A DNA stretch of 64,000 nucleotides from Sphingopyxis macrogoltabida (GTDB lineage: Bacteria; Pseudomonadota; Alphaproteobacteria; Sphingomonadales; Sphingomonadaceae). Made by a program: the position numbers and the translations under genes. Positions 1 through 64,000 of the stretch are shown in pieces (the first letter of the stretch is position 1; each line of letters opens with the position of its first letter). The stretch lies in NCBI RefSeq assembly GCF_001314325.1, contig NZ_CP009429.1, forward strand, positions 3,472,501-3,536,500, in the 5' to 3' direction. Below the pieces are notes generated by a model. That model saw nothing but the letters and a program-made list of their open reading frames with translations. It was not told the origin of the DNA and searched no databases.

Positions 1-24
1 GTCCATCGCCGCAGCGCCGATATG

Positions 25-47
25 GATGCCGGATCAAGTCCGGCATG
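25..47. repeat. REP-like palindrome
   Basis: A 7-bp perfect inverted repeat, TGCCGGA (27-33) and TCCGGCA (39-45), with a 5-nt loop. The core 'GCCGGATCAAGTCCGGC' resembles the short intergenic palindromes common in sphingomonads and other alphaproteobacteria. It lies in the ruvA upstream region. No function is shown; it may be a transcript-end hairpin or a REP-type repeat. Confidence 0.6.
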
Positions 48-100
48 ACGAAAGAGGGAAATTGATTCCCTTTTCGTTCTCCTCGCGCTAGGCACGGGCC

Positions 101-700
101 ATGATCGCGAAACTCACCGGACGGCTCGATTCCAGCGGCGCAGGCCATGCGGTGATCGACGTCGGCGGCGTGGGCTATCTGGTCGAAGCCTCGGCACGCA
201 CATTGGACGCGCTTGGCCCTGTCGGCGGCGAGGTCACCATCCACACCGAAATGCTCGTCGGCGAGGATTTTCTGCGCCTGCTCGGCTTCGCCAAGGCCGA
301 GGAACGCGACTGGTTCCGCCTGCTTACCAGCGTTCAGGGTGTCGGCGCCAAGGTCGCGCTCGCCATCCTCTCGGCGCTCGAAATCGGCGATTTGCAGCGC
401 GCCCTTGCGAGCGGCGACAGCGCGATGATCGCGCGCGCCAACGGCGTCGGGCCCAAGCTCGCGCAGCGAATCACGCATGAACTGAAGGACAAGGCGGGCG
501 CGCTCGGCGGGATTGCCGGTTCGGGGGCCGCCCTATCCGCCACCGCCGGCCCGCTCGGCGACGCGGTTGCAGCGCTAACCGGGCTGGGCTTCAAGCCCGG
601 CGAAGCGAGCGCTGCGGTTGCGGCGGCGAGCGAAGAACTGGGTGCGGCTGCCAGCCTCGACGCGTTGGTACGCATAGCGCTCAAAAAGGCGGCAAAGTGA
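101..700 (+). CDS. ruvA: Holliday junction branch migration protein RuvA
   Basis: RuvA (199 aa) binds Holliday junctions as a tetramer and recruits the RuvB motor for branch migration in recombination repair. The N-terminal OB-fold begins [10 protein letters not shown]. Helix-hairpin-helix elements follow at about residues 70-130 ([16 protein letters not shown] and [12 protein letters not shown]), and a C-terminal RuvB-binding helical domain at about 150-199 ends in KKAAK. Length is normal for the family. It heads a plus-strand run with ruvB, separated from it by two small genes. Its TGA stop overlaps the GTG start of the next gene. ruvC is expected just outside the left edge. Confidence 0.97.
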
Positions 701-1041
701 GTCGCATGCTTATTGTTGCGGCTGCCGCAGGTGCCATGCAATGCCTCGGTGGCTGCGATGCGGCAATGGATCGGATCGCCCAGGATCGCGCCATCGAACA
801 TGCGAAGGGACAGGTCGCGGGCGCGCTCGGTGGAGGCGAGCCCCGCTTTCGTAACGTTTTCCAATCGCCGGCGAACTTCACCTGCGGCAACGTTGCCCGC
901 TATCAATCTATCAAATTCCAGCGCTTTTTCGCCTCCGGTATCGACGAACCTTTTCTCGAAGAGGATTTCGGGAAAGATAAGATGGATATGATGTGGGATG
1001 CCGCATGTGTCCGGCCGCCGAGCGGGAAGCCGCAAGAATGA
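697..1041 (+). CDS. small putative lipoprotein, unknown function
   Basis: A 114-aa protein not assignable to a family by eye. It starts with GTG overlapping the ruvA stop (GTGA); an ATG at 706 is an alternative. The N-terminus is hydrophobic and alanine-rich and ends in a lipobox-like LGGC with Cys at residue 20, so export and lipidation are plausible. The mature part contains two more cysteines (FTCGN and DAACV) that could form a disulfide. The stop overlaps the start of the next gene (ATGA), so it appears translationally coupled in the ruv operon. Its presence between ruvA and ruvB is probably a lineage-specific insertion (inference). Confidence 0.7.
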
Positions 1042-1442
1042 ACAGCATCATCCGCAACGCCTCCTGCCGCTGTGGCCAGCTCCGCATTACCTGCACCGGC
1101 GAGCCGATCCGCGTGTCCGTCTGCCACTGTCGCAATTGCAAGGCGCGGAGCGGAAGCGCCTTTTCCGCACAGGCGCGCTTCCCTGCCGATCAGGTTCGCA
1201 TCGAAGGCGAAGCGAAATTGTACCAACATGCCGGCGGCAGCGGCACTCTCGCGGACTTCTACTTTTGTAAGGACTGCGGCTCAACGCTCTGGTTTCTCAA
1301 CCGCCCGGAACTCGACAGCTATGCCGTGCCGATCGGCAATTTCGAACCCGGCCATGACTTCGAGCCGCAATTTTCAGTCTATGAGGATCGTCAGTTACCT
1401 TGGGTTTGTATCCTCGGCGAGGCAATAGAACGGTATGACTGA
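1038..1442 (+). CDS. GFA / CENP-V family zinc protein
   Basis: A 134-aa member of the GFA (glutathione-dependent formaldehyde-activating, CENP-V) fold family. It shows the family's zinc-binding cysteines: CRCGQL near the N-terminus, [11 protein letters not shown] at about residue 30, and [10 protein letters not shown] at about 80. I chose ATG 1038, which overlaps the previous stop as ATGA. The open frame runs upstream to 993, but the family normally begins a few residues before the CxCG motif. The family name comes from one member; most homologues have no proven substrate, so a formaldehyde-linked role is not claimed. The stop overlaps the ruvB start, so it lies within the ruvA-ruvB transcription unit. 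Confidence 0.88.
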
Positions 1443-2463
1443 GCCCGCCCTCACCACCCCGATCCGCACCCCCGAGGATGCCGATGCCGCGCTGCGGCCG
1501 AAGTCGCTTGCCGAGTTCGTCGGGCAGGCGGCGGCGCGCGAGAACCTCCGTATCTTCGTCGAAGCTGCGAAGTCGCGCGGCGACGCGCTCGACCATGTGC
1601 TGTTCTTCGGCCCGCCGGGGCTCGGCAAGACGACCCTCGCGCAGATCGTCGCGAAGGAGCTCGGCGTGGGTTTCCGCTCGACCAGCGGCCCGGTGATCGC
1701 CAAGGCGGGCGACCTCGCCGCGCTGCTCACCAATCTCGAGGACGGCGACGTGCTGTTCATCGACGAAATCCACCGCCTGTCGCCTGCGGTCGAGGAGATT
1801 CTCTACCCGGCGATGGAGGACCGCGCGCTCGACATCATGATCGGCGAAGGACCGTCGGCGCGCAGCGTCCGCATCGACCTGCCCAAATTCACCCTCGTCG
1901 GCGCGACGACGCGGCAGGGTCTGCTGACGACGCCGCTGCGCGACCGTTTCGGCATTCCGGTGCGGCTCAATTTCTATACCCATGCCGAACTCGAACAGGT
2001 GATTACGCGCGCCGCGCGGCTGCTCGCGCTGCCGATCGCGTCCGACGGCGCGCTCGAGATCGCGAAGCGCTCGCGCGGCACGCCGCGCATCGCCGGGCGA
2101 CTGCTCCGCCGCGTGCGCGATTTCGCGACCGTCGCGGGGCATGCGGTGGTCGATGCGAAGGCGGCCGATGCGGCGCTCAACCGGCTGGAGGTCGACGCGC
2201 TCGGGCTCGATGCGATGGACCGGCGCTATCTGACGATGATCGCCGATATCTATCGCGGCGGGCCGGTCGGGGTCGAAACCCTCGCGGCCGGATTGTCGGA
2301 GCCGCGCGACACGATCGAGGATGTCGTCGAACCCTATCTGCTGCAGATCGGGCTGATCGCGCGCACCGCGCGCGGCCGCATGCTCAACGCCAGCGCATGG
2401 AAGCATCTGGGGCTCAATCCGCCCGCCGGATCGCAGGACGGACTATTCGATCAGCAAAAATAG
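1435..2463 (+). CDS. ruvB: Holliday junction DNA helicase RuvB
   Basis: RuvB (342 aa) is the AAA+ hexameric motor that drives branch migration with RuvA. Visible elements are Walker [10 protein letters not shown] (about residue 62), Walker B DEIHRL (about 110), sensor I GATTRQG, the arginine-finger region TPLRDRFG, and a C-terminal winged helix ([19 protein letters not shown]). Length and architecture are standard. The start overlaps the preceding GFA gene stop by 8 nt. A gap of about 100 nt separates it from ybgC, so the tol operon may have its own promoter there. Confidence 0.98.
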
Positions 2464-2564
2464 GCGGATTTCTGCCGATTTCATTCTGCCAACCGGCTTC
2501 GATCTGCGACGAACCGTTCAAGAGGGGTTTGCGACGAGTCGTTGCGACGCTATCGGTCAGGACA

Positions 2565-3059
2565 ATGGTAAACGTCCCGCCCCCTTTCGTCCCCGGCGCC
2601 TTCGTCGGGGCTGCGCATCATTACCGGGCGCGCGTCTACTTCGAGGATACCGACCTCAGCGGCATCGTCTATCACGCCAATTACCTGCGTTACATGGAAC
2701 GCGCGCGATCGGACATGCTGCGCCTTGCGGGCATCGACCAGCGCGCCGCGATGGACGCCGGCGAGGGCGCGTGGGCCGTCACCGACCTTGCGATCAAATA
2801 TCGCAGCCCCGCAAAGCTCGACGACGACCTGCTCGTCGTCAGCACCGTGGAGGCGGTGCGCGGGGCAAGCGTGATCATCGCGCAGCGCATCCTTCGCGGG
2901 ACTGACACGTTAAGCGGCGAGACATTAACGCCTACCATACTGACCGAAGCGCAGGTCACGGCAGCCTTCCTGTCGCCCGGGGGGCGGCCACGCCGCCAGC
3001 CGGCAGGCTGGGCCGACCGGTTTACCGCCATCATGAATGGAGAGAATATCCCTTGCTAG
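2565..3059 (+). CDS. ybgC: Tol-Pal system acyl-CoA thioesterase YbgC
   Basis: A 164-aa hotdog-fold thioesterase of the YbgC/4-hydroxybenzoyl-CoA thioesterase type. The signature with the catalytic Asp is YFEDTDLSGIVYHANYLRYM near residues 25-45. YbgC is the usual first gene of tol operons and is linked to phospholipid metabolism. Start ATG 2565 (MVNVPPPF) is preferred; the frame is open further upstream but that part reads as non-coding arginine-rich sequence. The 3' end overlaps the tolQ start by 7 nt, indicating translational coupling. Confidence 0.93.
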   Translation: MVNVPPPFVPGAFVGAAHHYRARVYFEDTDLSGIVYHANYLRYMERARSDMLRLAGIDQRAAMDAGEGAWAVTDLAIKYRSPAKLDDDLLVVSTVEAVRGASVIIAQRILRGTDTLSGETLTPTILTEAQVTAAFLSPGGRPRRQPAGWADRFTAIMNGENIPC

Positions 3060-3751
3060 ACAATATCAAGCTGGCCGCCGACGCGGCGACGCTGTCCCCC
3101 ATCGCGCTGTTCCTGCAGGCCGACTGGATCGTGAAGGGCGTGATGATCGGGCTGCTTCTGGCCTCCATTTATGTCTGGGCGGTGATTTTCACCCACGGCC
3201 GCAGCGTCGGCAAGCTGATGGGCGCGTCCGAACGGTTCGAACGCGATTTCTGGCGCGCCGGCAATCTCGACAAATTCTATGACGAGAACGGCCGCGAGGA
3301 ATTGCCCAGCGCCAAGATCCTCGCCGCCGGAATCAGCGAATGGCGGCGCTCGACCGCGGGCAAGAATGTCGACCGCGACGGTACGCGAGAACGGCTGGGC
3401 ATCGCGATGAACGCCGCGATTGCGGGCGAGGTCGACAGGCTGGCCGAAAAGATCGGCACGCTCGCGACGATCGGATCGGTCGCGCCCTTCGTCGGCCTGT
3501 TCGGCACCGTCTGGGGCATCATGCGCAGCTTCACGGCGATCGCGGCGTCGAACAACAGCAGCCTCGCCGTTGTCGCGCCGGGCATCGCCGAAGCATTGTT
3601 CGCGACCGCGATCGGCCTGTTTGCCGCCATTCCCGCGGTGATCGCGTACAACGCCTTTTCGCAGCGGCTGAACCGGCTCGAATCGCGGCTCGGCCGCTTC
3701 GCCGACGGGCTGCACGCCACCTTCAGCCGCGAGCTCGAGGTCGAAGCCTGA
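3053..3751 (+). CDS. tolQ: Tol-Pal system protein TolQ
   Basis: TolQ (232 aa) is the MotA/ExbB-family inner-membrane subunit that forms the proton-driven TolQR motor energising TolA. Three transmembrane stretches are visible: about 25-45 (WIVKGVMIGLLLASIYVWAV), about 140-165 (SVAPFVGLFGTVWGIM) and about 175-200 (EALFATAIGLFAAIPAVIAY). It begins with TTG at 3053, 8 nt after a GGAGAG ribosome-binding site and inside the end of ybgC. The stop overlaps the tolR ATG (TGATG). Confidence 0.96.
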   Translation: MLDNIKLAADAATLSPIALFLQADWIVKGVMIGLLLASIYVWAVIFTHGRSVGKLMGASERFERDFWRAGNLDKFYDENGREELPSAKILAAGISEWRRSTAGKNVDRDGTRERLGIAMNAAIAGEVDRLAEKIGTLATIGSVAPFVGLFGTVWGIMRSFTAIAASNNSSLAVVAPGIAEALFATAIGLFAAIPAVIAYNAFSQRLNRLESRLGRFADGLHATFSRELEVEA

Positions 3752-4248
3752 TGGGCATGACCGGCCCCTCGGGCGGCATCGGCGGACGGCGCGGCCGCGG
3801 CAGCCGCCGCGCGCCGATGTCGGAAATCAACGTCACACCGCTCGTCGACGTGATGCTGGTGCTGCTGATCATCTTCATGATCACCGCGCCGCTGCTTGCC
3901 TCCGCCGTTCCCGTCGACCTGCCCGAAAGCCGCGCCAAGCCGGTCGAGACCGAGGAGCAGGAACCGGTGCAATTGTCGATCACCGGCGACGACACCCTCT
4001 ATATCGGCGAGGAACAGGTGAGCGAGGCCGAACTCCCGGCCCGGCTCGACGCCATCGCGCGCGAGCAGAAGGAGGGCGAACGCCCCCGGCAGATCATGCT
4101 GCGCGCCGACAAGGGGCTCGATTACGGCCGCGTGATGCGCGTGATGGGCGAACTCAATCGCGCCGGGCTTTCGCGGATCGCGCTGGTGACGATGGGCTCC
4201 GACACCGAACCCGCCGTGGTCACCAGCGGTTCAGAAACCGGGCAATAG
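3751..4248 (+). CDS. tolR: Tol-Pal system protein TolR
   Basis: TolR (165 aa), ExbD family, has one N-terminal transmembrane segment carrying the functional Asp (EINVTPLVDVMLVLLIIFMI) and a periplasmic domain. With TolQ it converts proton flow into TolA movement. Start ATG 3751 overlaps the tolQ stop. A glycine/arginine-rich N-terminal tail (GGIGGRRGRGSRR) precedes the membrane segment, as is common in alphaproteobacteria. It is followed after 10 nt by tolA. Confidence 0.96.
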   Translation: MGMTGPSGGIGGRRGRGSRRAPMSEINVTPLVDVMLVLLIIFMITAPLLASAVPVDLPESRAKPVETEEQEPVQLSITGDDTLYIGEEQVSEAELPARLDAIAREQKEGERPRQIMLRADKGLDYGRVMRVMGELNRAGLSRIALVTMGSDTEPAVVTSGSETGQ

Positions 4249-4258
4249 GCTGGAAATC

Positions 4259-5089
4259 ATGGCCGTAACACGGGCAGAGAGGGGCAATCAGCGAAGCGGC
4301 ATCCTTGTCGCAGTGGTCGCGCATGTGCTGATCATCGGCCTGCTCTCGGTACAATGGACCGCGGGCGAGCGGCGTTTCGACAATCCGCCGATGGAGGTCG
4401 ACCTGATCGCCGAAACCGCCGCCACATCCAGCGCGCCGGTGATCAGCGAAACCCCGCCGGCCGCGCGGCTGGGCGAAGAGAATGCTGTCGACATCGCCGC
4501 CCCCGAACCGATGCCGGCACCGCCCGAACCCGAACCCGTCGTCCGCCCGACCCCGGCCCCGGCGCCGAAACAGGTGTCGCGCCCGACGCCGGCACCGCCC
4601 AAGAAAACGCCGCCCGCAGCCAAGAAAGCACCGCCCAAGGCAGCGCCCAAATCCGCTCCGTCGAAAAGCGCCACGGCACGCCCGACGGGCCGGCTTGACG
4701 GGATCACCGACGGGCTGGGACGCGAACAGACCAAGTCACCCAGCAAGGGCGCCCCCGCCGCAAAGACGGCGGCGGAGGTCCGGCGATCTGCGCAATTGGC
4801 CGTGGATCGCGAAATTAGGCCCTATTGGCAGCGGAATGCACCGCTCGGATATGAAGTTGAGCTTCTCCGGTTAACCTTGGAAATACGCCTCCGCGCCGAC
4901 GGTACCGTGATCGATGTCAAGCAAGTTGGCGAATTAGGCGGCACAACTGAATCCAATGCGCCACAACAAAAACGATTCGTCGAACAGGCCCGCAAGTCGG
5001 TTGTTCAAGCTGCCCCATTCGAAATTTCGGCGGAAGGTTATGATGGCGTCATCGTCATCAGGCAGCCTTTCGCGGCTGTGAGGAGATGA
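4259..5089 (+). CDS. tolA: Tol-Pal system protein TolA
   Basis: TolA-type protein of 276 aa bridging the TolQR motor and Pal/TolB. It has one N-terminal membrane anchor (about residues 15-32, ILVAVVAHVLIIGLLSVQW). A long Pro/Ala/Lys-rich periplasmic spacer at about 85-150 consists of PAP/PKK-type repeats. The C-terminal TonB-like domain lies at about 175-276 (VDREIRPYWQRNAPLG; ending IRQPFAAVRR). The spacer is shorter than in enterobacterial TolA, as usual in this class. The stop overlaps the tolB start (ATGA). Confidence 0.92.
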   Translation: MAVTRAERGNQRSGILVAVVAHVLIIGLLSVQWTAGERRFDNPPMEVDLIAETAATSSAPVISETPPAARLGEENAVDIAAPEPMPAPPEPEPVVRPTPAPAPKQVSRPTPAPPKKTPPAAKKAPPKAAPKSAPSKSATARPTGRLDGITDGLGREQTKSPSKGAPAAKTAAEVRRSAQLAVDREIRPYWQRNAPLGYEVELLRLTLEIRLRADGTVIDVKQVGELGGTTESNAPQQKRFVEQARKSVVQAAPFEISAEGYDGVIVIRQPFAAVRR

Positions 5090-6456
5090 AGATGAAAACC
5101 CCTCTCGCATTAGCGATGAGTTTTTTGGCGCTGGGAGCCGCTCCGGCATTTGCGCAGCAACCGACGCCGCCACAACCGGCAGAACAAGTCCAGGACTCGC
5201 CGGAAGTCGTTGCAGAGATTGGTAGCGAAAAATCGGTCATCGCGATCCCGGCGCTGGCCACGCCCGCGGTCACCACCGTCGCAGGTTTGCGCACCGATAC
5301 CCTCGGCCGCCAGATCGCCGAAGTCATCGCCGCCGACCTCGAACGCAGCGGGCTCTACGCCCCGCTCGGCCCGGGCAGCGTCCGCGCGATCACCATGCCC
5401 GAGGTCACCGCGCCGCGCTTTGCCGACTGGCAGGCGCGCAATGCCGAAAATGTCGTCCATGGCTTCGTCCGCACCAACAGCACCGGCGGGCTGATCGTCG
5501 GCTGTTATCTTTACGACACCGACCTCGGTAGCGAACTGGTGCGGCAGGGCTTCGAAATCCAGCCCGGCGACTGGCGCCGCGCCGCGCATAAATGCGCCGA
5601 CGCCATTTATTCGCGCCTGTCGGGCGAGGCCCCCTTCTTCGACAGCCGTGTCGCGTACATCGCCGAGAGCGGCCCCAAGGGGAACCGCATCAAGCGGCTC
5701 GCGATCATGGATTCGGACGGCGGCAACCACCGTTTCATCACCAACGGTCAGGCGCTGGCGATATCCCCTCGCTTTTCGCCCGATTACAAGAAGATCGTCT
5801 ACGTCAGCTATTTGAACAACCGCGTCCGCGTCTTCATCTACGACGTCGCCAACGGCTCGCAGAAGCTGGTGACCGAAAGCGGCAACGCGACCTTCGCGCC
5901 GCGCTGGTCGCCCGACGGGACGCAGATTCTCTATTCGATGGCGGTCGGCGGCAACACCGACATCTATCGCATCTCGGCAAACGGCGGCACGCCGGTGCGG
6001 CTGACGACCACTGCGGGAATCGACGTCGGCGGCAGCTTCTCGCCCGACGGCAAGAAGATCGTGTTCGAAAGCGACCGGTCGGGCAGCCAGCAAATCTATA
6101 CGATGAACATCGACGGATCGAACCAGCAGCGGATCAGCTTTGGCGGCGGGCGCTATGCGACCCCCGAATGGTCGCCGCGCGGCGACCTCATCGCCTTCAC
6201 CCGCATGGGCGGCGGCGAGTTCCGCGTCGGCGTGATGACGCCGGCGGGCGGCGGCGTCCGCCTGCTCACCAATAGCTGGCAGGACGAAGCGCCGACATGG
6301 TCGCCGAATGGCCGCGTCATCCAGTTCTTCCGCACCTCGCCCGGCCGCGAGGGCAAATCGAGCCTGTGGCAGGTCGACCTGACCGGTGTGAACCTGCGCC
6401 GTCTGCCGACCCCGCAGGACGGGTCTGACCCGAGCTGGGGCCCGGTGCTCCCCTGA
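5086..6456 (+). CDS. tolB: Tol-Pal system protein TolB
   Basis: Periplasmic TolB (456 aa) has a signal peptide (cleavage expected after PAFA, about residue 24), an N-terminal alpha/beta domain and a six-bladed beta-propeller. The WD40-like PD40 repeats are plain: PRFSPDYKKIVYVS, PRWSPDGTQILYS, GSFSPDGKKIVFES, PEWSPRGDLIAFT, PTWSPNGRVIQFF. It interacts with Pal and TolA for outer-membrane integrity and constriction. ATG 5086 overlaps the tolA stop; ATG 5092 is an alternative. A gap of 113 nt separates it from pal. Confidence 0.97.
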   Translation: MKMKTPLALAMSFLALGAAPAFAQQPTPPQPAEQVQDSPEVVAEIGSEKSVIAIPALATPAVTTVAGLRTDTLGRQIAEVIAADLERSGLYAPLGPGSVRAITMPEVTAPRFADWQARNAENVVHGFVRTNSTGGLIVGCYLYDTDLGSELVRQGFEIQPGDWRRAAHKCADAIYSRLSGEAPFFDSRVAYIAESGPKGNRIKRLAIMDSDGGNHRFITNGQALAISPRFSPDYKKIVYVSYLNNRVRVFIYDVANGSQKLVTESGNATFAPRWSPDGTQILYSMAVGGNTDIYRISANGGTPVRLTTTAGIDVGGSFSPDGKKIVFESDRSGSQQIYTMNIDGSNQQRISFGGGRYATPEWSPRGDLIAFTRMGGGEFRVGVMTPAGGGVRLLTNSWQDEAPTWSPNGRVIQFFRTSPGREGKSSLWQVDLTGVNLRRLPTPQDGSDPSWGPVLP

Positions 6457-6569
6457 TCGACGAGGCCCGAGGCGGAACCAAAGGAAATCCGCGGGGTTGA
6501 ATCGCCATCCCAATGCGGCTTAACTCCGCATCGTCACCATAAGAGTGCAACAACAAGAGGACAGAAGAC

Positions 6570-7079
6570 ATGACGATACGCAAAACCACCGCGATGATCG
6601 CGGCGATCACCATGCTCGCTGTTGGTGCCTGTTCGAAAAAGGCCCCTGACACGCTTCCCCCGGCGCCCGAAGGCACGGGCACCGACACCGGACCCAGCAC
6701 CGGCGGCGTCGTCCCCGGTTCGCAGCAGGATTTCATCGCCAACGTGTCTTCGGACCGCATCTTCTTCGGTTTCGACCAGTATAATGTCGATGCCGAGGAC
6801 CAAGCGACGTTGCAGAGCCAGTCGCAGTGGCTGCAGCGCAACCCGGCGGTCCGCGTCCTGCTCGAAGGCCATGCCGACGAACGCGGCACCCGCGACTATA
6901 ATATCGCGCTCGGTGAACGCCGCGCCAATGCCGCGAAAAACTATCTCGCCTCGCTGGGCATCGATCCCAACCGGATTCAGGTGATCAGCTATGGCAAGGA
7001 ACGCCCCGCTGCGGTCGGATCGAACGAGGAAGCCTGGGCGCAGAACCGCCGCGCGGTGACCGTCGTTATCGAACGCTGA
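6570..7079 (+). CDS. pal: Peptidoglycan-associated lipoprotein Pal
   Basis: Pal (169 aa) is an outer-membrane lipoprotein with lipobox AVGAC (Cys21) and an OmpA-like peptidoglycan-binding domain at about residues 65-169. The signature residues are in LLEGHADERGTRDYN and GERRANAAKNYL. A Pro/Thr-rich linker follows the lipid anchor. An RBS-like AAGAGG lies upstream of the ATG. This is the last gene of the plus-strand tol-pal run; no ybgF/cpoB follows, and transcription meets the convergent secretion operon about 20 nt downstream. Confidence 0.97.
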   Translation: MTIRKTTAMIAAITMLAVGACSKKAPDTLPPAPEGTGTDTGPSTGGVVPGSQQDFIANVSSDRIFFGFDQYNVDAEDQATLQSQSQWLQRNPAVRVLLEGHADERGTRDYNIALGERRANAAKNYLASLGIDPNRIQVISYGKERPAAVGSNEEAWAQNRRAVTVVIER

Positions 7080-7088
7080 ACGCTTTAG

Positions 7089-7104
7089 CCTGACTGACGT
7101 CAGG
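7089..7104. terminator. Candidate hairpin between convergent pal and gspO
   Basis: CCTGAC (7089-7094) pairs with GTCAGG (7099-7104) around a 4-nt loop, followed by a second inverted repeat TGGCCA...TGGCCA. It lies between the convergent ends of pal and gspO. No U-tract follows, so termination is only suggested by position. Confidence 0.35.
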
Positions 7105-7885
7105 AATGGCCAGCAGAGCTGGCCAGGAGCGACCAGACCGGCACCGCGATCCACGCCGCGGTGCAGAGGAAGACACCGAAGGGGACGCGCCGCAACGCCA
7201 GCGGCGCGTCCCCTTCCCTGTTCTGCGCAACGAGCACCCACGCGATACCGCCCAGACTGGCGAGGAGCAGCATCAAGGGTAGCGCCTGCCAGCCGAGCCA
7301 GGCGCCGACCGCCGCGACGAGCTTCGGGTCGCCGCCGCCCATGCCCTCGGCCCCGCGCGCGCGGCGATAAAGCAGGGCTATAGCCGCGAGGACCAAGCCC
7401 CCTGCGAGGGCGCCGATCCAGCGATCGAGCAACGGTGTGCCGAGCAGCGGGCCGGCGAAGAGCAGGCCCACGACCGCCAGAAGGGCATTCAACCGGTCGG
7501 GCAGCCAGAAATGGCGCGCATCGAGCAGCGCGAGCGGCAGCAGCAGCCAGCCGAACAAGGCCCAGAGCCAACCCGCCGTCCCCGGCATCGACACCAGCGC
7601 CACGACGCCGATCAGCGCCGACGCGATCTCGACCCGGCCGTGGAAAGGATCGATCGGAGCGCCGCATCGGCGGCATCGTCCGCGCGACCATAAAGCCGAC
7701 AGCAAGGGAACGAGGTCGCGGGCGCCGAGCGGCTGGTGGCATGCGTCGCATTGCGACCGCCCGAGCACCGATCGCCCTTGCGGCCAGCGCAGCACCAGGG
7801 TCGCGATAAAGCTGCCGAGGACGAGCCCGATCAGCGCGGCGAAAGCGACACCGATGCCGACGGGCAAGGCGCCCGGGTCGGGCAC
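7100..7885 (-). CDS. gspO: Type II secretion prepilin peptidase GspO
   Basis: A24-family aspartic prepilin peptidase/N-methyltransferase (261 aa) that cleaves the leader of pseudopilins GspG-K and methylates the new N-terminal Phe. It is polytopic. The cytoplasmic zinc-binding loop has two CxxC pairs (CDACHQPLG, CRRCGAPI) at about residues 45-75. The two active-site aspartates are in LLDARHFWLPD and GGGDPKL. It is the last gene of the gsp operon, starting 1 nt after the gspN stop. A dedicated peptidase inside the cluster makes this secretion locus self-sufficient. Confidence 0.95.
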   Translation of the reverse strand: MPDPGALPVGIGVAFAALIGLVLGSFIATLVLRWPQGRSVLGRSQCDACHQPLGARDLVPLLSALWSRGRCRRCGAPIDPFHGRVEIASALIGVVALVSMPGTAGWLWALFGWLLLPLALLDARHFWLPDRLNALLAVVGLLFAGPLLGTPLLDRWIGALAGGLVLAAIALLYRRARGAEGMGGGDPKLVAAVGAWLGWQALPLMLLLASLGGIAWVLVAQNREGDAPLALRRVPFGVFLCTAAWIAVPVWSLLASSAGHS

Positions 7886-7886
7886 C

Positions 7887-8603
7887 TCAGAAACGGCCCG
7901 CGCTGGTCAGGACGAAACCGCCCTGCCCCGGTTTGAAACCCAGCGCGGCAAGCGCCGCCGCCATCGCCGGGTCGCGGTCGACATTGATCGCGAAGCCGGC
8001 GCGATAGGTGCCGCGGCCGTCGAACGACAATGTCAGCCGCTCCATTCCCGACTGGCTGGCGAGCGTGGCCTGCGCGCGGCCGCCCGCGCAGCGGAGCGGT
8101 CCCGAAAGCCCGCGCGACAGATCGAGGCCTGCAATCGTCGTCCCGACGACAAGCTGCAACCGGCCGCCCGCTTCGACGCAATTGCCCGCCGCGTCGAACC
8201 GCGCCGTCGCGCCCTCGAAGCGGATGGTGTCGACCGGGATGAGCCCGAAGCCGCCCGCCAGCGATGTCATGCCATTGATGTCCGACATCCCGCGCGGGTC
8301 ACTGCCGTGGAGGCGCCCGGCAAGCGCGCCGAGCCGCGCGTCGGTGCGCGAGAAGACGAGTTCGGTGCGCCCGCCAAGCAAAGCCAGCGGCGACAGGCTG
8401 GCGCTCACCGTGCCGAGCGGCAGCGCGCCGAGCCGCGCGTCGACCAGTTCGCCCGACCAGACCGAACCGCGAATCTCGCGTGCGGAAATCCCCGCATCGG
8501 TCGCGCCCGACAGACCAAGCGCGAGCCGCATCGGGAAGGTCGCGATGATCAGGATCAGCGCGAGCAGCACCGCCGCGATCGTCATGCGCCGCTGCATCGT
8601 CAC
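7887..8603 (-). CDS. gspN: Type II secretion protein GspN
   Basis: A 238-aa GspN-family protein. A single N-terminal membrane segment (IAAVLLALILIIATFPMRLA) is followed by a periplasmic region with repeated strand-rich segments. It begins MTMQRRMT, with ATG overlapping the gspM stop (ATGA). GspN is found in a subset of type II systems and its exact role is unsettled; position between gspM and gspO is the usual one. Sequence conservation in this family is low, so the call leans on operon order. Confidence 0.85.
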   Translation of the reverse strand: MTMQRRMTIAAVLLALILIIATFPMRLALGLSGATDAGISAREIRGSVWSGELVDARLGALPLGTVSASLSPLALLGGRTELVFSRTDARLGALAGRLHGSDPRGMSDINGMTSLAGGFGLIPVDTIRFEGATARFDAAGNCVEAGGRLQLVVGTTIAGLDLSRGLSGPLRCAGGRAQATLASQSGMERLTLSFDGRGTYRAGFAINVDRDPAMAAALAALGFKPGQGGFVLTSAGRF

Positions 8604-9082
8604 TGGCCGCCCTTCCTCAGTTCGGCCGTCATCCCGACGGTCCCGTCGACCGCCGGCGTGATCGTCAACTGGTCGACGACAAAGCCCTGTCCTTCGAGCG
8701 ATGCGAGCCAGTCGGTGAGCACGGGCGCTTTAGCCGTCGCGATGGCGATCGTCGCCTGCCGCTGCCCGCGCGCCTCGTTGCGGTCGAGCGTCAGCCCGAT
8801 CTCGCTCGCCGACTGGGCAAGATATTGATCGATCGCCGCGGCATCGACCGCCACAGCGACCGATTTCGCCGGGCGCTGCGCCAGCAATTGCACCTTGGCC
8901 GCGACGCGCCCCTCGCGCTCGACCGCAGCGCGATGCTCCGCCTCGAGATCGGCAAAGACGGCGACGGCCGGGCGGCCGATGCCCCACAGGATCACGCCGA
9001 GCGCCAGCACGCCCGCGATACCGACCAGCCAGCGCTCGCGCCCCGAAAGCCCCGTCCACCAATTCTGCAATTTTTCGGTCAT
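8600..9082 (-). CDS. gspM: Type II secretion assembly-platform protein GspM
   Basis: GspM (160 aa) is a bitopic inner-membrane protein. A short cytoplasmic N-terminus (WTGLSGRERW) is followed by one TM segment (LVGIAGVLALGVILWGIG), a coiled-coil-prone stretch at about 45-75, and a small ferredoxin-like periplasmic domain (ASLEGQGFVVDQLTITP). It partners GspL in the assembly platform. Overlaps of 4 nt with both gspL and gspN indicate tight coupling. Confidence 0.92.
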   Translation of the reverse strand: MTEKLQNWWTGLSGRERWLVGIAGVLALGVILWGIGRPAVAVFADLEAEHRAAVEREGRVAAKVQLLAQRPAKSVAVAVDAAAIDQYLAQSASEIGLTLDRNEARGQRQATIAIATAKAPVLTDWLASLEGQGFVVDQLTITPAVDGTVGMTAELRKGGQ

Positions 9083-10221
9083 GGCACCGCCCGGATCGTC
9101 ACATTGGCCATCTGCAGCCCGTCGGCTCCCGCCATCGGCTGCGCGGTGACGCGATAACCGCGAGCCTGCAACGCCAGCAGCACCTTGTTCACATCGTCGA
9201 CACGCGGCGCTGCCAGCGTTGTCGTCAGCGTCCCGTCGGTACGGTGCGAGAGGCTTTTGAGCGTGACGCCGGGCACGTCGCCCATCGCCCCGTAGAGCGC
9301 CGAGGCGGGCACGGAAAAGGCGAGCGGACCGCCCCCGGCGGCGGCGAGCCGGCGGTCGAGTTCGGCCTCGGCCGCCGTCGCGTCGGCCGCAGTGACCCCC
9401 GCCTTCTTCGCCATCGCGACGACCGCATCGTCGGCGCGCGCACTATCGCTCGACAGGCGGATGGCGTGGGTGATCGGGATGAGCAGGCTGATCGCGACCA
9501 GCACGATAAACAGCCGCTTGGCAAGCCGCAGCATCGCGGGATCGACCGACCAGCTTCGCTTCGGCTTCCACCCGCCGCTGAGCAGGTCGAGCGGCGGCGC
9601 GGCGAGCGTCAGCAGCAGCGCCTCGCGCATCCGATCGGCATCGAGCGGCGCGATATCACGCCCTCCCGCGATCAATCGATCGAGTTCGGGATCGGACGCA
9701 TAGGCGCGGTCGGCGGTGCGCACGATCTGCTCGCCGCCGAGTTCGGCGGTCCATAGCGTGCCCGGTTCGGGCGGCGGCACCGTCGCCGCCGCAGGCACGA
9801 TCGCCGCGGGATCGAAGCCCCGCGCCTTGAGCCAGCCCGTCCATGCGGTCATTGCCGCGTGGGTCGTCACGGCGACGGGCACCGCCTGCCCCGTGTCGGC
9901 GGGCTGTCCCGACACGACATGCAATCCAGCGGCATCGCCCAGACTGTCTTTCAGCGTATCGATCCGCGCCGCCGCGGCCGCCTGCGCCGGGGCCGCATCG
10001 GGATAGTGCCGCCACTGGATCGGCACGTCGGCGGCGGGAGCAAGCGCGACAAGCCGGTCGTCGGCACCATCGTCGTCCGGCTTTTCCCACGCGTCGACCC
10101 AGCCATCGTCCTGACCCGAATCGACGATCACGCCATCGTCGACGCGCAGCCACGCCGGCCGCGTGCCTTCGTCGTCGAGCGCCGTCAGCGGCGGAAGCCA
10201 CAGGATCAGCGTACGCGCCAC
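9079..10221 (-). CDS. gspL: Type II secretion protein GspL
   Basis: GspL (380 aa) has an actin-like cytoplasmic domain that docks the GspE ATPase, a TM segment at about residue 243-262 (LFIVLVAISLLIPITHAIRL) and a C-terminal periplasmic domain (LLALQARGYRVTAQPM). I place the start at GTG 10221 (VARTLILWLPP), 1 nt after the gspK stop. The frame is open upstream to 10299, but that part lies inside gspK and is arginine-rich. The 3' end overlaps gspM by 4 nt. Confidence 0.92.
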   Translation of the reverse strand: MARTLILWLPPLTALDDEGTRPAWLRVDDGVIVDSGQDDGWVDAWEKPDDDGADDRLVALAPAADVPIQWRHYPDAAPAQAAAAARIDTLKDSLGDAAGLHVVSGQPADTGQAVPVAVTTHAAMTAWTGWLKARGFDPAAIVPAAATVPPPEPGTLWTAELGGEQIVRTADRAYASDPELDRLIAGGRDIAPLDADRMREALLLTLAAPPLDLLSGGWKPKRSWSVDPAMLRLAKRLFIVLVAISLLIPITHAIRLSSDSARADDAVVAMAKKAGVTAADATAAEAELDRRLAAAGGGPLAFSVPASALYGAMGDVPGVTLKSLSHRTDGTLTTTLAAPRVDDVNKVLLALQARGYRVTAQPMAGADGLQMANVTIRAVP

Positions 10222-10222
10222 G

Positions 10223-11227
10223 TCAGTCGCCCTCGCCCCAGTCACGGCGGACGATCGACGGCGGCGCGGTACCCGCAGCGGGCGCGCCGCCATTCGCATC
10301 GATGAGCGAAACCGAAGTCAAGAAACCGTCCCCCATCGTCACATTCGTCGTCAGTGTCAGCCAGCGGCTCGTCATCCCCGCCTGTTCGGCGGCGTCGCCC
10401 GGATCGATCCCGGCAAGCGGCCCCGCTTTCCAGAATCGGACGCTGCTGCCATAGCCGTCGGCGGGCCGCGCTGCCAGCGCGGCGCGCGCATTCGCCACCC
10501 CGATCTCGCCGGGACGCAGCATCGCGACCAAAGGCGCCTGTTCGGGCGCCAGCGTGTTGACGTTGAGCCGGATCGGATCGGCGACCGGCAGCACGCAAAT
10601 CCAGGGCTTGAGCCGCGCATAGATTTTCGGCGTCACCCCGCGCACCGCGCGCAGTTCGCTGATATCGGCCATTTTGCGGTTACCGGGCAGATAGGATGCC
10701 TGCATCGACCGGTAGACGCCGTCCTCGGCGCCTAGCGGTCCTTCGTTGCTGTCGCTGTCGATCCAGTCGGCGGTCGCTGCCGCAATCGCCTTCGCCTGAC
10801 CGGGGTCGATGCCGAGCAGGGTCATCAGTTCGGCGAACTGCGCCACGGCGCCGGCGCGCTGGCTGAGCCGCCCGGGCGCCGCTTCGACAACGAGCGCGTT
10901 GAGGTTGAAGCAATTATTCGCATCGGTCAGCCGCGCCCGGCCTTCGCCGCCCGGCAGCGGCAGCACGAACTCGCGCCCGAGCCAGCCACCGGCGAGCGTC
11001 AGCCGCGACGGATCACGCCCGACCAGATCGGCAACGCGGCGCAGCGCAATCTGTTCGGCGGCAAAGCTGTAGGCGCGGCCCTGATCGATCGTCGCCGCGC
11101 TGCCCGCGATCCGCGTCGCGAGCGTGAGCCGGTCGAGCGCCGTCGCAGCGATCACTGCCATGACCGCGACGAGCAGCAGCACGCCGAGCAGCGCGGCACC
11201 GCGTTCGCCTCTCGCCGGCGGCCTCAT
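10223..11227 (-). CDS. gspK: Type II secretion minor pseudopilin GspK
   Basis: GspK (334 aa) is the large tip pseudopilin of the pseudopilus. The prepilin leader ends ARGERG, followed by AALLGVLLLVAVMAVIAATA. GspK characteristically lacks the Glu5 of other pseudopilins, and here that position is Gly. The large insert domain follows with a helix-hairpin-helix-like part (IDPGQAKAIAAATADWID) and FNLNALV. Start ATG 11227 overlaps the gspJ stop (ATGA). The open frame upstream to 11488 is a shadow of gspJ. Confidence 0.93.
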   Translation of the reverse strand: MRPPARGERGAALLGVLLLVAVMAVIAATALDRLTLATRIAGSAATIDQGRAYSFAAEQIALRRVADLVGRDPSRLTLAGGWLGREFVLPLPGGEGRARLTDANNCFNLNALVVEAAPGRLSQRAGAVAQFAELMTLLGIDPGQAKAIAAATADWIDSDSNEGPLGAEDGVYRSMQASYLPGNRKMADISELRAVRGVTPKIYARLKPWICVLPVADPIRLNVNTLAPEQAPLVAMLRPGEIGVANARAALAARPADGYGSSVRFWKAGPLAGIDPGDAAEQAGMTSRWLTLTTNVTMGDGFLTSVSLIDANGGAPAAGTAPPSIVRRDWGEGD

Positions 11228-11835
11228 GGCACAGGCGCCTGCAAGGGAGGCGGAGGCGGCAATGCCGGGGCGGTGAGGAACAGCATGGCAAGCGGCGCCC
11301 GGCCCCGGCGGGTCAACCGCACTTCGACCGCACGCGGCAGGCGGTCGCCGGGCTCCGACGTCCAGCTCTCGCCCCAATTGCCCCGTTCGTCGCGATAGCG
11401 CACGGCGACCGCGTCGACCTCGCCGATCAGGCGATCGCCGTCGTTCAGCGCCGCGCCGTCGAGCATCGGCTGCACCGCGCGCCGCCATTCGCCGCCGGTC
11501 AGAGCATAGGCGACCCGTTCGACCGCAGGGCGCGGCCCGCCGTCCTGCGACGGTGCGCCGCCGTGGACGAAGGCGAAGCCGGTGGGCGAACCGATGAATG
11601 CCGGCACGGGCTCCCCCGCCTGCCCGCGCGTCGGGCGCTGCACCGCTTGCGCAAGGTCATTCGCCATCAGCGCGCGCACCCGGTTGATGCCGCCCATTGC
11701 CTTCAGGCGAAGCTGAACGGCATCCTGCGTATCGATACTGCTACGCAGCAGGCCGACTCCCATCGCGGCGATCGCCGCAAAGATCGACAATGCGACGAGC
11801 ATTTCGACGAGCGTGAAGCCGCGTTCGTCCTTCAT
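11224..11835 (-). CDS. gspJ: Type II secretion minor pseudopilin GspJ
   Basis: GspJ (203 aa) has a class III leader MKDERG followed by FTLVEMLVALSIFAAIAAMG, including the conserved Glu5. With GspI and GspK it forms the pseudopilus tip complex. The C-terminus is proline-rich (PALPPPPPLQAPVP). ATG 11835 overlaps the gspI stop by 4 nt, and its own stop overlaps gspK. Confidence 0.93.
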   Translation of the reverse strand: MKDERGFTLVEMLVALSIFAAIAAMGVGLLRSSIDTQDAVQLRLKAMGGINRVRALMANDLAQAVQRPTRGQAGEPVPAFIGSPTGFAFVHGGAPSQDGGPRPAVERVAYALTGGEWRRAVQPMLDGAALNDGDRLIGEVDAVAVRYRDERGNWGESWTSEPGDRLPRAVEVRLTRRGRAPLAMLFLTAPALPPPPPLQAPVP

Positions 11836-12197
11836 TGCGACGGCCTGATGATCGTCAGCACCGCCTGCCCGCGTCCGCTTTCGGGCCGGACGGTCAGGTC
11901 GATACGAAGCAGGCTGTCGTCGGCGGTCCTGGCGACGCGCTGTTCGACGCGCCAGTTGCGGCCGGCATTGGCGACGCCCGTCGCGCTGTTGCCGATCGTC
12001 GGCGGCGCCGGATCGGTCCACAGTTCGACAGCACGATTCTGCGCGACGATCCCCGCCATGGTGCTTTCGTCGAGATCGCCGGCTGTCCGTACGGCAAAAG
12101 CGTCGAGACGGACGAGCGTCAGCGCCGCAATGCTGATGATGCTGAGCGCGACGAGCATTTCAAGCAGCGTAAAACCGCTTTCACGATCATTGGCCAC
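11832..12197 (-). CDS. gspI: Type II secretion minor pseudopilin GspI
   Basis: GspI (121 aa) is a short pseudopilin with leader ANDRESG followed by FTLLEMLVALSIISIAALTL. The start is taken at GTG 12197, within the last codons of gspH; no in-frame ATG lies close upstream. Its size and the motif AGIVAQNRAVELW fit the family. Its stop overlaps the gspJ ATG. Confidence 0.92.
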   Translation of the reverse strand: MANDRESGFTLLEMLVALSIISIAALTLVRLDAFAVRTAGDLDESTMAGIVAQNRAVELWTDPAPPTIGNSATGVANAGRNWRVEQRVARTADDSLLRIDLTVRPESGRGQAVLTIIRPSQ

Positions 12198-12684
12198 GGC
12201 TGACCTCCCCCGTCGCCGAAACGCGCACGGTTTCGCGCGCGTCGCCGCCCGCAAGGACGACGGACTGCGGCGTCGGGCTGGTCCCGACGCGATCGAAAAG
12301 GATGCGCGATACGCCCTGCCCGTCGCCGGCAACGAAACGGACATCGCCCGGCCAGTTGCGCTGTTCGAACGCGCGGCCGGGCAGCGGCTGCCACGCCCCT
12401 TCGACCCGGCGCTCGAAGCCATAGCCCGACGGCGCGAAGTTGACCGCGACGCTGCGCCCCTCGATCACCGCCACGTCGCGCGCGGCGGCAAGGCGGGCGG
12501 CAAGGCGATCGGCCTCGCTGCGCACTGTGCGTTCGTCGCCGGGGATCGTCAGCACCACTGCGGCGGCGGCAAGCGCGAGGATGGCGAGCACGACCATCAG
12601 CTCGACCAGCGTGAAGCCGCGCTGGCCGTCAGGACAGTGCGCCCCGGTGGGAGCCGGGGCCCATGAAAGATTGTGCGGGCGCAA
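12187..12684 (-). CDS. gspH: Type II secretion minor pseudopilin GspH
   Basis: GspH pseudopilin with prepilin motif QRG followed by FTLVELMVVLAILALAAAAV and a typical globular domain. The start is uncertain. The frame is open upstream to 12936, but between the gspG stop (12727) and the prepilin motif lies a paired GC-rich REP-like element that reads through as SPAKAGAHLRPHN and similar. TTG 12684 is the nearest plausible start, giving an unusually long leader of about 22 residues before the cleavage Gly. ATG 12750 (MPTFAEKAE) would overlap gspG by 26 nt. I give the TTG start provisionally. Confidence 0.8.
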   Translation of the reverse strand: MRPHNLSWAPAPTGAHCPDGQRGFTLVELMVVLAILALAAAAVVLTIPGDERTVRSEADRLAARLAAARDVAVIEGRSVAVNFAPSGYGFERRVEGAWQPLPGRAFEQRNWPGDVRFVAGDGQGVSRILFDRVGTSPTPQSVVLAGGDARETVRVSATGEVSRGQ

Positions 12685-12707
12685 ATGGGCCCCGGCTTTC
12701 GCCGGGG
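12641..12707. repeat. Paired REP-like hairpins at the gspG-gspH junction
   Basis: Two GC-rich hairpins about 30 nt apart. The first is GCCCCGG (12641-12647) with CCGGGGC (12654-12660); the second is CCCCGGC (12690-12696) with GCCGGGG (12701-12707, 4-nt loop). The two units are inverted copies of the same core (GGGCCCCGGCTTTCGCCGGG type). They sit exactly where gspH should start and could also reduce downstream transcription or stabilise the upstream mRNA. Confidence 0.7.
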
Positions 12708-12724
12708 AACATCCAGCGAGCGCC

Positions 12725-13213
12725 TCAGCCTTCTCCGCGAATGTCGGCATTGTCGTCGGTCCCGCCGGGCGCCCCGTCGGCGCCGAGCGACCAGACGTCG
12801 AACGCCTTTCCGTTCGGCCCCGGCGCCTGATAATTATAGGGGCGGCCCCACGGATCTTCGGGCAGCTTCTTGATATAGCCGCCGCGGCGATAGCGTTCGG
12901 GTTGGGCGAGTGCCGGCGGCGCCGAAACAAGCGCATTCAGTCCGTCGGTGCTCGCCGGATAGGTGAGATTGTCGAGGCGATATTGTTCGAGCGCGGTTTC
13001 GAGCGTCGCGATGTCGGCTTTCGCCTTGGTCACCATCGCGCGATCCTGGCTGGGCAGCACGTTGATCATCACCACCGTGGCGAGCAGCCCGATGATGAAG
13101 ATCACCACCATCAGTTCGGTCAGCGTGAAGCCGCGCTCGTCGCGCTTCCGGCGGCCGGCGGCGGATCGGCCGGGATCGAGCATCAGGCGAAAGAAAAGCT
13201 GCATAAGCGACAT
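12725..13213 (-). CDS. gspG: Type II secretion major pseudopilin GspG
   Basis: GspG (162 aa) is the major pseudopilin. A long basic leader ends RRKRDERG, then FTLTELMVVIFIIGLLATVV with Glu5. The C-terminal calcium-site region typical of GspG is present (LPEDPWGRPYNYQAPG and WSLGADGAPGGTDDNADI). Starts at ATG 13213 or 13204 are both possible; 13213 is given. It follows the gspF stop directly and is followed by the REP-like interruption before gspH. Confidence 0.96.
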   Translation of the reverse strand: MSLMQLFFRLMLDPGRSAAGRRKRDERGFTLTELMVVIFIIGLLATVVMINVLPSQDRAMVTKAKADIATLETALEQYRLDNLTYPASTDGLNALVSAPPALAQPERYRRGGYIKKLPEDPWGRPYNYQAPGPNGKAFDVWSLGADGAPGGTDDNADIRGEG

Positions 13214-13214
13214 A

Positions 13215-14438
13215 TTATAGACCTGCGAGGTTCTGCAACTGGAGGATCGGAAGCAGGATGGCGAGAATGATGAGCGCGACGCAAGACCCCATAAGGACAA
13301 TTATGACAGGTTCGAGAAGCGCCATCGAGGCGGCGGTAAAACGATCGAACTCGCGTTCGAGATAGTCGGCGGCGCGTTCGAGCATCTGCTCCAATCGCCC
13401 CGCGCTTTCGCCGCTCGCGGTCATATAGACGAGGAGCGGCGGAAAGACGCCCGCGTCGCGCAGCGCGGCGGAAAGGCTGCCGCCGGCGCGGACCTGGTCG
13501 ACGATCGCCGCGGTCGCTCCGGCGAGCGCCGCGTTGCGGATCGTCGGGACGGTGAGCCGCAGCCCTTCGACGAGCGGCAGCCGGCTCGACACCATCGTCG
13601 ACAGCGTGCGGGCGAAACGGGCAGCATAGAGATCGCGGAGCAGGCGGCCGAGCAGCGGCAGGCGGAGCAGCCGCGCATCGACCCGCGCCTTGAACGCCGG
13701 GCGGCGCATCGCGGTGACCCAGCCAAAGGCTCCGGCGGCCAGCAGCAGCGCGATCAGCCACCACCAGTTGGCGGCAAAGCCCGAGATCGCGATCACCGCG
13801 CGGGTCAGGAAGGGCAGTTGCTGTCCCGTGTCGGTGAATTGTTCGACGACGCGCGGGACGACGAAGATCATCAGCGCCGCAACGACGCCGATCGCGACCA
13901 CGGCGAGGACGATGGGATAGGCGAGCGCCGCGACCAGCTTGCCGCGCACTTCGGCCTGCCGTTCGAGCAGGTCGGCGAGCCGGGCGAGGATCGTCGTCAG
14001 GCTGCCGGTGGTTTCGCCCGCCGCGACCATCGCGCGATAGAGCGGCGGGAAGCTCGCCGGCTGACGCGCCATCGCGTCGGCAAGCCGGCGGCCTTCGAGC
14101 AGCCCGGCGTGAACGTCGGCGATCACCGCCCGGGCGCTTTCGGCCTCGCTCTGCCGCGTCAGCGTGCGCAGCGCTTCTTCGAGCGGCGCGACCTCGACCA
14201 AAGTCGCGAGCTGGCGCGTGAACAGCGCCAGTTCCTTGCGGCCGAGCTTGTTGCGGCGAAAGGCGAGCAGCGACCGTTCGGCACGCGGCCGCGACCCCGC
14301 CGCCTCGACCGCGACGATATGGAATTTGCGCCGCACCAAGTCGGCGCGCGCGGCATCGTCGTTCGCCGCGGTCAGCCGTCCCTTGCGCTCGCGCCCCTGC
14401 GGGTCGATCGCCACATAGCGATAATCAGGCATCGACAT
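13215..14438 (-). CDS. gspF: Type II secretion inner-membrane platform protein GspF
   Basis: GspF (407 aa) is the polytopic core of the assembly platform, with two homologous T2SSF domains (about 70-195 and 275-400) and TM segments at about 170-195, 225-245 and 380-400. Motifs include FTRQLATLVEVAPLEEALR and MVAAGETTGSL with its second-repeat counterpart YMTASGESAGRLEQML. The N-terminus MPDYRYVAIDPQGRERKG is typical. It overlaps the gspE end by 14 nt; ATG 14432 is an alternative start. Confidence 0.96.
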   Translation of the reverse strand: MSMPDYRYVAIDPQGRERKGRLTAANDDAARADLVRRKFHIVAVEAAGSRPRAERSLLAFRRNKLGRKELALFTRQLATLVEVAPLEEALRTLTRQSEAESARAVIADVHAGLLEGRRLADAMARQPASFPPLYRAMVAAGETTGSLTTILARLADLLERQAEVRGKLVAALAYPIVLAVVAIGVVAALMIFVVPRVVEQFTDTGQQLPFLTRAVIAISGFAANWWWLIALLLAAGAFGWVTAMRRPAFKARVDARLLRLPLLGRLLRDLYAARFARTLSTMVSSRLPLVEGLRLTVPTIRNAALAGATAAIVDQVRAGGSLSAALRDAGVFPPLLVYMTASGESAGRLEQMLERAADYLEREFDRFTAASMALLEPVIIVLMGSCVALIILAILLPILQLQNLAGL

Positions 14439-15918
14439 CCTCGCGCCGCGCGACGCGGATCGCCTCCTCGGCGGTGGTCAGCCCCTTGGCAACCATCGTA
14501 CGCGCCGCCGACGCCAGCGTCGGTGCTTTCAGAAAGGCATGTTTGGCGATCATCGCCTCGTCGCCGCCGGCGTAGATATAGCGGCGCACCGTCTCGTCGA
14601 CCTTGATCGCCTCGAACACCCCGATACGGCCCTTGTAGCCGCTGCCGCCGCACTGGTCGCAGCCCTTGGGCCGCCAGATGACGGTGCCGATATCGAGCCC
14701 GAGCATCGCGGCAACGCTGTTGTCGGCCTGCACCGGTTCGCGGCAATGCTCGCAGAGCTTGCGGACGAGCCGCTGCGCGATCACCGCGCGTAGCGTCGAG
14801 GCGAGCAGGAATGGTTCGACCTTCAGATCCTTGAGGCGCGTGATCGCGCCGACCGCATCGTTGGTGTGGACAGTCGACAGCACGAGGTGGCCGGTCAGCG
14901 ACGCCTGCACCGCGATATCGGCGGTCTCGCGGTCGCGGATTTCGCCGACCATCACGACGTCGGGGTCCTGGCGCAGGATCGCGCGCAGGCCCGCCGCGAA
15001 ATCGAGCCCGACCTTGGCATTGACCTGCGTCTGGCCGATGCCGTCGACAGCATATTCGACCGGATCCTCGACGGTCAGGATATTGCGCTGGCCGTCGTTC
15101 AACTGCTTGAGCGCGGCATAGAGCGACGTCGTTTTGCCCGATCCGGTCGGCCCGGTAACGAGAATGATGCCATTGGGTTCGGCAAGCGCTTCACGCAGGA
15201 TGCGGTCGGCCTCGCCCGACAGGCCGAGGACGTCGAAATCGATCCCCGCGGTATCCTTGTCGAGGATGCGCATCACGACGCGCTCGCCGGCCCGGCTGGG
15301 CAGCGTCGAAACGCGGACGTCGACCGCCTTGCCCGCCAGCGTCAGCGCGATGCGCCCGTCCTGCGGCACGCGGCGTTCGGCGATGTCGAGCCGCGCCATC
15401 ACCTTGATGCGGCTGACGACGACGGGCGCAACGTGCGGCGGCATGCGCAGATGCTCGCGCAGCACCCCGTCGGTGCGCATGCGTACGACCAGCCCGCTTT
15501 CATACGGTTCGATATGAATGTCGCTGACGCCCTGCCGCACCGCTTCGGCAATGATCGCGTTGATCAGGCGGATCGCGGGGGCATCGTCGGCACTGTCGAG
15601 CAAGTCTTCGGCGCTCGGCAGGCTGAAATCGAGGTCGCTGCCGTCGAGCGATCCCGCCATCGCGGCGGCCGAGGCATCGACGGCATAATGATCGGACAGC
15701 AGTCGGTCGAAATCGGCGGCGCTGGCGGTCGCAACGCGTAGCGGCTGCGCCAGATAGCGCTTGACCTCAATGAGCACCGCCGGGTCGCTGTCCTCGCGGA
15801 GCGTCGCCAGCCAGATGCCGCCCTCCCCCGGCGCGATCACGACGCCGTGCGCGCGCGCGAAGCCATAGGGAATATCGACCGGCGCCGGGGGCGCGGCGGT
15901 CGGTTCGGAATCGGTCAC
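14425..15918 (-). CDS. gspE: Type II secretion ATPase GspE
   Basis: GspE (497 aa) is the hexameric cytoplasmic ATPase powering pseudopilus assembly. Walker A is GPTGSGKTTSLYAAL (about 253-267), the Asp box VEDPVEYAVDGIGQTQ, Walker B DPDVVMVGEIRDRETA, and the His box region TGHLVLSTVHTNDA. A zinc tetracysteine motif (CEHCREP and CDQCGGSGYKGR) lies at about 395-440. It docks on GspL and GspF. The ATG overlaps the gspD stop (ATGA). Confidence 0.97.
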   Translation of the reverse strand: MTDSEPTAAPPAPVDIPYGFARAHGVVIAPGEGGIWLATLREDSDPAVLIEVKRYLAQPLRVATASAADFDRLLSDHYAVDASAAAMAGSLDGSDLDFSLPSAEDLLDSADDAPAIRLINAIIAEAVRQGVSDIHIEPYESGLVVRMRTDGVLREHLRMPPHVAPVVVSRIKVMARLDIAERRVPQDGRIALTLAGKAVDVRVSTLPSRAGERVVMRILDKDTAGIDFDVLGLSGEADRILREALAEPNGIILVTGPTGSGKTTSLYAALKQLNDGQRNILTVEDPVEYAVDGIGQTQVNAKVGLDFAAGLRAILRQDPDVVMVGEIRDRETADIAVQASLTGHLVLSTVHTNDAVGAITRLKDLKVEPFLLASTLRAVIAQRLVRKLCEHCREPVQADNSVAAMLGLDIGTVIWRPKGCDQCGGSGYKGRIGVFEAIKVDETVRRYIYAGGDEAMIAKHAFLKAPTLASAARTMVAKGLTTAEEAIRVARREDVDA

Positions 15919-18116
15919 GGATATTCTCCGGGCGGCGGCGCGGGCGCGTTCGAGATCGAGGGCGGCACGTCGGTGCTGATCACATTGCCATCGGGCCCGC
16001 GCAGCGCGGGCAGATCGACGGGAGTGACGGTCACATCGCCGGCCGAGGGCGGCGACGGCGGCGTCGTCCCCATATAGTCGCGGACCAGCGTATCGATCGC
16101 CGGTTCCTGATCGGGGTTCCGCTGCAACTGGAAATTGCGGACATAGCCGTAACGCCGCGCGGTCAGCGCAGCATTATCCTCGCGATTGCGCAGGACGGTC
16201 GGGCGGATGAAGACCATCAGGTTCGTCTTGGAACGGCTGCGGCTCCGCGACTTGAACAATTCGCCGATCAGCGGGATGTCGCTCAGCAACGGAATACGCT
16301 CGATCGTCTTGCGCTCGTCGTCGTTGAGCAGGCCGCCGATCGCGAGGATTTCGCCGTCGTCGACCGTCAGCACGGTCTCGAACGAGCGCTTGTTGAGGAT
16401 GAGGTCGCTGTTGCGCGACGACACCGGACCCGCGACGCTCGACACTTCCTGACGGAGGAACAGCTTGACCTCGCCCGCGCCGTTGACCTGCGGCGTCACT
16501 TCGAGCTTGATGCCCACCTCTTCGCGCTGGACGGTGCGGAAGGCGTTGTCGAAATTGTCGCTCAGCGCTTCGCCCGTCGTGATCGGCACTTCCTGTCCGA
16601 CGAGGAATTTCGCCGCCTGATTGTCGAGCGTGACGATATGCGGCGTCGCGAGCAGGTTCGACGTCGTGTCCGATTTCACCGCGTTGATGATCGCGCCGAA
16701 GATCGTGTTCTTGCCGATATCGCCCGCGAACCCTGCGAAACCGCCGGTCGCCTGGAGCAGCGACGCCGCCGCGGCTTCCTGCAGGCTGCTGCCGAGCGCG
16801 CTCGACGTCTGGGTGACGACGGTGGTGCCGTCGACGGTCGTCTTGTCTTCGGTCAGCTTGGTCGCGGCATAGGCGCCGCCGAGCGTGAAGATGTTCGGCT
16901 GGGCATTGCTATAATTGGTTGCGACGAACGGAATATTCTTGCCGCCGAGCAGGAACTGGACGCCGAGCCGCTTTGCCGCATCGTCGCCGATCTCGACGAC
17001 GATCGCCTCGACCAACACCTGCTCGCGGCGGCTGTCGAGCTGGCGGATCAGTTCGCCGAGCATCCGCTGCACTTCGCTGTTGGCGGCGACGATGATCGCA
17101 TTGGCGCCTTCGTAGCGGGTGACGATCGCCGGACCGCGGGTCGAGATGCTGCCGCCGGCGCCGCTGACCGAGGTCGGCGCGCTGTTCGTTGCGGCGGCGG
17201 GCGCAGCACCGGCGCTGCCCGATGACGAGGAAGAGGACGAAGCCGGCGGCAGTCCGGCCTTCTGCGCCGGATCGCTGCCGCCGCCGATCAGTTGCTGAAG
17301 CGTCGGCAACAGCGTTTCGGCATTGGCATGTTCGAGCCAATAGACGCGCAGCTCGGTGCCGCCCGCCGCCTTGGCATCGAGGTCGTTCGCCATCTGGACG
17401 AAGCGCGCGACCATCGCCTGATCGCCGCGCAGGGCAATCGCGTTGCTGCTGTCGATCGGCACGATGGCGACGGGCGATTGCGCGCCCTCGCCGGCTGCAG
17501 GCACCAGCGCCTGCAGCGCGGCCGCGATCTCGCGCGCGCCGGCATTTTTCAGCGTCACGATCTGGCTCGTTGAACTGTCGCGGTCGATGCTGCTCGCGAG
17601 CGCGCGGATGCGGCGGATATTGTCGGCGAAATCGGCGACGACCAGGCTGTTGGCGTTGCGGTTCGCGGTCAGCGATCCCTGCGGGCTGACCAGCGGGCGC
17701 AGCGTTTCGACCGCCGACACGGCGTCGATGTGGCGCAGGCGGATGATTTCGGTGACGAACTGGTTCTGCGCCGCGCCGCCGCTGCCGATGCGGCCGGGCT
17801 GGGCGGCGGCGCCGTCGATCGGCTGGACGCGATAGCTGCCGTTCGGTCCCGGCACCGCGACCAGCCCGTTCGAGCGCAGCGTCGAGAGGAAAATCTCGAA
17901 ATATTCGCTCCGCGACAGCGGCCGGTCGGTCACCACCGATACCTTGCCATTGACGCGGCCGTCGATGACGAAAGTGCGCCCGGTGATCCGCGCCGCATCC
18001 TGGATGAACGCGCGGATATCGGCGTCGCGGACGTTCAGCGTATATTGCGCGAGCGCGGGTCCCGGCGTTGCGGAAACGAGCGCGGCGGCGAGCATCAGGG
18101 ACAGTTTGAGACGCAT
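15915..18116 (-). CDS. gspD: Type II secretion secretin GspD
   Basis: GspD (733 aa) forms the outer-membrane secretin channel. A signal peptide (MRLKLSLMLAAALVSATPG, cleavage near ALAQ) leads into periplasmic N0-N3 domains (N0 begins YTLNVRDADIRAFIQDAARI). The C-terminal secretin domain contains VPITTGEALSDN, VGIKLEVTPQVNGAGEVKL and IGELFKSRSRSRSKTNLMVF. A Ser-rich low-complexity linker lies within N3, as in many GspD proteins. ATG 18116 is chosen for the clear signal peptide, 4 nt after the gspC stop; the open frame upstream overlaps gspC. Confidence 0.96.
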   Translation of the reverse strand: MRLKLSLMLAAALVSATPGPALAQYTLNVRDADIRAFIQDAARITGRTFVIDGRVNGKVSVVTDRPLSRSEYFEIFLSTLRSNGLVAVPGPNGSYRVQPIDGAAAQPGRIGSGGAAQNQFVTEIIRLRHIDAVSAVETLRPLVSPQGSLTANRNANSLVVADFADNIRRIRALASSIDRDSSTSQIVTLKNAGAREIAAALQALVPAAGEGAQSPVAIVPIDSSNAIALRGDQAMVARFVQMANDLDAKAAGGTELRVYWLEHANAETLLPTLQQLIGGGSDPAQKAGLPPASSSSSSSGSAGAAPAAATNSAPTSVSGAGGSISTRGPAIVTRYEGANAIIVAANSEVQRMLGELIRQLDSRREQVLVEAIVVEIGDDAAKRLGVQFLLGGKNIPFVATNYSNAQPNIFTLGGAYAATKLTEDKTTVDGTTVVTQTSSALGSSLQEAAAASLLQATGGFAGFAGDIGKNTIFGAIINAVKSDTTSNLLATPHIVTLDNQAAKFLVGQEVPITTGEALSDNFDNAFRTVQREEVGIKLEVTPQVNGAGEVKLFLRQEVSSVAGPVSSRNSDLILNKRSFETVLTVDDGEILAIGGLLNDDERKTIERIPLLSDIPLIGELFKSRSRSRSKTNLMVFIRPTVLRNREDNAALTARRYGYVRNFQLQRNPDQEPAIDTLVRDYMGTTPPSPPSAGDVTVTPVDLPALRGPDGNVISTDVPPSISNAPAPPPGEYP

Positions 18117-18120
18117 AAAC

Positions 18121-19002
18121 CTATTGCTTCGAGAGGAAGATGGCGACGGGGACGACGCTGGCACCGCGCTCGACCTCGAGCGAGATGCGCGCCCCCGGCG
18201 TAAACTGGCCGGCGAGCGAGGCGGCATCGCCCGCCGAACCGATCGGGCGGCCGTTGACCGAGCGGATGACATCGCCCGGGCGCAGCCCGGCGGCGCGGAA
18301 CACGGCGCCGTCGCCCTGCGGCTGGACCGCGAGGCCGGTGACCTTACCGCTCTCGGTCCGCGGGGCGAAGCCGACGCCCGATTTCAGGGCCGCCGGCGAC
18401 ATCTCGCCGCTGGCCGAGACACCGCTCGCGGGGGCCGCAGCGGTTTCGGGGGTCGGCATGGCGGGGGCGGCCGCGGGACTGGCGACCGGCGCCTCGCCGC
18501 TCTGATCGAGGAACAGGCTTTCGCGCGCGCCGCCGCGATCAAGCAGCACATGGTCGAACGCGACGCCCACCAGCTTGACGCCGGGCGCGATCTCGTCGCC
18601 GACGGCGTAGCTGTTCTGCACCCCGTCCTCGCCGGCGATGATCGCCGAACCGCTGCCCGTCGCTTCGTTGATATTGACCCCGAACAGGGTGAGGCCGAGC
18701 GCGGTGACGGTGGCGCTGGCGGGGCCCTGCGGTGCGGTGCGGAAGAAAGGGTCGAGGCCGACGAACAGCGCGCGGCGCTCGGCGGGCGACGCAATGACCG
18801 CCGCCTGCGGTTGCCAGGCGCCGAGCGGCGACAGCGGCACGATGAGGGTCCAGAGCAGGCGGATACATTGCCAGACCAGCAACGCGCCGAGCAGCGCGAC
18901 CAGCAGCAGCGGCCAGATGTCGCGCGGCGCGCGTTTGGTCCGCAGCCAGACGGGCAGGCCACGCGGCAGCCGAACGGCCGATCCGGGCATCAGCGTCGCC
19001 AT
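18121..19002 (-). CDS. gspC: Type II secretion protein GspC
   Basis: GspC (293 aa) links the inner-membrane platform to the GspD secretin. It has a TM segment at about 35-55 (PLLLVALLGALLVWQCIRLL), a homology region (LTLFGVNINEATGSGSAII), an Ala/Pro-rich linker and a C-terminal PDZ domain (FRAAGLRPGDVIRSVNGRPI). ATG 19002 is preferred because AGGG lies 7 nt upstream; ATG 19032 would add ten residues and leave little space below the upstream repeat array. It is the first gene of the gsp operon. Confidence 0.92.
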   Translation of the reverse strand: MATLMPGSAVRLPRGLPVWLRTKRAPRDIWPLLLVALLGALLVWQCIRLLWTLIVPLSPLGAWQPQAAVIASPAERRALFVGLDPFFRTAPQGPASATVTALGLTLFGVNINEATGSGSAIIAGEDGVQNSYAVGDEIAPGVKLVGVAFDHVLLDRGGARESLFLDQSGEAPVASPAAAPAMPTPETAAAPASGVSASGEMSPAALKSGVGFAPRTESGKVTGLAVQPQGDGAVFRAAGLRPGDVIRSVNGRPIGSAGDAASLAGQFTPGARISLEVERGASVVPVAIFLSKQ

Positions 19003-19040
19003 GAAATAACCCTGTCCCCCGCCTGAAAGCATTGCACGCG

Positions 19041-19058
19041 AATCGCCTAGGGGCGATT
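19041..19058. promoter_or_regulatory. Short palindrome in the gspC leader
   Basis: AATCGCC (19041-19047) and GGCGATT (19052-19058) form a perfect 7-bp inverted repeat with a TAGG centre. It sits between the Pho-box-like array and the gspC start, near the expected -10/transcription start. It could be an operator or a leader hairpin; no family assignment is possible. Confidence 0.4.
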
Positions 19059-19059
19059 G

Positions 19060-19099
19060 ATGACAATCAGTTGACGGGAAGATTACAGTTTTTTGTCAG
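19060..19099 (-). promoter_or_regulatory. Pho-box-like array upstream of gspC
   Basis: Read on the minus strand, four heptamers lie exactly 11 bp apart: CTGACAA (19099-19093), CTGTAAT (19088-19082), CCGTCAA (19077-19071), TTGTCAT (19066-19060). The PhoB consensus is direct CTGTCAT-type heptamers with 4-bp spacers, so phase and orientation fit a double Pho box directed at gspC. Individual units match 4-6 of 7 positions. Phosphate-starvation control of the secretion operon is inferred. Confidence 0.65.
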
Positions 19100-19137
19100 C
19101 CGGGCGAGTCCGGTGCGATCGGACCCGCCCTGCCCGA

Positions 19138-21834
19138 TCAGAACTTCACCGACGCACTCAGCGAGAAGGTCCGGCCCAGCTTGTAGCGGTTGAAGAAGAT
19201 CTTGTTGTCGCCCGCGGTCTGCACTTCCTGATATTTGCGTCCGGTCAGGTTGCGCGCCTCGAACTTCAGCTCGATTTCCTTGTTCAGCAGCGTCAGCCCC
19301 TGCCGCGCAACGAAGTCGAGCTGGATGCCCGGCTTTTCCTCGAGGTCGGGCTGGCCCGACGGACCGCGGCTGGTGACGCGCGGGCTGGCATAGGTCAGCA
19401 GCAACGTCTGCTGCGACAGCTTGTCCTGATCCTCCAGCCCGATCTGGAAATTGAGCAAATGGTCGGACTGACCCGTCATCGGTGCGCCGTCGAAGAAGAA
19501 GTTGGCGGCATTCTGCACCACGCCATTGATCACCGTGGTGTCGCCGTCGCGGACCCGGATTTCGGATTTGGTGTAGGTATAGTTGCCGATCAGCACGAGG
19601 CGGCGGCTCTGCCAGAAGGGCGAGTCCGACAGCTTGTCGAGCGGGAAATATTTCTGCACTTCGACCTCGGCGCCGTACAGCGTCGCCTTAGGCGCGTTGG
19701 CGTAGCTGCTGTTCACCGACGAGTCCGAAATCGAGGTATAGGTCTCGATCGGATTGTCGATCGACTTGTAGAAGCCGGCGACCGTCAGGCGCTGATCCTT
19801 GGCGAAATACCACTCATAGCGCGCTTCGGCATTCCATAGCTCGCTGTCGGTCAGCGACGGGTTGCCGCGGAACAGGCGGTTCGATTCGGGGTCCTGATAG
19901 ACCTGCGCCACCAACTCGCGGAACTGCGGCCGCGCGATCGTCTTCGATCCGTTGACGCGCAGCTGCATGTCGGGCGCGACCTCCCAGGTCAGCGTGACCG
20001 CGGGCAGCCAATAGTCGTTGTTCAGGTTGGTCGCGACGATCGCCGACGATCCGGTGCCGAACAGGTCGATCGGAACGACGGTCTGCTTCGCTTCCTCGTA
20101 ACGCACCCCGGCGTTGACGTTGACGCCGGGCACGATCTCCGCCTGCAACTGGCCGTAGCCGGCGTGGGTCGTCAGCTTGGCGTCGAAGGCCGCGGTGCCG
20201 TCCTGCGCCGAGGTTTCGAGCAGCGTGATGTCGTAAAGCTGGATCGTCGCGTCGGAGAGCAGATAGTCGGGGCGCAGCTGTTGCACCGCCAGCGGCAGGT
20301 TCGAGGCACGGAACTGGAAGGTCCGGCGTTCCGAAACGCGATGCGTGTCGCTGTAGGCATAGCCGACCGTCGCGGTGATCCGCGGAGCGAGCTCGTACGA
20401 CAGGTCGACGCCGCCCGACCACAGATCCTCGTTGAGGTCCGAAAAGGCGATCGTCGCATCGCCGCGGTTGCCGCCGAGGTCGTTGACGAACTTGTCGCCT
20501 ACCGGGTCGCCCGGCTGGTTGGTGCGGACATAGGTAAAGCCGCGCTCATAGGGTGCTTCGCGCTGCGAATTGGCGTAGGCGCCGCGCAAGTCGAGCTTCA
20601 GCCGGTCGAAGTGGAATTCGCCGACGAGCTGCGTGTTGATGAGCTGGCGCTCGTACCACGCCGTATCCTGCTTCATGATGTCGCGGTCCGACTGGTTGGC
20701 GTCGGTACCGAGCGCGAGGCGCGCCTGCTTCAACGTGTCGCGGATATAGAGGTTGGTCCAGCGGATCTTGTGGTCGCCGAGTTCGAGCCCGAAACCGAGC
20801 AGCCCGTTCACCACGACGCGATTGTCGGTGATGACGCGGTTGTAGCTCGTCTGCGGATCGCCCGACAGGTCGTCGTTGACCGACGTCTGCTGCAACGTGT
20901 CGCGGGTGCGCCACTTGTTGCTGATCCCCGCGGTCGCGATGATACCGAGTTCACCGTTCGGCAACGCAATCGTCGTGCCGCCAGTGATCCCGGCCGACCA
21001 GTTGATCGGGATATGGTCGTTTTGCTGGAGCAGCGTCGTTTCGGCGTTGACCAGCTCCATCTGGATCGCCTCCAGCTGGTCCTGGGTGAAGTCGGCACCT
21101 TCCAGAATCGGCTTGCCACTGGCGAGCGCGGCCTTGAGCAGCGGCGGCACATCGCGCGTGCCGTCGTCGAAACCGGTCCAGTCGGTGTCGCTGCCATAAT
21201 AGGTATAGCCGAGCTGGTTCGTCGTTTCGCTGTCCCAGCCGATCCCGCCGCTGAAGGTCAGGAAGGGTTCGCGCGGCGTCGCCTTGGTCGTGAGATTGAT
21301 CACGCCGCCGCCGAATTCGCCGGGGAAGTTCACCGAGAAGCTTTTCTGGACCAGCGTCGAATCGATGACGTTGGTCGGGAAGATGTCGAGCGGCACGACG
21401 CGCTTCAGCGGCTCGGGGCTGGGCAGCGGCGAACCGTTGAGCAGCGCCAGCGAATAGCGATCGCCAAGGCCGCGGACATAGACGAAGCCGCCACCGACGA
21501 CCGACAGGCCGGTAACGCGCTGCAGCGAGCCCGAGATATCGCCCTCGCCGGTCCGCGCGATGTCGGCCGACGACAGCGACGACACGACTTCGGGGGTCGA
21601 ACGGACGATGTTGGGGGTAAAGCGGCCCGTGACGACGATCTCCTGATCGGCGCCGCCCGGAATCGAAATATCGACCTCTTCGTCGGCGGACGCGGCGTCG
21701 TCGGTGGCCGGTTCGGCGGCGACGGGCGGCGTGTCGGCGGCGGGTTCGGCGCTCGCATCCTGCGCCAGAGCGGCAGGCGCGACGAGCGCGGAACTGAGGA
21801 GAAGCAGGCTGGCGAAGATCGGCCGCTTGGTCAT
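19138..21834 (-). CDS. TonB-dependent outer-membrane receptor
   Basis: An 898-aa TonB-dependent receptor with a signal peptide (MTKRPIFASLLLLSSALVAP, cleavage near ALAQ) and an acidic low-complexity region at about 30-60. A TonB-box-like EIVVTG and a plug domain (about 70-190: SADIARTGEGDISGSLQRV, VYVRGLGDRYS, FPGEFGGGVINL) are followed by a long beta-barrel ending in an aromatic residue (LSASVKF). The substrate cannot be read from sequence. It lies 85 nt downstream of a lipoprotein gene and immediately upstream of the gsp operon, all on the same strand. With the Pho-type repeats nearby, uptake of a product released by a secreted or surface enzyme is a plausible role (inference). ATG 21834 is chosen for the signal peptide. 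Confidence 0.93.
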   Translation of the reverse strand: MTKRPIFASLLLLSSALVAPAALAQDASAEPAADTPPVAAEPATDDAASADEEVDISIPGGADQEIVVTGRFTPNIVRSTPEVVSSLSSADIARTGEGDISGSLQRVTGLSVVGGGFVYVRGLGDRYSLALLNGSPLPSPEPLKRVVPLDIFPTNVIDSTLVQKSFSVNFPGEFGGGVINLTTKATPREPFLTFSGGIGWDSETTNQLGYTYYGSDTDWTGFDDGTRDVPPLLKAALASGKPILEGADFTQDQLEAIQMELVNAETTLLQQNDHIPINWSAGITGGTTIALPNGELGIIATAGISNKWRTRDTLQQTSVNDDLSGDPQTSYNRVITDNRVVVNGLLGFGLELGDHKIRWTNLYIRDTLKQARLALGTDANQSDRDIMKQDTAWYERQLINTQLVGEFHFDRLKLDLRGAYANSQREAPYERGFTYVRTNQPGDPVGDKFVNDLGGNRGDATIAFSDLNEDLWSGGVDLSYELAPRITATVGYAYSDTHRVSERRTFQFRASNLPLAVQQLRPDYLLSDATIQLYDITLLETSAQDGTAAFDAKLTTHAGYGQLQAEIVPGVNVNAGVRYEEAKQTVVPIDLFGTGSSAIVATNLNNDYWLPAVTLTWEVAPDMQLRVNGSKTIARPQFRELVAQVYQDPESNRLFRGNPSLTDSELWNAEARYEWYFAKDQRLTVAGFYKSIDNPIETYTSISDSSVNSSYANAPKATLYGAEVEVQKYFPLDKLSDSPFWQSRRLVLIGNYTYTKSEIRVRDGDTTVINGVVQNAANFFFDGAPMTGQSDHLLNFQIGLEDQDKLSQQTLLLTYASPRVTSRGPSGQPDLEEKPGIQLDFVARQGLTLLNKEIELKFEARNLTGRKYQEVQTAGDNKIFFNRYKLGRTFSLSASVKF

Positions 21835-21862
21835 GTGAAAGTCCCCGAGGAATATGCAGGTA

Positions 21863-21898
21863 GGGAGCGGGCCGCCTGTGTCAGGCCTGCCCGCTCCC
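21863..21898. terminator. Strong hairpin between lipoprotein and TonB-receptor genes
   Basis: GGGAGCGGGC (21863-21872) and GCCCGCTCCC (21889-21898) form a perfect 10-bp stem, with a further GCCTG/CAGGC pairing inside the loop. It lies in the 85-nt gap between the two minus-strand genes. No U-run follows on the minus strand, so partial attenuation or 3'-end protection of the lipoprotein mRNA is more likely than complete termination. Confidence 0.55.
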
Positions 21899-21919
21899 CA
21901 TTTGGCTTGCGAGCGGCGA

Positions 21920-23488
21920 TCAGGTGACCGGAAGCGCCGAGCAGCTGCCGCTGCTGGTGCCGAAGTCCGCCGTCGCCGAGTTACAGGTCCAGCCCTGATA
22001 CCAGGTGTCGTTGGCATCGCGGACCGCGCCGACATAGGCCGTCGTGTCGAAGAAGGGCGCGATCGTCTTGGCATCATAGGCCGCGAAGCCCGTTTCGGTC
22101 GCGCCGTTGATGAACAGGTTCGCGAGGCTCGGCGTATAGTCGAAGCGGTTGTCCGTGCCGGCGTTGAAGATCGCCTGGACTTCCGCGTCGGTCACCGCCG
22201 GGCTGCCGCCACCGCGGAACGGACGGTCGGCGCTGCACTTCAGCGATACCGAGAAGAAGCGCGGCGGCCCCTGTTCGTCGGTACCCGCCGTCTGCGTCGT
22301 CGACGTGCTGTCGATGCGGATACACGAGGTGTCGCTGGTCATCAGGCCGTTGACGAAACTGTAGTCGGCGCCGCCGCGGATGCGGATGGCGGCGGCGTTG
22401 CTGTTGTTGGCGTTGCGATGGATGAAGGTGAAGTTCGAGATGGTGACGTTCTGGCGCGGAACGGCCTGTTCGTTGCCGTCCGAGTCGATTTCCATCATCG
22501 AGTCGCCCACCGTTCCGCCGGCGCGGCCGATCGCGATCGCATATTGGATATTGCCCTTGTAGCCGACGTCGGTGTCGAAGCTGTCATCCTCGGCGCCGGT
22601 GACGACCATATGCTTGAAGTTCGGCCGGCCGCCGAACACTTCCATGCCGTCGTCCGAGCTGTTGTGGATCTGGATGTGGTCGAACTGGGTGGCCGAACCG
22701 ACACCCGACGGGGTGAGGCCCTGCAGTTCCTTGTCGGCGCTCAGGATGAAGCCCGAATAGCGGATCTGGACGTACGACATGCGGCCCGAATTGTCGGCCG
22801 GCTGCGCACCGCCATAGAGCGCGTTCGACGTGCCTTCGGTGTCGCGTTCGCAATCGACCGTGCCTTCGGCGGCGCCCGGCGCGAGGCAGTCGGTGACCGG
22901 CGCGCGTCCCAGCACAACGACACCGCCCCACAGCTGCGAGGTGCTGTCACCCGCCGAACTGACGACGTTGCCACGACCGGTGAAGATGATCGGCTGGGTC
23001 GGGGTGCCGACGGCGTCGATCTTGTTGCCGCGGTTGACGACGAGGTACGAAACGCCCGTCGAACCGAAGACGATGACGCCCGGATCGATCGTCAGCGTCG
23101 CGACGGTGTTGGTGCTCGCCGCACCCTGGTCGGTGCCGACGTCGACGCGGCCGGGCAGCGAGTAGATGACGCCGTCGACCTTCGGGATCGCCGTCGTCGA
23201 GTTGAAACGCGCGGGGAAACCGCAGTTGCGCCACGTGCCTTCGTTGCCGGTGATCGTGCCGAGGTCGGTGAGCTGGTCGGCGCCCGCGATGGTCGGGCAG
23301 TTCGCCGCCGGGGTAACGCCCGTCGGGGTCGGCGTCGGAGTCGGGGTGGGCGTGGGCGTCGGGGTCGGCGTCGGAATGACGATCACACCTTCGCCCGGCG
23401 ATGCGACGCCGTCGGCGCCGCACGCCGCAAGAATGGAACAGGCCACGCCGCTGAGCATGACCAAACGAACGCGTGCGAAAGCCGCCAT
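21920..23488 (-). CDS. Putative surface lipoprotein with Thr-Pro repeat and beta-helix-like body
   Basis: A 522-aa lipoprotein: signal peptide ending SILAAC (lipidated Cys23), then a (Thr-Pro)n linker at about 39-56, then a large Asn/Gly/Asp-rich domain. Repeated strand-turn units (GVIVFGSTGVSYLVVNRGNK, ISNFTFIHRNANNSNAAAIR) suggest a right-handed parallel beta-helix. Several Asp/Asn-rich loops (NSSDDGMEVFGGR, GAEDDSFDTDVG, EIDSDGN) could bind calcium. Four or more cysteines sit in the body. I do not recognise a catalytic motif. ATG 23488 has GGAG upstream. It is the first gene of a unit with the TonB receptor and lies under a six-unit Pho-type repeat array; being a type II secretion client is an inference from neighbourhood. 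Confidence 0.82.
   Translation of the reverse strand: MAAFARVRLVMLSGVACSILAACGADGVASPGEGVIVIPTPTPTPTPTPTPTPTPTGVTPAANCPTIAGADQLTDLGTITGNEGTWRNCGFPARFNSTTAIPKVDGVIYSLPGRVDVGTDQGAASTNTVATLTIDPGVIVFGSTGVSYLVVNRGNKIDAVGTPTQPIIFTGRGNVVSSAGDSTSQLWGGVVVLGRAPVTDCLAPGAAEGTVDCERDTEGTSNALYGGAQPADNSGRMSYVQIRYSGFILSADKELQGLTPSGVGSATQFDHIQIHNSSDDGMEVFGGRPNFKHMVVTGAEDDSFDTDVGYKGNIQYAIAIGRAGGTVGDSMMEIDSDGNEQAVPRQNVTISNFTFIHRNANNSNAAAIRIRGGADYSFVNGLMTSDTSCIRIDSTSTTQTAGTDEQGPPRFFSVSLKCSADRPFRGGGSPAVTDAEVQAIFNAGTDNRFDYTPSLANLFINGATETGFAAYDAKTIAPFFDTTAYVGAVRDANDTWYQGWTCNSATADFGTSSGSCSALPVT
23321..23375 (-). repeat. Thr-Pro codon repeat in lipoprotein linker
   Basis: A degenerate hexanucleotide repeat (plus strand GTCGGG/GTCGGC/GTGGGC units) encodes about nine Thr-Pro dipeptides just after the lipid anchor. 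It is an in-frame linker repeat whose copy number could vary between strains. Confidence 0.8.
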
Positions 23489-23593
23489 GAAAATCTCCGT
23501 TCCCGGTGCGCCTTCGCGCCCCACATGAAAAACCACCGATCAACGAGAAATGTCTGTGCTCGCCCCCGGTGACGCCGCCACTAGGGTGATTCG

Positions 23594-23655
23594 ATGACGG
23601 TCTGACGCCAGAGCGATGACAGTTGAGTGACGGTTTCAGGACGCTTTGGTGACAC
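23594..23655 (-). promoter_or_regulatory. Six-unit Pho-box-like array upstream of the lipoprotein gene
   Basis: On the minus strand, heptamers occur every 11 bp: GTGTCAC (23655-23649), GCGTCCT (23644-23638), CCGTCAC (23633-23627), CTGTCAT (23622-23616), CTGGCGT (23611-23605), CCGTCAT (23600-23594). CTGTCAT is identical to the PhoB half-site consensus and three others differ at one or two positions; the fifth unit is weak. The array ends 106 nt upstream of the lipoprotein ATG. The 11-bp phasing is the hallmark of tandem PhoB binding. Direct PhoB control is inferred, not shown. Confidence 0.75.
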
Positions 23656-23787
23656 GCCCGGCGCGCGGGGCCCGGCATTGCCGTGCCGCGAAGAAACAAA
23701 TGCTGCGAAGCTCGCTTGCATCGCCCCGAAAGCTTTGCTAGGCGCCCGCTCCTACCTGGTGCCGGCCCGTCCGGACCATCATGATGT

Positions 23788-23874
23788 GCGGTCGTGGCGG
23801 AACTGGTAGACGCGCAACGTTGAGGTCGTTGTGGCCGAAAGGCCGTGGAAGTTCGAGTCTTCTCGACCGCACCA
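23788..23874 (+). tRNA. tRNA-Leu (anticodon GAG)
   Basis: A class II tRNA of 87 nt with encoded CCA. Acceptor GCGGTCG (23788-23794) pairs with CGACCGC (23864-23870). The anticodon stem is CAACG/CGTTG with loop TTGAGGT (anticodon GAG). A long variable arm is present, and the T-arm has the canonical TTCGAGT loop. It reads Leu CUC/CUU codons. Confidence 0.95.
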
Positions 23875-24276
23875 TTTTCGCTTCTAAGCGATTGATAAAT
23901 AACCCATTTTTTGTGATCATGGTTTCTGGCCCACCCTTTGGGCCACCCTTTCTGCGTCGGTGCAGCGCACGTTTTCAGGCGTTCATTGGATGCTGCGACC
24001 AATTGCCCCGTTCTGCGGAGCCAACCTTGTAGATTGCAAGCTATGGTGCCGGGAGGAAGTGCCCGAGATTCAACCTCGCGCCCAAGACTCGCCTAGCTAA
24101 ACGTCCTGGCCGCAGGAGATCAGGCGCACTGCTTTCGCATTAGCCCCGATCGCGCGCGCCCTTTTTTTCATAGGCCAGGATCGCGAATGTGCGGAAAGCC
24201 CGGCTCGGCTCGTCTTCATAAGGGGGCATGTGAATCGGGCGACAGGCCGCGAGCGACCCCGACCACGGGGAGACCC
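23875..24276. other. Gene-free stretch downstream of tRNA-Leu(GAG)
   Basis: About 400 nt with no convincing gene on either strand. It is AT-richer just after the tRNA. I see no integrase remnant and no second copy of the tRNA 3' end. A CCCTTTTTTT run near 24160 might end a minus-strand transcript, but no clear stem precedes it. Confidence 0.5.
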
Positions 24277-24621
24277 ATGCGCGAACGAGATGATAGTGAA
24301 AGCGGAGTCGGCCCCTCACCTGTCGGTCTTCCCAAGATAGCCCGATCAAGGATGGCCCAACTCGTCGTAGAAACCGAGAGATGCCCACTGATCCTCGATC
24401 GCGTCCTGGAAATCATCCGCGAGCGCGATGTGCTTCCCTTCACGATCACGGCCAAACGCGACCTCCGGGTGCAGATGATCGAAATGGAAGTCAGCGCGCC
24501 CGAACAGCAACCAGCGCTCGCCCTGTTGCAGGATATCCGCCGCCTCGCGAACGTTCGTTTCGCGCGCTTTCATTATCCCTCCGAACCGCCTTTCGAGGCT
24601 TCGACCTCGGCGAAGCTGTGA
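24277..24621 (+). CDS. ACT-domain protein resembling acetolactate synthase small subunit IlvM
   Basis: A 114-aa protein whose central part resembles the IlvM-type ACT domain: strand-helix-strand pattern LVVETERCPLILDRVLEIIR, then VLPFTITAKRD and VQMIEMEVSA. Such domains bind branched-chain amino acids or act as regulatory subunits. ATG 24277 follows GGGGAG at good spacing; ATG 24352 (MAQLVVE) is an alternative giving a size closer to IlvM. No large catalytic subunit (ilvB/G) is adjacent, so the partner is unknown. ilvA lies about 2.3 kb downstream on the other strand. Confidence 0.7.
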   Translation: MRERDDSESGVGPSPVGLPKIARSRMAQLVVETERCPLILDRVLEIIRERDVLPFTITAKRDLRVQMIEMEVSAPEQQPALALLQDIRRLANVRFARFHYPSEPPFEASTSAKL

Positions 24622-24686
24622 GGCCCCGTCGAGGGCACGGCTCACATGATGGAAGCGCCCGCCATCGGCGGACGCTTCCCGACCTC

Positions 24687-25040
24687 TTACTGGACGGCCA
24701 CGGCCTTGTTGCCGCCCCCGCTCGCGTAGCGCACCCGATTGGCCTCGGCTTCGGCGATCGCAACCTGCTTCTGGGTCGCAGCCTGTTCGGTCACGACCCG
24801 CTCACATTTGCGCGCATGAGCGATCTCGGTGAGGGTGCGCGCGAGCGTCGGGCACGCCATCTTCACCGAACCGCGGATGCGGCGTTCAAGCACGGCGACG
24901 TCGGCCGGATCCGTGAGATCGAGATCACGGTGGCTGATGGTCACACGGACAGGCTCGATGCCCCCACGCGCCTGAACAGCCGCCGGCGCGCCAGCGAGAA
25001 GCACAGTAAGGGGGAGAAGAAAGCGAACGGTCGATTGCAT
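24687..25040 (-). CDS. UrcA family protein
   Basis: A 117-aa exported protein with a signal peptide (QSTVRFLLPLTVLLAGAPAA, cleavage near VQA). The UrcA pattern is V-[RK]-V--[SR]-DLDL-[ST]-P-----L--RI--A---C, seen here as VRVTISHRDLDLTDP and LERRIRGSVKMACPTL with a second Cys in RKCERV. Function is unknown in the family; the two cysteines probably form a disulfide. ATG 25040 is selected because the signal peptide starts there. It is divergent from the next gene. Confidence 0.85.
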   Translation of the reverse strand: MQSTVRFLLPLTVLLAGAPAAVQARGGIEPVRVTISHRDLDLTDPADVAVLERRIRGSVKMACPTLARTLTEIAHARKCERVVTEQAATQKQVAIAEAEANRVRYASGGGNKAVAVQ

Positions 25041-25159
25041 GTTATGATTTTCCCTGAATGGATCGTGCGACCGGCACCGATGCCGCCCCCACATCGTAGA
25101 GACGCGTGAGGAGGCCGCATCTGCAGCCGATTCCGTAAAGGAATTTCGATAGAAGGTTG

Positions 25160-25381
25160 ATGACAGAGAAGATGACGATAAGCGTAGAGATCGAGCGGAT
25201 GGTGCGGCGGCTGGAGGGTGTGACCATCTGCGACAATTGCATCACCGACCGTCTCAACCTGTCGGTTCCGAGCCAGGCGAATGCCGTCACGCGCTCGCTC
25301 GCCGGCCAGCAAGTCTATGAGCGGCTGAAGGACGCCTGCGGTCTTTGCGGCAAGACTCGCACGGTCATTCGCACGCGCTAA
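25160..25381 (+). CDS. Small four-cysteine (zinc-ribbon-like) protein
   Basis: A 73-aa protein with two CxxC pairs, CDNC at about residue 24 and CGLC at about 60, flanked by basic residues, compatible with a single structural zinc site. The segment between them (ITDRLNLSVPSQANAVTRSL) is predicted helical and could bind nucleic acid. AGAAGG lies upstream of ATG 25160. The family is not recognised. It is 125 nt upstream of trpC on the same strand; a shared transcript is possible. Confidence 0.7.
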   Translation: MTEKMTISVEIERMVRRLEGVTICDNCITDRLNLSVPSQANAVTRSLAGQQVYERLKDACGLCGKTRTVIRTR

Positions 25382-25506
25382 GCCGCGCCGGAGCGCCGGC
25401 TCCGGGCGGCACCAAGTGCGGAATCGACCAGCACAAGCGTCTTACCCTGTGACGCGCGGCTTTCCTCGCAGCGCTCTTCCCTGCCTGCCATCCACACGGA
25501 ATCGCC

Positions 25507-26373
25507 ATGAACAAGCTCGCTCAGATCCTCGACACCAAGGCGAAGGAGGTCGCGGCGCGGCGACGGATACGCTCGATCGGCGATCTGGATCGGATCGACG
25601 CCGGACTGATACGCGGCTTCGAGGCGGCGCTGCGCGAGCGGGTCACGAACGGCGACTTCGCGCTTATCGCCGAGATCAAACGCGCATCGCCCTCGCGCGG
25701 CCTCATCCGCGAAGACTTTCATCCTCCGAGCCATGCCCGCGCCTATGAGGAAGGCGGGGCTACCTGCTTGTCGGTGCTGACCGACGCGCCCTGGTTCGAG
25801 GGACACGAGGATTATCTGATCGCGGCCCGAGCAGCCTGCGACCTCCCTGTCCTGCGCAAAGACTTCATGATCGATCCCTGGCAGGTCGCCGAAGCGCGCG
25901 CGATCGGCGCCGACGCGATCCTGATCATCGTCGCCGCGCTCTCGGATGGGGCTATGCAAGAGATTGAAGCCGCCGCGATCGAGCGCGGTCTCGACGTGCT
26001 CGTCGAGGTTCATGACGACAAGGAACTCGACCGCGCCGTCTCCAGACTTCGTTCGCGTCTCATCGGTATCAACAGCCGCGATCTTCGCACCTTCGCGACC
26101 GATCTCGGTGTTGCCGAACGTCTGGCAAAGCGCGTTCCACAAGGCACCCTTGTCGTCGGCGAGAGCGGCATCCGATCGCACGCCGATTGCGCGCGCCTCG
26201 CCGCAAGCGGCATCCGCTCCTTCCTCGTCGGCGAGACCCTGATGCGCAGCCATGACATTGCAGCCGCGACACAGGCCCTGTTCGATGCCGACGCCGTCAT
26301 TCCAGCGGCGCCGCGCCTCACAACGCCAACGCGCCGTTCAGCGCGCGCCGGGCGGATCATACAACCGGTCTGA
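25507..26373 (+). CDS. trpC: Indole-3-glycerol phosphate synthase
   Basis: TrpC (288 aa) is a TIM barrel converting CdRP to indole-3-glycerol phosphate in tryptophan synthesis. The catalytic Lys is in [15 protein letters not shown] (about 50-65); further markers are [52 protein letters not shown] and [12 protein letters not shown]. The C-terminus runs about 20 residues past the barrel ([15 protein letters not shown]). In sphingomonads trpC usually sits with trpD, so this lone copy may be a paralogue (inference). It converges with ilvA across about 160 nt. Confidence 0.93.
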
Positions 26374-26534
26374 CCTACAGCGTCTGACTCGGCCCGTTCG
26401 GGTGACGCTATTTGGGGCGCGGTGGCTCATGGCCTTGCCGCGGCTGCCTTTCACCCGGGTGCTCGTCTTCGACGGTGCCAGGAATGAGGAAAAGCGGCCG
26501 CCAGGCGGCGGCGCGCCGCGCCGCGCGGCGCCGA

Positions 26535-27758
26535 TCAGGCGACAGAGCGCGCGACCGCATCGAATCCTCGCTGGCGAAGTGCGGCGAGCACCCGCTCGCC
26601 ATGGTCGCAATCCTGCAGTTCGACGACAAGGTCGAGCGCCGCACGTTTGGGATTGAGCGCGAGGCTCATCCGTTCATGCGCGACATCGACGATATTCGCA
26701 CCTTCCTCGGCGAGCACTGTCGCGAGAACCGCCAGCGCCCCGGGCTGATCCGATATCGGCACATCGATCCGCATCAGGGATCCTGACCGGATAAGATCGC
26801 GCAGGATCACATTGGCGAAGATGCGCGCATCGATATTGCCGCCTGTCAGCGGGACGGCGATACGCTGTCCGGCAAACAGGTCGCGATGCTCGATCACCGC
26901 CGCGAGGCCCGCCGCCCCGGCGCCCTCGCACACCGTCTTCTCGACCGACTGCAGCAGCGCGATTGCGCGCTCTATCGAGGCTTCCTCGACGACGAGGATT
27001 TCGTCGACCCAGTCCGCCACAATCCGCCGGGTGAGGCTGCCTGCATATTTGACCGCGATGCCTTCGGCGATGGTAACGCCGTCGGGAAGAACACCCTCCT
27101 CGCCCGCCATGGCGCGCGCCATCGACGGATAGACGGCCGACTGAACGCCAATGATCCTGATCTTGGGGTTTATGGTCTTTGCCGCGATCGCAACGCCCGA
27201 GACGAGGCCGCCGCCGCCAACCGGGAGCAGGATCGCGTCGAGATCGGGGACCGCTGCCATCAGCTCAAGCCCGAGCGTTCCCTGTCCCGCGATGACCTCG
27301 CCATCGTCATAGGGATGGATCATCGTCGCATCGAAGCTCTTCGAATAGTTCACTGCCGTTTCATAGGCCTCGATCAGATTGGCGCCGGTGACGACGACAT
27401 TCGCGCCATGCTCGCGGGTGCGCGATATTTTGGTGAGCGGCGTTCCGTTGGGCATCATGATCGTCGCGCGAATGCCGAGCCGCGCGGCATGATAGGCGAC
27501 CCCCTGCGCGTGATTGCCCGCCGACATCGCCACCACGCCGGACACGCGCTCACGCGGCAGCAGGCCGAGCAGCTTGTTCAGCGCGCCGCGCTCCTTGAAG
27601 CTCGCGGTGAACTGGAGATTCTCGAACTTGAGGAACAGCTCGCAGCCGAGCAGGCGCGAAAGCGTCTGGCTCGGCACGCAGGGCGTCGCCATGATCTGGC
27701 CGGCCATACGCGTGGCGGCGGCCTCGATGTCGGCGAAGGTCGGAATAGTCTGGTTCAC
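26535..27758 (-). CDS. ilvA: Threonine ammonia-lyase (threonine dehydratase)
   Basis: A 407-aa fold-type II PLP enzyme that deaminates threonine to 2-oxobutyrate, feeding isoleucine synthesis. The PLP lysine is K55 in FTASFKERGALNKL; the glycine-rich phosphate loop is VGGGGLVSG. A C-terminal single ACT domain (about 330-407, IDVPISDQPGALAVLATVLA) makes this the short, approximately 400-aa type. Start GTG 27758 has AGGGG upstream; upstream in-frame sequence is not protein-like. The context with an ACT-domain protein and trpC suggests a small amino-acid group. Confidence 0.93.
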   Translation of the reverse strand: MNQTIPTFADIEAAATRMAGQIMATPCVPSQTLSRLLGCELFLKFENLQFTASFKERGALNKLLGLLPRERVSGVVAMSAGNHAQGVAYHAARLGIRATIMMPNGTPLTKISRTREHGANVVVTGANLIEAYETAVNYSKSFDATMIHPYDDGEVIAGQGTLGLELMAAVPDLDAILLPVGGGGLVSGVAIAAKTINPKIRIIGVQSAVYPSMARAMAGEEGVLPDGVTIAEGIAVKYAGSLTRRIVADWVDEILVVEEASIERAIALLQSVEKTVCEGAGAAGLAAVIEHRDLFAGQRIAVPLTGGNIDARIFANVILRDLIRSGSLMRIDVPISDQPGALAVLATVLAEEGANIVDVAHERMSLALNPKRAALDLVVELQDCDHGERVLAALRQRGFDAVARSVA

Positions 27759-28103
27759 TCGGTTACCCCTGGCTTTGAACAAGCACCGGGACGACGCGGC
27801 CGAGAAAGGAACCCCGATTGGTTGCCGTCCGGCCGCATCGCCTTCCCGTGAGGGAAGACCACCACCTTGCGCGGGTGAGCGCAGGTTGGCGCGGGTGCTT
27901 CGCCGTGAGGCGCACGCCCGTCTCCTGATGCAGACACGGTTTCGGACCCGCGTCCAAGATCCGAAACGATGATAAGCGGGGAGAAGGGCCCAATAGCCCC
28001 CTCCCCGCTCCCACACGTCTCAAGTGTAAGACGCTGCAGCCACCCCGATCCGCACCCCGACCGCAAATATTCGCGAAGGGTGCGCCAAGCCGGCGGCGAG
28101 GTC
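27759..28103. other. Intergenic region between ilvA and the M16 peptidase gene, with hairpins
   Basis: No gene is seen. Two inverted repeats are present: GTTTCGGA (27939-27946) with TCCGAAAC (27960-27967), and AGCGGGGAG (27975-27983) with CTCCCCGCT (28001-28009). The latter lies about 95-130 nt beyond the minus-strand peptidase stop and is a candidate terminator for it, although no strong U-tract follows. Confidence 0.45.
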
Positions 28104-30878
28104 TCAGCGAATGACCTTGCCGTCGGCGTCGATCACACGGACTTCTCCAAGCTTCAGCGCCCGTACCGACGCCTCGATCTTGGTCAGATCGCCGACGACG
28201 ATCCACGTCAGCGGCTTACCAGCAAGGATATCGGCGCCCGCCGCATTCGCCGATGCGAGCGTCACCGCCGCGATCGAGCCGGGATAGGTCGCATAATAGT
28301 CATCGGGAAGATCGAAGGATATCTGATCGATCACCGCGCCGGCGATACCCGCCGTCTTCGACCATTGGCTCGACAGCCCGAGAGTCATATTGTCCTTGGC
28401 CTTCGCGAGTTCGTCTGCGGTGAGTTTCTTCTCGCCGATCGAGCTCCGGAACAGGTTCGCGATCTCGGTCATCGATTCGGCGGTCTTGTCCGTCTGCACC
28501 GAGGCATTCGCGCCATAGGTGCGGCTTCCGCGTCCCCCCGCGATGCCCGCGCTCGCGCCATAGGCCCAGCCCTTCTCCTCGCGCAGTTTCATGTTGATCC
28601 GCGACGTGAAGCTGCCACCGATCGCCGAAATAAAGGCACCGCGCGACGCATTGTCGCCCTCGACGCGGCGGGGCGCGATGACGCTGGCGGTGATCACAGA
28701 TTGCGGAGCCCCGGGCTTGTCGATCAGATAAACGACCGTTTCCCTGGCAGGCGGCGTCAACGGCACGATCCGCTCAGGCACATCCCCCGCGCGCCACTTG
28801 CCGAACGCCGCTTCGACGAGCGGGCGAATCTCGGCAAGGGTCGTGTCTCCCGAGACCACCAAAGTCGCATTGTTCGGCTTGAACCAGCGATCATGGAACG
28901 CGCCGAGCTTGGCGGGATCAATCGCAGCGATATCCGCTTCGGTCTGGACGCGTCCGTAGGGCGAGTCCGGCCCATACATGATCGATGGCGTAAGCCGGGC
29001 GGCCGCCTTGGCGCCATCCTGCTTCGCGGCAGCGAGCCCTGCCAGCGCATTGGACTTGTTGCGATCGACATCCTCGGTCCGATAGGCCGGGTTGAGGACG
29101 ACGTCGGCGTAGATCGCGAGCGCCTCCTTCAGGGTCGGCTTGACCGCCGACAGCGAGACGATGCTCGCCTCGCCGCCGCCGCCCGACGTCACGCTTGCGC
29201 CGAGCGCACCGAGTTGGTCGGAAAGCTGATCGCCTGTGCGGGTCTTTGTTCCTTCATCCATCAGGCCTGCGGCGAAGGCTCCTACGCCATTGGTATCGAT
29301 TCTCCAGTCCTTGGCCATGCCCGTGTTGACGAGAAGAGACATGTTGACGACCGGCACGCCCGCGCGGCGTGCGACAACGAGCTTCAGCCCATTCGCAAGT
29401 TCAGCCCGTTCCACCGCGGGAAAGACCGCCGGGACTGCCGCGCCCGGCTCTGGCATCTTCGACCGATCAGCGCCCTCGGCCGCGGCCGAAAGCTGGCCGA
29501 AGGGCAGCATGTAAAGAACATAGTCGCCATCGGTGAGCCAGCGCTTCGCCGCGCCCTGCAAGTCGGCGGCTGTGGCGGAACGATAACGGCCCCAAGCCTC
29601 CTTCCATGCATCAGGAGCGCCGAGATAGGTTTCGCTCTCGGCGAGGATATTGGCCTTGCCGCTGAATCCGCCGATGGCCTCCAGCCCTCGCGCAAAGCCC
29701 GCGATCGCCGTCGTCCGTGCCTTGCCCATTTCGGCGGCGCTCGGCCCGTTTGCGATGACCTTGCGGAGTTCCTCGTCGACGATCTTCTCGACCTTCTCCA
29801 GGTCGACACCGGGCTTGGCGGTGACACTGATCGAGAATTGGCCGCCGATCTCACGATTGTTCACGCTCGCATCTACGCCGGTCGCGACCTGCTCGTCGAT
29901 CACGAGCCGCTTCATCAACGGGCTAGTACGGCTTCCCGCGAGCGTCTGGGCGAGGAACTGGAGATAGTCGGTGTCCGCCGACCTATAGTCCGAGATGTTC
30001 CAGGTCCGGATGAAGACAGGCTGGGCGGCGCGGACATAGGTGGTCTCGCGCACCGTGCCCGTGCGCCGAAGCGGCCAGCTCGTCGGCTGCGACACCGGCG
30101 AGCCCGGTTCGATATCCCCGAAATATTTCTCGACCTTGGCGAGCGCTTCCTCGGGCGTGATGTCACCCGCGAGCACGAGCACGGCATTCGAAGGACCATA
30201 ATAGTCGCGGAACCATTGCTTCACATCGTCGAGCGAGGCGTTGTCGAGATCCTCCATCGAGCCGATGACGCTATGGCCATAGGGGTGGTCGGGCGGCGTC
30301 GTCCCCTTGATGATCAGATCCTGCGCCTTGGCATAGGGGTTGGTCTCGCCGCGGCGCTTTTCATTTTTCACCACCGCGCGCTGCTCGTCGAGCTTCGCCT
30401 GGTCGATCGCGCCGAGCAAATGCCCCATCCGATCACTTTCGAGCCAGAGGATCGAATCGAGCGCCGCCTTGGGCACCGTCTGGAAATAGTTGGTCCGGTC
30501 TTCCGAGGTGGTGCCATTCAGGTCCGAGGCACCGAGCCTTTCGGTAGCCTTGAAGAAATCGTCGTTGAAATGCTCCGAGCCGTTGAAGACCAGATGCTCG
30601 AAGAGATGCGCGAACCCCGATTTACCTACCGGCTCATTCTTTGATCCGACATGATACCAGATGTTGACCGCGACCAGCGGCGCCGACTTGTCTTCATGGA
30701 CGATCAGCGTGAGACCATTGTTCAGAACGAACTTCTTCGCCGGAATATCGATCTCGAGACCGGCCAGCGGATCCGCCGCCGACGCGGCGGCGCTTGCCAG
30801 CTTCGCGGTCGCAGCGGGGATCGCAGTGAGCGACACCGACGCCAGCAGCGCGGCGGCAAGAGGCTTCAACAATGTCAT
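28104..30878 (-). CDS. M16 family zinc metallopeptidase, exported
   Basis: A 924-aa pitrilysin/insulinase-family protein with two M16 halves. A signal peptide (LLKPLAAALLASVSLTAIPA) indicates the periplasm. The inverted zinc motif HLFEH lies at residues 91-95, with the downstream Glu in DEQRAVVKNEKRR. The C-terminal half has the family's Arg/Tyr region (SRINMKLREEKGWAYG). It degrades peptides enclosed between the two halves. ATG 30878 is chosen for the signal peptide. It is monocistronic, with about 230 nt upstream before tRNA genes on the other strand. Confidence 0.94.
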   Translation of the reverse strand: MTLLKPLAAALLASVSLTAIPAATAKLASAAASAADPLAGLEIDIPAKKFVLNNGLTLIVHEDKSAPLVAVNIWYHVGSKNEPVGKSGFAHLFEHLVFNGSEHFNDDFFKATERLGASDLNGTTSEDRTNYFQTVPKAALDSILWLESDRMGHLLGAIDQAKLDEQRAVVKNEKRRGETNPYAKAQDLIIKGTTPPDHPYGHSVIGSMEDLDNASLDDVKQWFRDYYGPSNAVLVLAGDITPEEALAKVEKYFGDIEPGSPVSQPTSWPLRRTGTVRETTYVRAAQPVFIRTWNISDYRSADTDYLQFLAQTLAGSRTSPLMKRLVIDEQVATGVDASVNNREIGGQFSISVTAKPGVDLEKVEKIVDEELRKVIANGPSAAEMGKARTTAIAGFARGLEAIGGFSGKANILAESETYLGAPDAWKEAWGRYRSATAADLQGAAKRWLTDGDYVLYMLPFGQLSAAAEGADRSKMPEPGAAVPAVFPAVERAELANGLKLVVARRAGVPVVNMSLLVNTGMAKDWRIDTNGVGAFAAGLMDEGTKTRTGDQLSDQLGALGASVTSGGGGEASIVSLSAVKPTLKEALAIYADVVLNPAYRTEDVDRNKSNALAGLAAAKQDGAKAAARLTPSIMYGPDSPYGRVQTEADIAAIDPAKLGAFHDRWFKPNNATLVVSGDTTLAEIRPLVEAAFGKWRAGDVPERIVPLTPPARETVVYLIDKPGAPQSVITASVIAPRRVEGDNASRGAFISAIGGSFTSRINMKLREEKGWAYGASAGIAGGRGSRTYGANASVQTDKTAESMTEIANLFRSSIGEKKLTADELAKAKDNMTLGLSSQWSKTAGIAGAVIDQISFDLPDDYYATYPGSIAAVTLASANAAGADILAGKPLTWIVVGDLTKIEASVRALKLGEVRVIDADGKVIR

Positions 30879-31108
30879 GAAATCCGTCCCTCTATATGGT
30901 CAATAGAAAGAAGACGCGCGCGGGGAGCAAATCCGCACGGCTGATGGGTCTCGCCGGTGGGACCATCGACGGACACCCGACCTCGGTCGACGAACGACAG
31001 CCGTCTATCCACGCTCACCGGAAGGTCTGAATCAAAAATATCGAAGCCCGGGTTGCGGGAATGCCGTCATCGGACGTCTCTATAGTGCGAGGGTCCGCGC
31101 GAGCCCGC

Positions 31109-31188
31109 GCGGACGTGGCGAAATGGCAGGCGCAGCGGACTTAAAATCCGCCGGGGCATCCAGTGCGGGTTGAGTTCCGCCGTCCGCA
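31109..31188 (+). tRNA. tRNA-Leu (anticodon TAA), T-arm apparently defective
   Basis: Acceptor GCGGACG (31109-31115) pairs with CGTCCGC (31181-31187). The anticodon stem GCGGA/TCCGC holds loop CTTAAAA (anticodon TAA), and a variable arm is present. The T-arm reads GCGGG-TTGAGT-TCCGC, a six-base loop lacking the C of the universal TTC, whereas the GAG leucine tRNA in this window has TTCGAGT. CCA is not encoded (ACCG follows). It may be a decaying copy or contain a base error. Confidence 0.75.
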
Positions 31189-31203
31189 CCGTCGGTCTGG
31201 TTG

Positions 31204-31279
31204 GGGCCTGTAGCTCAATGGTCAGAGCTGGCCGCTCATAACGGCTAGGTTGCGGGTTCGAGTCCTGCCGGGCCCACCA
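31204..31279 (+). tRNA. tRNA with CAT anticodon, probably tRNA-Ile2
   Basis: A 76-nt tRNA with encoded CCA. GGGCCTG (31204-31210) pairs with CGGGCCC (31269-31275). The anticodon stem GGCCG/CGGCT holds loop CTCATAA (anticodon CAT), and the T-loop is TTCGAGT. The body resembles bacterial Ile2 tRNAs, where lysidine at C34 converts decoding to AUA; elongator Met cannot be excluded by eye. It does not look like initiator tRNA. Confidence 0.9.
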
Positions 31280-31324
31280 GAACGTACCCCCCGGCCCGCG
31301 CCCGGATCGACAGGAAGTTTCTCG

Positions 31325-31537
31325 ATGCCAAATCCGCTCCGAACCGCGCTCAGCGTTCTCGATGCGGGCGATCAGCTCGGGCTTTCAAGGCAGGCAGTCG
31401 TCTTCCTGATCGAGTCCGGTCAGTTGCCTTCCCATTTCGAGGGGTGGACGCGCCGCGTTCTGATTTCCGATATCGAAGCATTCGACGGCAAACGAGATTG
31501 CCATAGGTCGATCGAAGTAGAGCAAGGTTCAGCCTAA
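31325..31537 (+). CDS. Small helix-turn-helix DNA-binding protein
   Basis: A 70-aa protein with an excisionase/MerR-like winged-helix pattern: LSVLDAGDQLGLSRQAVVFL followed by IESGQLPSHFEGWTRRVLIS, the usual 'helix-turn-helix then wing reading the key residue' layout of HTH_17 domains. AGGAAG precedes ATG 31325. It lies 45 nt after the CAT tRNA, a location typical of integrated elements, but no integrase is adjacent. The role is unknown; an orphan regulator of a decayed element is possible. Confidence 0.7.
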   Translation: MPNPLRTALSVLDAGDQLGLSRQAVVFLIESGQLPSHFEGWTRRVLISDIEAFDGKRDCHRSIEVEQGSA

Positions 31538-31712
31538 ATTCCCTCCCCGATTGCGATTTCAAGACTGCCGAGCGTCTTACCCTTGAGGGAGCGGCGACCG
31601 CAGTACCGTCGCTTCCGGGTTCGTAGGGGCAGCGTCTGACCCGGCGCAGAATTTCCGAAGCCGCGGCCAGAGCCCCTTGCTGGCTCCATGCTTCGCGGCT
31701 CGAACCATCTCT

Positions 31713-31741
31713 GACCGCGGGCGCCAAAGGCGCTCGCGGTC
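31713..31741 (+). terminator. Candidate terminator hairpin downstream of the HTH gene
   Basis: GACCGCGGGCGCC (31713-31725) and GGCGCTCGCGGTC (31729-31741) form a 13-bp stem with one mismatch and an AAA loop, followed by CCTTTCATC. It lies about 175 nt after the small HTH gene. Confidence 0.45.
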
Positions 31742-32193
31742 CCTTTCATCGCGGAATCCGGTTCATGCCAGAACGGAATACGACACTCTTCAATCGGCGT
31801 CTGGGGGCCGCTCGGGCGCGCCTACAAATAATTTTCGCCTGACGTTGCGGAAACCGCCCTTTCGGACGTCTTGAGTTTGGGGGGCGATGCTCATGCAGTC
31901 CAGCAAATCGCTCCAGGTTCACGGCATCTGTGCGTCTCCCCGGCGCGCGCTGCCGGGCCGCGGCGCGGGATTCCAGAGAAGCTACCCGCGTCGCGGCCGG
32001 AACCGCTCGTCCCTATAATTTATGATCCGAAATGGTGCGGTTTTGCCCGGCTCATGCGTCTGAGTCATCGGGGGTAGGACGACGTCACCAGCGACGTCGC
32101 CCATCGGTCCACGGCGGCATGTGATTCCCTGTGCCGTCGGCGCGAGGTCGGGTCTTGGGGGGAGCCGTCCCGGCCCATCGCGGGATCGCTTCC

Positions 32194-32226
32194 CGGCCGC
32201 GGGAGTTCCACTGGCTCCCGCGGCCG
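32194..32226. repeat. 12-bp perfect inverted repeat
   Basis: CGGCCGCGGGAG (32194-32205) and CTCCCGCGGCCG (32215-32226) enclose a 9-nt loop. It lies about 110 nt past the stop of the minus-strand exported-protein gene ending at 32338, so it could end that transcript or be a REP-type element. Confidence 0.55.
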
Positions 32227-32337
32227 TAGCCCCGATCAGCGAAAAGACGTGTCCGCGCGGCAAAGTCTGCTCTGCCGCCAGCAGCGGGAGGACGTCTGGG
32301 CGGCACGAGGGATTGCCCCCGTCCCGAGACCAGCGCC

Positions 32338-32697
32338 TCAGGGGCGGGCGCCCGAGAAACGTCGCCAGTCGGCAAGCACCCGATCACGCTGCGCCACAAG
32401 CGTATCGCGCCGCGCAGCCGCCGCCCGCAGATCGTCGATACGGTCCGCACCATGCAAGTTTCGAGCGTCGATGTCGCGAACATCGGCCTCGGCCTCTTCG
32501 ATCCGCGGCGCAATGCAGGTCATATAGGCATCGACGATGGCTTTGCCGTGACGCAGCATGGCAGGCGAGGCAGTCTCAGCGAGAGCGAAGGTGGGAATGA
32601 GACAGGGAGGATCTTCGGTGGCAGCCGCGACGTTCGCGCTCGCGACCATAGCCAGGATTTGTCCGATCGTCCTGGCCCTGACGGTCCATCCCCCCAT
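32338..32697 (-). CDS. Exported hypothetical protein
   Basis: A 119-aa protein, family not recognised. The N-terminal hydrophobic segment (IGQILAMVASANVAAA) looks like a signal peptide. The mature protein has two cysteines (PPCLIP, YMTCIAPR) that may pair, and a charged helical C-terminal half (RIDDLRAAAARRDTLVAQRD) likely to form a short coiled coil. ATG 32697 is preferred; the frame extends to 32769. It is followed on the same strand by the gene-poor region. Confidence 0.6.
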   Translation of the reverse strand: MGGWTVRARTIGQILAMVASANVAAATEDPPCLIPTFALAETASPAMLRHGKAIVDAYMTCIAPRIEEAEADVRDIDARNLHGADRIDDLRAAAARRDTLVAQRDRVLADWRRFSGARP

Positions 32698-32876
32698 TGC
32701 GTGTCCCCTTCCCGCTTCCACCAGAAGATAGACGCGCGACGCGGCACGAACCGCACCGCAGAGATGCAATCAAGCGATGGGCGCGCCTTCCCGCGAGGAC
32801 GCGCCCACCTTCCCCATCCGGGGTCGTAAGCCATCGTGCGCGGGCACGATGGCTCTATTCCGGGGAAGGTTTTCGA

Positions 32877-33476
32877 TCAGAAGCGGACGCCGAGGCCGAC
32901 GACGATCTGGTGACGATCGATGTTCGCGCCGACACTGTTGCCCGCGTAGGAGACATTGCCGTAGTTCGAGTAACGATATTCGAGACGGCCATAGCCGCCG
33001 GCACCGAACAGCGCGTTGATCTTCTGCTCGAGGCCCGCGCCGACGCGGTAGCCGTCACCCTTCGGGCGCGCCTTGTCGACGGTGGTGCCATCGTCATAGC
33101 GCACGTCGATGGCGGCGTTGGTGTAGCCGGCCTTGGCGTAGAGCAGCGTGTTCGGGGCAACAGCGAAGCCGATGCGGCCTCCGATATAGATGTCGCGGCC
33201 CGCGCCGATGCGCAGTTCGTCCCCGGCGACGAGCGCGTCGGTGTAGATTTCGCGAACGCTGCTGTCGTTGAGCTCGGTCTCGATGCCGATTACACCCTGA
33301 CCGACGGCGATGTCGTAACCGGCGGCGACGCCATAGACGAGGCCTTCGTCGCCCTCGACGATGTCATAGCCCGAGAGCAGTTCGACGCGCGCGCCTTCGA
33401 AGCCCGTGTCCTGGGCGAGCGCGGGGGAGGAAAGCGTCGCAACCGCGAGCGCGGCAGCCGAAACGATAGTTTTCAT
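32877..33476 (-). CDS. Outer-membrane beta-barrel protein (Opa/OmpA-like)
   Basis: A 199-aa porin-like protein. A signal peptide (KTIVSAAALAVATLSSPALA, cleavage before QDTGF) precedes about eight amphipathic strands with alternating aromatic and small residues (YIGGRIGFAVAPNTLLYAK, GYGRLEYRYSNYGNVSY), ending in the outer-membrane C-terminal Phe (VVGLGVRF). It matches the general beta-barrel 'OMP_b-brl' type. ATG 33476 has GGAG upstream. It is probably a structural or surface protein; no substrate is evident. Confidence 0.85.
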   Translation of the reverse strand: MKTIVSAAALAVATLSSPALAQDTGFEGARVELLSGYDIVEGDEGLVYGVAAGYDIAVGQGVIGIETELNDSSVREIYTDALVAGDELRIGAGRDIYIGGRIGFAVAPNTLLYAKAGYTNAAIDVRYDDGTTVDKARPKGDGYRVGAGLEQKINALFGAGGYGRLEYRYSNYGNVSYAGNSVGANIDRHQIVVGLGVRF

Positions 33477-33567
33477 TATTATCTCCATTGGTTCGCAAGA
33501 AAGCTTGCCACTGGAAGACGCCCGGCTTGATCTCGTCCGCAGCATCAAAGACATATTATTATATTAT

Positions 33568-33595
33568 TGTGACATATAGTTGCTGAAATGTCACA
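33568..33595. promoter_or_regulatory. TGTGACA-N14-TGTCACA inverted repeat
   Basis: Perfect 7-bp arms TGTGACA (33568-33574) and TGTCACA (33589-33595). It lies about 95-120 bp upstream of the minus-strand beta-barrel gene, beside an AT-rich tract that could hold its -10 element. The half-site resembles CRP/FNR-type TGTGA motifs, but the 14-bp spacing is wrong for a classical dimer site. It is probably an operator; the factor is unknown. Confidence 0.5.
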
Positions 33596-33625
33596 GCCGC
33601 ACACGAGCGGAGTAGATGCCCAAGG

Positions 33626-33660
33626 GGGCAGAACCGCCGGGTCGCATGGCGGCTCTGCCC
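33626..33660. terminator. GC-rich hairpin in divergent intergenic region
   Basis: GGGCAGAACCGCC (33626-33638) and GGCGGCTCTGCCC (33648-33660) pair over 13 positions with one mismatch and a 9-nt loop. No adjacent gene ends here, so it may terminate an unannotated short RNA or form a leader structure. Confidence 0.4.
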
Positions 33661-33986
33661 TGTCCGTTCAATGGTCACGAGAGGGAGAGTGGACCATCTA
33701 ACGCCTTGGTGGACTGACAATCCTTCTGGTTTGTGTATCCATTTTTGAAGACGCGCGAGCGCGCAACTTCCGCACTCGATGGCGAAATAAAATTACCCAG
33801 CCTGCCAATCCCTACTTAACCGCCGTCCAGAGCGAAACGCGATCGACCAGCCCACCACCGGACACCCACTTTGACGCCCGGACCATTACCCCGCGCACAT
33901 AAAACCCGCCAACCCTGTGAAATCTTGCTCCGTCCCGTTGCGCTTTCGGAGTCCTCACGCGTCTTCCTAGTGGGAGGATATTTCCG

Positions 33987-34898
33987 ATGCTTTCAGCCTT
34001 CGCGCTCACCGCCGCCATGCTCGCGCCGACGACAGTCGCCGCGCCGACCGATGCGCGTGCTCTGATTTGCGCCGCCGCGGCCGAAGGCGACCGCGATATG
34101 GCGCTCAGGATCGCCCGCCTCGCCGCCAAGGCGGAGCCATCGGGGGAGGCGTCCTTCGCCGCTCTCGCCAAGGCGATAGAGGCGAGCGGCCAATGCCCGG
34201 TGGCCGAACCCGCCAAAGCGGACGACACTACCACTGAAGACACAAAGCCGAAGGCGGCCGATCTCAAGGGCAGCCTCGAATTCGGGCTCGGTCAGACGAG
34301 CGGTCCGACCGACGCCGCCAATGCCAATATCGCCGCCTTGCTCGAGAACAGCGGCGAGCGCTGGTCGCAGAAACTCCGCGCGACGCTCGACTATCAGGAC
34401 ATTGAGGGCATCGCCGCCGCCGAACGCTATACCGCGTCCTGGGACTTGAGACGCGGCCTGTCGAAGACCGCCTTCGTCACCGGCCTCGCGACGTTCGAGA
34501 GCGATCGCATCGCGGGTTTCCGCCGGCGCACGACGCAGAGCCTCGGCTTCGGCGGCAAGTTCAGCCTCGCCTCCAAGCTCGCGCTCAATGTGTCCGGCGG
34601 CCCATCATGGCGCCAGATCGAGTGGTTTGGCGACCGCGACAGCGAGACCCAGTTCGGCGCGCGGGGCTCCGCGGCGCTCGACTGGATCCTCGCCCCTGGC
34701 GTGAGCCTCGCGGCATCGGGCTCGGGAATCTTCGAAGCAAACAGCGGGACGCTCGAGGGCCAGGCATCAATCACCGGCAAGTTGATCGGGCCGCTCGCGA
34801 CGCGGTTCCAACTCACCGCCCGCCACGAGACTAATCCCTATCCCGGGATCGAACCGACCACGACCACCAGCCGCGCGAGCATCGTCTATAGTTTCTGA
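33987..34898 (+). CDS. DUF481 (YdiY-like) outer-membrane protein
   Basis: A 303-aa protein with an N-terminal signal-like segment (LSAFALTAAMLAPTTVAA) and a short helical/Cys-containing N-domain (about 20-70; two Cys). A C-terminal barrel of the DUF481/YdiY type covers about 95-303 (LKGSLEFGLGQTSG, RWSQKLRATLDYQD, RASIVYSF with C-terminal Phe). GGGAGG precedes ATG 33987. Function is unknown; E. coli YdiY is described as salt/acid-induced. Its stop TGA overlaps a CTG codon of the following SRAP-like frame. Confidence 0.82.
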   Translation: MLSAFALTAAMLAPTTVAAPTDARALICAAAAEGDRDMALRIARLAAKAEPSGEASFAALAKAIEASGQCPVAEPAKADDTTTEDTKPKAADLKGSLEFGLGQTSGPTDAANANIAALLENSGERWSQKLRATLDYQDIEGIAAAERYTASWDLRRGLSKTAFVTGLATFESDRIAGFRRRTTQSLGFGGKFSLASKLALNVSGGPSWRQIEWFGDRDSETQFGARGSAALDWILAPGVSLAASGSGIFEANSGTLEGQASITGKLIGPLATRFQLTARHETNPYPGIEPTTTTSRASIVYSF

Positions 34899-34915
34899 CC
34901 CAGCGGAGTCCGATC

Positions 34916-35524
34916 CTGCCCACACTCTATTATTGCCGCACCAGCCTCAGCGAAGTCGCCGACCACTTCCAATGCGAGCGACCGCGCCCGACCGATTGGT
35001 CGCCGGAACTCTGGCCCGGCCGCACCGGCCTCATCGTCCGCCAGGTCGAAGGACAACGCCGGATCGAGGCCATGCGCTGGGGCCTGCCACCGCCCGCGCA
35101 TTCGCCACATCGCAACGAACCGCCCCGCCACAACATCTGGTTCCGCCAGATCTGGCCGGACGAGAGAGAGCTTTGCGATCCCGAAGCCCGCTGTCTGATC
35201 GTCCTCGACAGCTTCGCGCTGCCAGACGGTCCGGCTGGCGCCCGGACACGGACGTATTTCGGCTATGACGATCGCCCCATCTTTGCGTGGGCCGGCATAT
35301 GGCGCGACGACGGCGAAGAGAGCGGGTTCGCCGGCTTCAATGTCGAAGCAGGCCCACCACACACACACCGCACGATGCCCGCGATCGTCCAGCCGTCAGA
35401 TTACGCGACATGGCTCACCATCGACATTGCCTCGGCACACCAACTGGCACGCACGATCTGCGCCGATCCGAGCCTTTATAGCGTGGCAAGTGACCAGCCA
35501 TGGAGTACGAATAGATCGACATGA
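34916..35524 (+). CDS. Degenerate SRAP (HMCES/YedK)-like protein without catalytic Cys2
   Basis: A 202-aa frame similar to SOS-response-associated peptidase domains, which cross-link abasic sites through Cys2. Conserved landmarks are LYYCRTSLSEVADHF (family: MCNLY...), MRWGLPPP, ARCLIVLDSF, PIFAWAGIWRD and the His-containing HTHRTMPAIV. There is no ATG, GTG or TTG before residue 53. The position aligned with Met1 is CTG 34916, 7 nt after GGAG, and the aligned Cys2 codon is CCC (Pro). The catalytic Glu region also differs. It is either a pseudogene of unbroken frame or a non-catalytic DNA-binding derivative. It follows the DUF481 gene directly. Confidence 0.65.
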   Translation: MPTLYYCRTSLSEVADHFQCERPRPTDWSPELWPGRTGLIVRQVEGQRRIEAMRWGLPPPAHSPHRNEPPRHNIWFRQIWPDERELCDPEARCLIVLDSFALPDGPAGARTRTYFGYDDRPIFAWAGIWRDDGEESGFAGFNVEAGPPHTHRTMPAIVQPSDYATWLTIDIASAHQLARTICADPSLYSVASDQPWSTNRST

Positions 35525-35642
35525 TCAGAATGGAAAATATTGGCGTGTTGACGTCCCGGTCACCGTGACACTCGCATGTGCGACGGGCAGGAAGGGCGTG
35601 AGCTAGTAGAAGATCCAATTGTATAATTCAGATGCCCCAACT

Positions 35643-38417
35643 CTACTGTTCCGCTTCCGGCACTGGTCCTTTCCGAGGAACCAAGGCGAACGTCCGGAAG
35701 TTCTCGGTCACCAAGTTTTTGGCGATCCAATCGGTTATCTGCATTCGCGTAACCAAGGGCGGAGCGGCCGTTCCCAATGATATCCACATTTCAGCTATCT
35801 CAGCCACCGATCGCGACTTTTCTGCATAGGCAGATTGCGACTGGCTCAACTCGACTTCCGAAGGCCCATCGAGCCGCAATCGTGTTAACTCCTCCAAGGT
35901 CGCCGTAACGAGCCGGTCAACATTCTCCGGACTGGTATCGAACCCAATCGAGAACATTGAACGCTCCGGAACATCCAACATCGAAAAATTCACACCGACG
36001 CTATATGTTCCCATTTCGATATCTCGCAGCCGGTGATGGAGGCGTTGCGCGACAATATCCCGAACCATGAATCCGGCCTGCTCATCAGGCTCGCTAGCCA
36101 GAGCGGGCCTTTGAGAGACGATTGCCACTTTTGCGAGGTCTCCCGAAACAGACACATAATCATTTCGTTTCGCTTGTGTCTGAACGCTCAGCGGTCTCCG
36201 TCTGGCGGTCGCAGGAGGTCGCCCGGGGATATCGAGCGATGCCCGGACAGCGGCGTAAACTTCAGCCTCATCGACATTGCCTTCGACCACAATCGTCATG
36301 TGCCGGGTATCATCGAAGATCGTTTCGATCATCTGACATACGCGCTTCAACGCCGGCTTCGCACTAGTCTCGGCAACTGGTGGCGTCAGTTCTTTCGCAA
36401 TCCGCGCGCTGAACTCTTCTGGCCCGATTGCTGTCTCATCCGGCTGACGCTCGGCTCTCACACCAAAGGGTGGCTGAGCTAATTCAGCAAAGGCATCTGG
36501 GTTGCACTGCGGCCGGGTGATTTGCGCGTGCGCTAGCCGGATTACCATCATCCAGTCATCGGCTGGACCGCTCGCGAGCACACCTTCCCGACCTTCATAG
36601 ACGACGGGGCGGACCGACATACCCCGCGATTTCAGAAACCTGCCCAATTCGAACTTGCTGAGGTTTCCGAGACCCGATGCGGCGACAAGACGACCGGCGA
36701 ACAGAGCGGCATCGACGTCCTTCTCTCGGAAGCGACTCCCCCCTCCGCGTCGCAGGATCGCGAGTTGCACGTCCCCCGAGGTTCGCTGGACAAGCAGCGT
36801 CGCTTGCGAGCGAGGTAGCATCCACCGATGGAACCCGCCGTCCTCTAGCACCGGCTCGGGCGCGTCTCGCCTTTCGATTGCTGGCATTGCCCCCAGGTCC
36901 GGCGTACGGACTGGGCCGGGCAAAAGCTTTGCCGGAGGCGCTGTTCGTGCCTCCGCTTCGAAGCGCGTTAATTGATCTGTCGACGGAACCAGATCACCAT
37001 CCTGCTCAGGATAGCTTAGAATAATGTCCCTGTTCTTAGCATCAAGCCAAGACGCCAGCATCGCGTTGACATCCTTCGAGCTGACGCCGAGCATAGCGGA
37101 CCGCACCTCGGCGGAACCGGGGTCACGCCGACCATACAGGAACAGGCTCGCTAAGTCCGCGCTCAGCCGATCAACCGAAGGCTCGACAACTTGGAAGTTG
37201 CGAACGATTTCTGATCTGACCCTTTCGATATGCTCTTCAGAGAAGCCTTCGCGTTCAACCGTCGATAATATCGTCAGCGCTTGCGAGAGACCCGCGGCGG
37301 CCTCACCGCGCTTAAGGGCCAAATTCATCAGGAAAATGTCGGTCCCGAACGGAGAGGCCGGGTTTGATTGATCTGCGACCGAGACACCTCCCCCCCTGAT
37401 TGGCGCTGAGTATCGCTGCACGACATTCTCCAACGCCCCATCAAAGAGCTTCGCGATGATCGCCTGTATTGCGATCTCTTCAGCGCGCGTCCGATCGCCG
37501 GGTTCCGCGCGCTTGTACTTGAAGCTCAGTTGCAGCCTCGTTTCTCGCTGGTCCGCCCCTCCTAGTTTGACATAATGCCCGCCCTTCAAATCGACATCAG
37601 CTATCGCTGCGCGGTTCGGTGCGGGCTCTACGGACTCGATATTGGAGAAGAGCGCCTCGACATGCTCCGCAACCCGTTCGGGATCGACATCACCGACGAT
37701 GATGATTGCCATATTCGAGGGAACATAGAATGATCGATAGACCGAACGGATCGTCTCGGGCGACGCGCTCAGCGAGCCCGGCGGATCCTGCCTGAAGCCA
37801 AACACCGGATGCCCCGGAAACCAAGTACGGCGCTGGGCATCGAAAAAGTCTCGCATGACGGTCGATGTCCCACGTCCTTCTTCAATGACCGCAGACCTCT
37901 CCCGATCGATGTCCTCGGCAGTGAGCGTCGTGGGAGTTGCCCAGCCCAGAAGAATGTCCAGTCCTTCAGCGAGCGCGTCCGCATTGTCTGGTGGAACACG
38001 GACAAAATAGGATGTTTCGGCGTAACCGGTGCCCGCATTTGTATCGTTACCGCGCTGCCCGCCCAAGCGCGCAACGCGTTCCCATATCGATCCTTTTGAT
38101 GGATCGGTCATTTTTGCATGAACGATATGCTCTATGACATGGGCGACTTGCTGCTCGGCAGGAAGAGCCTCGGCGTCGCCCACCCGGACTACGAGGCTCA
38201 ATTTGATCTTCTCGCCTGGCTGCCCGCCCCGCTGGACATAATAGGATAGTCCGTTCGGTAGAATGCCGGATCGAACAACGCCTTGGGCGTCGTCCGAATT
38301 TTCAAGAGCAGAAGCAACGCCTGATTTAAGAACGACCAGCAGTATCAGAAGGAGCAGGATGAACGGTCTGCAGCGTAAGGCCGCAGACCGTCTTTCCTGT
38401 ATGACGAAATGCTCCAC
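35643..38417 (-). CDS. M16 family zinc metallopeptidase linked to a TonB receptor
   Basis: A 924-aa two-domain insulinase-family peptidase, only distantly like the one at 28104. The N-terminal hydrophobic segment (PFILLLLILLVVLKSGVASA, about 19-37) is a signal or anchor. The zinc motif is HVIEH at 93-97, with downstream Glu in ERSAVIEEGRG. The C-terminal half ends LVPRKGPVPEAEQ. It starts 6 nt after the stop of a TonB-receptor remnant, so the two were one operon. This resembles FusA/FusC-type pairs in which a receptor imports a protein and an M16 peptidase digests it (inference). Base composition is somewhat less GC-rich than the lig genes. Confidence 0.9.
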   Translation of the reverse strand: MEHFVIQERRSAALRCRPFILLLLILLVVLKSGVASALENSDDAQGVVRSGILPNGLSYYVQRGGQPGEKIKLSLVVRVGDAEALPAEQQVAHVIEHIVHAKMTDPSKGSIWERVARLGGQRGNDTNAGTGYAETSYFVRVPPDNADALAEGLDILLGWATPTTLTAEDIDRERSAVIEEGRGTSTVMRDFFDAQRRTWFPGHPVFGFRQDPPGSLSASPETIRSVYRSFYVPSNMAIIIVGDVDPERVAEHVEALFSNIESVEPAPNRAAIADVDLKGGHYVKLGGADQRETRLQLSFKYKRAEPGDRTRAEEIAIQAIIAKLFDGALENVVQRYSAPIRGGGVSVADQSNPASPFGTDIFLMNLALKRGEAAAGLSQALTILSTVEREGFSEEHIERVRSEIVRNFQVVEPSVDRLSADLASLFLYGRRDPGSAEVRSAMLGVSSKDVNAMLASWLDAKNRDIILSYPEQDGDLVPSTDQLTRFEAEARTAPPAKLLPGPVRTPDLGAMPAIERRDAPEPVLEDGGFHRWMLPRSQATLLVQRTSGDVQLAILRRGGGSRFREKDVDAALFAGRLVAASGLGNLSKFELGRFLKSRGMSVRPVVYEGREGVLASGPADDWMMVIRLAHAQITRPQCNPDAFAELAQPPFGVRAERQPDETAIGPEEFSARIAKELTPPVAETSAKPALKRVCQMIETIFDDTRHMTIVVEGNVDEAEVYAAVRASLDIPGRPPATARRRPLSVQTQAKRNDYVSVSGDLAKVAIVSQRPALASEPDEQAGFMVRDIVAQRLHHRLRDIEMGTYSVGVNFSMLDVPERSMFSIGFDTSPENVDRLVTATLEELTRLRLDGPSEVELSQSQSAYAEKSRSVAEIAEMWISLGTAAPPLVTRMQITDWIAKNLVTENFRTFALVPRKGPVPEAEQ

Positions 38418-38423
38418 AGGGCG

Positions 38424-39002
38424 TCAGAAGCTGGCTGAAAGCCCCACCGTCACCCGCCGGCCGCCATGATAGTAGCCGCCAGTATAATATTTGGGGCCGC
38501 CGTTGACGCCGCCGATCGAATCTTCCGTGAGGGCGTCCTTCTTACCCTTGAGCAGATCATTGCCTTCCAAGCTGAGCCGAACATCCGACCCCGCTAGGCG
38601 AAAGCCATAAACCGCCCGGAAATCGAGCGAACTCGTTGCCTCGCGATAGGAGTCCATCTCGAATGCCTGCGCGGCCCCCAATCGTCTGGCCTGCGCCGTG
38701 TAGTAGAGTGAGGCGTCCAATCCGGGCCTCGTGTAGGTCAGGCCTATGGTGCCCGAATTTTCCGGAGACAGGTCGAACGGAACCTGACGTTCATAGGTCA
38801 CAGTCTCGCGGTTCACGACGTTGCCCGCGGAATCATATACTGGCGCCGTAAACCAACTGAGCGTCTGCGTTTTCTTGCTTCTGGAGAAAGTGTAGTTGGC
38901 ATAGACACCCAGACCGGAAAGTACGCCAGGCAAGAAGGTGAGCCGCTTCTCGACCGCGACTTCGAAGCCCCATATCGTCGCCATATCGGGGTTGTTCTGC
39001 GG
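38424..39002 (-). pseudogene. 3' remnant of a TonB-dependent receptor cut by an IS
   Basis: About 190 codons of the C-terminal beta-barrel of a TonB-dependent receptor: MATIWGFEVAVEKRLTFLPG, LGVYANYTFSRSKK, LYYTAQARRLG, RLSLEGNDLLKGKKD, ending in the barrel-terminal VGLSASF. The N-terminal plug and most of the barrel are absent; the frame runs into the left end of an IS3-family element, and the sequence beyond the IS is unrelated, so a deletion accompanied or followed the insertion. It lies upstream of, and was coupled to, the M16 peptidase. Confidence 0.88.
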
Positions 39003-39067
39003 TGACGTGACCCCCTGATTTTCCTCCAACAGTGATTAGAGTCCGGCCTTGAAGGAAGGACGGACAG

Positions 39068-39334
39068 ATGAAGCGTTTGAGGTTTTCGGAAGAGCAGATC
39101 ATCGGGGTATTGAAGGAAGCGGAGGCGGGCGCGAAGACCGGCGAGCTGGCGCGGCGACACGGGGTGTCGGAAGCAACGATCTACAACTGGAAGGCCAAGT
39201 ATGGCGGCCTGGAGGTGTCCGAGGCGAAGCGGCTGCGCTCGCTCGAGGACGAGAACGCGAAGCTGAAGCGGCTGCTTGCGGACTCGATGCTCGACAATGC
39301 GGCGCTGAAGGATCTTCTCACAAAAAAATGGTGA
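39068..39334 (+). CDS. IS3-family transposase OrfA
   Basis: OrfA (88 aa) is the DNA-binding helper with an HTH ([37 protein letters not shown]) and a C-terminal leucine-zipper-like helix ([20 protein letters not shown]). It ends LTKKW at 39334. The codons before the stop contain seven A residues (39322-39328), a site for -1 frameshifting into orfB to give the OrfAB transposase. Confidence 0.92.
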
Positions 39335-40239
39335 CGCCCGCCGTTCAGCGGGAAGCGGTCGCCCATCTCCAGGCTTGCCATGGGATGAGCGAGCGGCGGG
39401 CGTGCCGTGTCACAGGGGCCGATCGGAAGAGCATGCGCTACCGGTCGCAGCGTGGTGACGATGCCGAGGTTCGGGAGAAGCTGCGCGAGCTGGCGCAGCA
39501 GCGTCGCCGGTTCGGTTATCGACGCCTGCATATCCTGCTGCGCCGGGAGGGCGTGATGATCAACAGGAAGAAGACTCAGCGCCTGTATCGGGAGGAAGGA
39601 CTGATGGTCCGACGAAGACGTAACCGGCGCCGGGCGATCGGTGCTCGGGCGCCCGCACCGGTGCTGGCGCTACCGAACCAGCGGTGGAGCCTCGACTTCG
39701 TGCATGATCAGATGGCGTCAGGCCGGCGGTTCCGGGTGCTCAACATCGTCGACGACGTGACGCGGGAGTGCCTGCGCGCGGTGCCCGACACGTCGATCTC
39801 CGGGCGCCGGGTCGTGCGCGAGCTCAGCGATCTGATCGAGGAACGCGGCAGGCCGGGGATGATCGTCAGCGACAACGGGACCGAGCTGACATCGAACGCG
39901 GTGCTCGCATGGTGCGGTGAGGTCGGCGTCGAGTGGCATTATATCGCACCCGGCAAGCCGATGCAGAACGGCTATGTCGAGAGCTTCAATGGCCGGATGC
40001 GTGATGAGCTTCTGAACGAGACGCTGTTCCTCGACCTCGACCATGCCCGCACAGTGATCGCGGCCTGGGCCGAAGATTACAACCAGTCGCGGCCGCACTC
40101 GGCACTTGGATATGAGACACCGGCGGCGTTCGCCGCCGAACTGCATAAGCAATGGCCTGCGCAGCTACGCCCTTCGGGCTCCGCTGCGCAGGCCATTGCT
40201 TACACCGCGCTCATGCGCAACAAAGCTGCTGGGCTCTAA
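39328..40239 (+). CDS. IS3-family transposase OrfB (DDE integrase domain)
   Basis: OrfB (303 aa) starts at ATG 39328 within the A7 slippery region and is in the -1 frame of orfA. It has an HTH_21-like segment ([17 protein letters not shown]) and an rve core with DDE residues: Asp in WSLDFVHDQ, Asp in IVSDNGTEL, Glu in [16 protein letters not shown]. The frame is intact to the right IR. The final 30 codons cover an 18-bp perfect inverted repeat, giving an unusual C-terminus ([15 protein letters not shown]). Confidence 0.92.
40147..40201. repeat. 18-bp perfect inverted repeat inside the IS orfB 3' end
   Basis: AAGCAATGGCCTGCGCAG (40147-40164) and its exact complement CTGCGCAGGCCATTGCTT (40184-40201) enclose a 19-nt GC-rich loop that itself has a CGCCC/GGGC pairing. 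It lies in the coding end of orfB, 70 nt from the IS right end. It may be a transcription terminator or a structure limiting read-through. Confidence 0.8.
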
Positions 40240-40345
40240 TCCCGGCTGGTGGAAACCAGGGGGTCACGTCAGGCCAGACGCAGCGGTGAGTGGCACTGGC
40301 AGGGCCCCTGTTATTTTCAGATTCACGCTGCCACTCGCCGGGCTT

Positions 40346-41431
40346 CTATTCCTCGATAGTGCCGAGAAGCATCTGAACCAATGGAATTTGAGGTGCGGGC
40401 TCATCTGGAAATTTATAGTCGGGATGCACATCAGCAAGTGAGGTAGCGGGCTGATAATCCGTGTACAAAATGGCCGGAAGGCGTTCGATCGTTAGCCCAG
40501 TTTGGCTGTACCCATTTGACCGCATACCGCCGGCAATATTTGGGTACTTTGAATATTTGATCTCGTTGTGATCCGGTCGGAAACGGTTGATGAGCAGCGC
40601 TTCGACTTCGCGCGTCAAGCATTCGTCGCCAAGTTGAACCGGAGATTGATGAAGAAAACGATCGAAGGAGGCTTCATCAGAGTAGTCGATCATCTGAACG
40701 ATCGGGTTCGGTCCAACGAGAGGGTTCTCATCAATAGCGCCGACGATTGGAACGTCCGTCAAGCCCGCGACCCGCAATATGATCAACGAAATCTCGAAAC
40801 GCGAGCGTGCATCAGGAGAAGATCCGATCTCGCGCTCCACCGTGAGGATTTTTTGCATCTTTGTGTGACCGGTCAGGCGTTTCCATACCTTTTGGGAGAA
40901 ACTTTTTCCGATGTAGTGAACCTTAAAATCCAAGAATGTGAGCGGATTGCCATCATCCGCAATTTCCACAATGAGATTGTTCACGAGCATCTCGTACAGG
41001 ATTTTTTGTGGGCTCCACCAAAGGACAAAACTCCCATTTTCACGATAGATCTTGAGGGCGCCGACATTGCGGAGGGGTTGGACGTTTCCCGCTTCTCCTG
41101 AATGCCAGCCAGCGCTTATTTGGACTATCTCGCCGTCCTGACAGATTTCGTTCGCGACTAAATTGATCCGGCATGACAGAGGAGGAGACACCCCGTCAGC
41201 GATTTGGAAGTTGATATAATATTCTCCGAAAGTCACGTTGTCGAAATAGGTTAGAGGACGTTGGACCACGAGATAGAGCGTGGATTTGTCCCATCGCTCC
41301 TGGATGATCTCTTCCACCTTTAGAAATTCGAACTCCCATGCGGATACGATAGGATAGGTCGTGCTTGCAATCACTCTAGCCACGCGCGTAGCCGGGGCCA
41401 GTGTGCCGGTAGGGTCATTTTGTTCACTCAT
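40346..41431 (-). CDS. GIY-YIG-like domain protein, accessory
   Basis: A 361-aa protein, no full-length match recognised. Residues about 165-292 carry a GIY-YIG-nuclease-like pattern: HYIGKS (172-177), Arg185 and His189 in KRLTGHTKMQ, then EALLINRFRP with the metal-type Glu277 and a terminal Asn289 in HNEIKY. The N-terminal ~165 residues are a separate strand-rich domain with WEFEFLKVEEII and ALKIYRENGSFVLWW. No signal peptide. Codon usage is visibly AT-richer than in neighbours, implying recent acquisition. It is just outside the IS right end. A nuclease role (restriction or defence) is inference. Confidence 0.6.
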   Translation of the reverse strand: MSEQNDPTGTLAPATRVARVIASTTYPIVSAWEFEFLKVEEIIQERWDKSTLYLVVQRPLTYFDNVTFGEYYINFQIADGVSPPLSCRINLVANEICQDGEIVQISAGWHSGEAGNVQPLRNVGALKIYRENGSFVLWWSPQKILYEMLVNNLIVEIADDGNPLTFLDFKVHYIGKSFSQKVWKRLTGHTKMQKILTVEREIGSSPDARSRFEISLIILRVAGLTDVPIVGAIDENPLVGPNPIVQMIDYSDEASFDRFLHQSPVQLGDECLTREVEALLINRFRPDHNEIKYSKYPNIAGGMRSNGYSQTGLTIERLPAILYTDYQPATSLADVHPDYKFPDEPAPQIPLVQMLLGTIEE

Positions 41432-41965
41432 GTTCCGACCATAATAAGTGCATTAGGTCTTTCCAACAATTAAGCTAGGTTGATCTCAATAGAAAAGGCT
41501 GGCGAGGCTCGGCACTGTGTCTTGATTTTGGCCCCATAACGTTTGACCGAGACGAGCTGTGCGCCGAGTTTTTCTTGAATCGTCGACTTCCCTTGAATTA
41601 TCTTTTCGCACCTTGCGGGATTAGCTAGCCGCTTTCACGGCTGTGGCCGCTATCGTTCGATTAGGGCAGGTTCGCTTGAATAGGACATCGGCTAGTTCGA
41701 AAGCCCCGGTCGGCGATGGCGGCTAGCCAGTACATCTCGTTCACACCGAGAGGGGCGGCAATCTCGAACGGCGGCTATCGCTTTCTGGGCCCTCAAAGCG
41801 GACGGTCCGTAACCGGCCACCAGCTTTCAGTGTCTCGTTCGCGGCGACTAGATACTTTTCGGAAACTACGGATCGTGCCCTGCGAGCGGCCCGTCTGGCG
41901 GCTTTGCCGCGGTATTCATGTCGGTTCGCTTAAGCACCGCGGCCCATGAAATGAGGAAGGAGGGA
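41432..41965. other. Gene-free stretch
   Basis: About 530 nt with no supported gene; open frames are short and lack a convincing start and composition. It is AT-richer near 41440-41620. It may include the promoter of the minus-strand GIY-YIG-like gene and remnants of lost genes. Confidence 0.45.
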
Positions 41966-42187
41966 TCATCGCCTAGCCCATTCACTCAATTCATTAGGCA
42001 GCCCGATCTCGCTCGTATCGAGACCCGCGGAATTGGAAAAACAATGGTCGCCGATGAGATCATCGTGCGCAGCAACCGCGCTGTGATAGTTTCCCAGGTT
42101 CTCGTCGTTGAAGAGTACCGACCACCGACCGTTGGGGTTCTGGGCAATCGCAAAAACGCCCCATCGGGTCTTATGGATATACCGCAT
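41966..42187 (-). CDS. Small conserved-looking hypothetical protein
   Basis: A 73-aa protein, unrecognised. It has a protein-like composition with a compact beta-rich start (RYIHKTRWGVFAIAQNPNGR, WSVLFNDENLGNYHSAVAAH) and a polar C-terminus (GLPNELSEWARR). No signal peptide or membrane segment. It stands alone on the minus strand, 68 nt downstream of the MFS gene, so it could be the last gene of the lig transcript or independent. Confidence 0.6.
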   Translation of the reverse strand: MRYIHKTRWGVFAIAQNPNGRWSVLFNDENLGNYHSAVAAHDDLIGDHCFSNSAGLDTSEIGLPNELSEWARR

Positions 42188-42255
42188 CGTTCCTACTCCT
42201 GTGTTAGCCTAGCATCGCACATTTACGGGCGCCAAAGTAAACGCCAGCAACGTCG

Positions 42256-43587
42256 TTAGGGCGTACTTCCTTGGTCGTTTGCGATTGATTTGCGAGCTTG
42301 GAAAAAGCAGAGGCCCGCCAAAGCACTAACCGCAGTCAAGATGATCATCGCCCAGCGCAAGCCTTCGGCCGGACCAAGCGTTGCCGCAAGAGCATCGCTG
42401 AGCAAGCCGATCGAGATAGGCCCAGCTCCAATACCGCACGCGTTCAGAATGAGCAGGAACACTGCCATCGCAGTTGCTCGCGAACGCTCGTGCACAATGC
42501 TCTGAACGCATGCAAACACAGGGCCATACCACATATTCTTGAATATCGTCGGAAGAAGTAAGCAGACAAGCGATGCAAGGCCCGATTCCAAGGTAAAGGC
42601 CAGCACGAAAAACGGGATAGCCAGCAACGTGCCGATCGCCGGGATGACGGCGTATACGCCGGGTCCGCGACCTATATGGTGATCGGCGACAGCGCCGCCG
42701 CCGTAGGTTCCCAGTGCTCCGCCGACCCCCAGCAAAAGGCCGAGCGCAATACCCAGAGCGCCCGTCGTGCCAAGACCGAGCCAGTCGGCCAGTGCCGCGA
42801 CATCGCCCTGATGGTTACGCATGAAAAAGGAAGCGTAAAAGGAGAGATGTCCATAGCCGACGAACGACGTCAGCGCGGCGCCGCCCGCCAACCACCAGAA
42901 ACTCCTCTTGCCTGCCAGTTCGCAGCAGGCCTCTCGGAATGTTGGGATTGCGTCGCGCTCCTCTGCCTTGGCCACGCTTCCTGCATCTCGCAGTGCCGAT
43001 CGCGGGTCGCGAAGGGTTAGGAAAGCCAGAACAGCAACGAGCAGGCCCGGGAGGCCCGCCAGCAACAGGGCGTTGCGCCACCCCCAGGCATCGACCGCGA
43101 GGCCACCGACGACCATCCCGAGGAGCGACCCGACGGGGACGCCCAGCGCGTAAATTGCCAAAGCCCGCGCACGCACTGTCTTGCTGGTGATATCCCCAAT
43201 CAGTGATTGAGTAGCCGGCGAGCATCCAGCTTCGCCCATCCCGACGCCGATACGAAACAGCAGAAGCTGAACGAAACTCGTCGCGAGTCCACTCAACGCC
43301 GTAAAGCCGCTCCATATGAATAGCGAAACCGCAATGATCTTTCCGCGGTGGTAACGATCGGCAAGCCGCGCGACGGGAATACCGAAAGTCGTGTAGAGCA
43401 GCGCGAATGCGAGACCGGTAAGTGCGCCAATCTGCCAGTCCGCGAGCCCGAGATCCTGTTTTATCGGTTCTGCCAAGATGTTCAGTATCTGGCGATCAAG
43501 AAAATTCAGCGTGAAGATCAGGAAAAGAAGCCCGACCGGATATACCGGGAACGGCCTTTCTCCCGCCGGCGCTTCCGTTCCGGTCAT
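42256..43587 (-). CDS. MFS transporter, likely aromatic-acid uptake
   Basis: A 443-aa major facilitator protein with 12 predicted TM segments. It resembles the spinster-like MFS group: LNFLDRQILNILAEPIKQDL at the N-terminus, the loop 2-3 motif GIPVARLADRYHRGK, and RIGVGMGEAGCSPATQSLIG. Located at the end of the lig genes, it probably imports protocatechuate or a related acid, though spinster-like members are diverse and the substrate is inferred from context. ATG 43587 (MTGTEAPAG) or 43605. The gap to ligC is about 185 nt. Confidence 0.88.
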   Translation of the reverse strand: MTGTEAPAGERPFPVYPVGLLFLIFTLNFLDRQILNILAEPIKQDLGLADWQIGALTGLAFALLYTTFGIPVARLADRYHRGKIIAVSLFIWSGFTALSGLATSFVQLLLFRIGVGMGEAGCSPATQSLIGDITSKTVRARALAIYALGVPVGSLLGMVVGGLAVDAWGWRNALLLAGLPGLLVAVLAFLTLRDPRSALRDAGSVAKAEERDAIPTFREACCELAGKRSFWWLAGGAALTSFVGYGHLSFYASFFMRNHQGDVAALADWLGLGTTGALGIALGLLLGVGGALGTYGGGAVADHHIGRGPGVYAVIPAIGTLLAIPFFVLAFTLESGLASLVCLLLPTIFKNMWYGPVFACVQSIVHERSRATAMAVFLLILNACGIGAGPISIGLLSDALAATLGPAEGLRWAMIILTAVSALAGLCFFQARKSIANDQGSTP

Positions 43588-43772
43588 TGGCTTCCCTTTC
43601 CCCATGCCTTCGACCTCTTGTTGCGGATCGAAAGCGAGCTGGTTGCAAACGTGAAGGCTGTTCTTTTAGCTTCGCGCTGCTCGGCCGACCTGGCCCATCG
43701 GATATTCGCGATTCCATTCGACCGCCCAGTGACCAGCCAGCGAACCCTCGCGCAACATGAGGTCCGCCCTGT

Positions 43773-45980
<2,208 letters not shown>

Positions 45981-45984
<4 letters not shown>

Positions 45985-47006
45985 ATTCCGCGCGCCGTCA
46001 GCATCGCGTTGAGCCGCGGGAAAACCCGGCGGGCGTTGCCCTCGAAGATCGCGTGACGCTCCGCATCGCCGATGTCGAGCGCATCGACGTAGCGCTTAGT
46101 GTCGTCGAAATAATGGCCCGTCGTCGGATCGATGCCGCGCACCGCGCCGATCATTTCGCTGCCAAAGAGGATATTCTTGTTGTCGATCACATCGGCAAGC
46201 AGGTCGACCCCCGGTTGGTGATAGACGCAGGTGTCGAAGAAGATGTTGTTCATCAGGTGCGTATCGAGCCCGGGCTTCTTCAGCATGTCGGCGAGCCCGC
46301 GGTAGCGGCCCCAATGATAGGGAACCGCGCCGCCGCCATGCGGGATGATGAAGCGCAAAGTCGGAAAGTCGGCGAAGAGATCGCCTTCGAGCAATTGCAT
46401 GAAGACGATGGTGTCGGCCGCGATATAATAGCCGCCGGTCGCGTGCATCGCTGGGTTGCAGCTGCCCGAAACGTGGATCATCGCGGGCACGTCGAGTTCG
46501 ACCATCTTTTCGTAGAAAGGATACCAATATCTGTCGGTCAGCGGCGGGTGTTGGAAGTGGCCGCCGCCGGGGTCGGGGTTGAGGTTGCAGCCGATGAAGC
46601 CGAGTTGGGTGACGCAACGTTCGAGTTCGACGATGCTGTTCCGCATCGTGGTCCTGGGCGACTGCGGGAGCATGCACACGCCCGCGAAGGTTTCGGGGAA
46701 CAGGCCGACGACGCGCGCGATCAGGTCGTTGCAGCGGATCGCCCATTCCTTTGCCACCGCTTCATCGCCGACATGCGGCGCCATGGACGACGCACGCGGG
46801 GAGAAAATGGTGAGGTCGGCGCCGCGCTCCCGGATCAGGCGAAGCTGGTTGGCCTCGATCGTCGCGCGGACATCGTTATCCGAGATATCGGGATAGGGCG
46901 GCGCCGGGACTCCGGCCTTGAAGGCGGCCTTCTGCTCCTCGCGCCATGTATCATGCGCCTTGGGCAGCACGGTGTAATGGCCATGGCAATCGATGATCAA
47001 GGTCAC
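45981..47006 (-). CDS. ligJ: 4-oxalomesaconate hydratase
   Basis: LigJ (341 aa) belongs to the amidohydrolase superfamily (amidohydro-rel type) and hydrates 4-oxalomesaconate (its tautomer) to 4-carboxy-4-hydroxy-2-oxoadipate. Metal-site residues: DCHGHYTVLPKAH at the N-terminus, MIHVSGSC (His), FIIPHGGGAVPYHWGRYRG (His) and ILFGSEMIGA. Length is that of known LigJ. It overlaps the upstream oxidoreductase gene by 4 nt. Confidence 0.94.
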
Positions 47007-47881
47007 GCGCTCCGTCCCTCTTTTACGTTGGCGGACATGTTTGCCGCGCCGATCATGGCGAGCTTTTCCGCCAGTCCCTCGGGCGGCGCGGCGCCCACAT
47101 TCCCGACGGCGCGCTGGCGCGAAATGGTGGCGCGCGCCATCGCAGGATCGACGCCGAGTTCTTCCAGCGTCCTCGCCGCCTCCTCCATTTCGGCGGCGCG
47201 GCGGAGGCCATGCACGAGCATGCGATCAAGATTATAATCGACGCGCGATGCCCAGCCCTCATCGCGCCAGCTGGCATCGAGCGATGCCATGACGGCGTCG
47301 GATACCCCCGCGGCATAGGCCGCGAGCGCGCATTCGGCGGACAACGCTTCGATCCCTTTCACCATGACCGATCGGATCATTTTGATCGCCGAGGCATCGC
47401 CGATCCGCCCACCGGCGATCGCGATGTCCGAAAAGCCCGCTTTGCGGAGCACGCCCGCCGCCGCCACAGCATGGGGTCCCGCGATCAGAAGCGGCACGGC
47501 GTGGCGCAGCGGAAGAACGGGCCCCATGATCGCGACGTCGACATAGCGTCCGCCCGCCGCCTCGACCGCTTCGGCAGCACGCCGCTTCGTTCCCGGCGCG
47601 ACGCTGTTCATGTCCATCCACAGAGCGCCCGCGTCGATCAGCGGCGCATAATCCTGTGCCGCCGCCAGCGCGCGATCGGCAGTCACGAGCGAAAAGATGG
47701 ATTTGGCTCCCGCGAGCGCACCGGACGCGTCGTCGAAACCCAGCACGCCAGCCGCCGCGTAATCGCGGCTTTTTTCATCGCGCGTCAGCGGATCGGACGT
47801 TTTGACGTCGTGCGCCCGCGCGCCCCGCGTCGCCAGCGCCGCACCCGCCTCACCAAATCCGATATAGACCGCATCGACCAT
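47003..47881 (-). CDS. NAD(P)-dependent oxidoreductase, 6PGDH-like with DUF1932
   Basis: A 292-aa protein. The N-terminal Rossmann domain (YIGFGEAGAALATRG) is of the 6-phosphogluconate/3-hydroxyisobutyrate dehydrogenase type, with WMDMNSVAPGTK and VDVAIMGPV. The C-terminal DUF1932-like helical domain carries the lysine in SAIKMIRSVMVKG. It lies between ligR-like and ligJ genes with a 4-nt overlap to ligJ. It is not needed for the known seven-step pathway, so it may act on a side product or a related substrate. Not LigC, which is present separately. Confidence 0.8.
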   Translation of the reverse strand: MVDAVYIGFGEAGAALATRGARAHDVKTSDPLTRDEKSRDYAAAGVLGFDDASGALAGAKSIFSLVTADRALAAAQDYAPLIDAGALWMDMNSVAPGTKRRAAEAVEAAGGRYVDVAIMGPVLPLRHAVPLLIAGPHAVAAAGVLRKAGFSDIAIAGGRIGDASAIKMIRSVMVKGIEALSAECALAAYAAGVSDAVMASLDASWRDEGWASRVDYNLDRMLVHGLRRAAEMEEAARTLEELGVDPAMARATISRQRAVGNVGAAPPEGLAEKLAMIGAANMSANVKEGRSA

Positions 47882-47952
47882 GGTCGATCGTTATGGTGCG
47901 CCGGTCGCCCCCACCAATCGATAAATCAACGTAGCCATAATTTTTTTCGAAT

Positions 47953-49104
47953 TCATTCTCCGTTGATGACGTGGTACATCAGGTCGACAAAGGCCCGTTG
48001 GCGCGCGGTCGGACGCCATTGGCTGCGGTGCGTGACGCCGATCGTTCGCACGACGTCGGGCGGCGCGTCGCAGATATGCGCAAGCCAATGCGCCTCAAGC
48101 TCGACCGCCACCTGATCGGGCGACAGCAAGGTCAGCATGTCACTGCCCATCAGAATTTGCCGGATCATCATCACCGAACCGCATTCGACAGGCACCCGCG
48201 GCTTTTCGATGCCGGCCGCGTCGAACATGCGGTTCCACTGCGCACGCAGCGGCGTGCCATTTGGCGGGACAATCCACGGAAGACTCGCCAGCGCTACCAT
48301 GTCGACCTTGCTCTGCCCGGCGAGTGGATGGCCGTGGCGGCCGATCACCGCGGGCCGGTCGTCGAACAACCGCCGCCGGACCAGATCGTCGCCTGCGCCC
48401 GGATCGCGCAGGGCGCCGACCAATATGTCGAGCGTGCCATCACGGAGCGGCTCGATAAGCTCCGCATAGGACCCCTCGACGATGTCCACGACGGCCTCGG
48501 GCCACTGCTTCAGGAACAGCGCGACGGCAGACGGCAGGATGCGCGCCCGTGACAAGGGCATCGCGCCGATGGCGATCCGCCCCGTTTCCTGTCCCTTCAG
48601 CGCATCGACCTCGGCAATCCCGGCTTCGAGCTCGGCCCGCGCGAGGCGGAAATTGCGCGCCAGGCGCCGCCCCTGGTGGGTTAAGGCGATGCCGCGCCCG
48701 CGCCGTTCGGTGAGCGAGCGGGCGAGCGCGACCGAAAGGTCGCGGACGCCACGGTGAAGCGTGGGCTGCGACAGGCCGGTCGCAAGGCTGGCCCCGCCAT
48801 AGCTTCCCGCGTCGGCCAGGGCGATGAAGGCGTGCATTTCGGCCATCGTCACGCGCGGCGATCCGACAAGGTCGAGCGCCGCGGTGATGCGCGGGACGAG
48901 CAGGCGCGCCGCCTCGGTCGGACGGATCCCGCCAGGATGGCGTTCGAACAAAGGCAAGCCGACCTGCCTTTCGAGCCGGGACAGCGCCTGCGTCACCGCG
49001 GGCTGGGTCAGATGGACGGCGCGTGCGGCCTCGCTGATCGTACCGAGCCGCGCCGTTTCGGCCGCAGCCTTCAGATGCCGAAGGTTAAGGTTCCAGATAT
49101 TCAT
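47953..49104 (-). CDS. LysR-type regulator with two N-terminal HTH domains
   Basis: A 383-aa LysR-family regulator, longer than the usual approximately 300 aa. The first HTH is at about 8-62 (GTISEAARAVHLTQPAVTQA, VGLPLFER). A second LysR-type HTH is at about 88-150 (MHAFIALADAGSYGGASLAT, LSQPTLHRGVRDL, LTHQGRRLAR). The effector-binding domain follows from about 165 (GRIAIGAMPLSRARILPSAV). It is divergent from ligKUI across a 98-bp region with a dyad, and is the likely regulator of the lig genes. LigR-like function is inferred from position. Confidence 0.9.
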   Translation of the reverse strand: MNIWNLNLRHLKAAAETARLGTISEAARAVHLTQPAVTQALSRLERQVGLPLFERHPGGIRPTEAARLLVPRITAALDLVGSPRVTMAEMHAFIALADAGSYGGASLATGLSQPTLHRGVRDLSVALARSLTERRGRGIALTHQGRRLARNFRLARAELEAGIAEVDALKGQETGRIAIGAMPLSRARILPSAVALFLKQWPEAVVDIVEGSYAELIEPLRDGTLDILVGALRDPGAGDDLVRRRLFDDRPAVIGRHGHPLAGQSKVDMVALASLPWIVPPNGTPLRAQWNRMFDAAGIEKPRVPVECGSVMMIRQILMGSDMLTLLSPDQVAVELEAHWLAHICDAPPDVVRTIGVTHRSQWRPTARQRAFVDLMYHVINGE

Positions 49105-49126
49105 CCTGCAACTCTTAGCAAAAGCT

Positions 49127-49141
49127 TATGGCATGCGTATA
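49127..49141. promoter_or_regulatory. Dyad in the lig divergent promoter region
   Basis: TATGGCATGCGTATA is an imperfect palindrome around GCATGC between the divergent LysR gene and ligK. It has the size and T...A ends of LysR-type operator dyads. Nearby AGCAAAAGCT (49117-49126) is a second, shorter dyad. Binding by the adjacent regulator is inferred. Confidence 0.5.
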
Positions 49142-49202
49142 GTTTCGACTTGTCGCGTCGCCCCCAGGGGATCATCGCGCTTTCGAAGCGAAGGAGACGA
49201 AC

Positions 49203-49869
49203 ATGGCGGCGATCGTCGTACAGACCATCGAGCGGGCAGACCCTGCAGTCGTCGACGGACTGGGCGCGGCCGGCGTCGCGACGGTGCACGAAGCCCAGGG
49301 TGGTATCGGCCTGCTCGCGCACCATATGCGCCCAATCTATTCCGGCGCCCGCATTGCGGGCAGCGCCGTCACCATTTCGTCGCCGCCGGGCGACAACTGG
49401 ATGATCCACGTCGCGGTCGAGCAGTTGCAGGCGGGCGACATTCTGGTCCTTGCGCCGACGAGCCCCTGTGTCGACGGCTATTTCGGCGACCTGCTGGCGA
49501 CGAGCGCGATGGCGCGCGGTTGCCGCGGCCTCGTGATCGACGCGGGTGTCCGCGACGTCCGCGACCTCACCGAAATGGGCTTTCCCGTCTGGTCCAAGGC
49601 AATATTCGCGCGAGGCACCGTCAAGAATACGCTGGGATCGGTCAATGTGCCGATCGTTTGCGCCGGTGCCGCGATCGAGCCCGGCGACGTGATTGTCGCC
49701 GACGATGACGGCGTGTGCGTGGTAAAGCGCGGCGATGCAGCCGCGGTCCTTGCAAAGGCGCAGGCGCGCGAGGCGGCCGAGGAAGACAAGCGCCGACGGC
49801 TTGCGGCGGGCGAACTCGGCCTCGACATCTATAGCATGCGACCCCGCCTCGAAGAGATGGGCCTCAAAT

Positions 49870-49877
<8 letters not shown>
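49203..49877 (+). CDS. ligK: 4-carboxy-4-hydroxy-2-oxoadipate aldolase
   Basis: LigK (224 aa) is a class II pyruvate aldolase of the RraA-like/HMG-aldolase family, splitting 4-carboxy-4-hydroxy-2-oxoadipate to pyruvate and oxaloacetate, and often also decarboxylating oxaloacetate. Motifs: [32 protein letters not shown], the metal/substrate loop [18 protein letters not shown] and [15 protein letters not shown] precedes the ATG. It overlaps ligU by 8 nt. Confidence 0.95.
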
Positions 49878-52813
<2,936 letters not shown>

Positions 52814-52869
52814 GACAGCTCGCTCTGGTTTGCGGCAAGAAACGGTCCCGCCGAACGCCGGGATCAAAC

Positions 52870-54189
52870 CTAGTCCTGGTCGAGCACCACCGGCCGGCCA
52901 TCGCGCTTATAAACGATCCCGCCCTTCATGACGAAATGAACCTTCTGCATCACCCGGATATCCGCGATCGGGCTCGATTCCACCGCGATGATGTCAGCGA
53001 ACCGGCCGGCCTGGATGCTGCCGACATTGTCGCTGTCGCCCAGCAGATCCGCCGCATTCTTCGTCGCCGACAGGATTGCCTCGCCCGCGCCGAGGCCATT
53101 GTCGACCATCAGCGGAAATTCCATGGCGTGGTCGCCCTGCCCCAGGTCGGTGCCGTAAGCGATCCTGACGCCTGCCTTCACCGCATAGGGGAACTGCTTT
53201 TTCGGCAGCAGGTCGTTGGCGAGTTCCTTCTCCACCGTCCCCGGGCGCAGCTTTTCCGGATGCTCGACCGCGGCCTTGTAATAAACGTCGAAGACGCTGA
53301 GCGTCGGGACCAGATAGGTGCCACGATCCTTCATCAGCCGATAGGTTTCGGCATCGGCAAAGGATCCATGCTCGATCGAATCGACCCCCGCCGCAACGGC
53401 CGACTTGATCGCCGCCGGCGGATAGGCGTGCGCCGCGACCTTCATTCCCAGGCTGTGCGCGGTGCGGACGGCCTCGGCGATTTCGGCGTCAGTCATCGTC
53501 TGGTGCGTGGGATCGTCGCCCGCAGATCCGATGCCGCCCGACGGCATGAGTTTGATCGCCGTGGCCCCGCGGCGATAATGCTCACGCACCCGAAGGCGCG
53601 CCTCGTCGGGCGAATCCACGATGCCGTTCGTCCATACCGGGTTGGAAAAGGCACGGTCCAGGCCCGTCCGGTAATCGCCGTGCCCCGCGGTCGGCCCCAG
53701 CGGCTCCAGCGCCACCCACAGCCGCGGCCCGGGCATCAGACCCGCGTCGATCGCTTTGCGCAGAGACACGGTAGCGTCACCGCCGCCCACGTCGCGCACG
53801 CTGGTGAACCCCTGTAACAGCATCGCGCGCGCGTTAACCGCCGCGGAAAAGCCGCGGTCGATATCATTCTGAGTGAAGGCGCTACCCATCGCGTTAGTGA
53901 CGCCCGGAAGCGCCATGCCCAGATGGACGTGGCAATCGATAAGCCCCGGGAGAACCGTCGACCCCGACAGATCGATTACCTCAAAACCCGGGGGCGTGAC
54001 GAAGCCACTTTCGATCTTGACAATGCGGTCGTCGCGGATCGAAATCGATGCTGGTCCCTTTTCCAGGGCCGTGACGCCGTCGATCAGGCGACCCGCGTGG
54101 ATCACGAGATCGCGTGCGGAAGCCGGCATCGCCAGCAAGGCGGTGACCGCTATCGCGGCGCTGCAAGCAAAGCGCATTTTTCCCAGCAT
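52870..54189 (-). CDS. Exported metal-dependent amidohydrolase (prolidase/imidazolonepropionase-like)
   Basis: A 439-aa amidohydrolase with signal peptide (MRFACSAAIAVTALLAMPAS, cleavage near ARD). Metal ligands: DCHVHLG (about 83-89), the carboxylated-Lys region ATAIKLMPSGG, His in KVAAHAYPP and DSIEHGSF, Asp in AYGTDLGQG. This type includes Xaa-Pro/Xaa-Arg dipeptidases acting outside the cytoplasm. ATG 54189 follows GGAGG at good spacing. With the glutaminase-like gene downstream, the divergent TonB receptor and the amino acid permease, it suggests peptide utilisation. Confidence 0.88.
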   Translation of the reverse strand: MLGKMRFACSAAIAVTALLAMPASARDLVIHAGRLIDGVTALEKGPASISIRDDRIVKIESGFVTPPGFEVIDLSGSTVLPGLIDCHVHLGMALPGVTNAMGSAFTQNDIDRGFSAAVNARAMLLQGFTSVRDVGGGDATVSLRKAIDAGLMPGPRLWVALEPLGPTAGHGDYRTGLDRAFSNPVWTNGIVDSPDEARLRVREHYRRGATAIKLMPSGGIGSAGDDPTHQTMTDAEIAEAVRTAHSLGMKVAAHAYPPAAIKSAVAAGVDSIEHGSFADAETYRLMKDRGTYLVPTLSVFDVYYKAAVEHPEKLRPGTVEKELANDLLPKKQFPYAVKAGVRIAYGTDLGQGDHAMEFPLMVDNGLGAGEAILSATKNAADLLGDSDNVGSIQAGRFADIIAVESSPIADIRVMQKVHFVMKGGIVYKRDGRPVVLDQD

Positions 54190-54442
54190 CGAAAGCCTCC
54201 ATGTCCACGCCATGTTCGCGCGCGCCGACGGCAACCCGGGCGCTCCATCAAAAAGGCTATTCCGCACCCAATGGGGTCACAAGCCACGAACCGGAAAGTG
54301 AACTTCGAGTCATCGGCATTTTTTGTGCGCAAACCGGCGTTCATATCTTTCAAAAATGTGACGCAGGGGAACGCTGTGCACATCGGCCGGCGGCGGCCGT
54401 ACTGACGGCGACGCCAAAAAACCGCTATCAAGGGGGGAAGTT

Positions 54443-56770
54443 ATGACCAAATCAAATTCCAAACGGCAATCACTATCGATCGCCAAAATCAACCGGATGC
54501 CGCTCTTGGCACTCGGCCTTTGCGCCGTGATCGCGCCGTCGCAGGCTTATGCCCAGACCGAACCAGAGAAGGCGCCGCAGGAAAGCGCCGCAGATCAGAG
54601 GGACACCGACATCGTCGTGACCGCCCTTCGGCGCGAAACAACGCTGCTGGAGACGCCCGCCGCGATCTCCGCCTTTGACGGCGAGGCACTGGCCGAAACT
54701 GGATCGACCTCCATCCGCGACTTCGCTGCGCGGACGCCCAGCCTGCGGCTGGTCGACAACGGCCCCGGCCGTAACCGCATCTCGATCCGCGGCATCGTAT
54801 CCGCCGGCGAGGCGACCGTCGGAACCTATTTCGACGATATTTCGATCCCCGGCTCGCTTGGCCCGGCGAGCGATCCCGGCGGCCGCTCTCCCGACCTCAA
54901 GCTTTTCGACATCGAACGCGTTGAAGTGCTGCGCGGCCCGCAGGGCACGCTCTATGGATCGGGGGCGATGACCGGTGCGATCCGTTTCATCAACAAAAAG
55001 CCGTCGATGGATTTTGAAGGCCGCGTCGAGGGTAATGTGCAGACGACGCGCCACGGCGAAGCGAGCTATGGCGTGCAGGGCATGGTCAATGTTCCGGTGG
55101 TCGACGATCTGATCGCCGCGCGCCTTGTCATGTATAAGCATGACGTTGGCGGCTATGTCGATTATCCGGCCCTGGGCCTGAAGAATGTCAATGGCGCCGA
55201 CAGCTATGGCGGCCGCCTGCTGGTGCGGGTCACGCCGACCCCGAACCTGACCTTCGACGCCGGGGTCTATATCCAGCGCATGGACTCGGCGAATTCGATC
55301 TACACGCCGGCCCTCGGGAAATTCCAGTCCGAAAGCCGTCTGAAACAGCCGTTTTCGGACGACATGGATATTTATAGCGGGACGGTGAACTGGGACGCCG
55401 GGGCCGTAAACGTGACCGCGATTTCGAGCTATATCGATCGCCGTTCCTATTACACCTTCGACGACACGGTCTATCTGGAGAGCCTAAAGTCCGACTTCGG
55501 CTGCATGTGGATCCGGCAGCAGTTCGCGCGTCCCTGCACGGCGCCGGAACTCACCGACTTCTCGAACTATGTCGACACGTTCTTGCCGTCGCTGGTCGCA
55601 CAGCCGATGACGACGAAGAGCTTCATCAACGAGTTCCGTCTCGGTTCGCAGAATTCGGGGAAATTTGCCTGGACCGCCGGCATCTACCGCGAAACCCGCA
55701 AAGATGGATTGGTCAGTAAAGACATCGGCGTCGATCCGGTGACCGGCGAGGCCTATTTCCCGGAACGCATTCCGACCAGCCGTTTCGTCAACCAACGCTA
55801 TGTTCAAACGGCCTTTTTCGGCGAAGCGACCTTTTCGCCGACGGAGCAGCTGGACCTCACGGTCGGCGCGCGGCGCTATTCCTACAAAAAGCGTATCACG
55901 GGCGCGGTGACAATCCCGTGGGATCTTCTGGCGGCGGTCGCGACGCCTCCCACGACCTTCCGGACGAGCGAGAAGGGCTGGGTTCTCAAGGGCAATATCT
56001 CGTACAAGCCCACCGACGGCACGATGATCTATGCCCAAGCTTCGCAGGGCTTCAGGCCGGGCGGCGCAAACCAAGTTCTGGGCCTCGCCAGCGCGCTTAC
56101 GCCGTATCGGGCGGACAGCCTGTGGACCTATGAGCTGGGCGCCAAGACGCAGCTTCTCGATCGCCGCGTTGACCTCAGCCTCGCGGTCTTCCAGACCGAC
56201 TGGGACGACATGCAGGTCACCGGCGTCCCGGCGAGCGGCGGCTTCTTCCGCTTCCTTTCGAACGCCGGCGCGGCCCGAATCCGCGGCCTCGAAGGCGAGG
56301 TCAACGCCCGGATTGGCGACAATCTGACCATCAGCACAAACGCGAGTTATATCGACGCCAAGCTGACCGAAGACCAGCTCAACGCCAATGTCCGTGCGGC
56401 AGGCCGGAAGGGCGACCGGGTCCCGTACATCCCGCGCCTCTCGGGCTCGATCAACACCGAATATCGCGTGCCGGTGTCGGACAGCGCGTCGGTCGCGTGG
56501 ATTTCCAACCTGTCGTATCAGGGCTCGTCCTGGTCGGAATTCCCGCGGACCAGCGCGACGAACGCCAAGCTTCCGTCCTATTGGCTGCTCAACACGCGCC
56601 TCAACCTGGAACTGGATGACGCGGCGTGGCGGTTCTCGGTCTTCGTGAACAATGTGTTCGACGTGACCGGCCTGACCTATCTGGCGGCGACCGACGACAG
56701 CTATGCGGGACCTTCGGGCACCGCGAGCACGCCGCGGACCATCGGCGTCTCGGTCAGCAGAAGTTTCTGA
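54443..56770 (+). CDS. TonB-dependent outer-membrane receptor
   Basis: A 775-aa receptor with signal peptide (about 1-38, ending QAYA), TonB box-like DIVVTALRRE, plug domain with SIRGIVSAGEATVGTYFDDI and IERVEVLRGPQGTLYGSGAM (about 165-185), and a 22-strand barrel ending in Phe (GVSVSRSF). AAGGGG precedes the ATG. It resembles receptors of the FecA/CirA-like 'GPQGTLYG' group that are abundant in sphingomonads and mostly of unknown substrate. Divergent from the amidohydrolase gene. Confidence 0.93.
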   Translation: MTKSNSKRQSLSIAKINRMPLLALGLCAVIAPSQAYAQTEPEKAPQESAADQRDTDIVVTALRRETTLLETPAAISAFDGEALAETGSTSIRDFAARTPSLRLVDNGPGRNRISIRGIVSAGEATVGTYFDDISIPGSLGPASDPGGRSPDLKLFDIERVEVLRGPQGTLYGSGAMTGAIRFINKKPSMDFEGRVEGNVQTTRHGEASYGVQGMVNVPVVDDLIAARLVMYKHDVGGYVDYPALGLKNVNGADSYGGRLLVRVTPTPNLTFDAGVYIQRMDSANSIYTPALGKFQSESRLKQPFSDDMDIYSGTVNWDAGAVNVTAISSYIDRRSYYTFDDTVYLESLKSDFGCMWIRQQFARPCTAPELTDFSNYVDTFLPSLVAQPMTTKSFINEFRLGSQNSGKFAWTAGIYRETRKDGLVSKDIGVDPVTGEAYFPERIPTSRFVNQRYVQTAFFGEATFSPTEQLDLTVGARRYSYKKRITGAVTIPWDLLAAVATPPTTFRTSEKGWVLKGNISYKPTDGTMIYAQASQGFRPGGANQVLGLASALTPYRADSLWTYELGAKTQLLDRRVDLSLAVFQTDWDDMQVTGVPASGGFFRFLSNAGAARIRGLEGEVNARIGDNLTISTNASYIDAKLTEDQLNANVRAAGRKGDRVPYIPRLSGSINTEYRVPVSDSASVAWISNLSYQGSSWSEFPRTSATNAKLPSYWLLNTRLNLELDDAAWRFSVFVNNVFDVTGLTYLAATDDSYAGPSGTASTPRTIGVSVSRSF

Positions 56771-57012
56771 CCGCGGACAACATTCGACAAGTCCCGGTCC
56801 TCGGGACAGCTTTCGATAGTCCCGATCCCCCCGTGACGGCGGGGACCTAACACAGCCGATCCGGTTTTGCGGGGACATTCAGGCGGCTCATCGATGTCCG
56901 TTCGCGGGCATGGGTGAGCCGCTTCGATCGTCGGGCGCCCCTGGGCAGGGCGCGCCTGCCCGGGCAGGCCCGTGCAACAAGACCCGGAACACACAAGACA
57001 CTGGGAAAAAGC

Positions 57013-58509
57013 ATGAAAAGCAAGCCGAACTTCAGGCTTTTCGACAAGATGTCCGCGCGCAAGTCGATCGCGCAGATCCAGCACGAGGCCGCGACCAGCC
57101 AGCTCGATCGAACCTTGGGCAAGTGGCACCTGCTTCTCATCGGTGTGGGCTGCATCATCGGCGCGGGCATTTTCGTCCGGACAGGCAGCGCCGCCGCGCT
57201 TCATGCCGGACCGGCAGTCCTTCTGTCATTCCTGATCGCCGGCGGCGTCTGCGCCTTCGCCGGCTTGTGCTATGCCGAAATCGCCTCGACCCTGCCGGTG
57301 TCGGGGTCCGCCTATACCTATGGCTATGCGACGCTCGGCGAATTCGTCGCTTGGACGATGGGGACGCTGCTGCTGCTCGAATATGGGCTTGCCGCCTCGG
57401 TGGTGGCGGTGGGGTGGAGCGGCTATGTCGTGAATCTGCTGGCGGACGTGGGCCTTCACATCCCTCCTGAAATTACGGGGCCGCCCGGACAGATGCTGGA
57501 CCGGGGCGGCACGCCGGTCATGGCGATCTTCAATCTTCCCGCATTTCTGGTCTGCTTGGCGCTCACCGCGCTTCTGACGCGCGGACTGTCGGAATCGGCG
57601 AAGCTCAACAATCTGGTCGTCATGATCAAGCTGGGCGTACTAGCGGCCTTTATCATCGTCGGCGCCTTCGTCGCCCTACCCCATATCCAGGACCTCGTGA
57701 GCCGCAACTGGACGCCGTTCATCCCGGCCAACCAAGGCGACGGGAAGTTCGGGATCGACGGCATCATGCGCGCGGCGTCGATCGTCTTCTTCTCCTATAT
57801 CGGGTTCGAGGCCGTTTCGACGGCGGGCCAGGAAGCTAAGAACCCCGAAAAGGACCTGCCCTTCGCGATCATCGGATCGTTGGTCGTCTGCACCGTCATC
57901 TATACGCTGGTCGCCGCGGTCATGACGCTGTTGCTGCCCTATGGCTCACTCGACGTTCCCGAACCGGTCGCGCTGGTCGTCGACAGTTTCGGCGGCGGTT
58001 GGACGTGGCTCGCGGCGCCGATCAAGATCGGTGCGATCATCGGCCTCACCTCGGTGGTCCTCGTGCTCATCTATGGCCAGACGCGAATATTCTATGCGAT
58101 GGCGCGCGACGGCCTGTTGCCGCGCATATTCGCGGCCGTGCATCCGAAGTTCCGCACCCCGCACATCAATACCGCGCTGGTCGGCACCCTCACCGCGCTT
58201 GCGGCGGGGCTGTGTGATCTCAACCTGCTCGGCGACATGACGTCGGTCGGCACGCTCGCGGCATTCGCGATCGTCTGCGTGTCGGTGATATATCTCCGCC
58301 GCGCCGCGCCAGACCTGCCGCGCGGTTTTTCGACGCCCTTCTATCCGCTGATCCCTCTGCTGGGCATCGGGTCGTGCCTCTATCTGATCACCACGGTGCC
58401 GTGGGACGTCCTGGCCTTTTTCTTTTGGTACATGCTCGCAGGGCTGCTGCTCTATTTCGTCTATGGTATCCGTCACTCGCATCTGCGGAGCGACGGCGCG
58501 GAGCCTTAA
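57013..58509 (+). CDS. Amino acid permease (APC family)
   Basis: A 498-aa permease with about 12-13 TM segments. The APC signature is at TM1, LLLIGVGCIIGAGIFVRTGS, with further motifs PVSGSAYTYGYATLGEFVAW and FFSYIGFEAVSTAGQEAKNP. It is closest in pattern to the CAT/YfnA group of cationic or branched amino acid transporters. ATG 57013 is chosen; the open frame from 56914 starts in non-conserved sequence. It is about 240 nt downstream of the TonB receptor on the same strand, suggesting outer then inner membrane passage of a peptide or amino acid. Confidence 0.9.
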   Translation: MKSKPNFRLFDKMSARKSIAQIQHEAATSQLDRTLGKWHLLLIGVGCIIGAGIFVRTGSAAALHAGPAVLLSFLIAGGVCAFAGLCYAEIASTLPVSGSAYTYGYATLGEFVAWTMGTLLLLEYGLAASVVAVGWSGYVVNLLADVGLHIPPEITGPPGQMLDRGGTPVMAIFNLPAFLVCLALTALLTRGLSESAKLNNLVVMIKLGVLAAFIIVGAFVALPHIQDLVSRNWTPFIPANQGDGKFGIDGIMRAASIVFFSYIGFEAVSTAGQEAKNPEKDLPFAIIGSLVVCTVIYTLVAAVMTLLLPYGSLDVPEPVALVVDSFGGGWTWLAAPIKIGAIIGLTSVVLVLIYGQTRIFYAMARDGLLPRIFAAVHPKFRTPHINTALVGTLTALAAGLCDLNLLGDMTSVGTLAAFAIVCVSVIYLRRAAPDLPRGFSTPFYPLIPLLGIGSCLYLITTVPWDVLAFFFWYMLAGLLLYFVYGIRHSHLRSDGAEP

Positions 58510-58596
58510 GCGGCCCGCTTCACCGCCGCTAGTCTAGGCCGCGGTGAATTCCAGCAGACGGCCCTGCGCGAAAAGGCTGGCCGCCGTTTGCTCGCG

Positions 58597-59140
58597 TCAG
58601 TTCGAACCCGCCTGGGACCAGCCAGGCTTCGGAAATCGAACGCAGGCGATCGGTTTGCGCAGTAGCGTCGGCCCGGCGTCAAAGATATCGACATATCCGT
58701 CATAGACAAAGCCTTCGGCCTCCAGCGTCGCCTTTGCTGGACCGATCCTGGATGCGGCACGCCGGTGACGGCCTGCGCCGTTTCGGGCAGCAGCGCGGTA
58801 TAAATCGGAAACCGCGGCATTAGGTCGATGATGAACTAGTTGCCCTGCGTCGCATTGTGACGGTCGGCGGCCCGGAAATCGCTGCCGCAAAAATTGCGGC
58901 GCACCGCCTCCCAGAAAGGCGAGGTGCCCCCGTCGGTCCACCCGCGAAGCTCCACGACGATATCGCGGCCGAAGCCTTCGCGGTGCTGCGCGATGAAGAG
59001 ATAACGGCTGCGCGCGTGAAGCTGTCCATGCCCGCCGGAGCGTGCCTCCGGATGAAGGAACACGCCGCCCACTTCCGACGCGCCGTCCAGGTCCGCGATT
59101 TCATCTGCAGCAAAGCGCGCGAATATAAGGCCGCGCCTTA
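58597..59140 (-). pseudogene. astA: Remnant of arginine N-succinyltransferase gene
   Basis: Fragments in different frames line up with AstA: VGGVFLHPEARSGGHGQL, SRYLFIAQHREGF, VELRGWTDGGTSPFWEAVRR (first frame, ending at a stop near 58836), then FIIDLMPRFPIYTALLPETA (second segment from about 58830), then KATLEAEGFVYDGYVDIFDA with GPTLLRKPIACVRF (third frame, ending 58597). The N-terminal ~100 residues are missing. At least one in-frame stop and one frameshift are needed, so it cannot make AstA. It marks loss of the arginine succinyltransferase step beside amino acid genes. Confidence 0.85.
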
Positions 59141-60112
59141 ACTCGGCTCAGATAACTTGGCCCCTATCGAACGTAGCGGCTCGCCCCCACCGTTCAGCGC
59201 TTCGCTGGCCAGGTTCACAAAGGCAGAAACCAGCGGGAAAAACTGTGTGTCTTCGTGATAGAGCAGCCGGATATTCGTCGTCTTTCGAATTTCGGCGGGC
59301 AAAAGCCGACGCATTTTTCCCGCATCTACCCATGACTGCGCATAGTGATGCGGCAGGAAGCCCACGAAATTACCGGTCAGGATCAGCATCGCGATTCCCT
59401 CGGTAAACTGGCCAGTCGCGCTGGCGCTGAGATGAGCGTTATATTCGTCGTGCAGTTCGACTTCAGAATAGGCATGGCGCGCGAACCGCTCGGCATTCAA
59501 ACGGTCCACCGTCAGTTCGGCGTCGTCGACGTGGAACAACGGATGGCGATCGGAACAATAGAGATAACCGGCTTCAGAAAACATCGGCAGCGACTTGGTT
59601 CCGTGCACCTTGCCCCGCTCGGCGGAAAAGCCGATCTGAAGCCGGCGGTTCGCAACCGACTGGTCAATTTCGGCGGCGGAGGCCACAATGATGTTAAGGT
59701 CGACCTTTGGATAGGCCTTTGAAAATCTTCCCAGAATATCGATGATCACGGTGCGTTGACTGGTGATCAGCGTGTCGATGCAGCCGATGAACAGCGCGCC
59801 GATAGGCTCGCGCTTCAACGCGTTCAGCTGACTGCGGAAACCTTCGATTTCGCCGAACAGGCGCGTGCTCGCGTCATAAATTACCTGTCCCTCGACGGTC
59901 AGCGCGAAACCTGATCGCCCCCGGTGGCAAAGCTGAACATCGAGCCGCGTTTCCAGATCCGATATCTGCTTGCTAATCGCCGATTTCGACATGCGCAATT
60001 CGACCTCGGCCAACGAAAAACCGCCGCTGTCGGCAACCGCCCGAAAGGTGCGGATCAGCTTCAGGTCGACATCGGAAATCTGCCCCGTGAAGATACGGAT
60101 GGCCACCGACAT
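59138..60112 (-). CDS. LysR-type transcriptional regulator
   Basis: A 324-aa LysR regulator. The HTH is at about 20-60 (LKLIRTFRAVADSGGFSLAE, MSKSAISKQISDLETRLDVQ), the effector domain at about 100-300 (GALFIGCIDTLITSQRTV, GFSAERGKVHG). It lies between the astA remnant and the aminotransferase gene on the same strand, so it may control the neighbouring amino acid genes (inference). Confidence 0.92.
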   Translation of the reverse strand: MSVAIRIFTGQISDVDLKLIRTFRAVADSGGFSLAEVELRMSKSAISKQISDLETRLDVQLCHRGRSGFALTVEGQVIYDASTRLFGEIEGFRSQLNALKREPIGALFIGCIDTLITSQRTVIIDILGRFSKAYPKVDLNIIVASAAEIDQSVANRRLQIGFSAERGKVHGTKSLPMFSEAGYLYCSDRHPLFHVDDAELTVDRLNAERFARHAYSEVELHDEYNAHLSASATGQFTEGIAMLILTGNFVGFLPHHYAQSWVDAGKMRRLLPAEIRKTTNIRLLYHEDTQFFPLVSAFVNLASEALNGGGEPLRSIGAKLSEPS

Positions 60113-60326
60113 TAAGATGCTCCCTTCCGCGGAAACCGATGGCAGTTAATTGACCAGTTCGGGAAACATCAAGAGGTTTATGGATCGCAGCGGCGAAAGA
60201 TTCCCATGCATTGCCGCCCACGACGCCGCGCGTGATCGCTCCATCGCCGGCGCACACGAAGGGGCGGGGTTCGCGAAACCGATTTCGCGGCGGCGGAGCT
60301 GCCGGAAGATGGGGCCCGGCTATGCC

Positions 60327-61478
60327 CTAAAGATGGGCTGAAATAGCTGCGAGGCCCTGATCGATATCATCGATATTATTATAATAGTGTGGCGAGAAGC
60401 GAATGAAGTCGCGCCGGAGCGAGGCGATGACATTGGCTTCCTTCAGCGTCTGCGCGAATTCGCGGCTGTTACGTCCGGGAAAGCGCGCCGCGACGATGGC
60501 CGAACGATGGGCCTTGTCCTCCGGGCCGAGAATTTCCGCGCCCAGCCCCTTCAGTCCGTCGATCAAATGATCGGCGATCCGGCGATTATGCGCGGCGATC
60601 CGGTCGACGCCGGTGTCCAGAATATGGCGGACGGATTCATAGGCGCCATAGGCGGTCCCATAGGCCATCGTGCCGAATTCGTACCGCTTCGCAGTGTCCG
60701 GCAGTTCAAGCCGATCGGGCTGGAAATCCCACATGTCCTTGTGGCTGCGCCAGCCCAATATCCCTGGGTTGAGCTGTTGCAGCGCGGGCGCGACATACAT
60801 CATGCCGGTGCCGAAAGGTCCGCAGAGCCATTTATAGGTCGAGGTCGCGACGGCATCGACACCCGTCGTCACGTCGATGGGCACCTGCCCCGCCGACTGC
60901 GTCGCATCGACGACAAGCAGTGCGCCGTGCCGGTGCGCCGCGTCGGCAAATCGCGCGAGCTCATATACCTGACCGCTGCCCCATTCGACATGGCTGAGCA
61001 CGACGACGGCGGTATCATCGTCGATCATGTCCTCCAGCGCGTCGACATCGATCGTCAAACTGCTGTCGGCGCGCATCCAGGTCAGTTCAGCCCCGGTGTG
61101 ATCGCACACGCGCTTCCAGGGATAAATGGTGGAAGGATGCGTGTTGTTCGTCGCCAGGACGCGCCGCCCCTTGGCCGGCATCACCGCCCAAGCCAGCGAT
61201 TGCATCAACACGGTTTCACTGGAGGCGATGGCGATGCCGTCGGGATCGGCGTTGAACAGGCCGGCGGCCGCGGTGTTCAGATTGTCGAGACATTCGACCT
61301 CGGCCTGTTCGTCAAAGGCGATGGTGCCTTCCTCGGCCAACGCGTTCTGCCAACGCGAAATTGCAGCAGCGCCGCCCTTGTGGCTGAGGCCGACCGAAGC
61401 GGCGTCGAGATAGACGTGGCGCTCGGCCGGCGGAAAGACGTCGGCCGCGCCGAGGCGAAACGAATTATCGAATGACAA
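60327..61478 (-). CDS. Class V aminotransferase-fold PLP enzyme
   Basis: A 383-aa fold-type I PLP enzyme of the class V group (cysteine desulfurase/selenocysteine lyase/isopenicillin N epimerase-like). PLP lysine in AVATSTYKWLCGPFGTGMMY; Asp in LLVVDATQSAGQVPID; N-terminal RHVYLDAASVGLSHKGGAA. The desulfurase Cys loop is not evident, favouring an epimerase or lyase on an amino acid. It is divergent from an ornithine-cyclodeaminase-family gene across about 195 bp. Substrate unknown. Confidence 0.88.
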   Translation of the reverse strand: MSFDNSFRLGAADVFPPAERHVYLDAASVGLSHKGGAAAISRWQNALAEEGTIAFDEQAEVECLDNLNTAAAGLFNADPDGIAIASSETVLMQSLAWAVMPAKGRRVLATNNTHPSTIYPWKRVCDHTGAELTWMRADSSLTIDVDALEDMIDDDTAVVVLSHVEWGSGQVYELARFADAAHRHGALLVVDATQSAGQVPIDVTTGVDAVATSTYKWLCGPFGTGMMYVAPALQQLNPGILGWRSHKDMWDFQPDRLELPDTAKRYEFGTMAYGTAYGAYESVRHILDTGVDRIAAHNRRIADHLIDGLKGLGAEILGPEDKAHRSAIVAARFPGRNSREFAQTLKEANVIASLRRDFIRFSPHYYNNIDDIDQGLAAISAHL

Positions 61479-61674
61479 GATGGAAACTCCCCCAGAAACA
61501 GGGCAGCCCCCGCCCCGGACAATATGTCGTTATTCCGGCGGTCTAGGGCCTTATCGGCGACGATGCGTCTCGTATCTCATCAACAGAGATTTCTAATCCT
61601 GACAACTAAGCCCACCGATATCCCAGCTAGGACGGGCGGGCGCGATCGGGGATCGGCTGCATGGGGAGAACAAA

Positions 61675-62619
61675 GTGACCAAGATAACGGCTCTTGAACA
61701 GATTCTGGTGGCGCTTCCCGATATCGATGTCGTCGGCGAGATCGAGCGCGGCTTTGTGGCGCTGTCCGAAGGCAAGGTCGACGTTCCGCCGGTCGGCGAG
61801 CTGCTGTTTCCTGAGGATAATGGCGAGTTTCATATCAAATATGGCGTGGTGCGCGGCGACGATGTCTTTGTCGTCAAACTCGCGACCGGCTTTTTCGGAA
61901 ATGCGGCGCTGGGGCTGCCACCCTTTTCGGGCTGCATGCTCATCCTTTCCGCCAAGACCGGTGAAGTGCTGCACATCCTCCTCGAAGAAGGCGAACTGAC
62001 CAATCACCGGACGGCTGCGGCCGGCGCCGTCGCGGCGCGCCATCTGGCGCCGCCACGCGTCGATGTGATCGGCATTTGCGGTTCGGGCGTGCAGGCACGC
62101 CTGCAGGCCGATTATCTGCGCCAAGTCACGCCGTGCCGAACGCTGCTGCTGTGGGGCCGCGATGCCGGCCGCGCAGCCGCCGCGGTGAGCGATATCGAAC
62201 AGATGGGCTTTGACGCCCGCATGGCAGCGAGCGTCGAGGAACTGGCCGCTTCCTCGCAGCTGATCGTCACGACGACGCCGGCGGACGCACCCTATCTGCT
62301 GTCCAACTGGGTCAAGCCGGGTACGCACATCACCGCGATGGGATCGGACACGCCGCACAAGACCGAGATCGACCCCGCGATCCTGCGCCGCGCCGGGCTG
62401 GTGGTTGCCGACAGCATCCCACAATGCCTGCTGCGCGGGGAGATCCGCGCTGCGATCGAAGCCGGCGCCATTGGCCCGGATGATGTCGTAGAGCTAGGCT
62501 CGCTTATCGCGGGCAAAGCAGGCCGGCGCACACCCGACGACATCACGGTGGCCGACCTAACCGGCGTCGCCGTTCAGGACATCATGATCGCCAAAGCGGT
62601 CGTCGCTCGTACAAGCTGA
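61675..62619 (+). CDS. Ornithine cyclodeaminase / mu-crystallin family protein
   Basis: A 314-aa protein starting at GTG 61675 with GGGGAG upstream. NAD-binding Rossmann motif VIGICGSGVQARLQADYLRQ (about 123-142); N-terminal substrate region EIERGFVALSEGKVDVP and GVVRGDDVFVVKLATGFFGN. The family includes ornithine cyclodeaminase, alanine dehydrogenase and ketimine reductases; the exact reaction is not decidable here. Paired with the divergent aminotransferase-fold gene, it probably acts on an amino acid or imine. Confidence 0.88.
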   Translation: MTKITALEQILVALPDIDVVGEIERGFVALSEGKVDVPPVGELLFPEDNGEFHIKYGVVRGDDVFVVKLATGFFGNAALGLPPFSGCMLILSAKTGEVLHILLEEGELTNHRTAAAGAVAARHLAPPRVDVIGICGSGVQARLQADYLRQVTPCRTLLLWGRDAGRAAAAVSDIEQMGFDARMAASVEELAASSQLIVTTTPADAPYLLSNWVKPGTHITAMGSDTPHKTEIDPAILRRAGLVVADSIPQCLLRGEIRAAIEAGAIGPDDVVELGSLIAGKAGRRTPDDITVADLTGVAVQDIMIAKAVVARTS

Positions 62620-63190
62620 CGGATTTAGCCGCCCTCCCACGCCGGAACGTCCGAGGGGTCGAACTGTGAATCCGGCCGGCCGGAAGATAATAGAGCGTTA
62701 GCAGCGCGCCGTTCCGGACCTCCGGATAGTGCCGCGTCCCGGGCGCCGCGCACACCCAGCCCAGCCCCTGCCAGTCGTCCGGTCCTGCAAGCTCTGCCCC
62801 CTTGTCGATCGGGATCACCAGATTGATCTCGCCATAGGGATGGCCGTGATAATGGCCTGCAAAGATCGTGTCGGTGCCATCCTCGCGTCCGGGCACCCCG
62901 TCGCCGTTGTTGCTGTCGATATACACCGCCGAAAGACTGAAGAAGAAGGTGTCGGCGCTGGGCGGCGCGATCGGCTGCCGTCGGTAATAGGGGCCCGTCA
63001 CTTCGTCGGCCGCGACCCATCCTTCCTCGAACCCCTGCCGCGCCAACGCGACGATCGCGTCGAAAGGCATCGTGCCAGGGCCATGGTTCCCATTCAGCCA
63101 GTGCCGAAGCTCCTCGTCCGGCGTGCGGTCCCGGATTTCCTCGAGGAGCAGGATATTGGCATCAATCAGCCGCTGCAGGTTCACATTCAT
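62582..63190 (-). CDS. Cupin-like protein of the 4-hydroxylaminobenzoate lyase (DUF4863) type, probable C-terminal frameshift
   Basis: A 202-aa frame. The core (TIFAGHYHGHPYGEINLVIP, GWVCAAPGTRHYPEVRNGAL, LTLYYLPAGR) has the cupin-type His/Glu cluster and resembles PnbB-like 4-hydroxylaminobenzoate lyases. After LPAGR the frame becomes arginine-rich and overlaps the convergent gene by 38 nt. The adjacent frame there reads DSQFDPSDVPAWEGG and stops at 62625, which looks like the natural end, so one base seems missing in the CCGGCCGGCCGG run near 62675-62690. ATG 63190 chosen; 63202 possible. The function is uncertain. Confidence 0.65.
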   Translation of the reverse strand: MNVNLQRLIDANILLLEEIRDRTPDEELRHWLNGNHGPGTMPFDAIVALARQGFEEGWVAADEVTGPYYRRQPIAPPSADTFFFSLSAVYIDSNNGDGVPGREDGTDTIFAGHYHGHPYGEINLVIPIDKGAELAGPDDWQGLGWVCAAPGTRHYPEVRNGALLTLYYLPAGRIHSSTPRTFRRGRAAKSVSLYERRPLWRS

Positions 63191-63345
63191 CGCTCTCACC
63201 ATCGACCTGAAATTCGCCGCATATCGTCTATTGCGGCCCAGAAAAGATGCACGCACCAAACTGGCACATCGGACCCGCGCCGAGAATTGTAATATCGGCA
63301 ATGCCCTAGTGCATCGCCTTCAACATTCGCGCGCCCACCGCGCCG

Positions 63346-64000
63346 TCAATCGACGATCAGCACATCCACGTCGGGCTCGGCGGTATATAGCCGCTCAACG
63401 TCCGCTGCGCGATTGGCGAGGATCGCCCGCTGGTTCAAATAACCCTTTTCGGTGATCTCCCCCGCCGGCACCGACGGCGGATCACTTTGAATCAGGACGC
63501 GCTGAACGCGTCGCGAGGATCCGCCCTGTCTGTGGTTAAACAACTTCAGCTTTTCGCACAGCGCCGCAATGCGGGCGGCGTCGCCCGCCACCTCCGGCGT
63601 CACCCACAGCAGCGCGCCGACGAACGGCCGGTCGCCGCCGGTGACGGCCGCGTCGATGATGTCGGGGCTTCCCGCCGCGATCATCGCAGTGCGCAGCGGG
63701 CCGACCGACACCCACGTGCCGCTGGAGAGCTTGAAATCCTCCGAAATCCGGCCGTCGAAAACGATGCCCTGCCTCAGATCGGCGGCATCGAGGAGGCGCG
63801 CCGCATCGCCAAGGCGGTAAAATCCTTCCTCGTCAAAAGCTTCGCGGTCCGGCTGTGCGCGGCCGAGATAGCCGGTCATCACCGATGGCCCCATAATCCG
63901 GACCTCCAGCTTGTCGGCAACGGGCGCAAGCTTGAGCGTCACGCCAGGGATCGGAAAGCCAATGAAGCCGACCTTGTCGGTCGCCCAGCTGACCGTCGTG
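63346..64000 (-). CDS. Feruloyl-CoA synthetase-like AMP-forming ligase, C-terminal part
   Basis: The 3' ~218 codons of an acyl-CoA synthetase cut by the window edge. ANL-family motifs: VGFIGFPIPGVTLKLAP, EEGFYRLGDAARLLDAAD (A7/A8 Asp), FDGRISEDFKLSSGTWVSVG, and a C-terminal KGYLNQR lysine region. The run 'GR-EDFKL-SGTWV-VG-LR' is typical of feruloyl-CoA synthetases (FerA/Fcs), which activate ferulate for conversion to vanillin and on to protocatechuate, the substrate of the lig genes about 15 kb away. Partial; substrate inferred. Confidence 0.8.
   Translation of the reverse strand, partial: TTVSWATDKVGFIGFPIPGVTLKLAPVADKLEVRIMGPSVMTGYLGRAQPDREAFDEEGFYRLGDAARLLDAADLRQGIVFDGRISEDFKLSSGTWVSVGPLRTAMIAAGSPDIIDAAVTGGDRPFVGALLWVTPEVAGDAARIAALCEKLKLFNHRQGGSSRRVQRVLIQSDPPSVPAGEITEKGYLNQRAILANRAADVERLYTAEPDVDVLIVD

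Follow-up and report, generated by a model that had tools for sequence, protein, structure and literature searches.

The window analysed here, a stretch of 64,000 nucleotides from Sphingopyxis macrogoltabida, carries on its minus strand an elpS-like lipoprotein gene, then a gene for a TonB-dependent receptor and then a type II secretion operon running from gspC to gspN, which is the gene order of an ElpS locus (Table 1). This resembles the order elpS (cc0170), cc0171 and gspC to gspN of Caulobacter crescentus, and the part available of the paper on that locus (PMC2996285) mentions similar arrangements of lipoprotein, receptor and gsp genes in Sphingomonas alaskensis, Hyphomonas and Xanthomonas. 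Judged by gene order and by the text of the same paper, the elpS-like gene would be the counterpart of cc0170/ElpS. The ATG at 23488 was taken as its start in preference to the upstream GTG of the open reading frame list, because the closest homologues align from that ATG. For comparison we used the best 80 of 404 candidate loci, which come from Sphingopyxis, Sphingobium, Sphingomonas, Blastomonas and relatives. In all 80 of these best loci the receptor gene follows elpS in the same orientation, and GspC likewise in 59 of the 80; downstream sequence of 4.5 kb or more is available for 71 of the 80. The gene at the gspL position of the window (9079-10299, minus strand) gave no Pfam match. A gene for a small UrcA-family protein (TIGR04433) is located at 24690-25094, also on the minus strand.

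Table 1. Features of the elpS-gsp region, with positions in the window
Feature	Position	Strand	Basis or remark
Six-unit phased array of PhoB half-sites (equal to three 22-bp Pho boxes) before the elpS-like gene	23594..23655	-	Sequence, matrix, conservation
-10-like element TAGTGG, following the elpS array after 10 nt	23578..23583	-	Geometry in orthologues
elpS-like lipoprotein gene	21920..23488	-	522 aa; lipobox LAAC, invariant Cys23; modelled beta-helix
GC-rich hairpin lacking a T-run, in the gap from elpS to the TonB receptor gene	21862..21899	-	Folding energy, conservation
TonB-dependent receptor gene	19138..21834	-	Downstream of elpS
Second phased PhoB-type array, four units (CTGACAA, CTGTAAT, CCGTCAA, TTGTCAT), before gspC	19060..19099	-	
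-10-like element TAGGCG, following the gspC array after 10 nt	19044..19049	-	Putative assignment
gspC	18121..19032	-	T2SSC; the ATG at 19002 is a possible true start
gspD	15915..18155	-	TIGR02517, 556.6 bits (cut-off 351); start tentative
gspE	14425..15918	-	
gspF, G, H, I, J, K, L, M, N	7887..14438	-	gspL by position

The lipoprotein gene and the sequence around it

The original prediction had described the product of the elpS-like gene as beta-helix-like, and this description agrees with a confident predicted model, whose fold matches that of right-handed beta-helix proteins such as alginate epimerases and lyases, polygalacturonases, phage tailspikes and NosD. The sequence itself is far from these proteins, with 12% identity to one of them and 7-15% across the 50 structure matches listed. 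Pfam alone gave a beta-helix match in only 3 of 35 relatives (best E 0.2), and a search of solved structures with the sequence profile of the protein returned 0 matches at E up to 1. Since many enzymes and non-enzymes share the beta-helix, the modelled fold gives no function. Constant adjacency of the two genes, taken together with the Caulobacter work, suggests that the lipoprotein probably cooperates with the TonB receptor on the surface of the cell, where they would catch or free a phosphorus source.

Between elpS and the receptor gene, the stretch 21835-21925 folds with -41.8 kcal/mol (z -3.6). Under a stricter loop limit than that of an earlier uncontrolled count (79 of 80 at 9 pairs or more, G-T pairs allowed), a hairpin stem of at least 11 pairs was present in 74 of the best 80 of 404 loci against 5.2% of 400 dinucleotide shuffles, and a stem of at least 9 pairs in 78 of these 80 loci against 26.5% of the shuffles. 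A scan for intrinsic terminators detected none behind elpS, and the whole-window scan with the 12-heptamer matrix described below detected no phased PhoB array between elpS and the receptor gene.

Upstream of elpS, the six minus-strand heptamers of the original prediction, with their strict 11-bp spacing, are found exactly where they had been placed. Read on that strand from 23655, the units with their spacers are GTGTCAC-CAAA, GCGTCCT-GAAA, CCGTCAC-TCAA, CTGTCAT-CGCT, CTGGCGT-CAGA and CCGTCAT-CGAA. The array is flanked by a divergent tRNA-Leu gene (23788-23874, plus strand) and by the ATG at 23488, from which it is separated by 105 bases. The core of the PhoB heptamer in E. coli is given as CTGTCAT in the part available of PMC4415409. 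One unit of the array is identical to this core, as had been predicted, and three are near to it (GTGTCAC, CCGTCAC and CCGTCAT); GCGTCCT and CTGGCGT are weak. The array thus contains the two or more 11-bp direct repeats with heptamers near CTGTCAT which make up a PHO box, the motif is also present at other phosphate genes of the genome, and PhoB itself is encoded adjacent to phoU and pst (TIGR02154, 340 bits, cut-off 296).

The elpS array in the genome and in related genomes

We scored phased heptamers with a matrix of 12 heptamers built from four further phosphate promoters of this genome, those of pstS, porin O/P, PhoX and the NUDIX-DUF47-PiT genes; a 16-heptamer matrix, which was used first, holds in addition the four heptamers of an odd site at 541021. 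With the 12-heptamer matrix the best six-unit score of the 64-kb window at step 11 was 38.4 and fell on the elpS array, while the best six-unit score at nine other steps was 18.8. In 100 dinucleotide shuffles of the whole window the six-unit score had a mean of 4.0 (sd 3.6) and a maximum of 11.9. The six-unit consensus with up to three mismatches matched once in the 5.75-Mb genome, at the elpS array (control 0), and the five-unit consensus matched at two sites, the elpS array and the region upstream of the NUDIX-DUF47 and PiT transporter pair. The latter site is a phased array of five units (genome 972419-972468); behind it come a NUDIX-DUF47 fusion gene and then the gene of a PiT phosphate transporter. 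The four-unit consensus gave 10 matches at 6 places and its reversed control 0. Four of the six places precede the elpS-like gene, NUDIX-DUF47-PiT, the PhoX phosphatase gene and a phosphate-selective porin gene near phoU/phoB/pst; the remaining two are the oddly oriented site by a CDP-alcohol phosphatidyltransferase gene (541021) and a site at 2284151. The array at 541021-541059 is a good one of four units, and it points away from the phosphatidyltransferase gene.

A two-unit pattern with one mismatch was too loose to detect arrays, as it matched 90 times in the genome (27 times when reversed), and it served solely to locate the phosphate promoters. Such frequent two-unit matches are what would be expected if the elpS repeats were a product of chance or of base composition. 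However, six units in phase score 38.4 against a shuffle maximum of 11.9, and the conservation in relatives described below is specific to the 11-bp phase, so that we give practically no credence to chance.

The relatives were examined in two sets, and as their genomes are related no p-value given here is exact. The first set comprised 90 family upstream regions (30 loci and 60 further stretches by rank, two genomes being represented twice; full-length, split and weak partial matches of lower rank were left out). With the 16-heptamer matrix the mean best-of-four score of this set was 10.96 at step 11 and between -4.5 and -0.4 at eight other steps. Compared with their own dinucleotide shuffles, 71 of the 90 regions reached p ≤ 0.05 and 19 were not significant; a score of at least 15 was reached by 31 of the 90 at step 11 and by at most 3 of the 90 at any other step. 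The 12-heptamer matrix gave the same result (12.10 at step 11 and -2.7 to 1.6 at other steps). The second set comprised the elpS orthologues among the best 80 of 404 loci, which after removal of nine loci beginning inside the gene left 71 upstream regions. A score of at least 15 (16-heptamer matrix) was found at step 11 in 68 of these 71 and at eight other steps in none, and in 67 of the 71 the run in phase comprises five to seven units if weak ones are included. Two of the checks that the original prediction had proposed, a PhoB matrix scan and a search for the array upstream of orthologues, thus came out in its favour, with scores above background in the window as well as in relatives.

A search of 289 genomes of the class for the reach beyond the family gave matches in 9, and four of these, our own genome included, belong to the family. 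Of the five remaining genomes two are from a single genus, and another matches weakly and in part. A clear array was absent from three of the four non-family elpS upstream regions that were read, and the fourth (L228) has a weak run of three units; the signal of the array outside the family is therefore thin.

A TA-containing element follows the array at a fixed distance. The pattern NNGTCAY-N8-NYTA occurs in 68 of the 71 orthologue upstream regions from the best 80 of 404 loci, in 0 of 71 on the opposite strand, and in a mean of 0.62 after shuffling of the letters. Among the 90 family upstream regions the geometry was found in 56, against 2 on the other strand, and 34 lack its strict form. 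In the E. coli phoA promoter about 10 nt separate the end of the PHO box from the -10 element, and the elpS array of the window ends at the same distance from TAGTGG, which we take as a putative -10 element. At the pstS, porin and PhoX sites of the same genome, read by eye, this spacing is not clearly present, and a plain sigma-70 scan of 17500-24200 found no minus-strand promoter. The sequence just behind the -10 element (about 23550-23577) is also conserved in relatives and is perhaps a leader element of the elpS message.

Conservation by column was calculated for the 68 of 71 loci that carry the anchor NNGTCAY-N8-NYTA, 31 of them Sphingopyxis-like and 37 from other genera; because the loci were chosen by this anchor, the columns of unit 6 and of the -10 element that it covers are conserved by construction. 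The heptamers hold 1.36-1.79 bits per column in the Sphingopyxis-like loci, against 0.49 in the upstream flank, and 0.90-1.61 in the other genera, against 0.23, unit 6 being partly fixed by the anchor in both groups. Heptamers are more conserved than the 4-bp spacers at all six units of the 37 other loci and at units 1-4 of the 31 Sphingopyxis-like loci (unit 6 again partly anchor-fixed), the spacers of units 5 and 6 being invariant in the latter. Units 1, 3, 4 and 6 are near the consensus in the Sphingopyxis-like loci and units 2 and 5 are not, while in the other genera units 2, 4 and 6 are nearest and units 3 and 5 are weak. Strong units 4 and 6 and a weak unit 5 are therefore common to both groups, and the distal part differs. 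In the consensus of the non-Sphingopyxis upstream regions a TGTCAT resembling a heptamer is also conserved; it precedes unit 1 by about 20 bp and does not keep the 11-bp phase.

These profiles bear on whether the whole array is used. It may be argued that the promoter-proximal box alone is functional and that the units upstream of it contribute nothing, being relics or weak extras, as the highest conservation in the Sphingopyxis-like loci falls on unit 6 with its spacer and on the -10 region (columns partly fixed by the anchor) and some orthologues, namely L204, L209, L215 and L218, keep only three or four units. On the other hand, units 1, 3 and 4 hold 1.53-1.64 bits per column in the Sphingopyxis-like loci, against 0.49 in the flank, and the long phased runs seen in most orthologues speak against relics. 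We consider a lone proximal box rather improbable and favour a role for the complete array.

The second array and the type II secretion operon

In addition to the array predicted originally, the window contains a second one between the receptor gene and gspC, whose four units score 26.7 against a four-unit shuffle maximum of 19.5. A gspC upstream region was usable in 68 of the best 80 of 404 loci; 64 of these 68 score at least 20 at step 11 and none does so at other steps. A looser form of the -10 geometry was found in all 68, with 2 on the opposite strand. In nine loci the secretion operon lies on the other strand, and there the array stays at gspC. We also scanned 2.46 Mb of strand sequence (both strands) from the best 80 of 404 loci with the 12-heptamer matrix. 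At a score of at least 20 and step 11, 57 arrays fell at elpS, 64 at gspC and 7 elsewhere, three of the last group being at contig ends and resembling gspC promoters; steps 9, 10, 12 and 13 gave 1, 0, 0 and 0 arrays. When the threshold was lowered to 15 the numbers were 70 at elpS, 64 at gspC and 19 elsewhere.

Among gspC upstream regions of 30 further family loci, taken from 30 of 83 matched genomes, 19 score at least 15 and 11 fall below. The array at this threshold was present in 17 of 21 cases where gspC lies beside elpS, against 2 of 9 where the two are apart or the genome is without elpS (labels assigned by hand from coordinates). Fisher's p for this difference, in related genomes, is 0.004, and 0.02 when two of the 'apart' pairs, which lie on different contigs, are omitted. 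This is a hint that the pairing of the elpS and gspC arrays is selected. Among non-family stretches, L241 has a good three-unit array before gspD and L239 a weak one before gspC; in L240 the top four-unit run (13.1) lies at the estimated gspC start.

PhoB as the likely regulator of lipoprotein and exporter

The best explanation of these observations, and in our opinion a highly probable one, is that the elpS array is a conserved PhoB-dependent promoter and that the second array would switch gspC to gspN. When phosphate is low, phosphorylated PhoB would fill the 11-bp direct repeats head to tail. Units 5 and 6, ending 10 nt before the TA-containing -10 element, would replace a -35 box, and the upstream boxes would bring additional PhoB dimers to the elpS promoter, from which the lipoprotein gene would be transcribed; loading of the dimers may be cooperative, and the two arrays may differ in strength. 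The hairpin behind elpS may shield its message and reduce read-through into the receptor gene. The four-unit array, at an equal distance from its -10 element, would turn on the type II secretion operon, so that PhoB would control cargo and receptor as well as exporter through two promoters, each tuned on its own, and the purpose would be to scavenge phosphate on the cell surface or beyond it. Since most of the close relatives examined carry both arrays at corresponding positions, exhaustion of phosphate probably turns on cargo as well as exporter. Array length might further act as a setting, the six-unit and four-unit arrays giving the two operons different phosphate thresholds or strengths and ordering exporter and cargo in time; we offer this tentatively and lean against it.

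The elpS repeats might instead bind another regulator of the OmpR/PhoB family which uses 11-bp direct repeats. Other OmpR-family regulators do bind direct repeats about one helical turn apart, and units 2 and 5 deviate from the PhoB consensus. However, the matrix that detected the array was trained on promoters of this genome which precede the genes for PstS, the phosphate porin, PhoX and NUDIX-DUF47-PiT, and the Caulobacter counterpart, ElpS, is induced by phosphate starvation according to the part available of PMC2996285. Another regulator is thus very unlikely, and the assignment of the sites to PhoB, as originally predicted, is supported by matrix scores, relatives, the encoded PhoB and the Caulobacter induction.

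The same 2010 paper reports, in the part available, that the Caulobacter secretion apparatus and cc0171 are constitutive, which by analogy would count against control by PhoB, and that ElpS does not need type II secretion to cross the outer membrane but depends on it for release (PMC2996285). Type II secretion is on the other hand named among the functions of the Caulobacter PhoB regulon (PMC11208175, as far as available). The available text of the locus paper does not contain 'pho box', whereas in the window phased PhoB-type arrays precede elpS as well as gspC. The 2016 Caulobacter PhoB ChIP study may already list the Caulobacter counterparts. Titles and abstract openings of the open-licence literature gave no description of the elpS and gspC arrays in sphingomonads.

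Promoters with more than two Pho units and a phosphate-responsive type II system are already known (PMC4415409, PMC9769906, both as far as available). E. coli ugp has multiple PHO boxes, and in Streptomyces PHO operators the number and organisation of the 11-nt repeat units vary (PMC4415409); a map for E. coli PhoB is given in PMC10294691, likewise seen in part. Like these promoters, the elpS array has more units than one two-unit box. Unlike them, it has six, with five to seven in most orthologues, at a fixed distance from the TA element, and it is unusually long and well conserved. In Pseudomonas aeruginosa the Hxc type II secretion system accumulates with its secreted cargo under phosphate limitation, but that cargo consists of alkaline phosphatases, while the linked candidate cargo here is a lipoprotein beside a TonB receptor (PMC9769906, as far as available).

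Thus, combined together, our results suggest that a readable PhoB code governs both an ElpS-type lipoprotein and an entire type II secretion system in the loci studied from Sphingopyxis, Sphingobium and Sphingomonas. This bears on the disagreement of the Caulobacter papers, in which the apparatus is either constitutive or part of the PhoB regulon, without settling the Caulobacter case. The natural series of arrays with three to seven units would moreover offer material on how repeat number sets the threshold of a response regulator.
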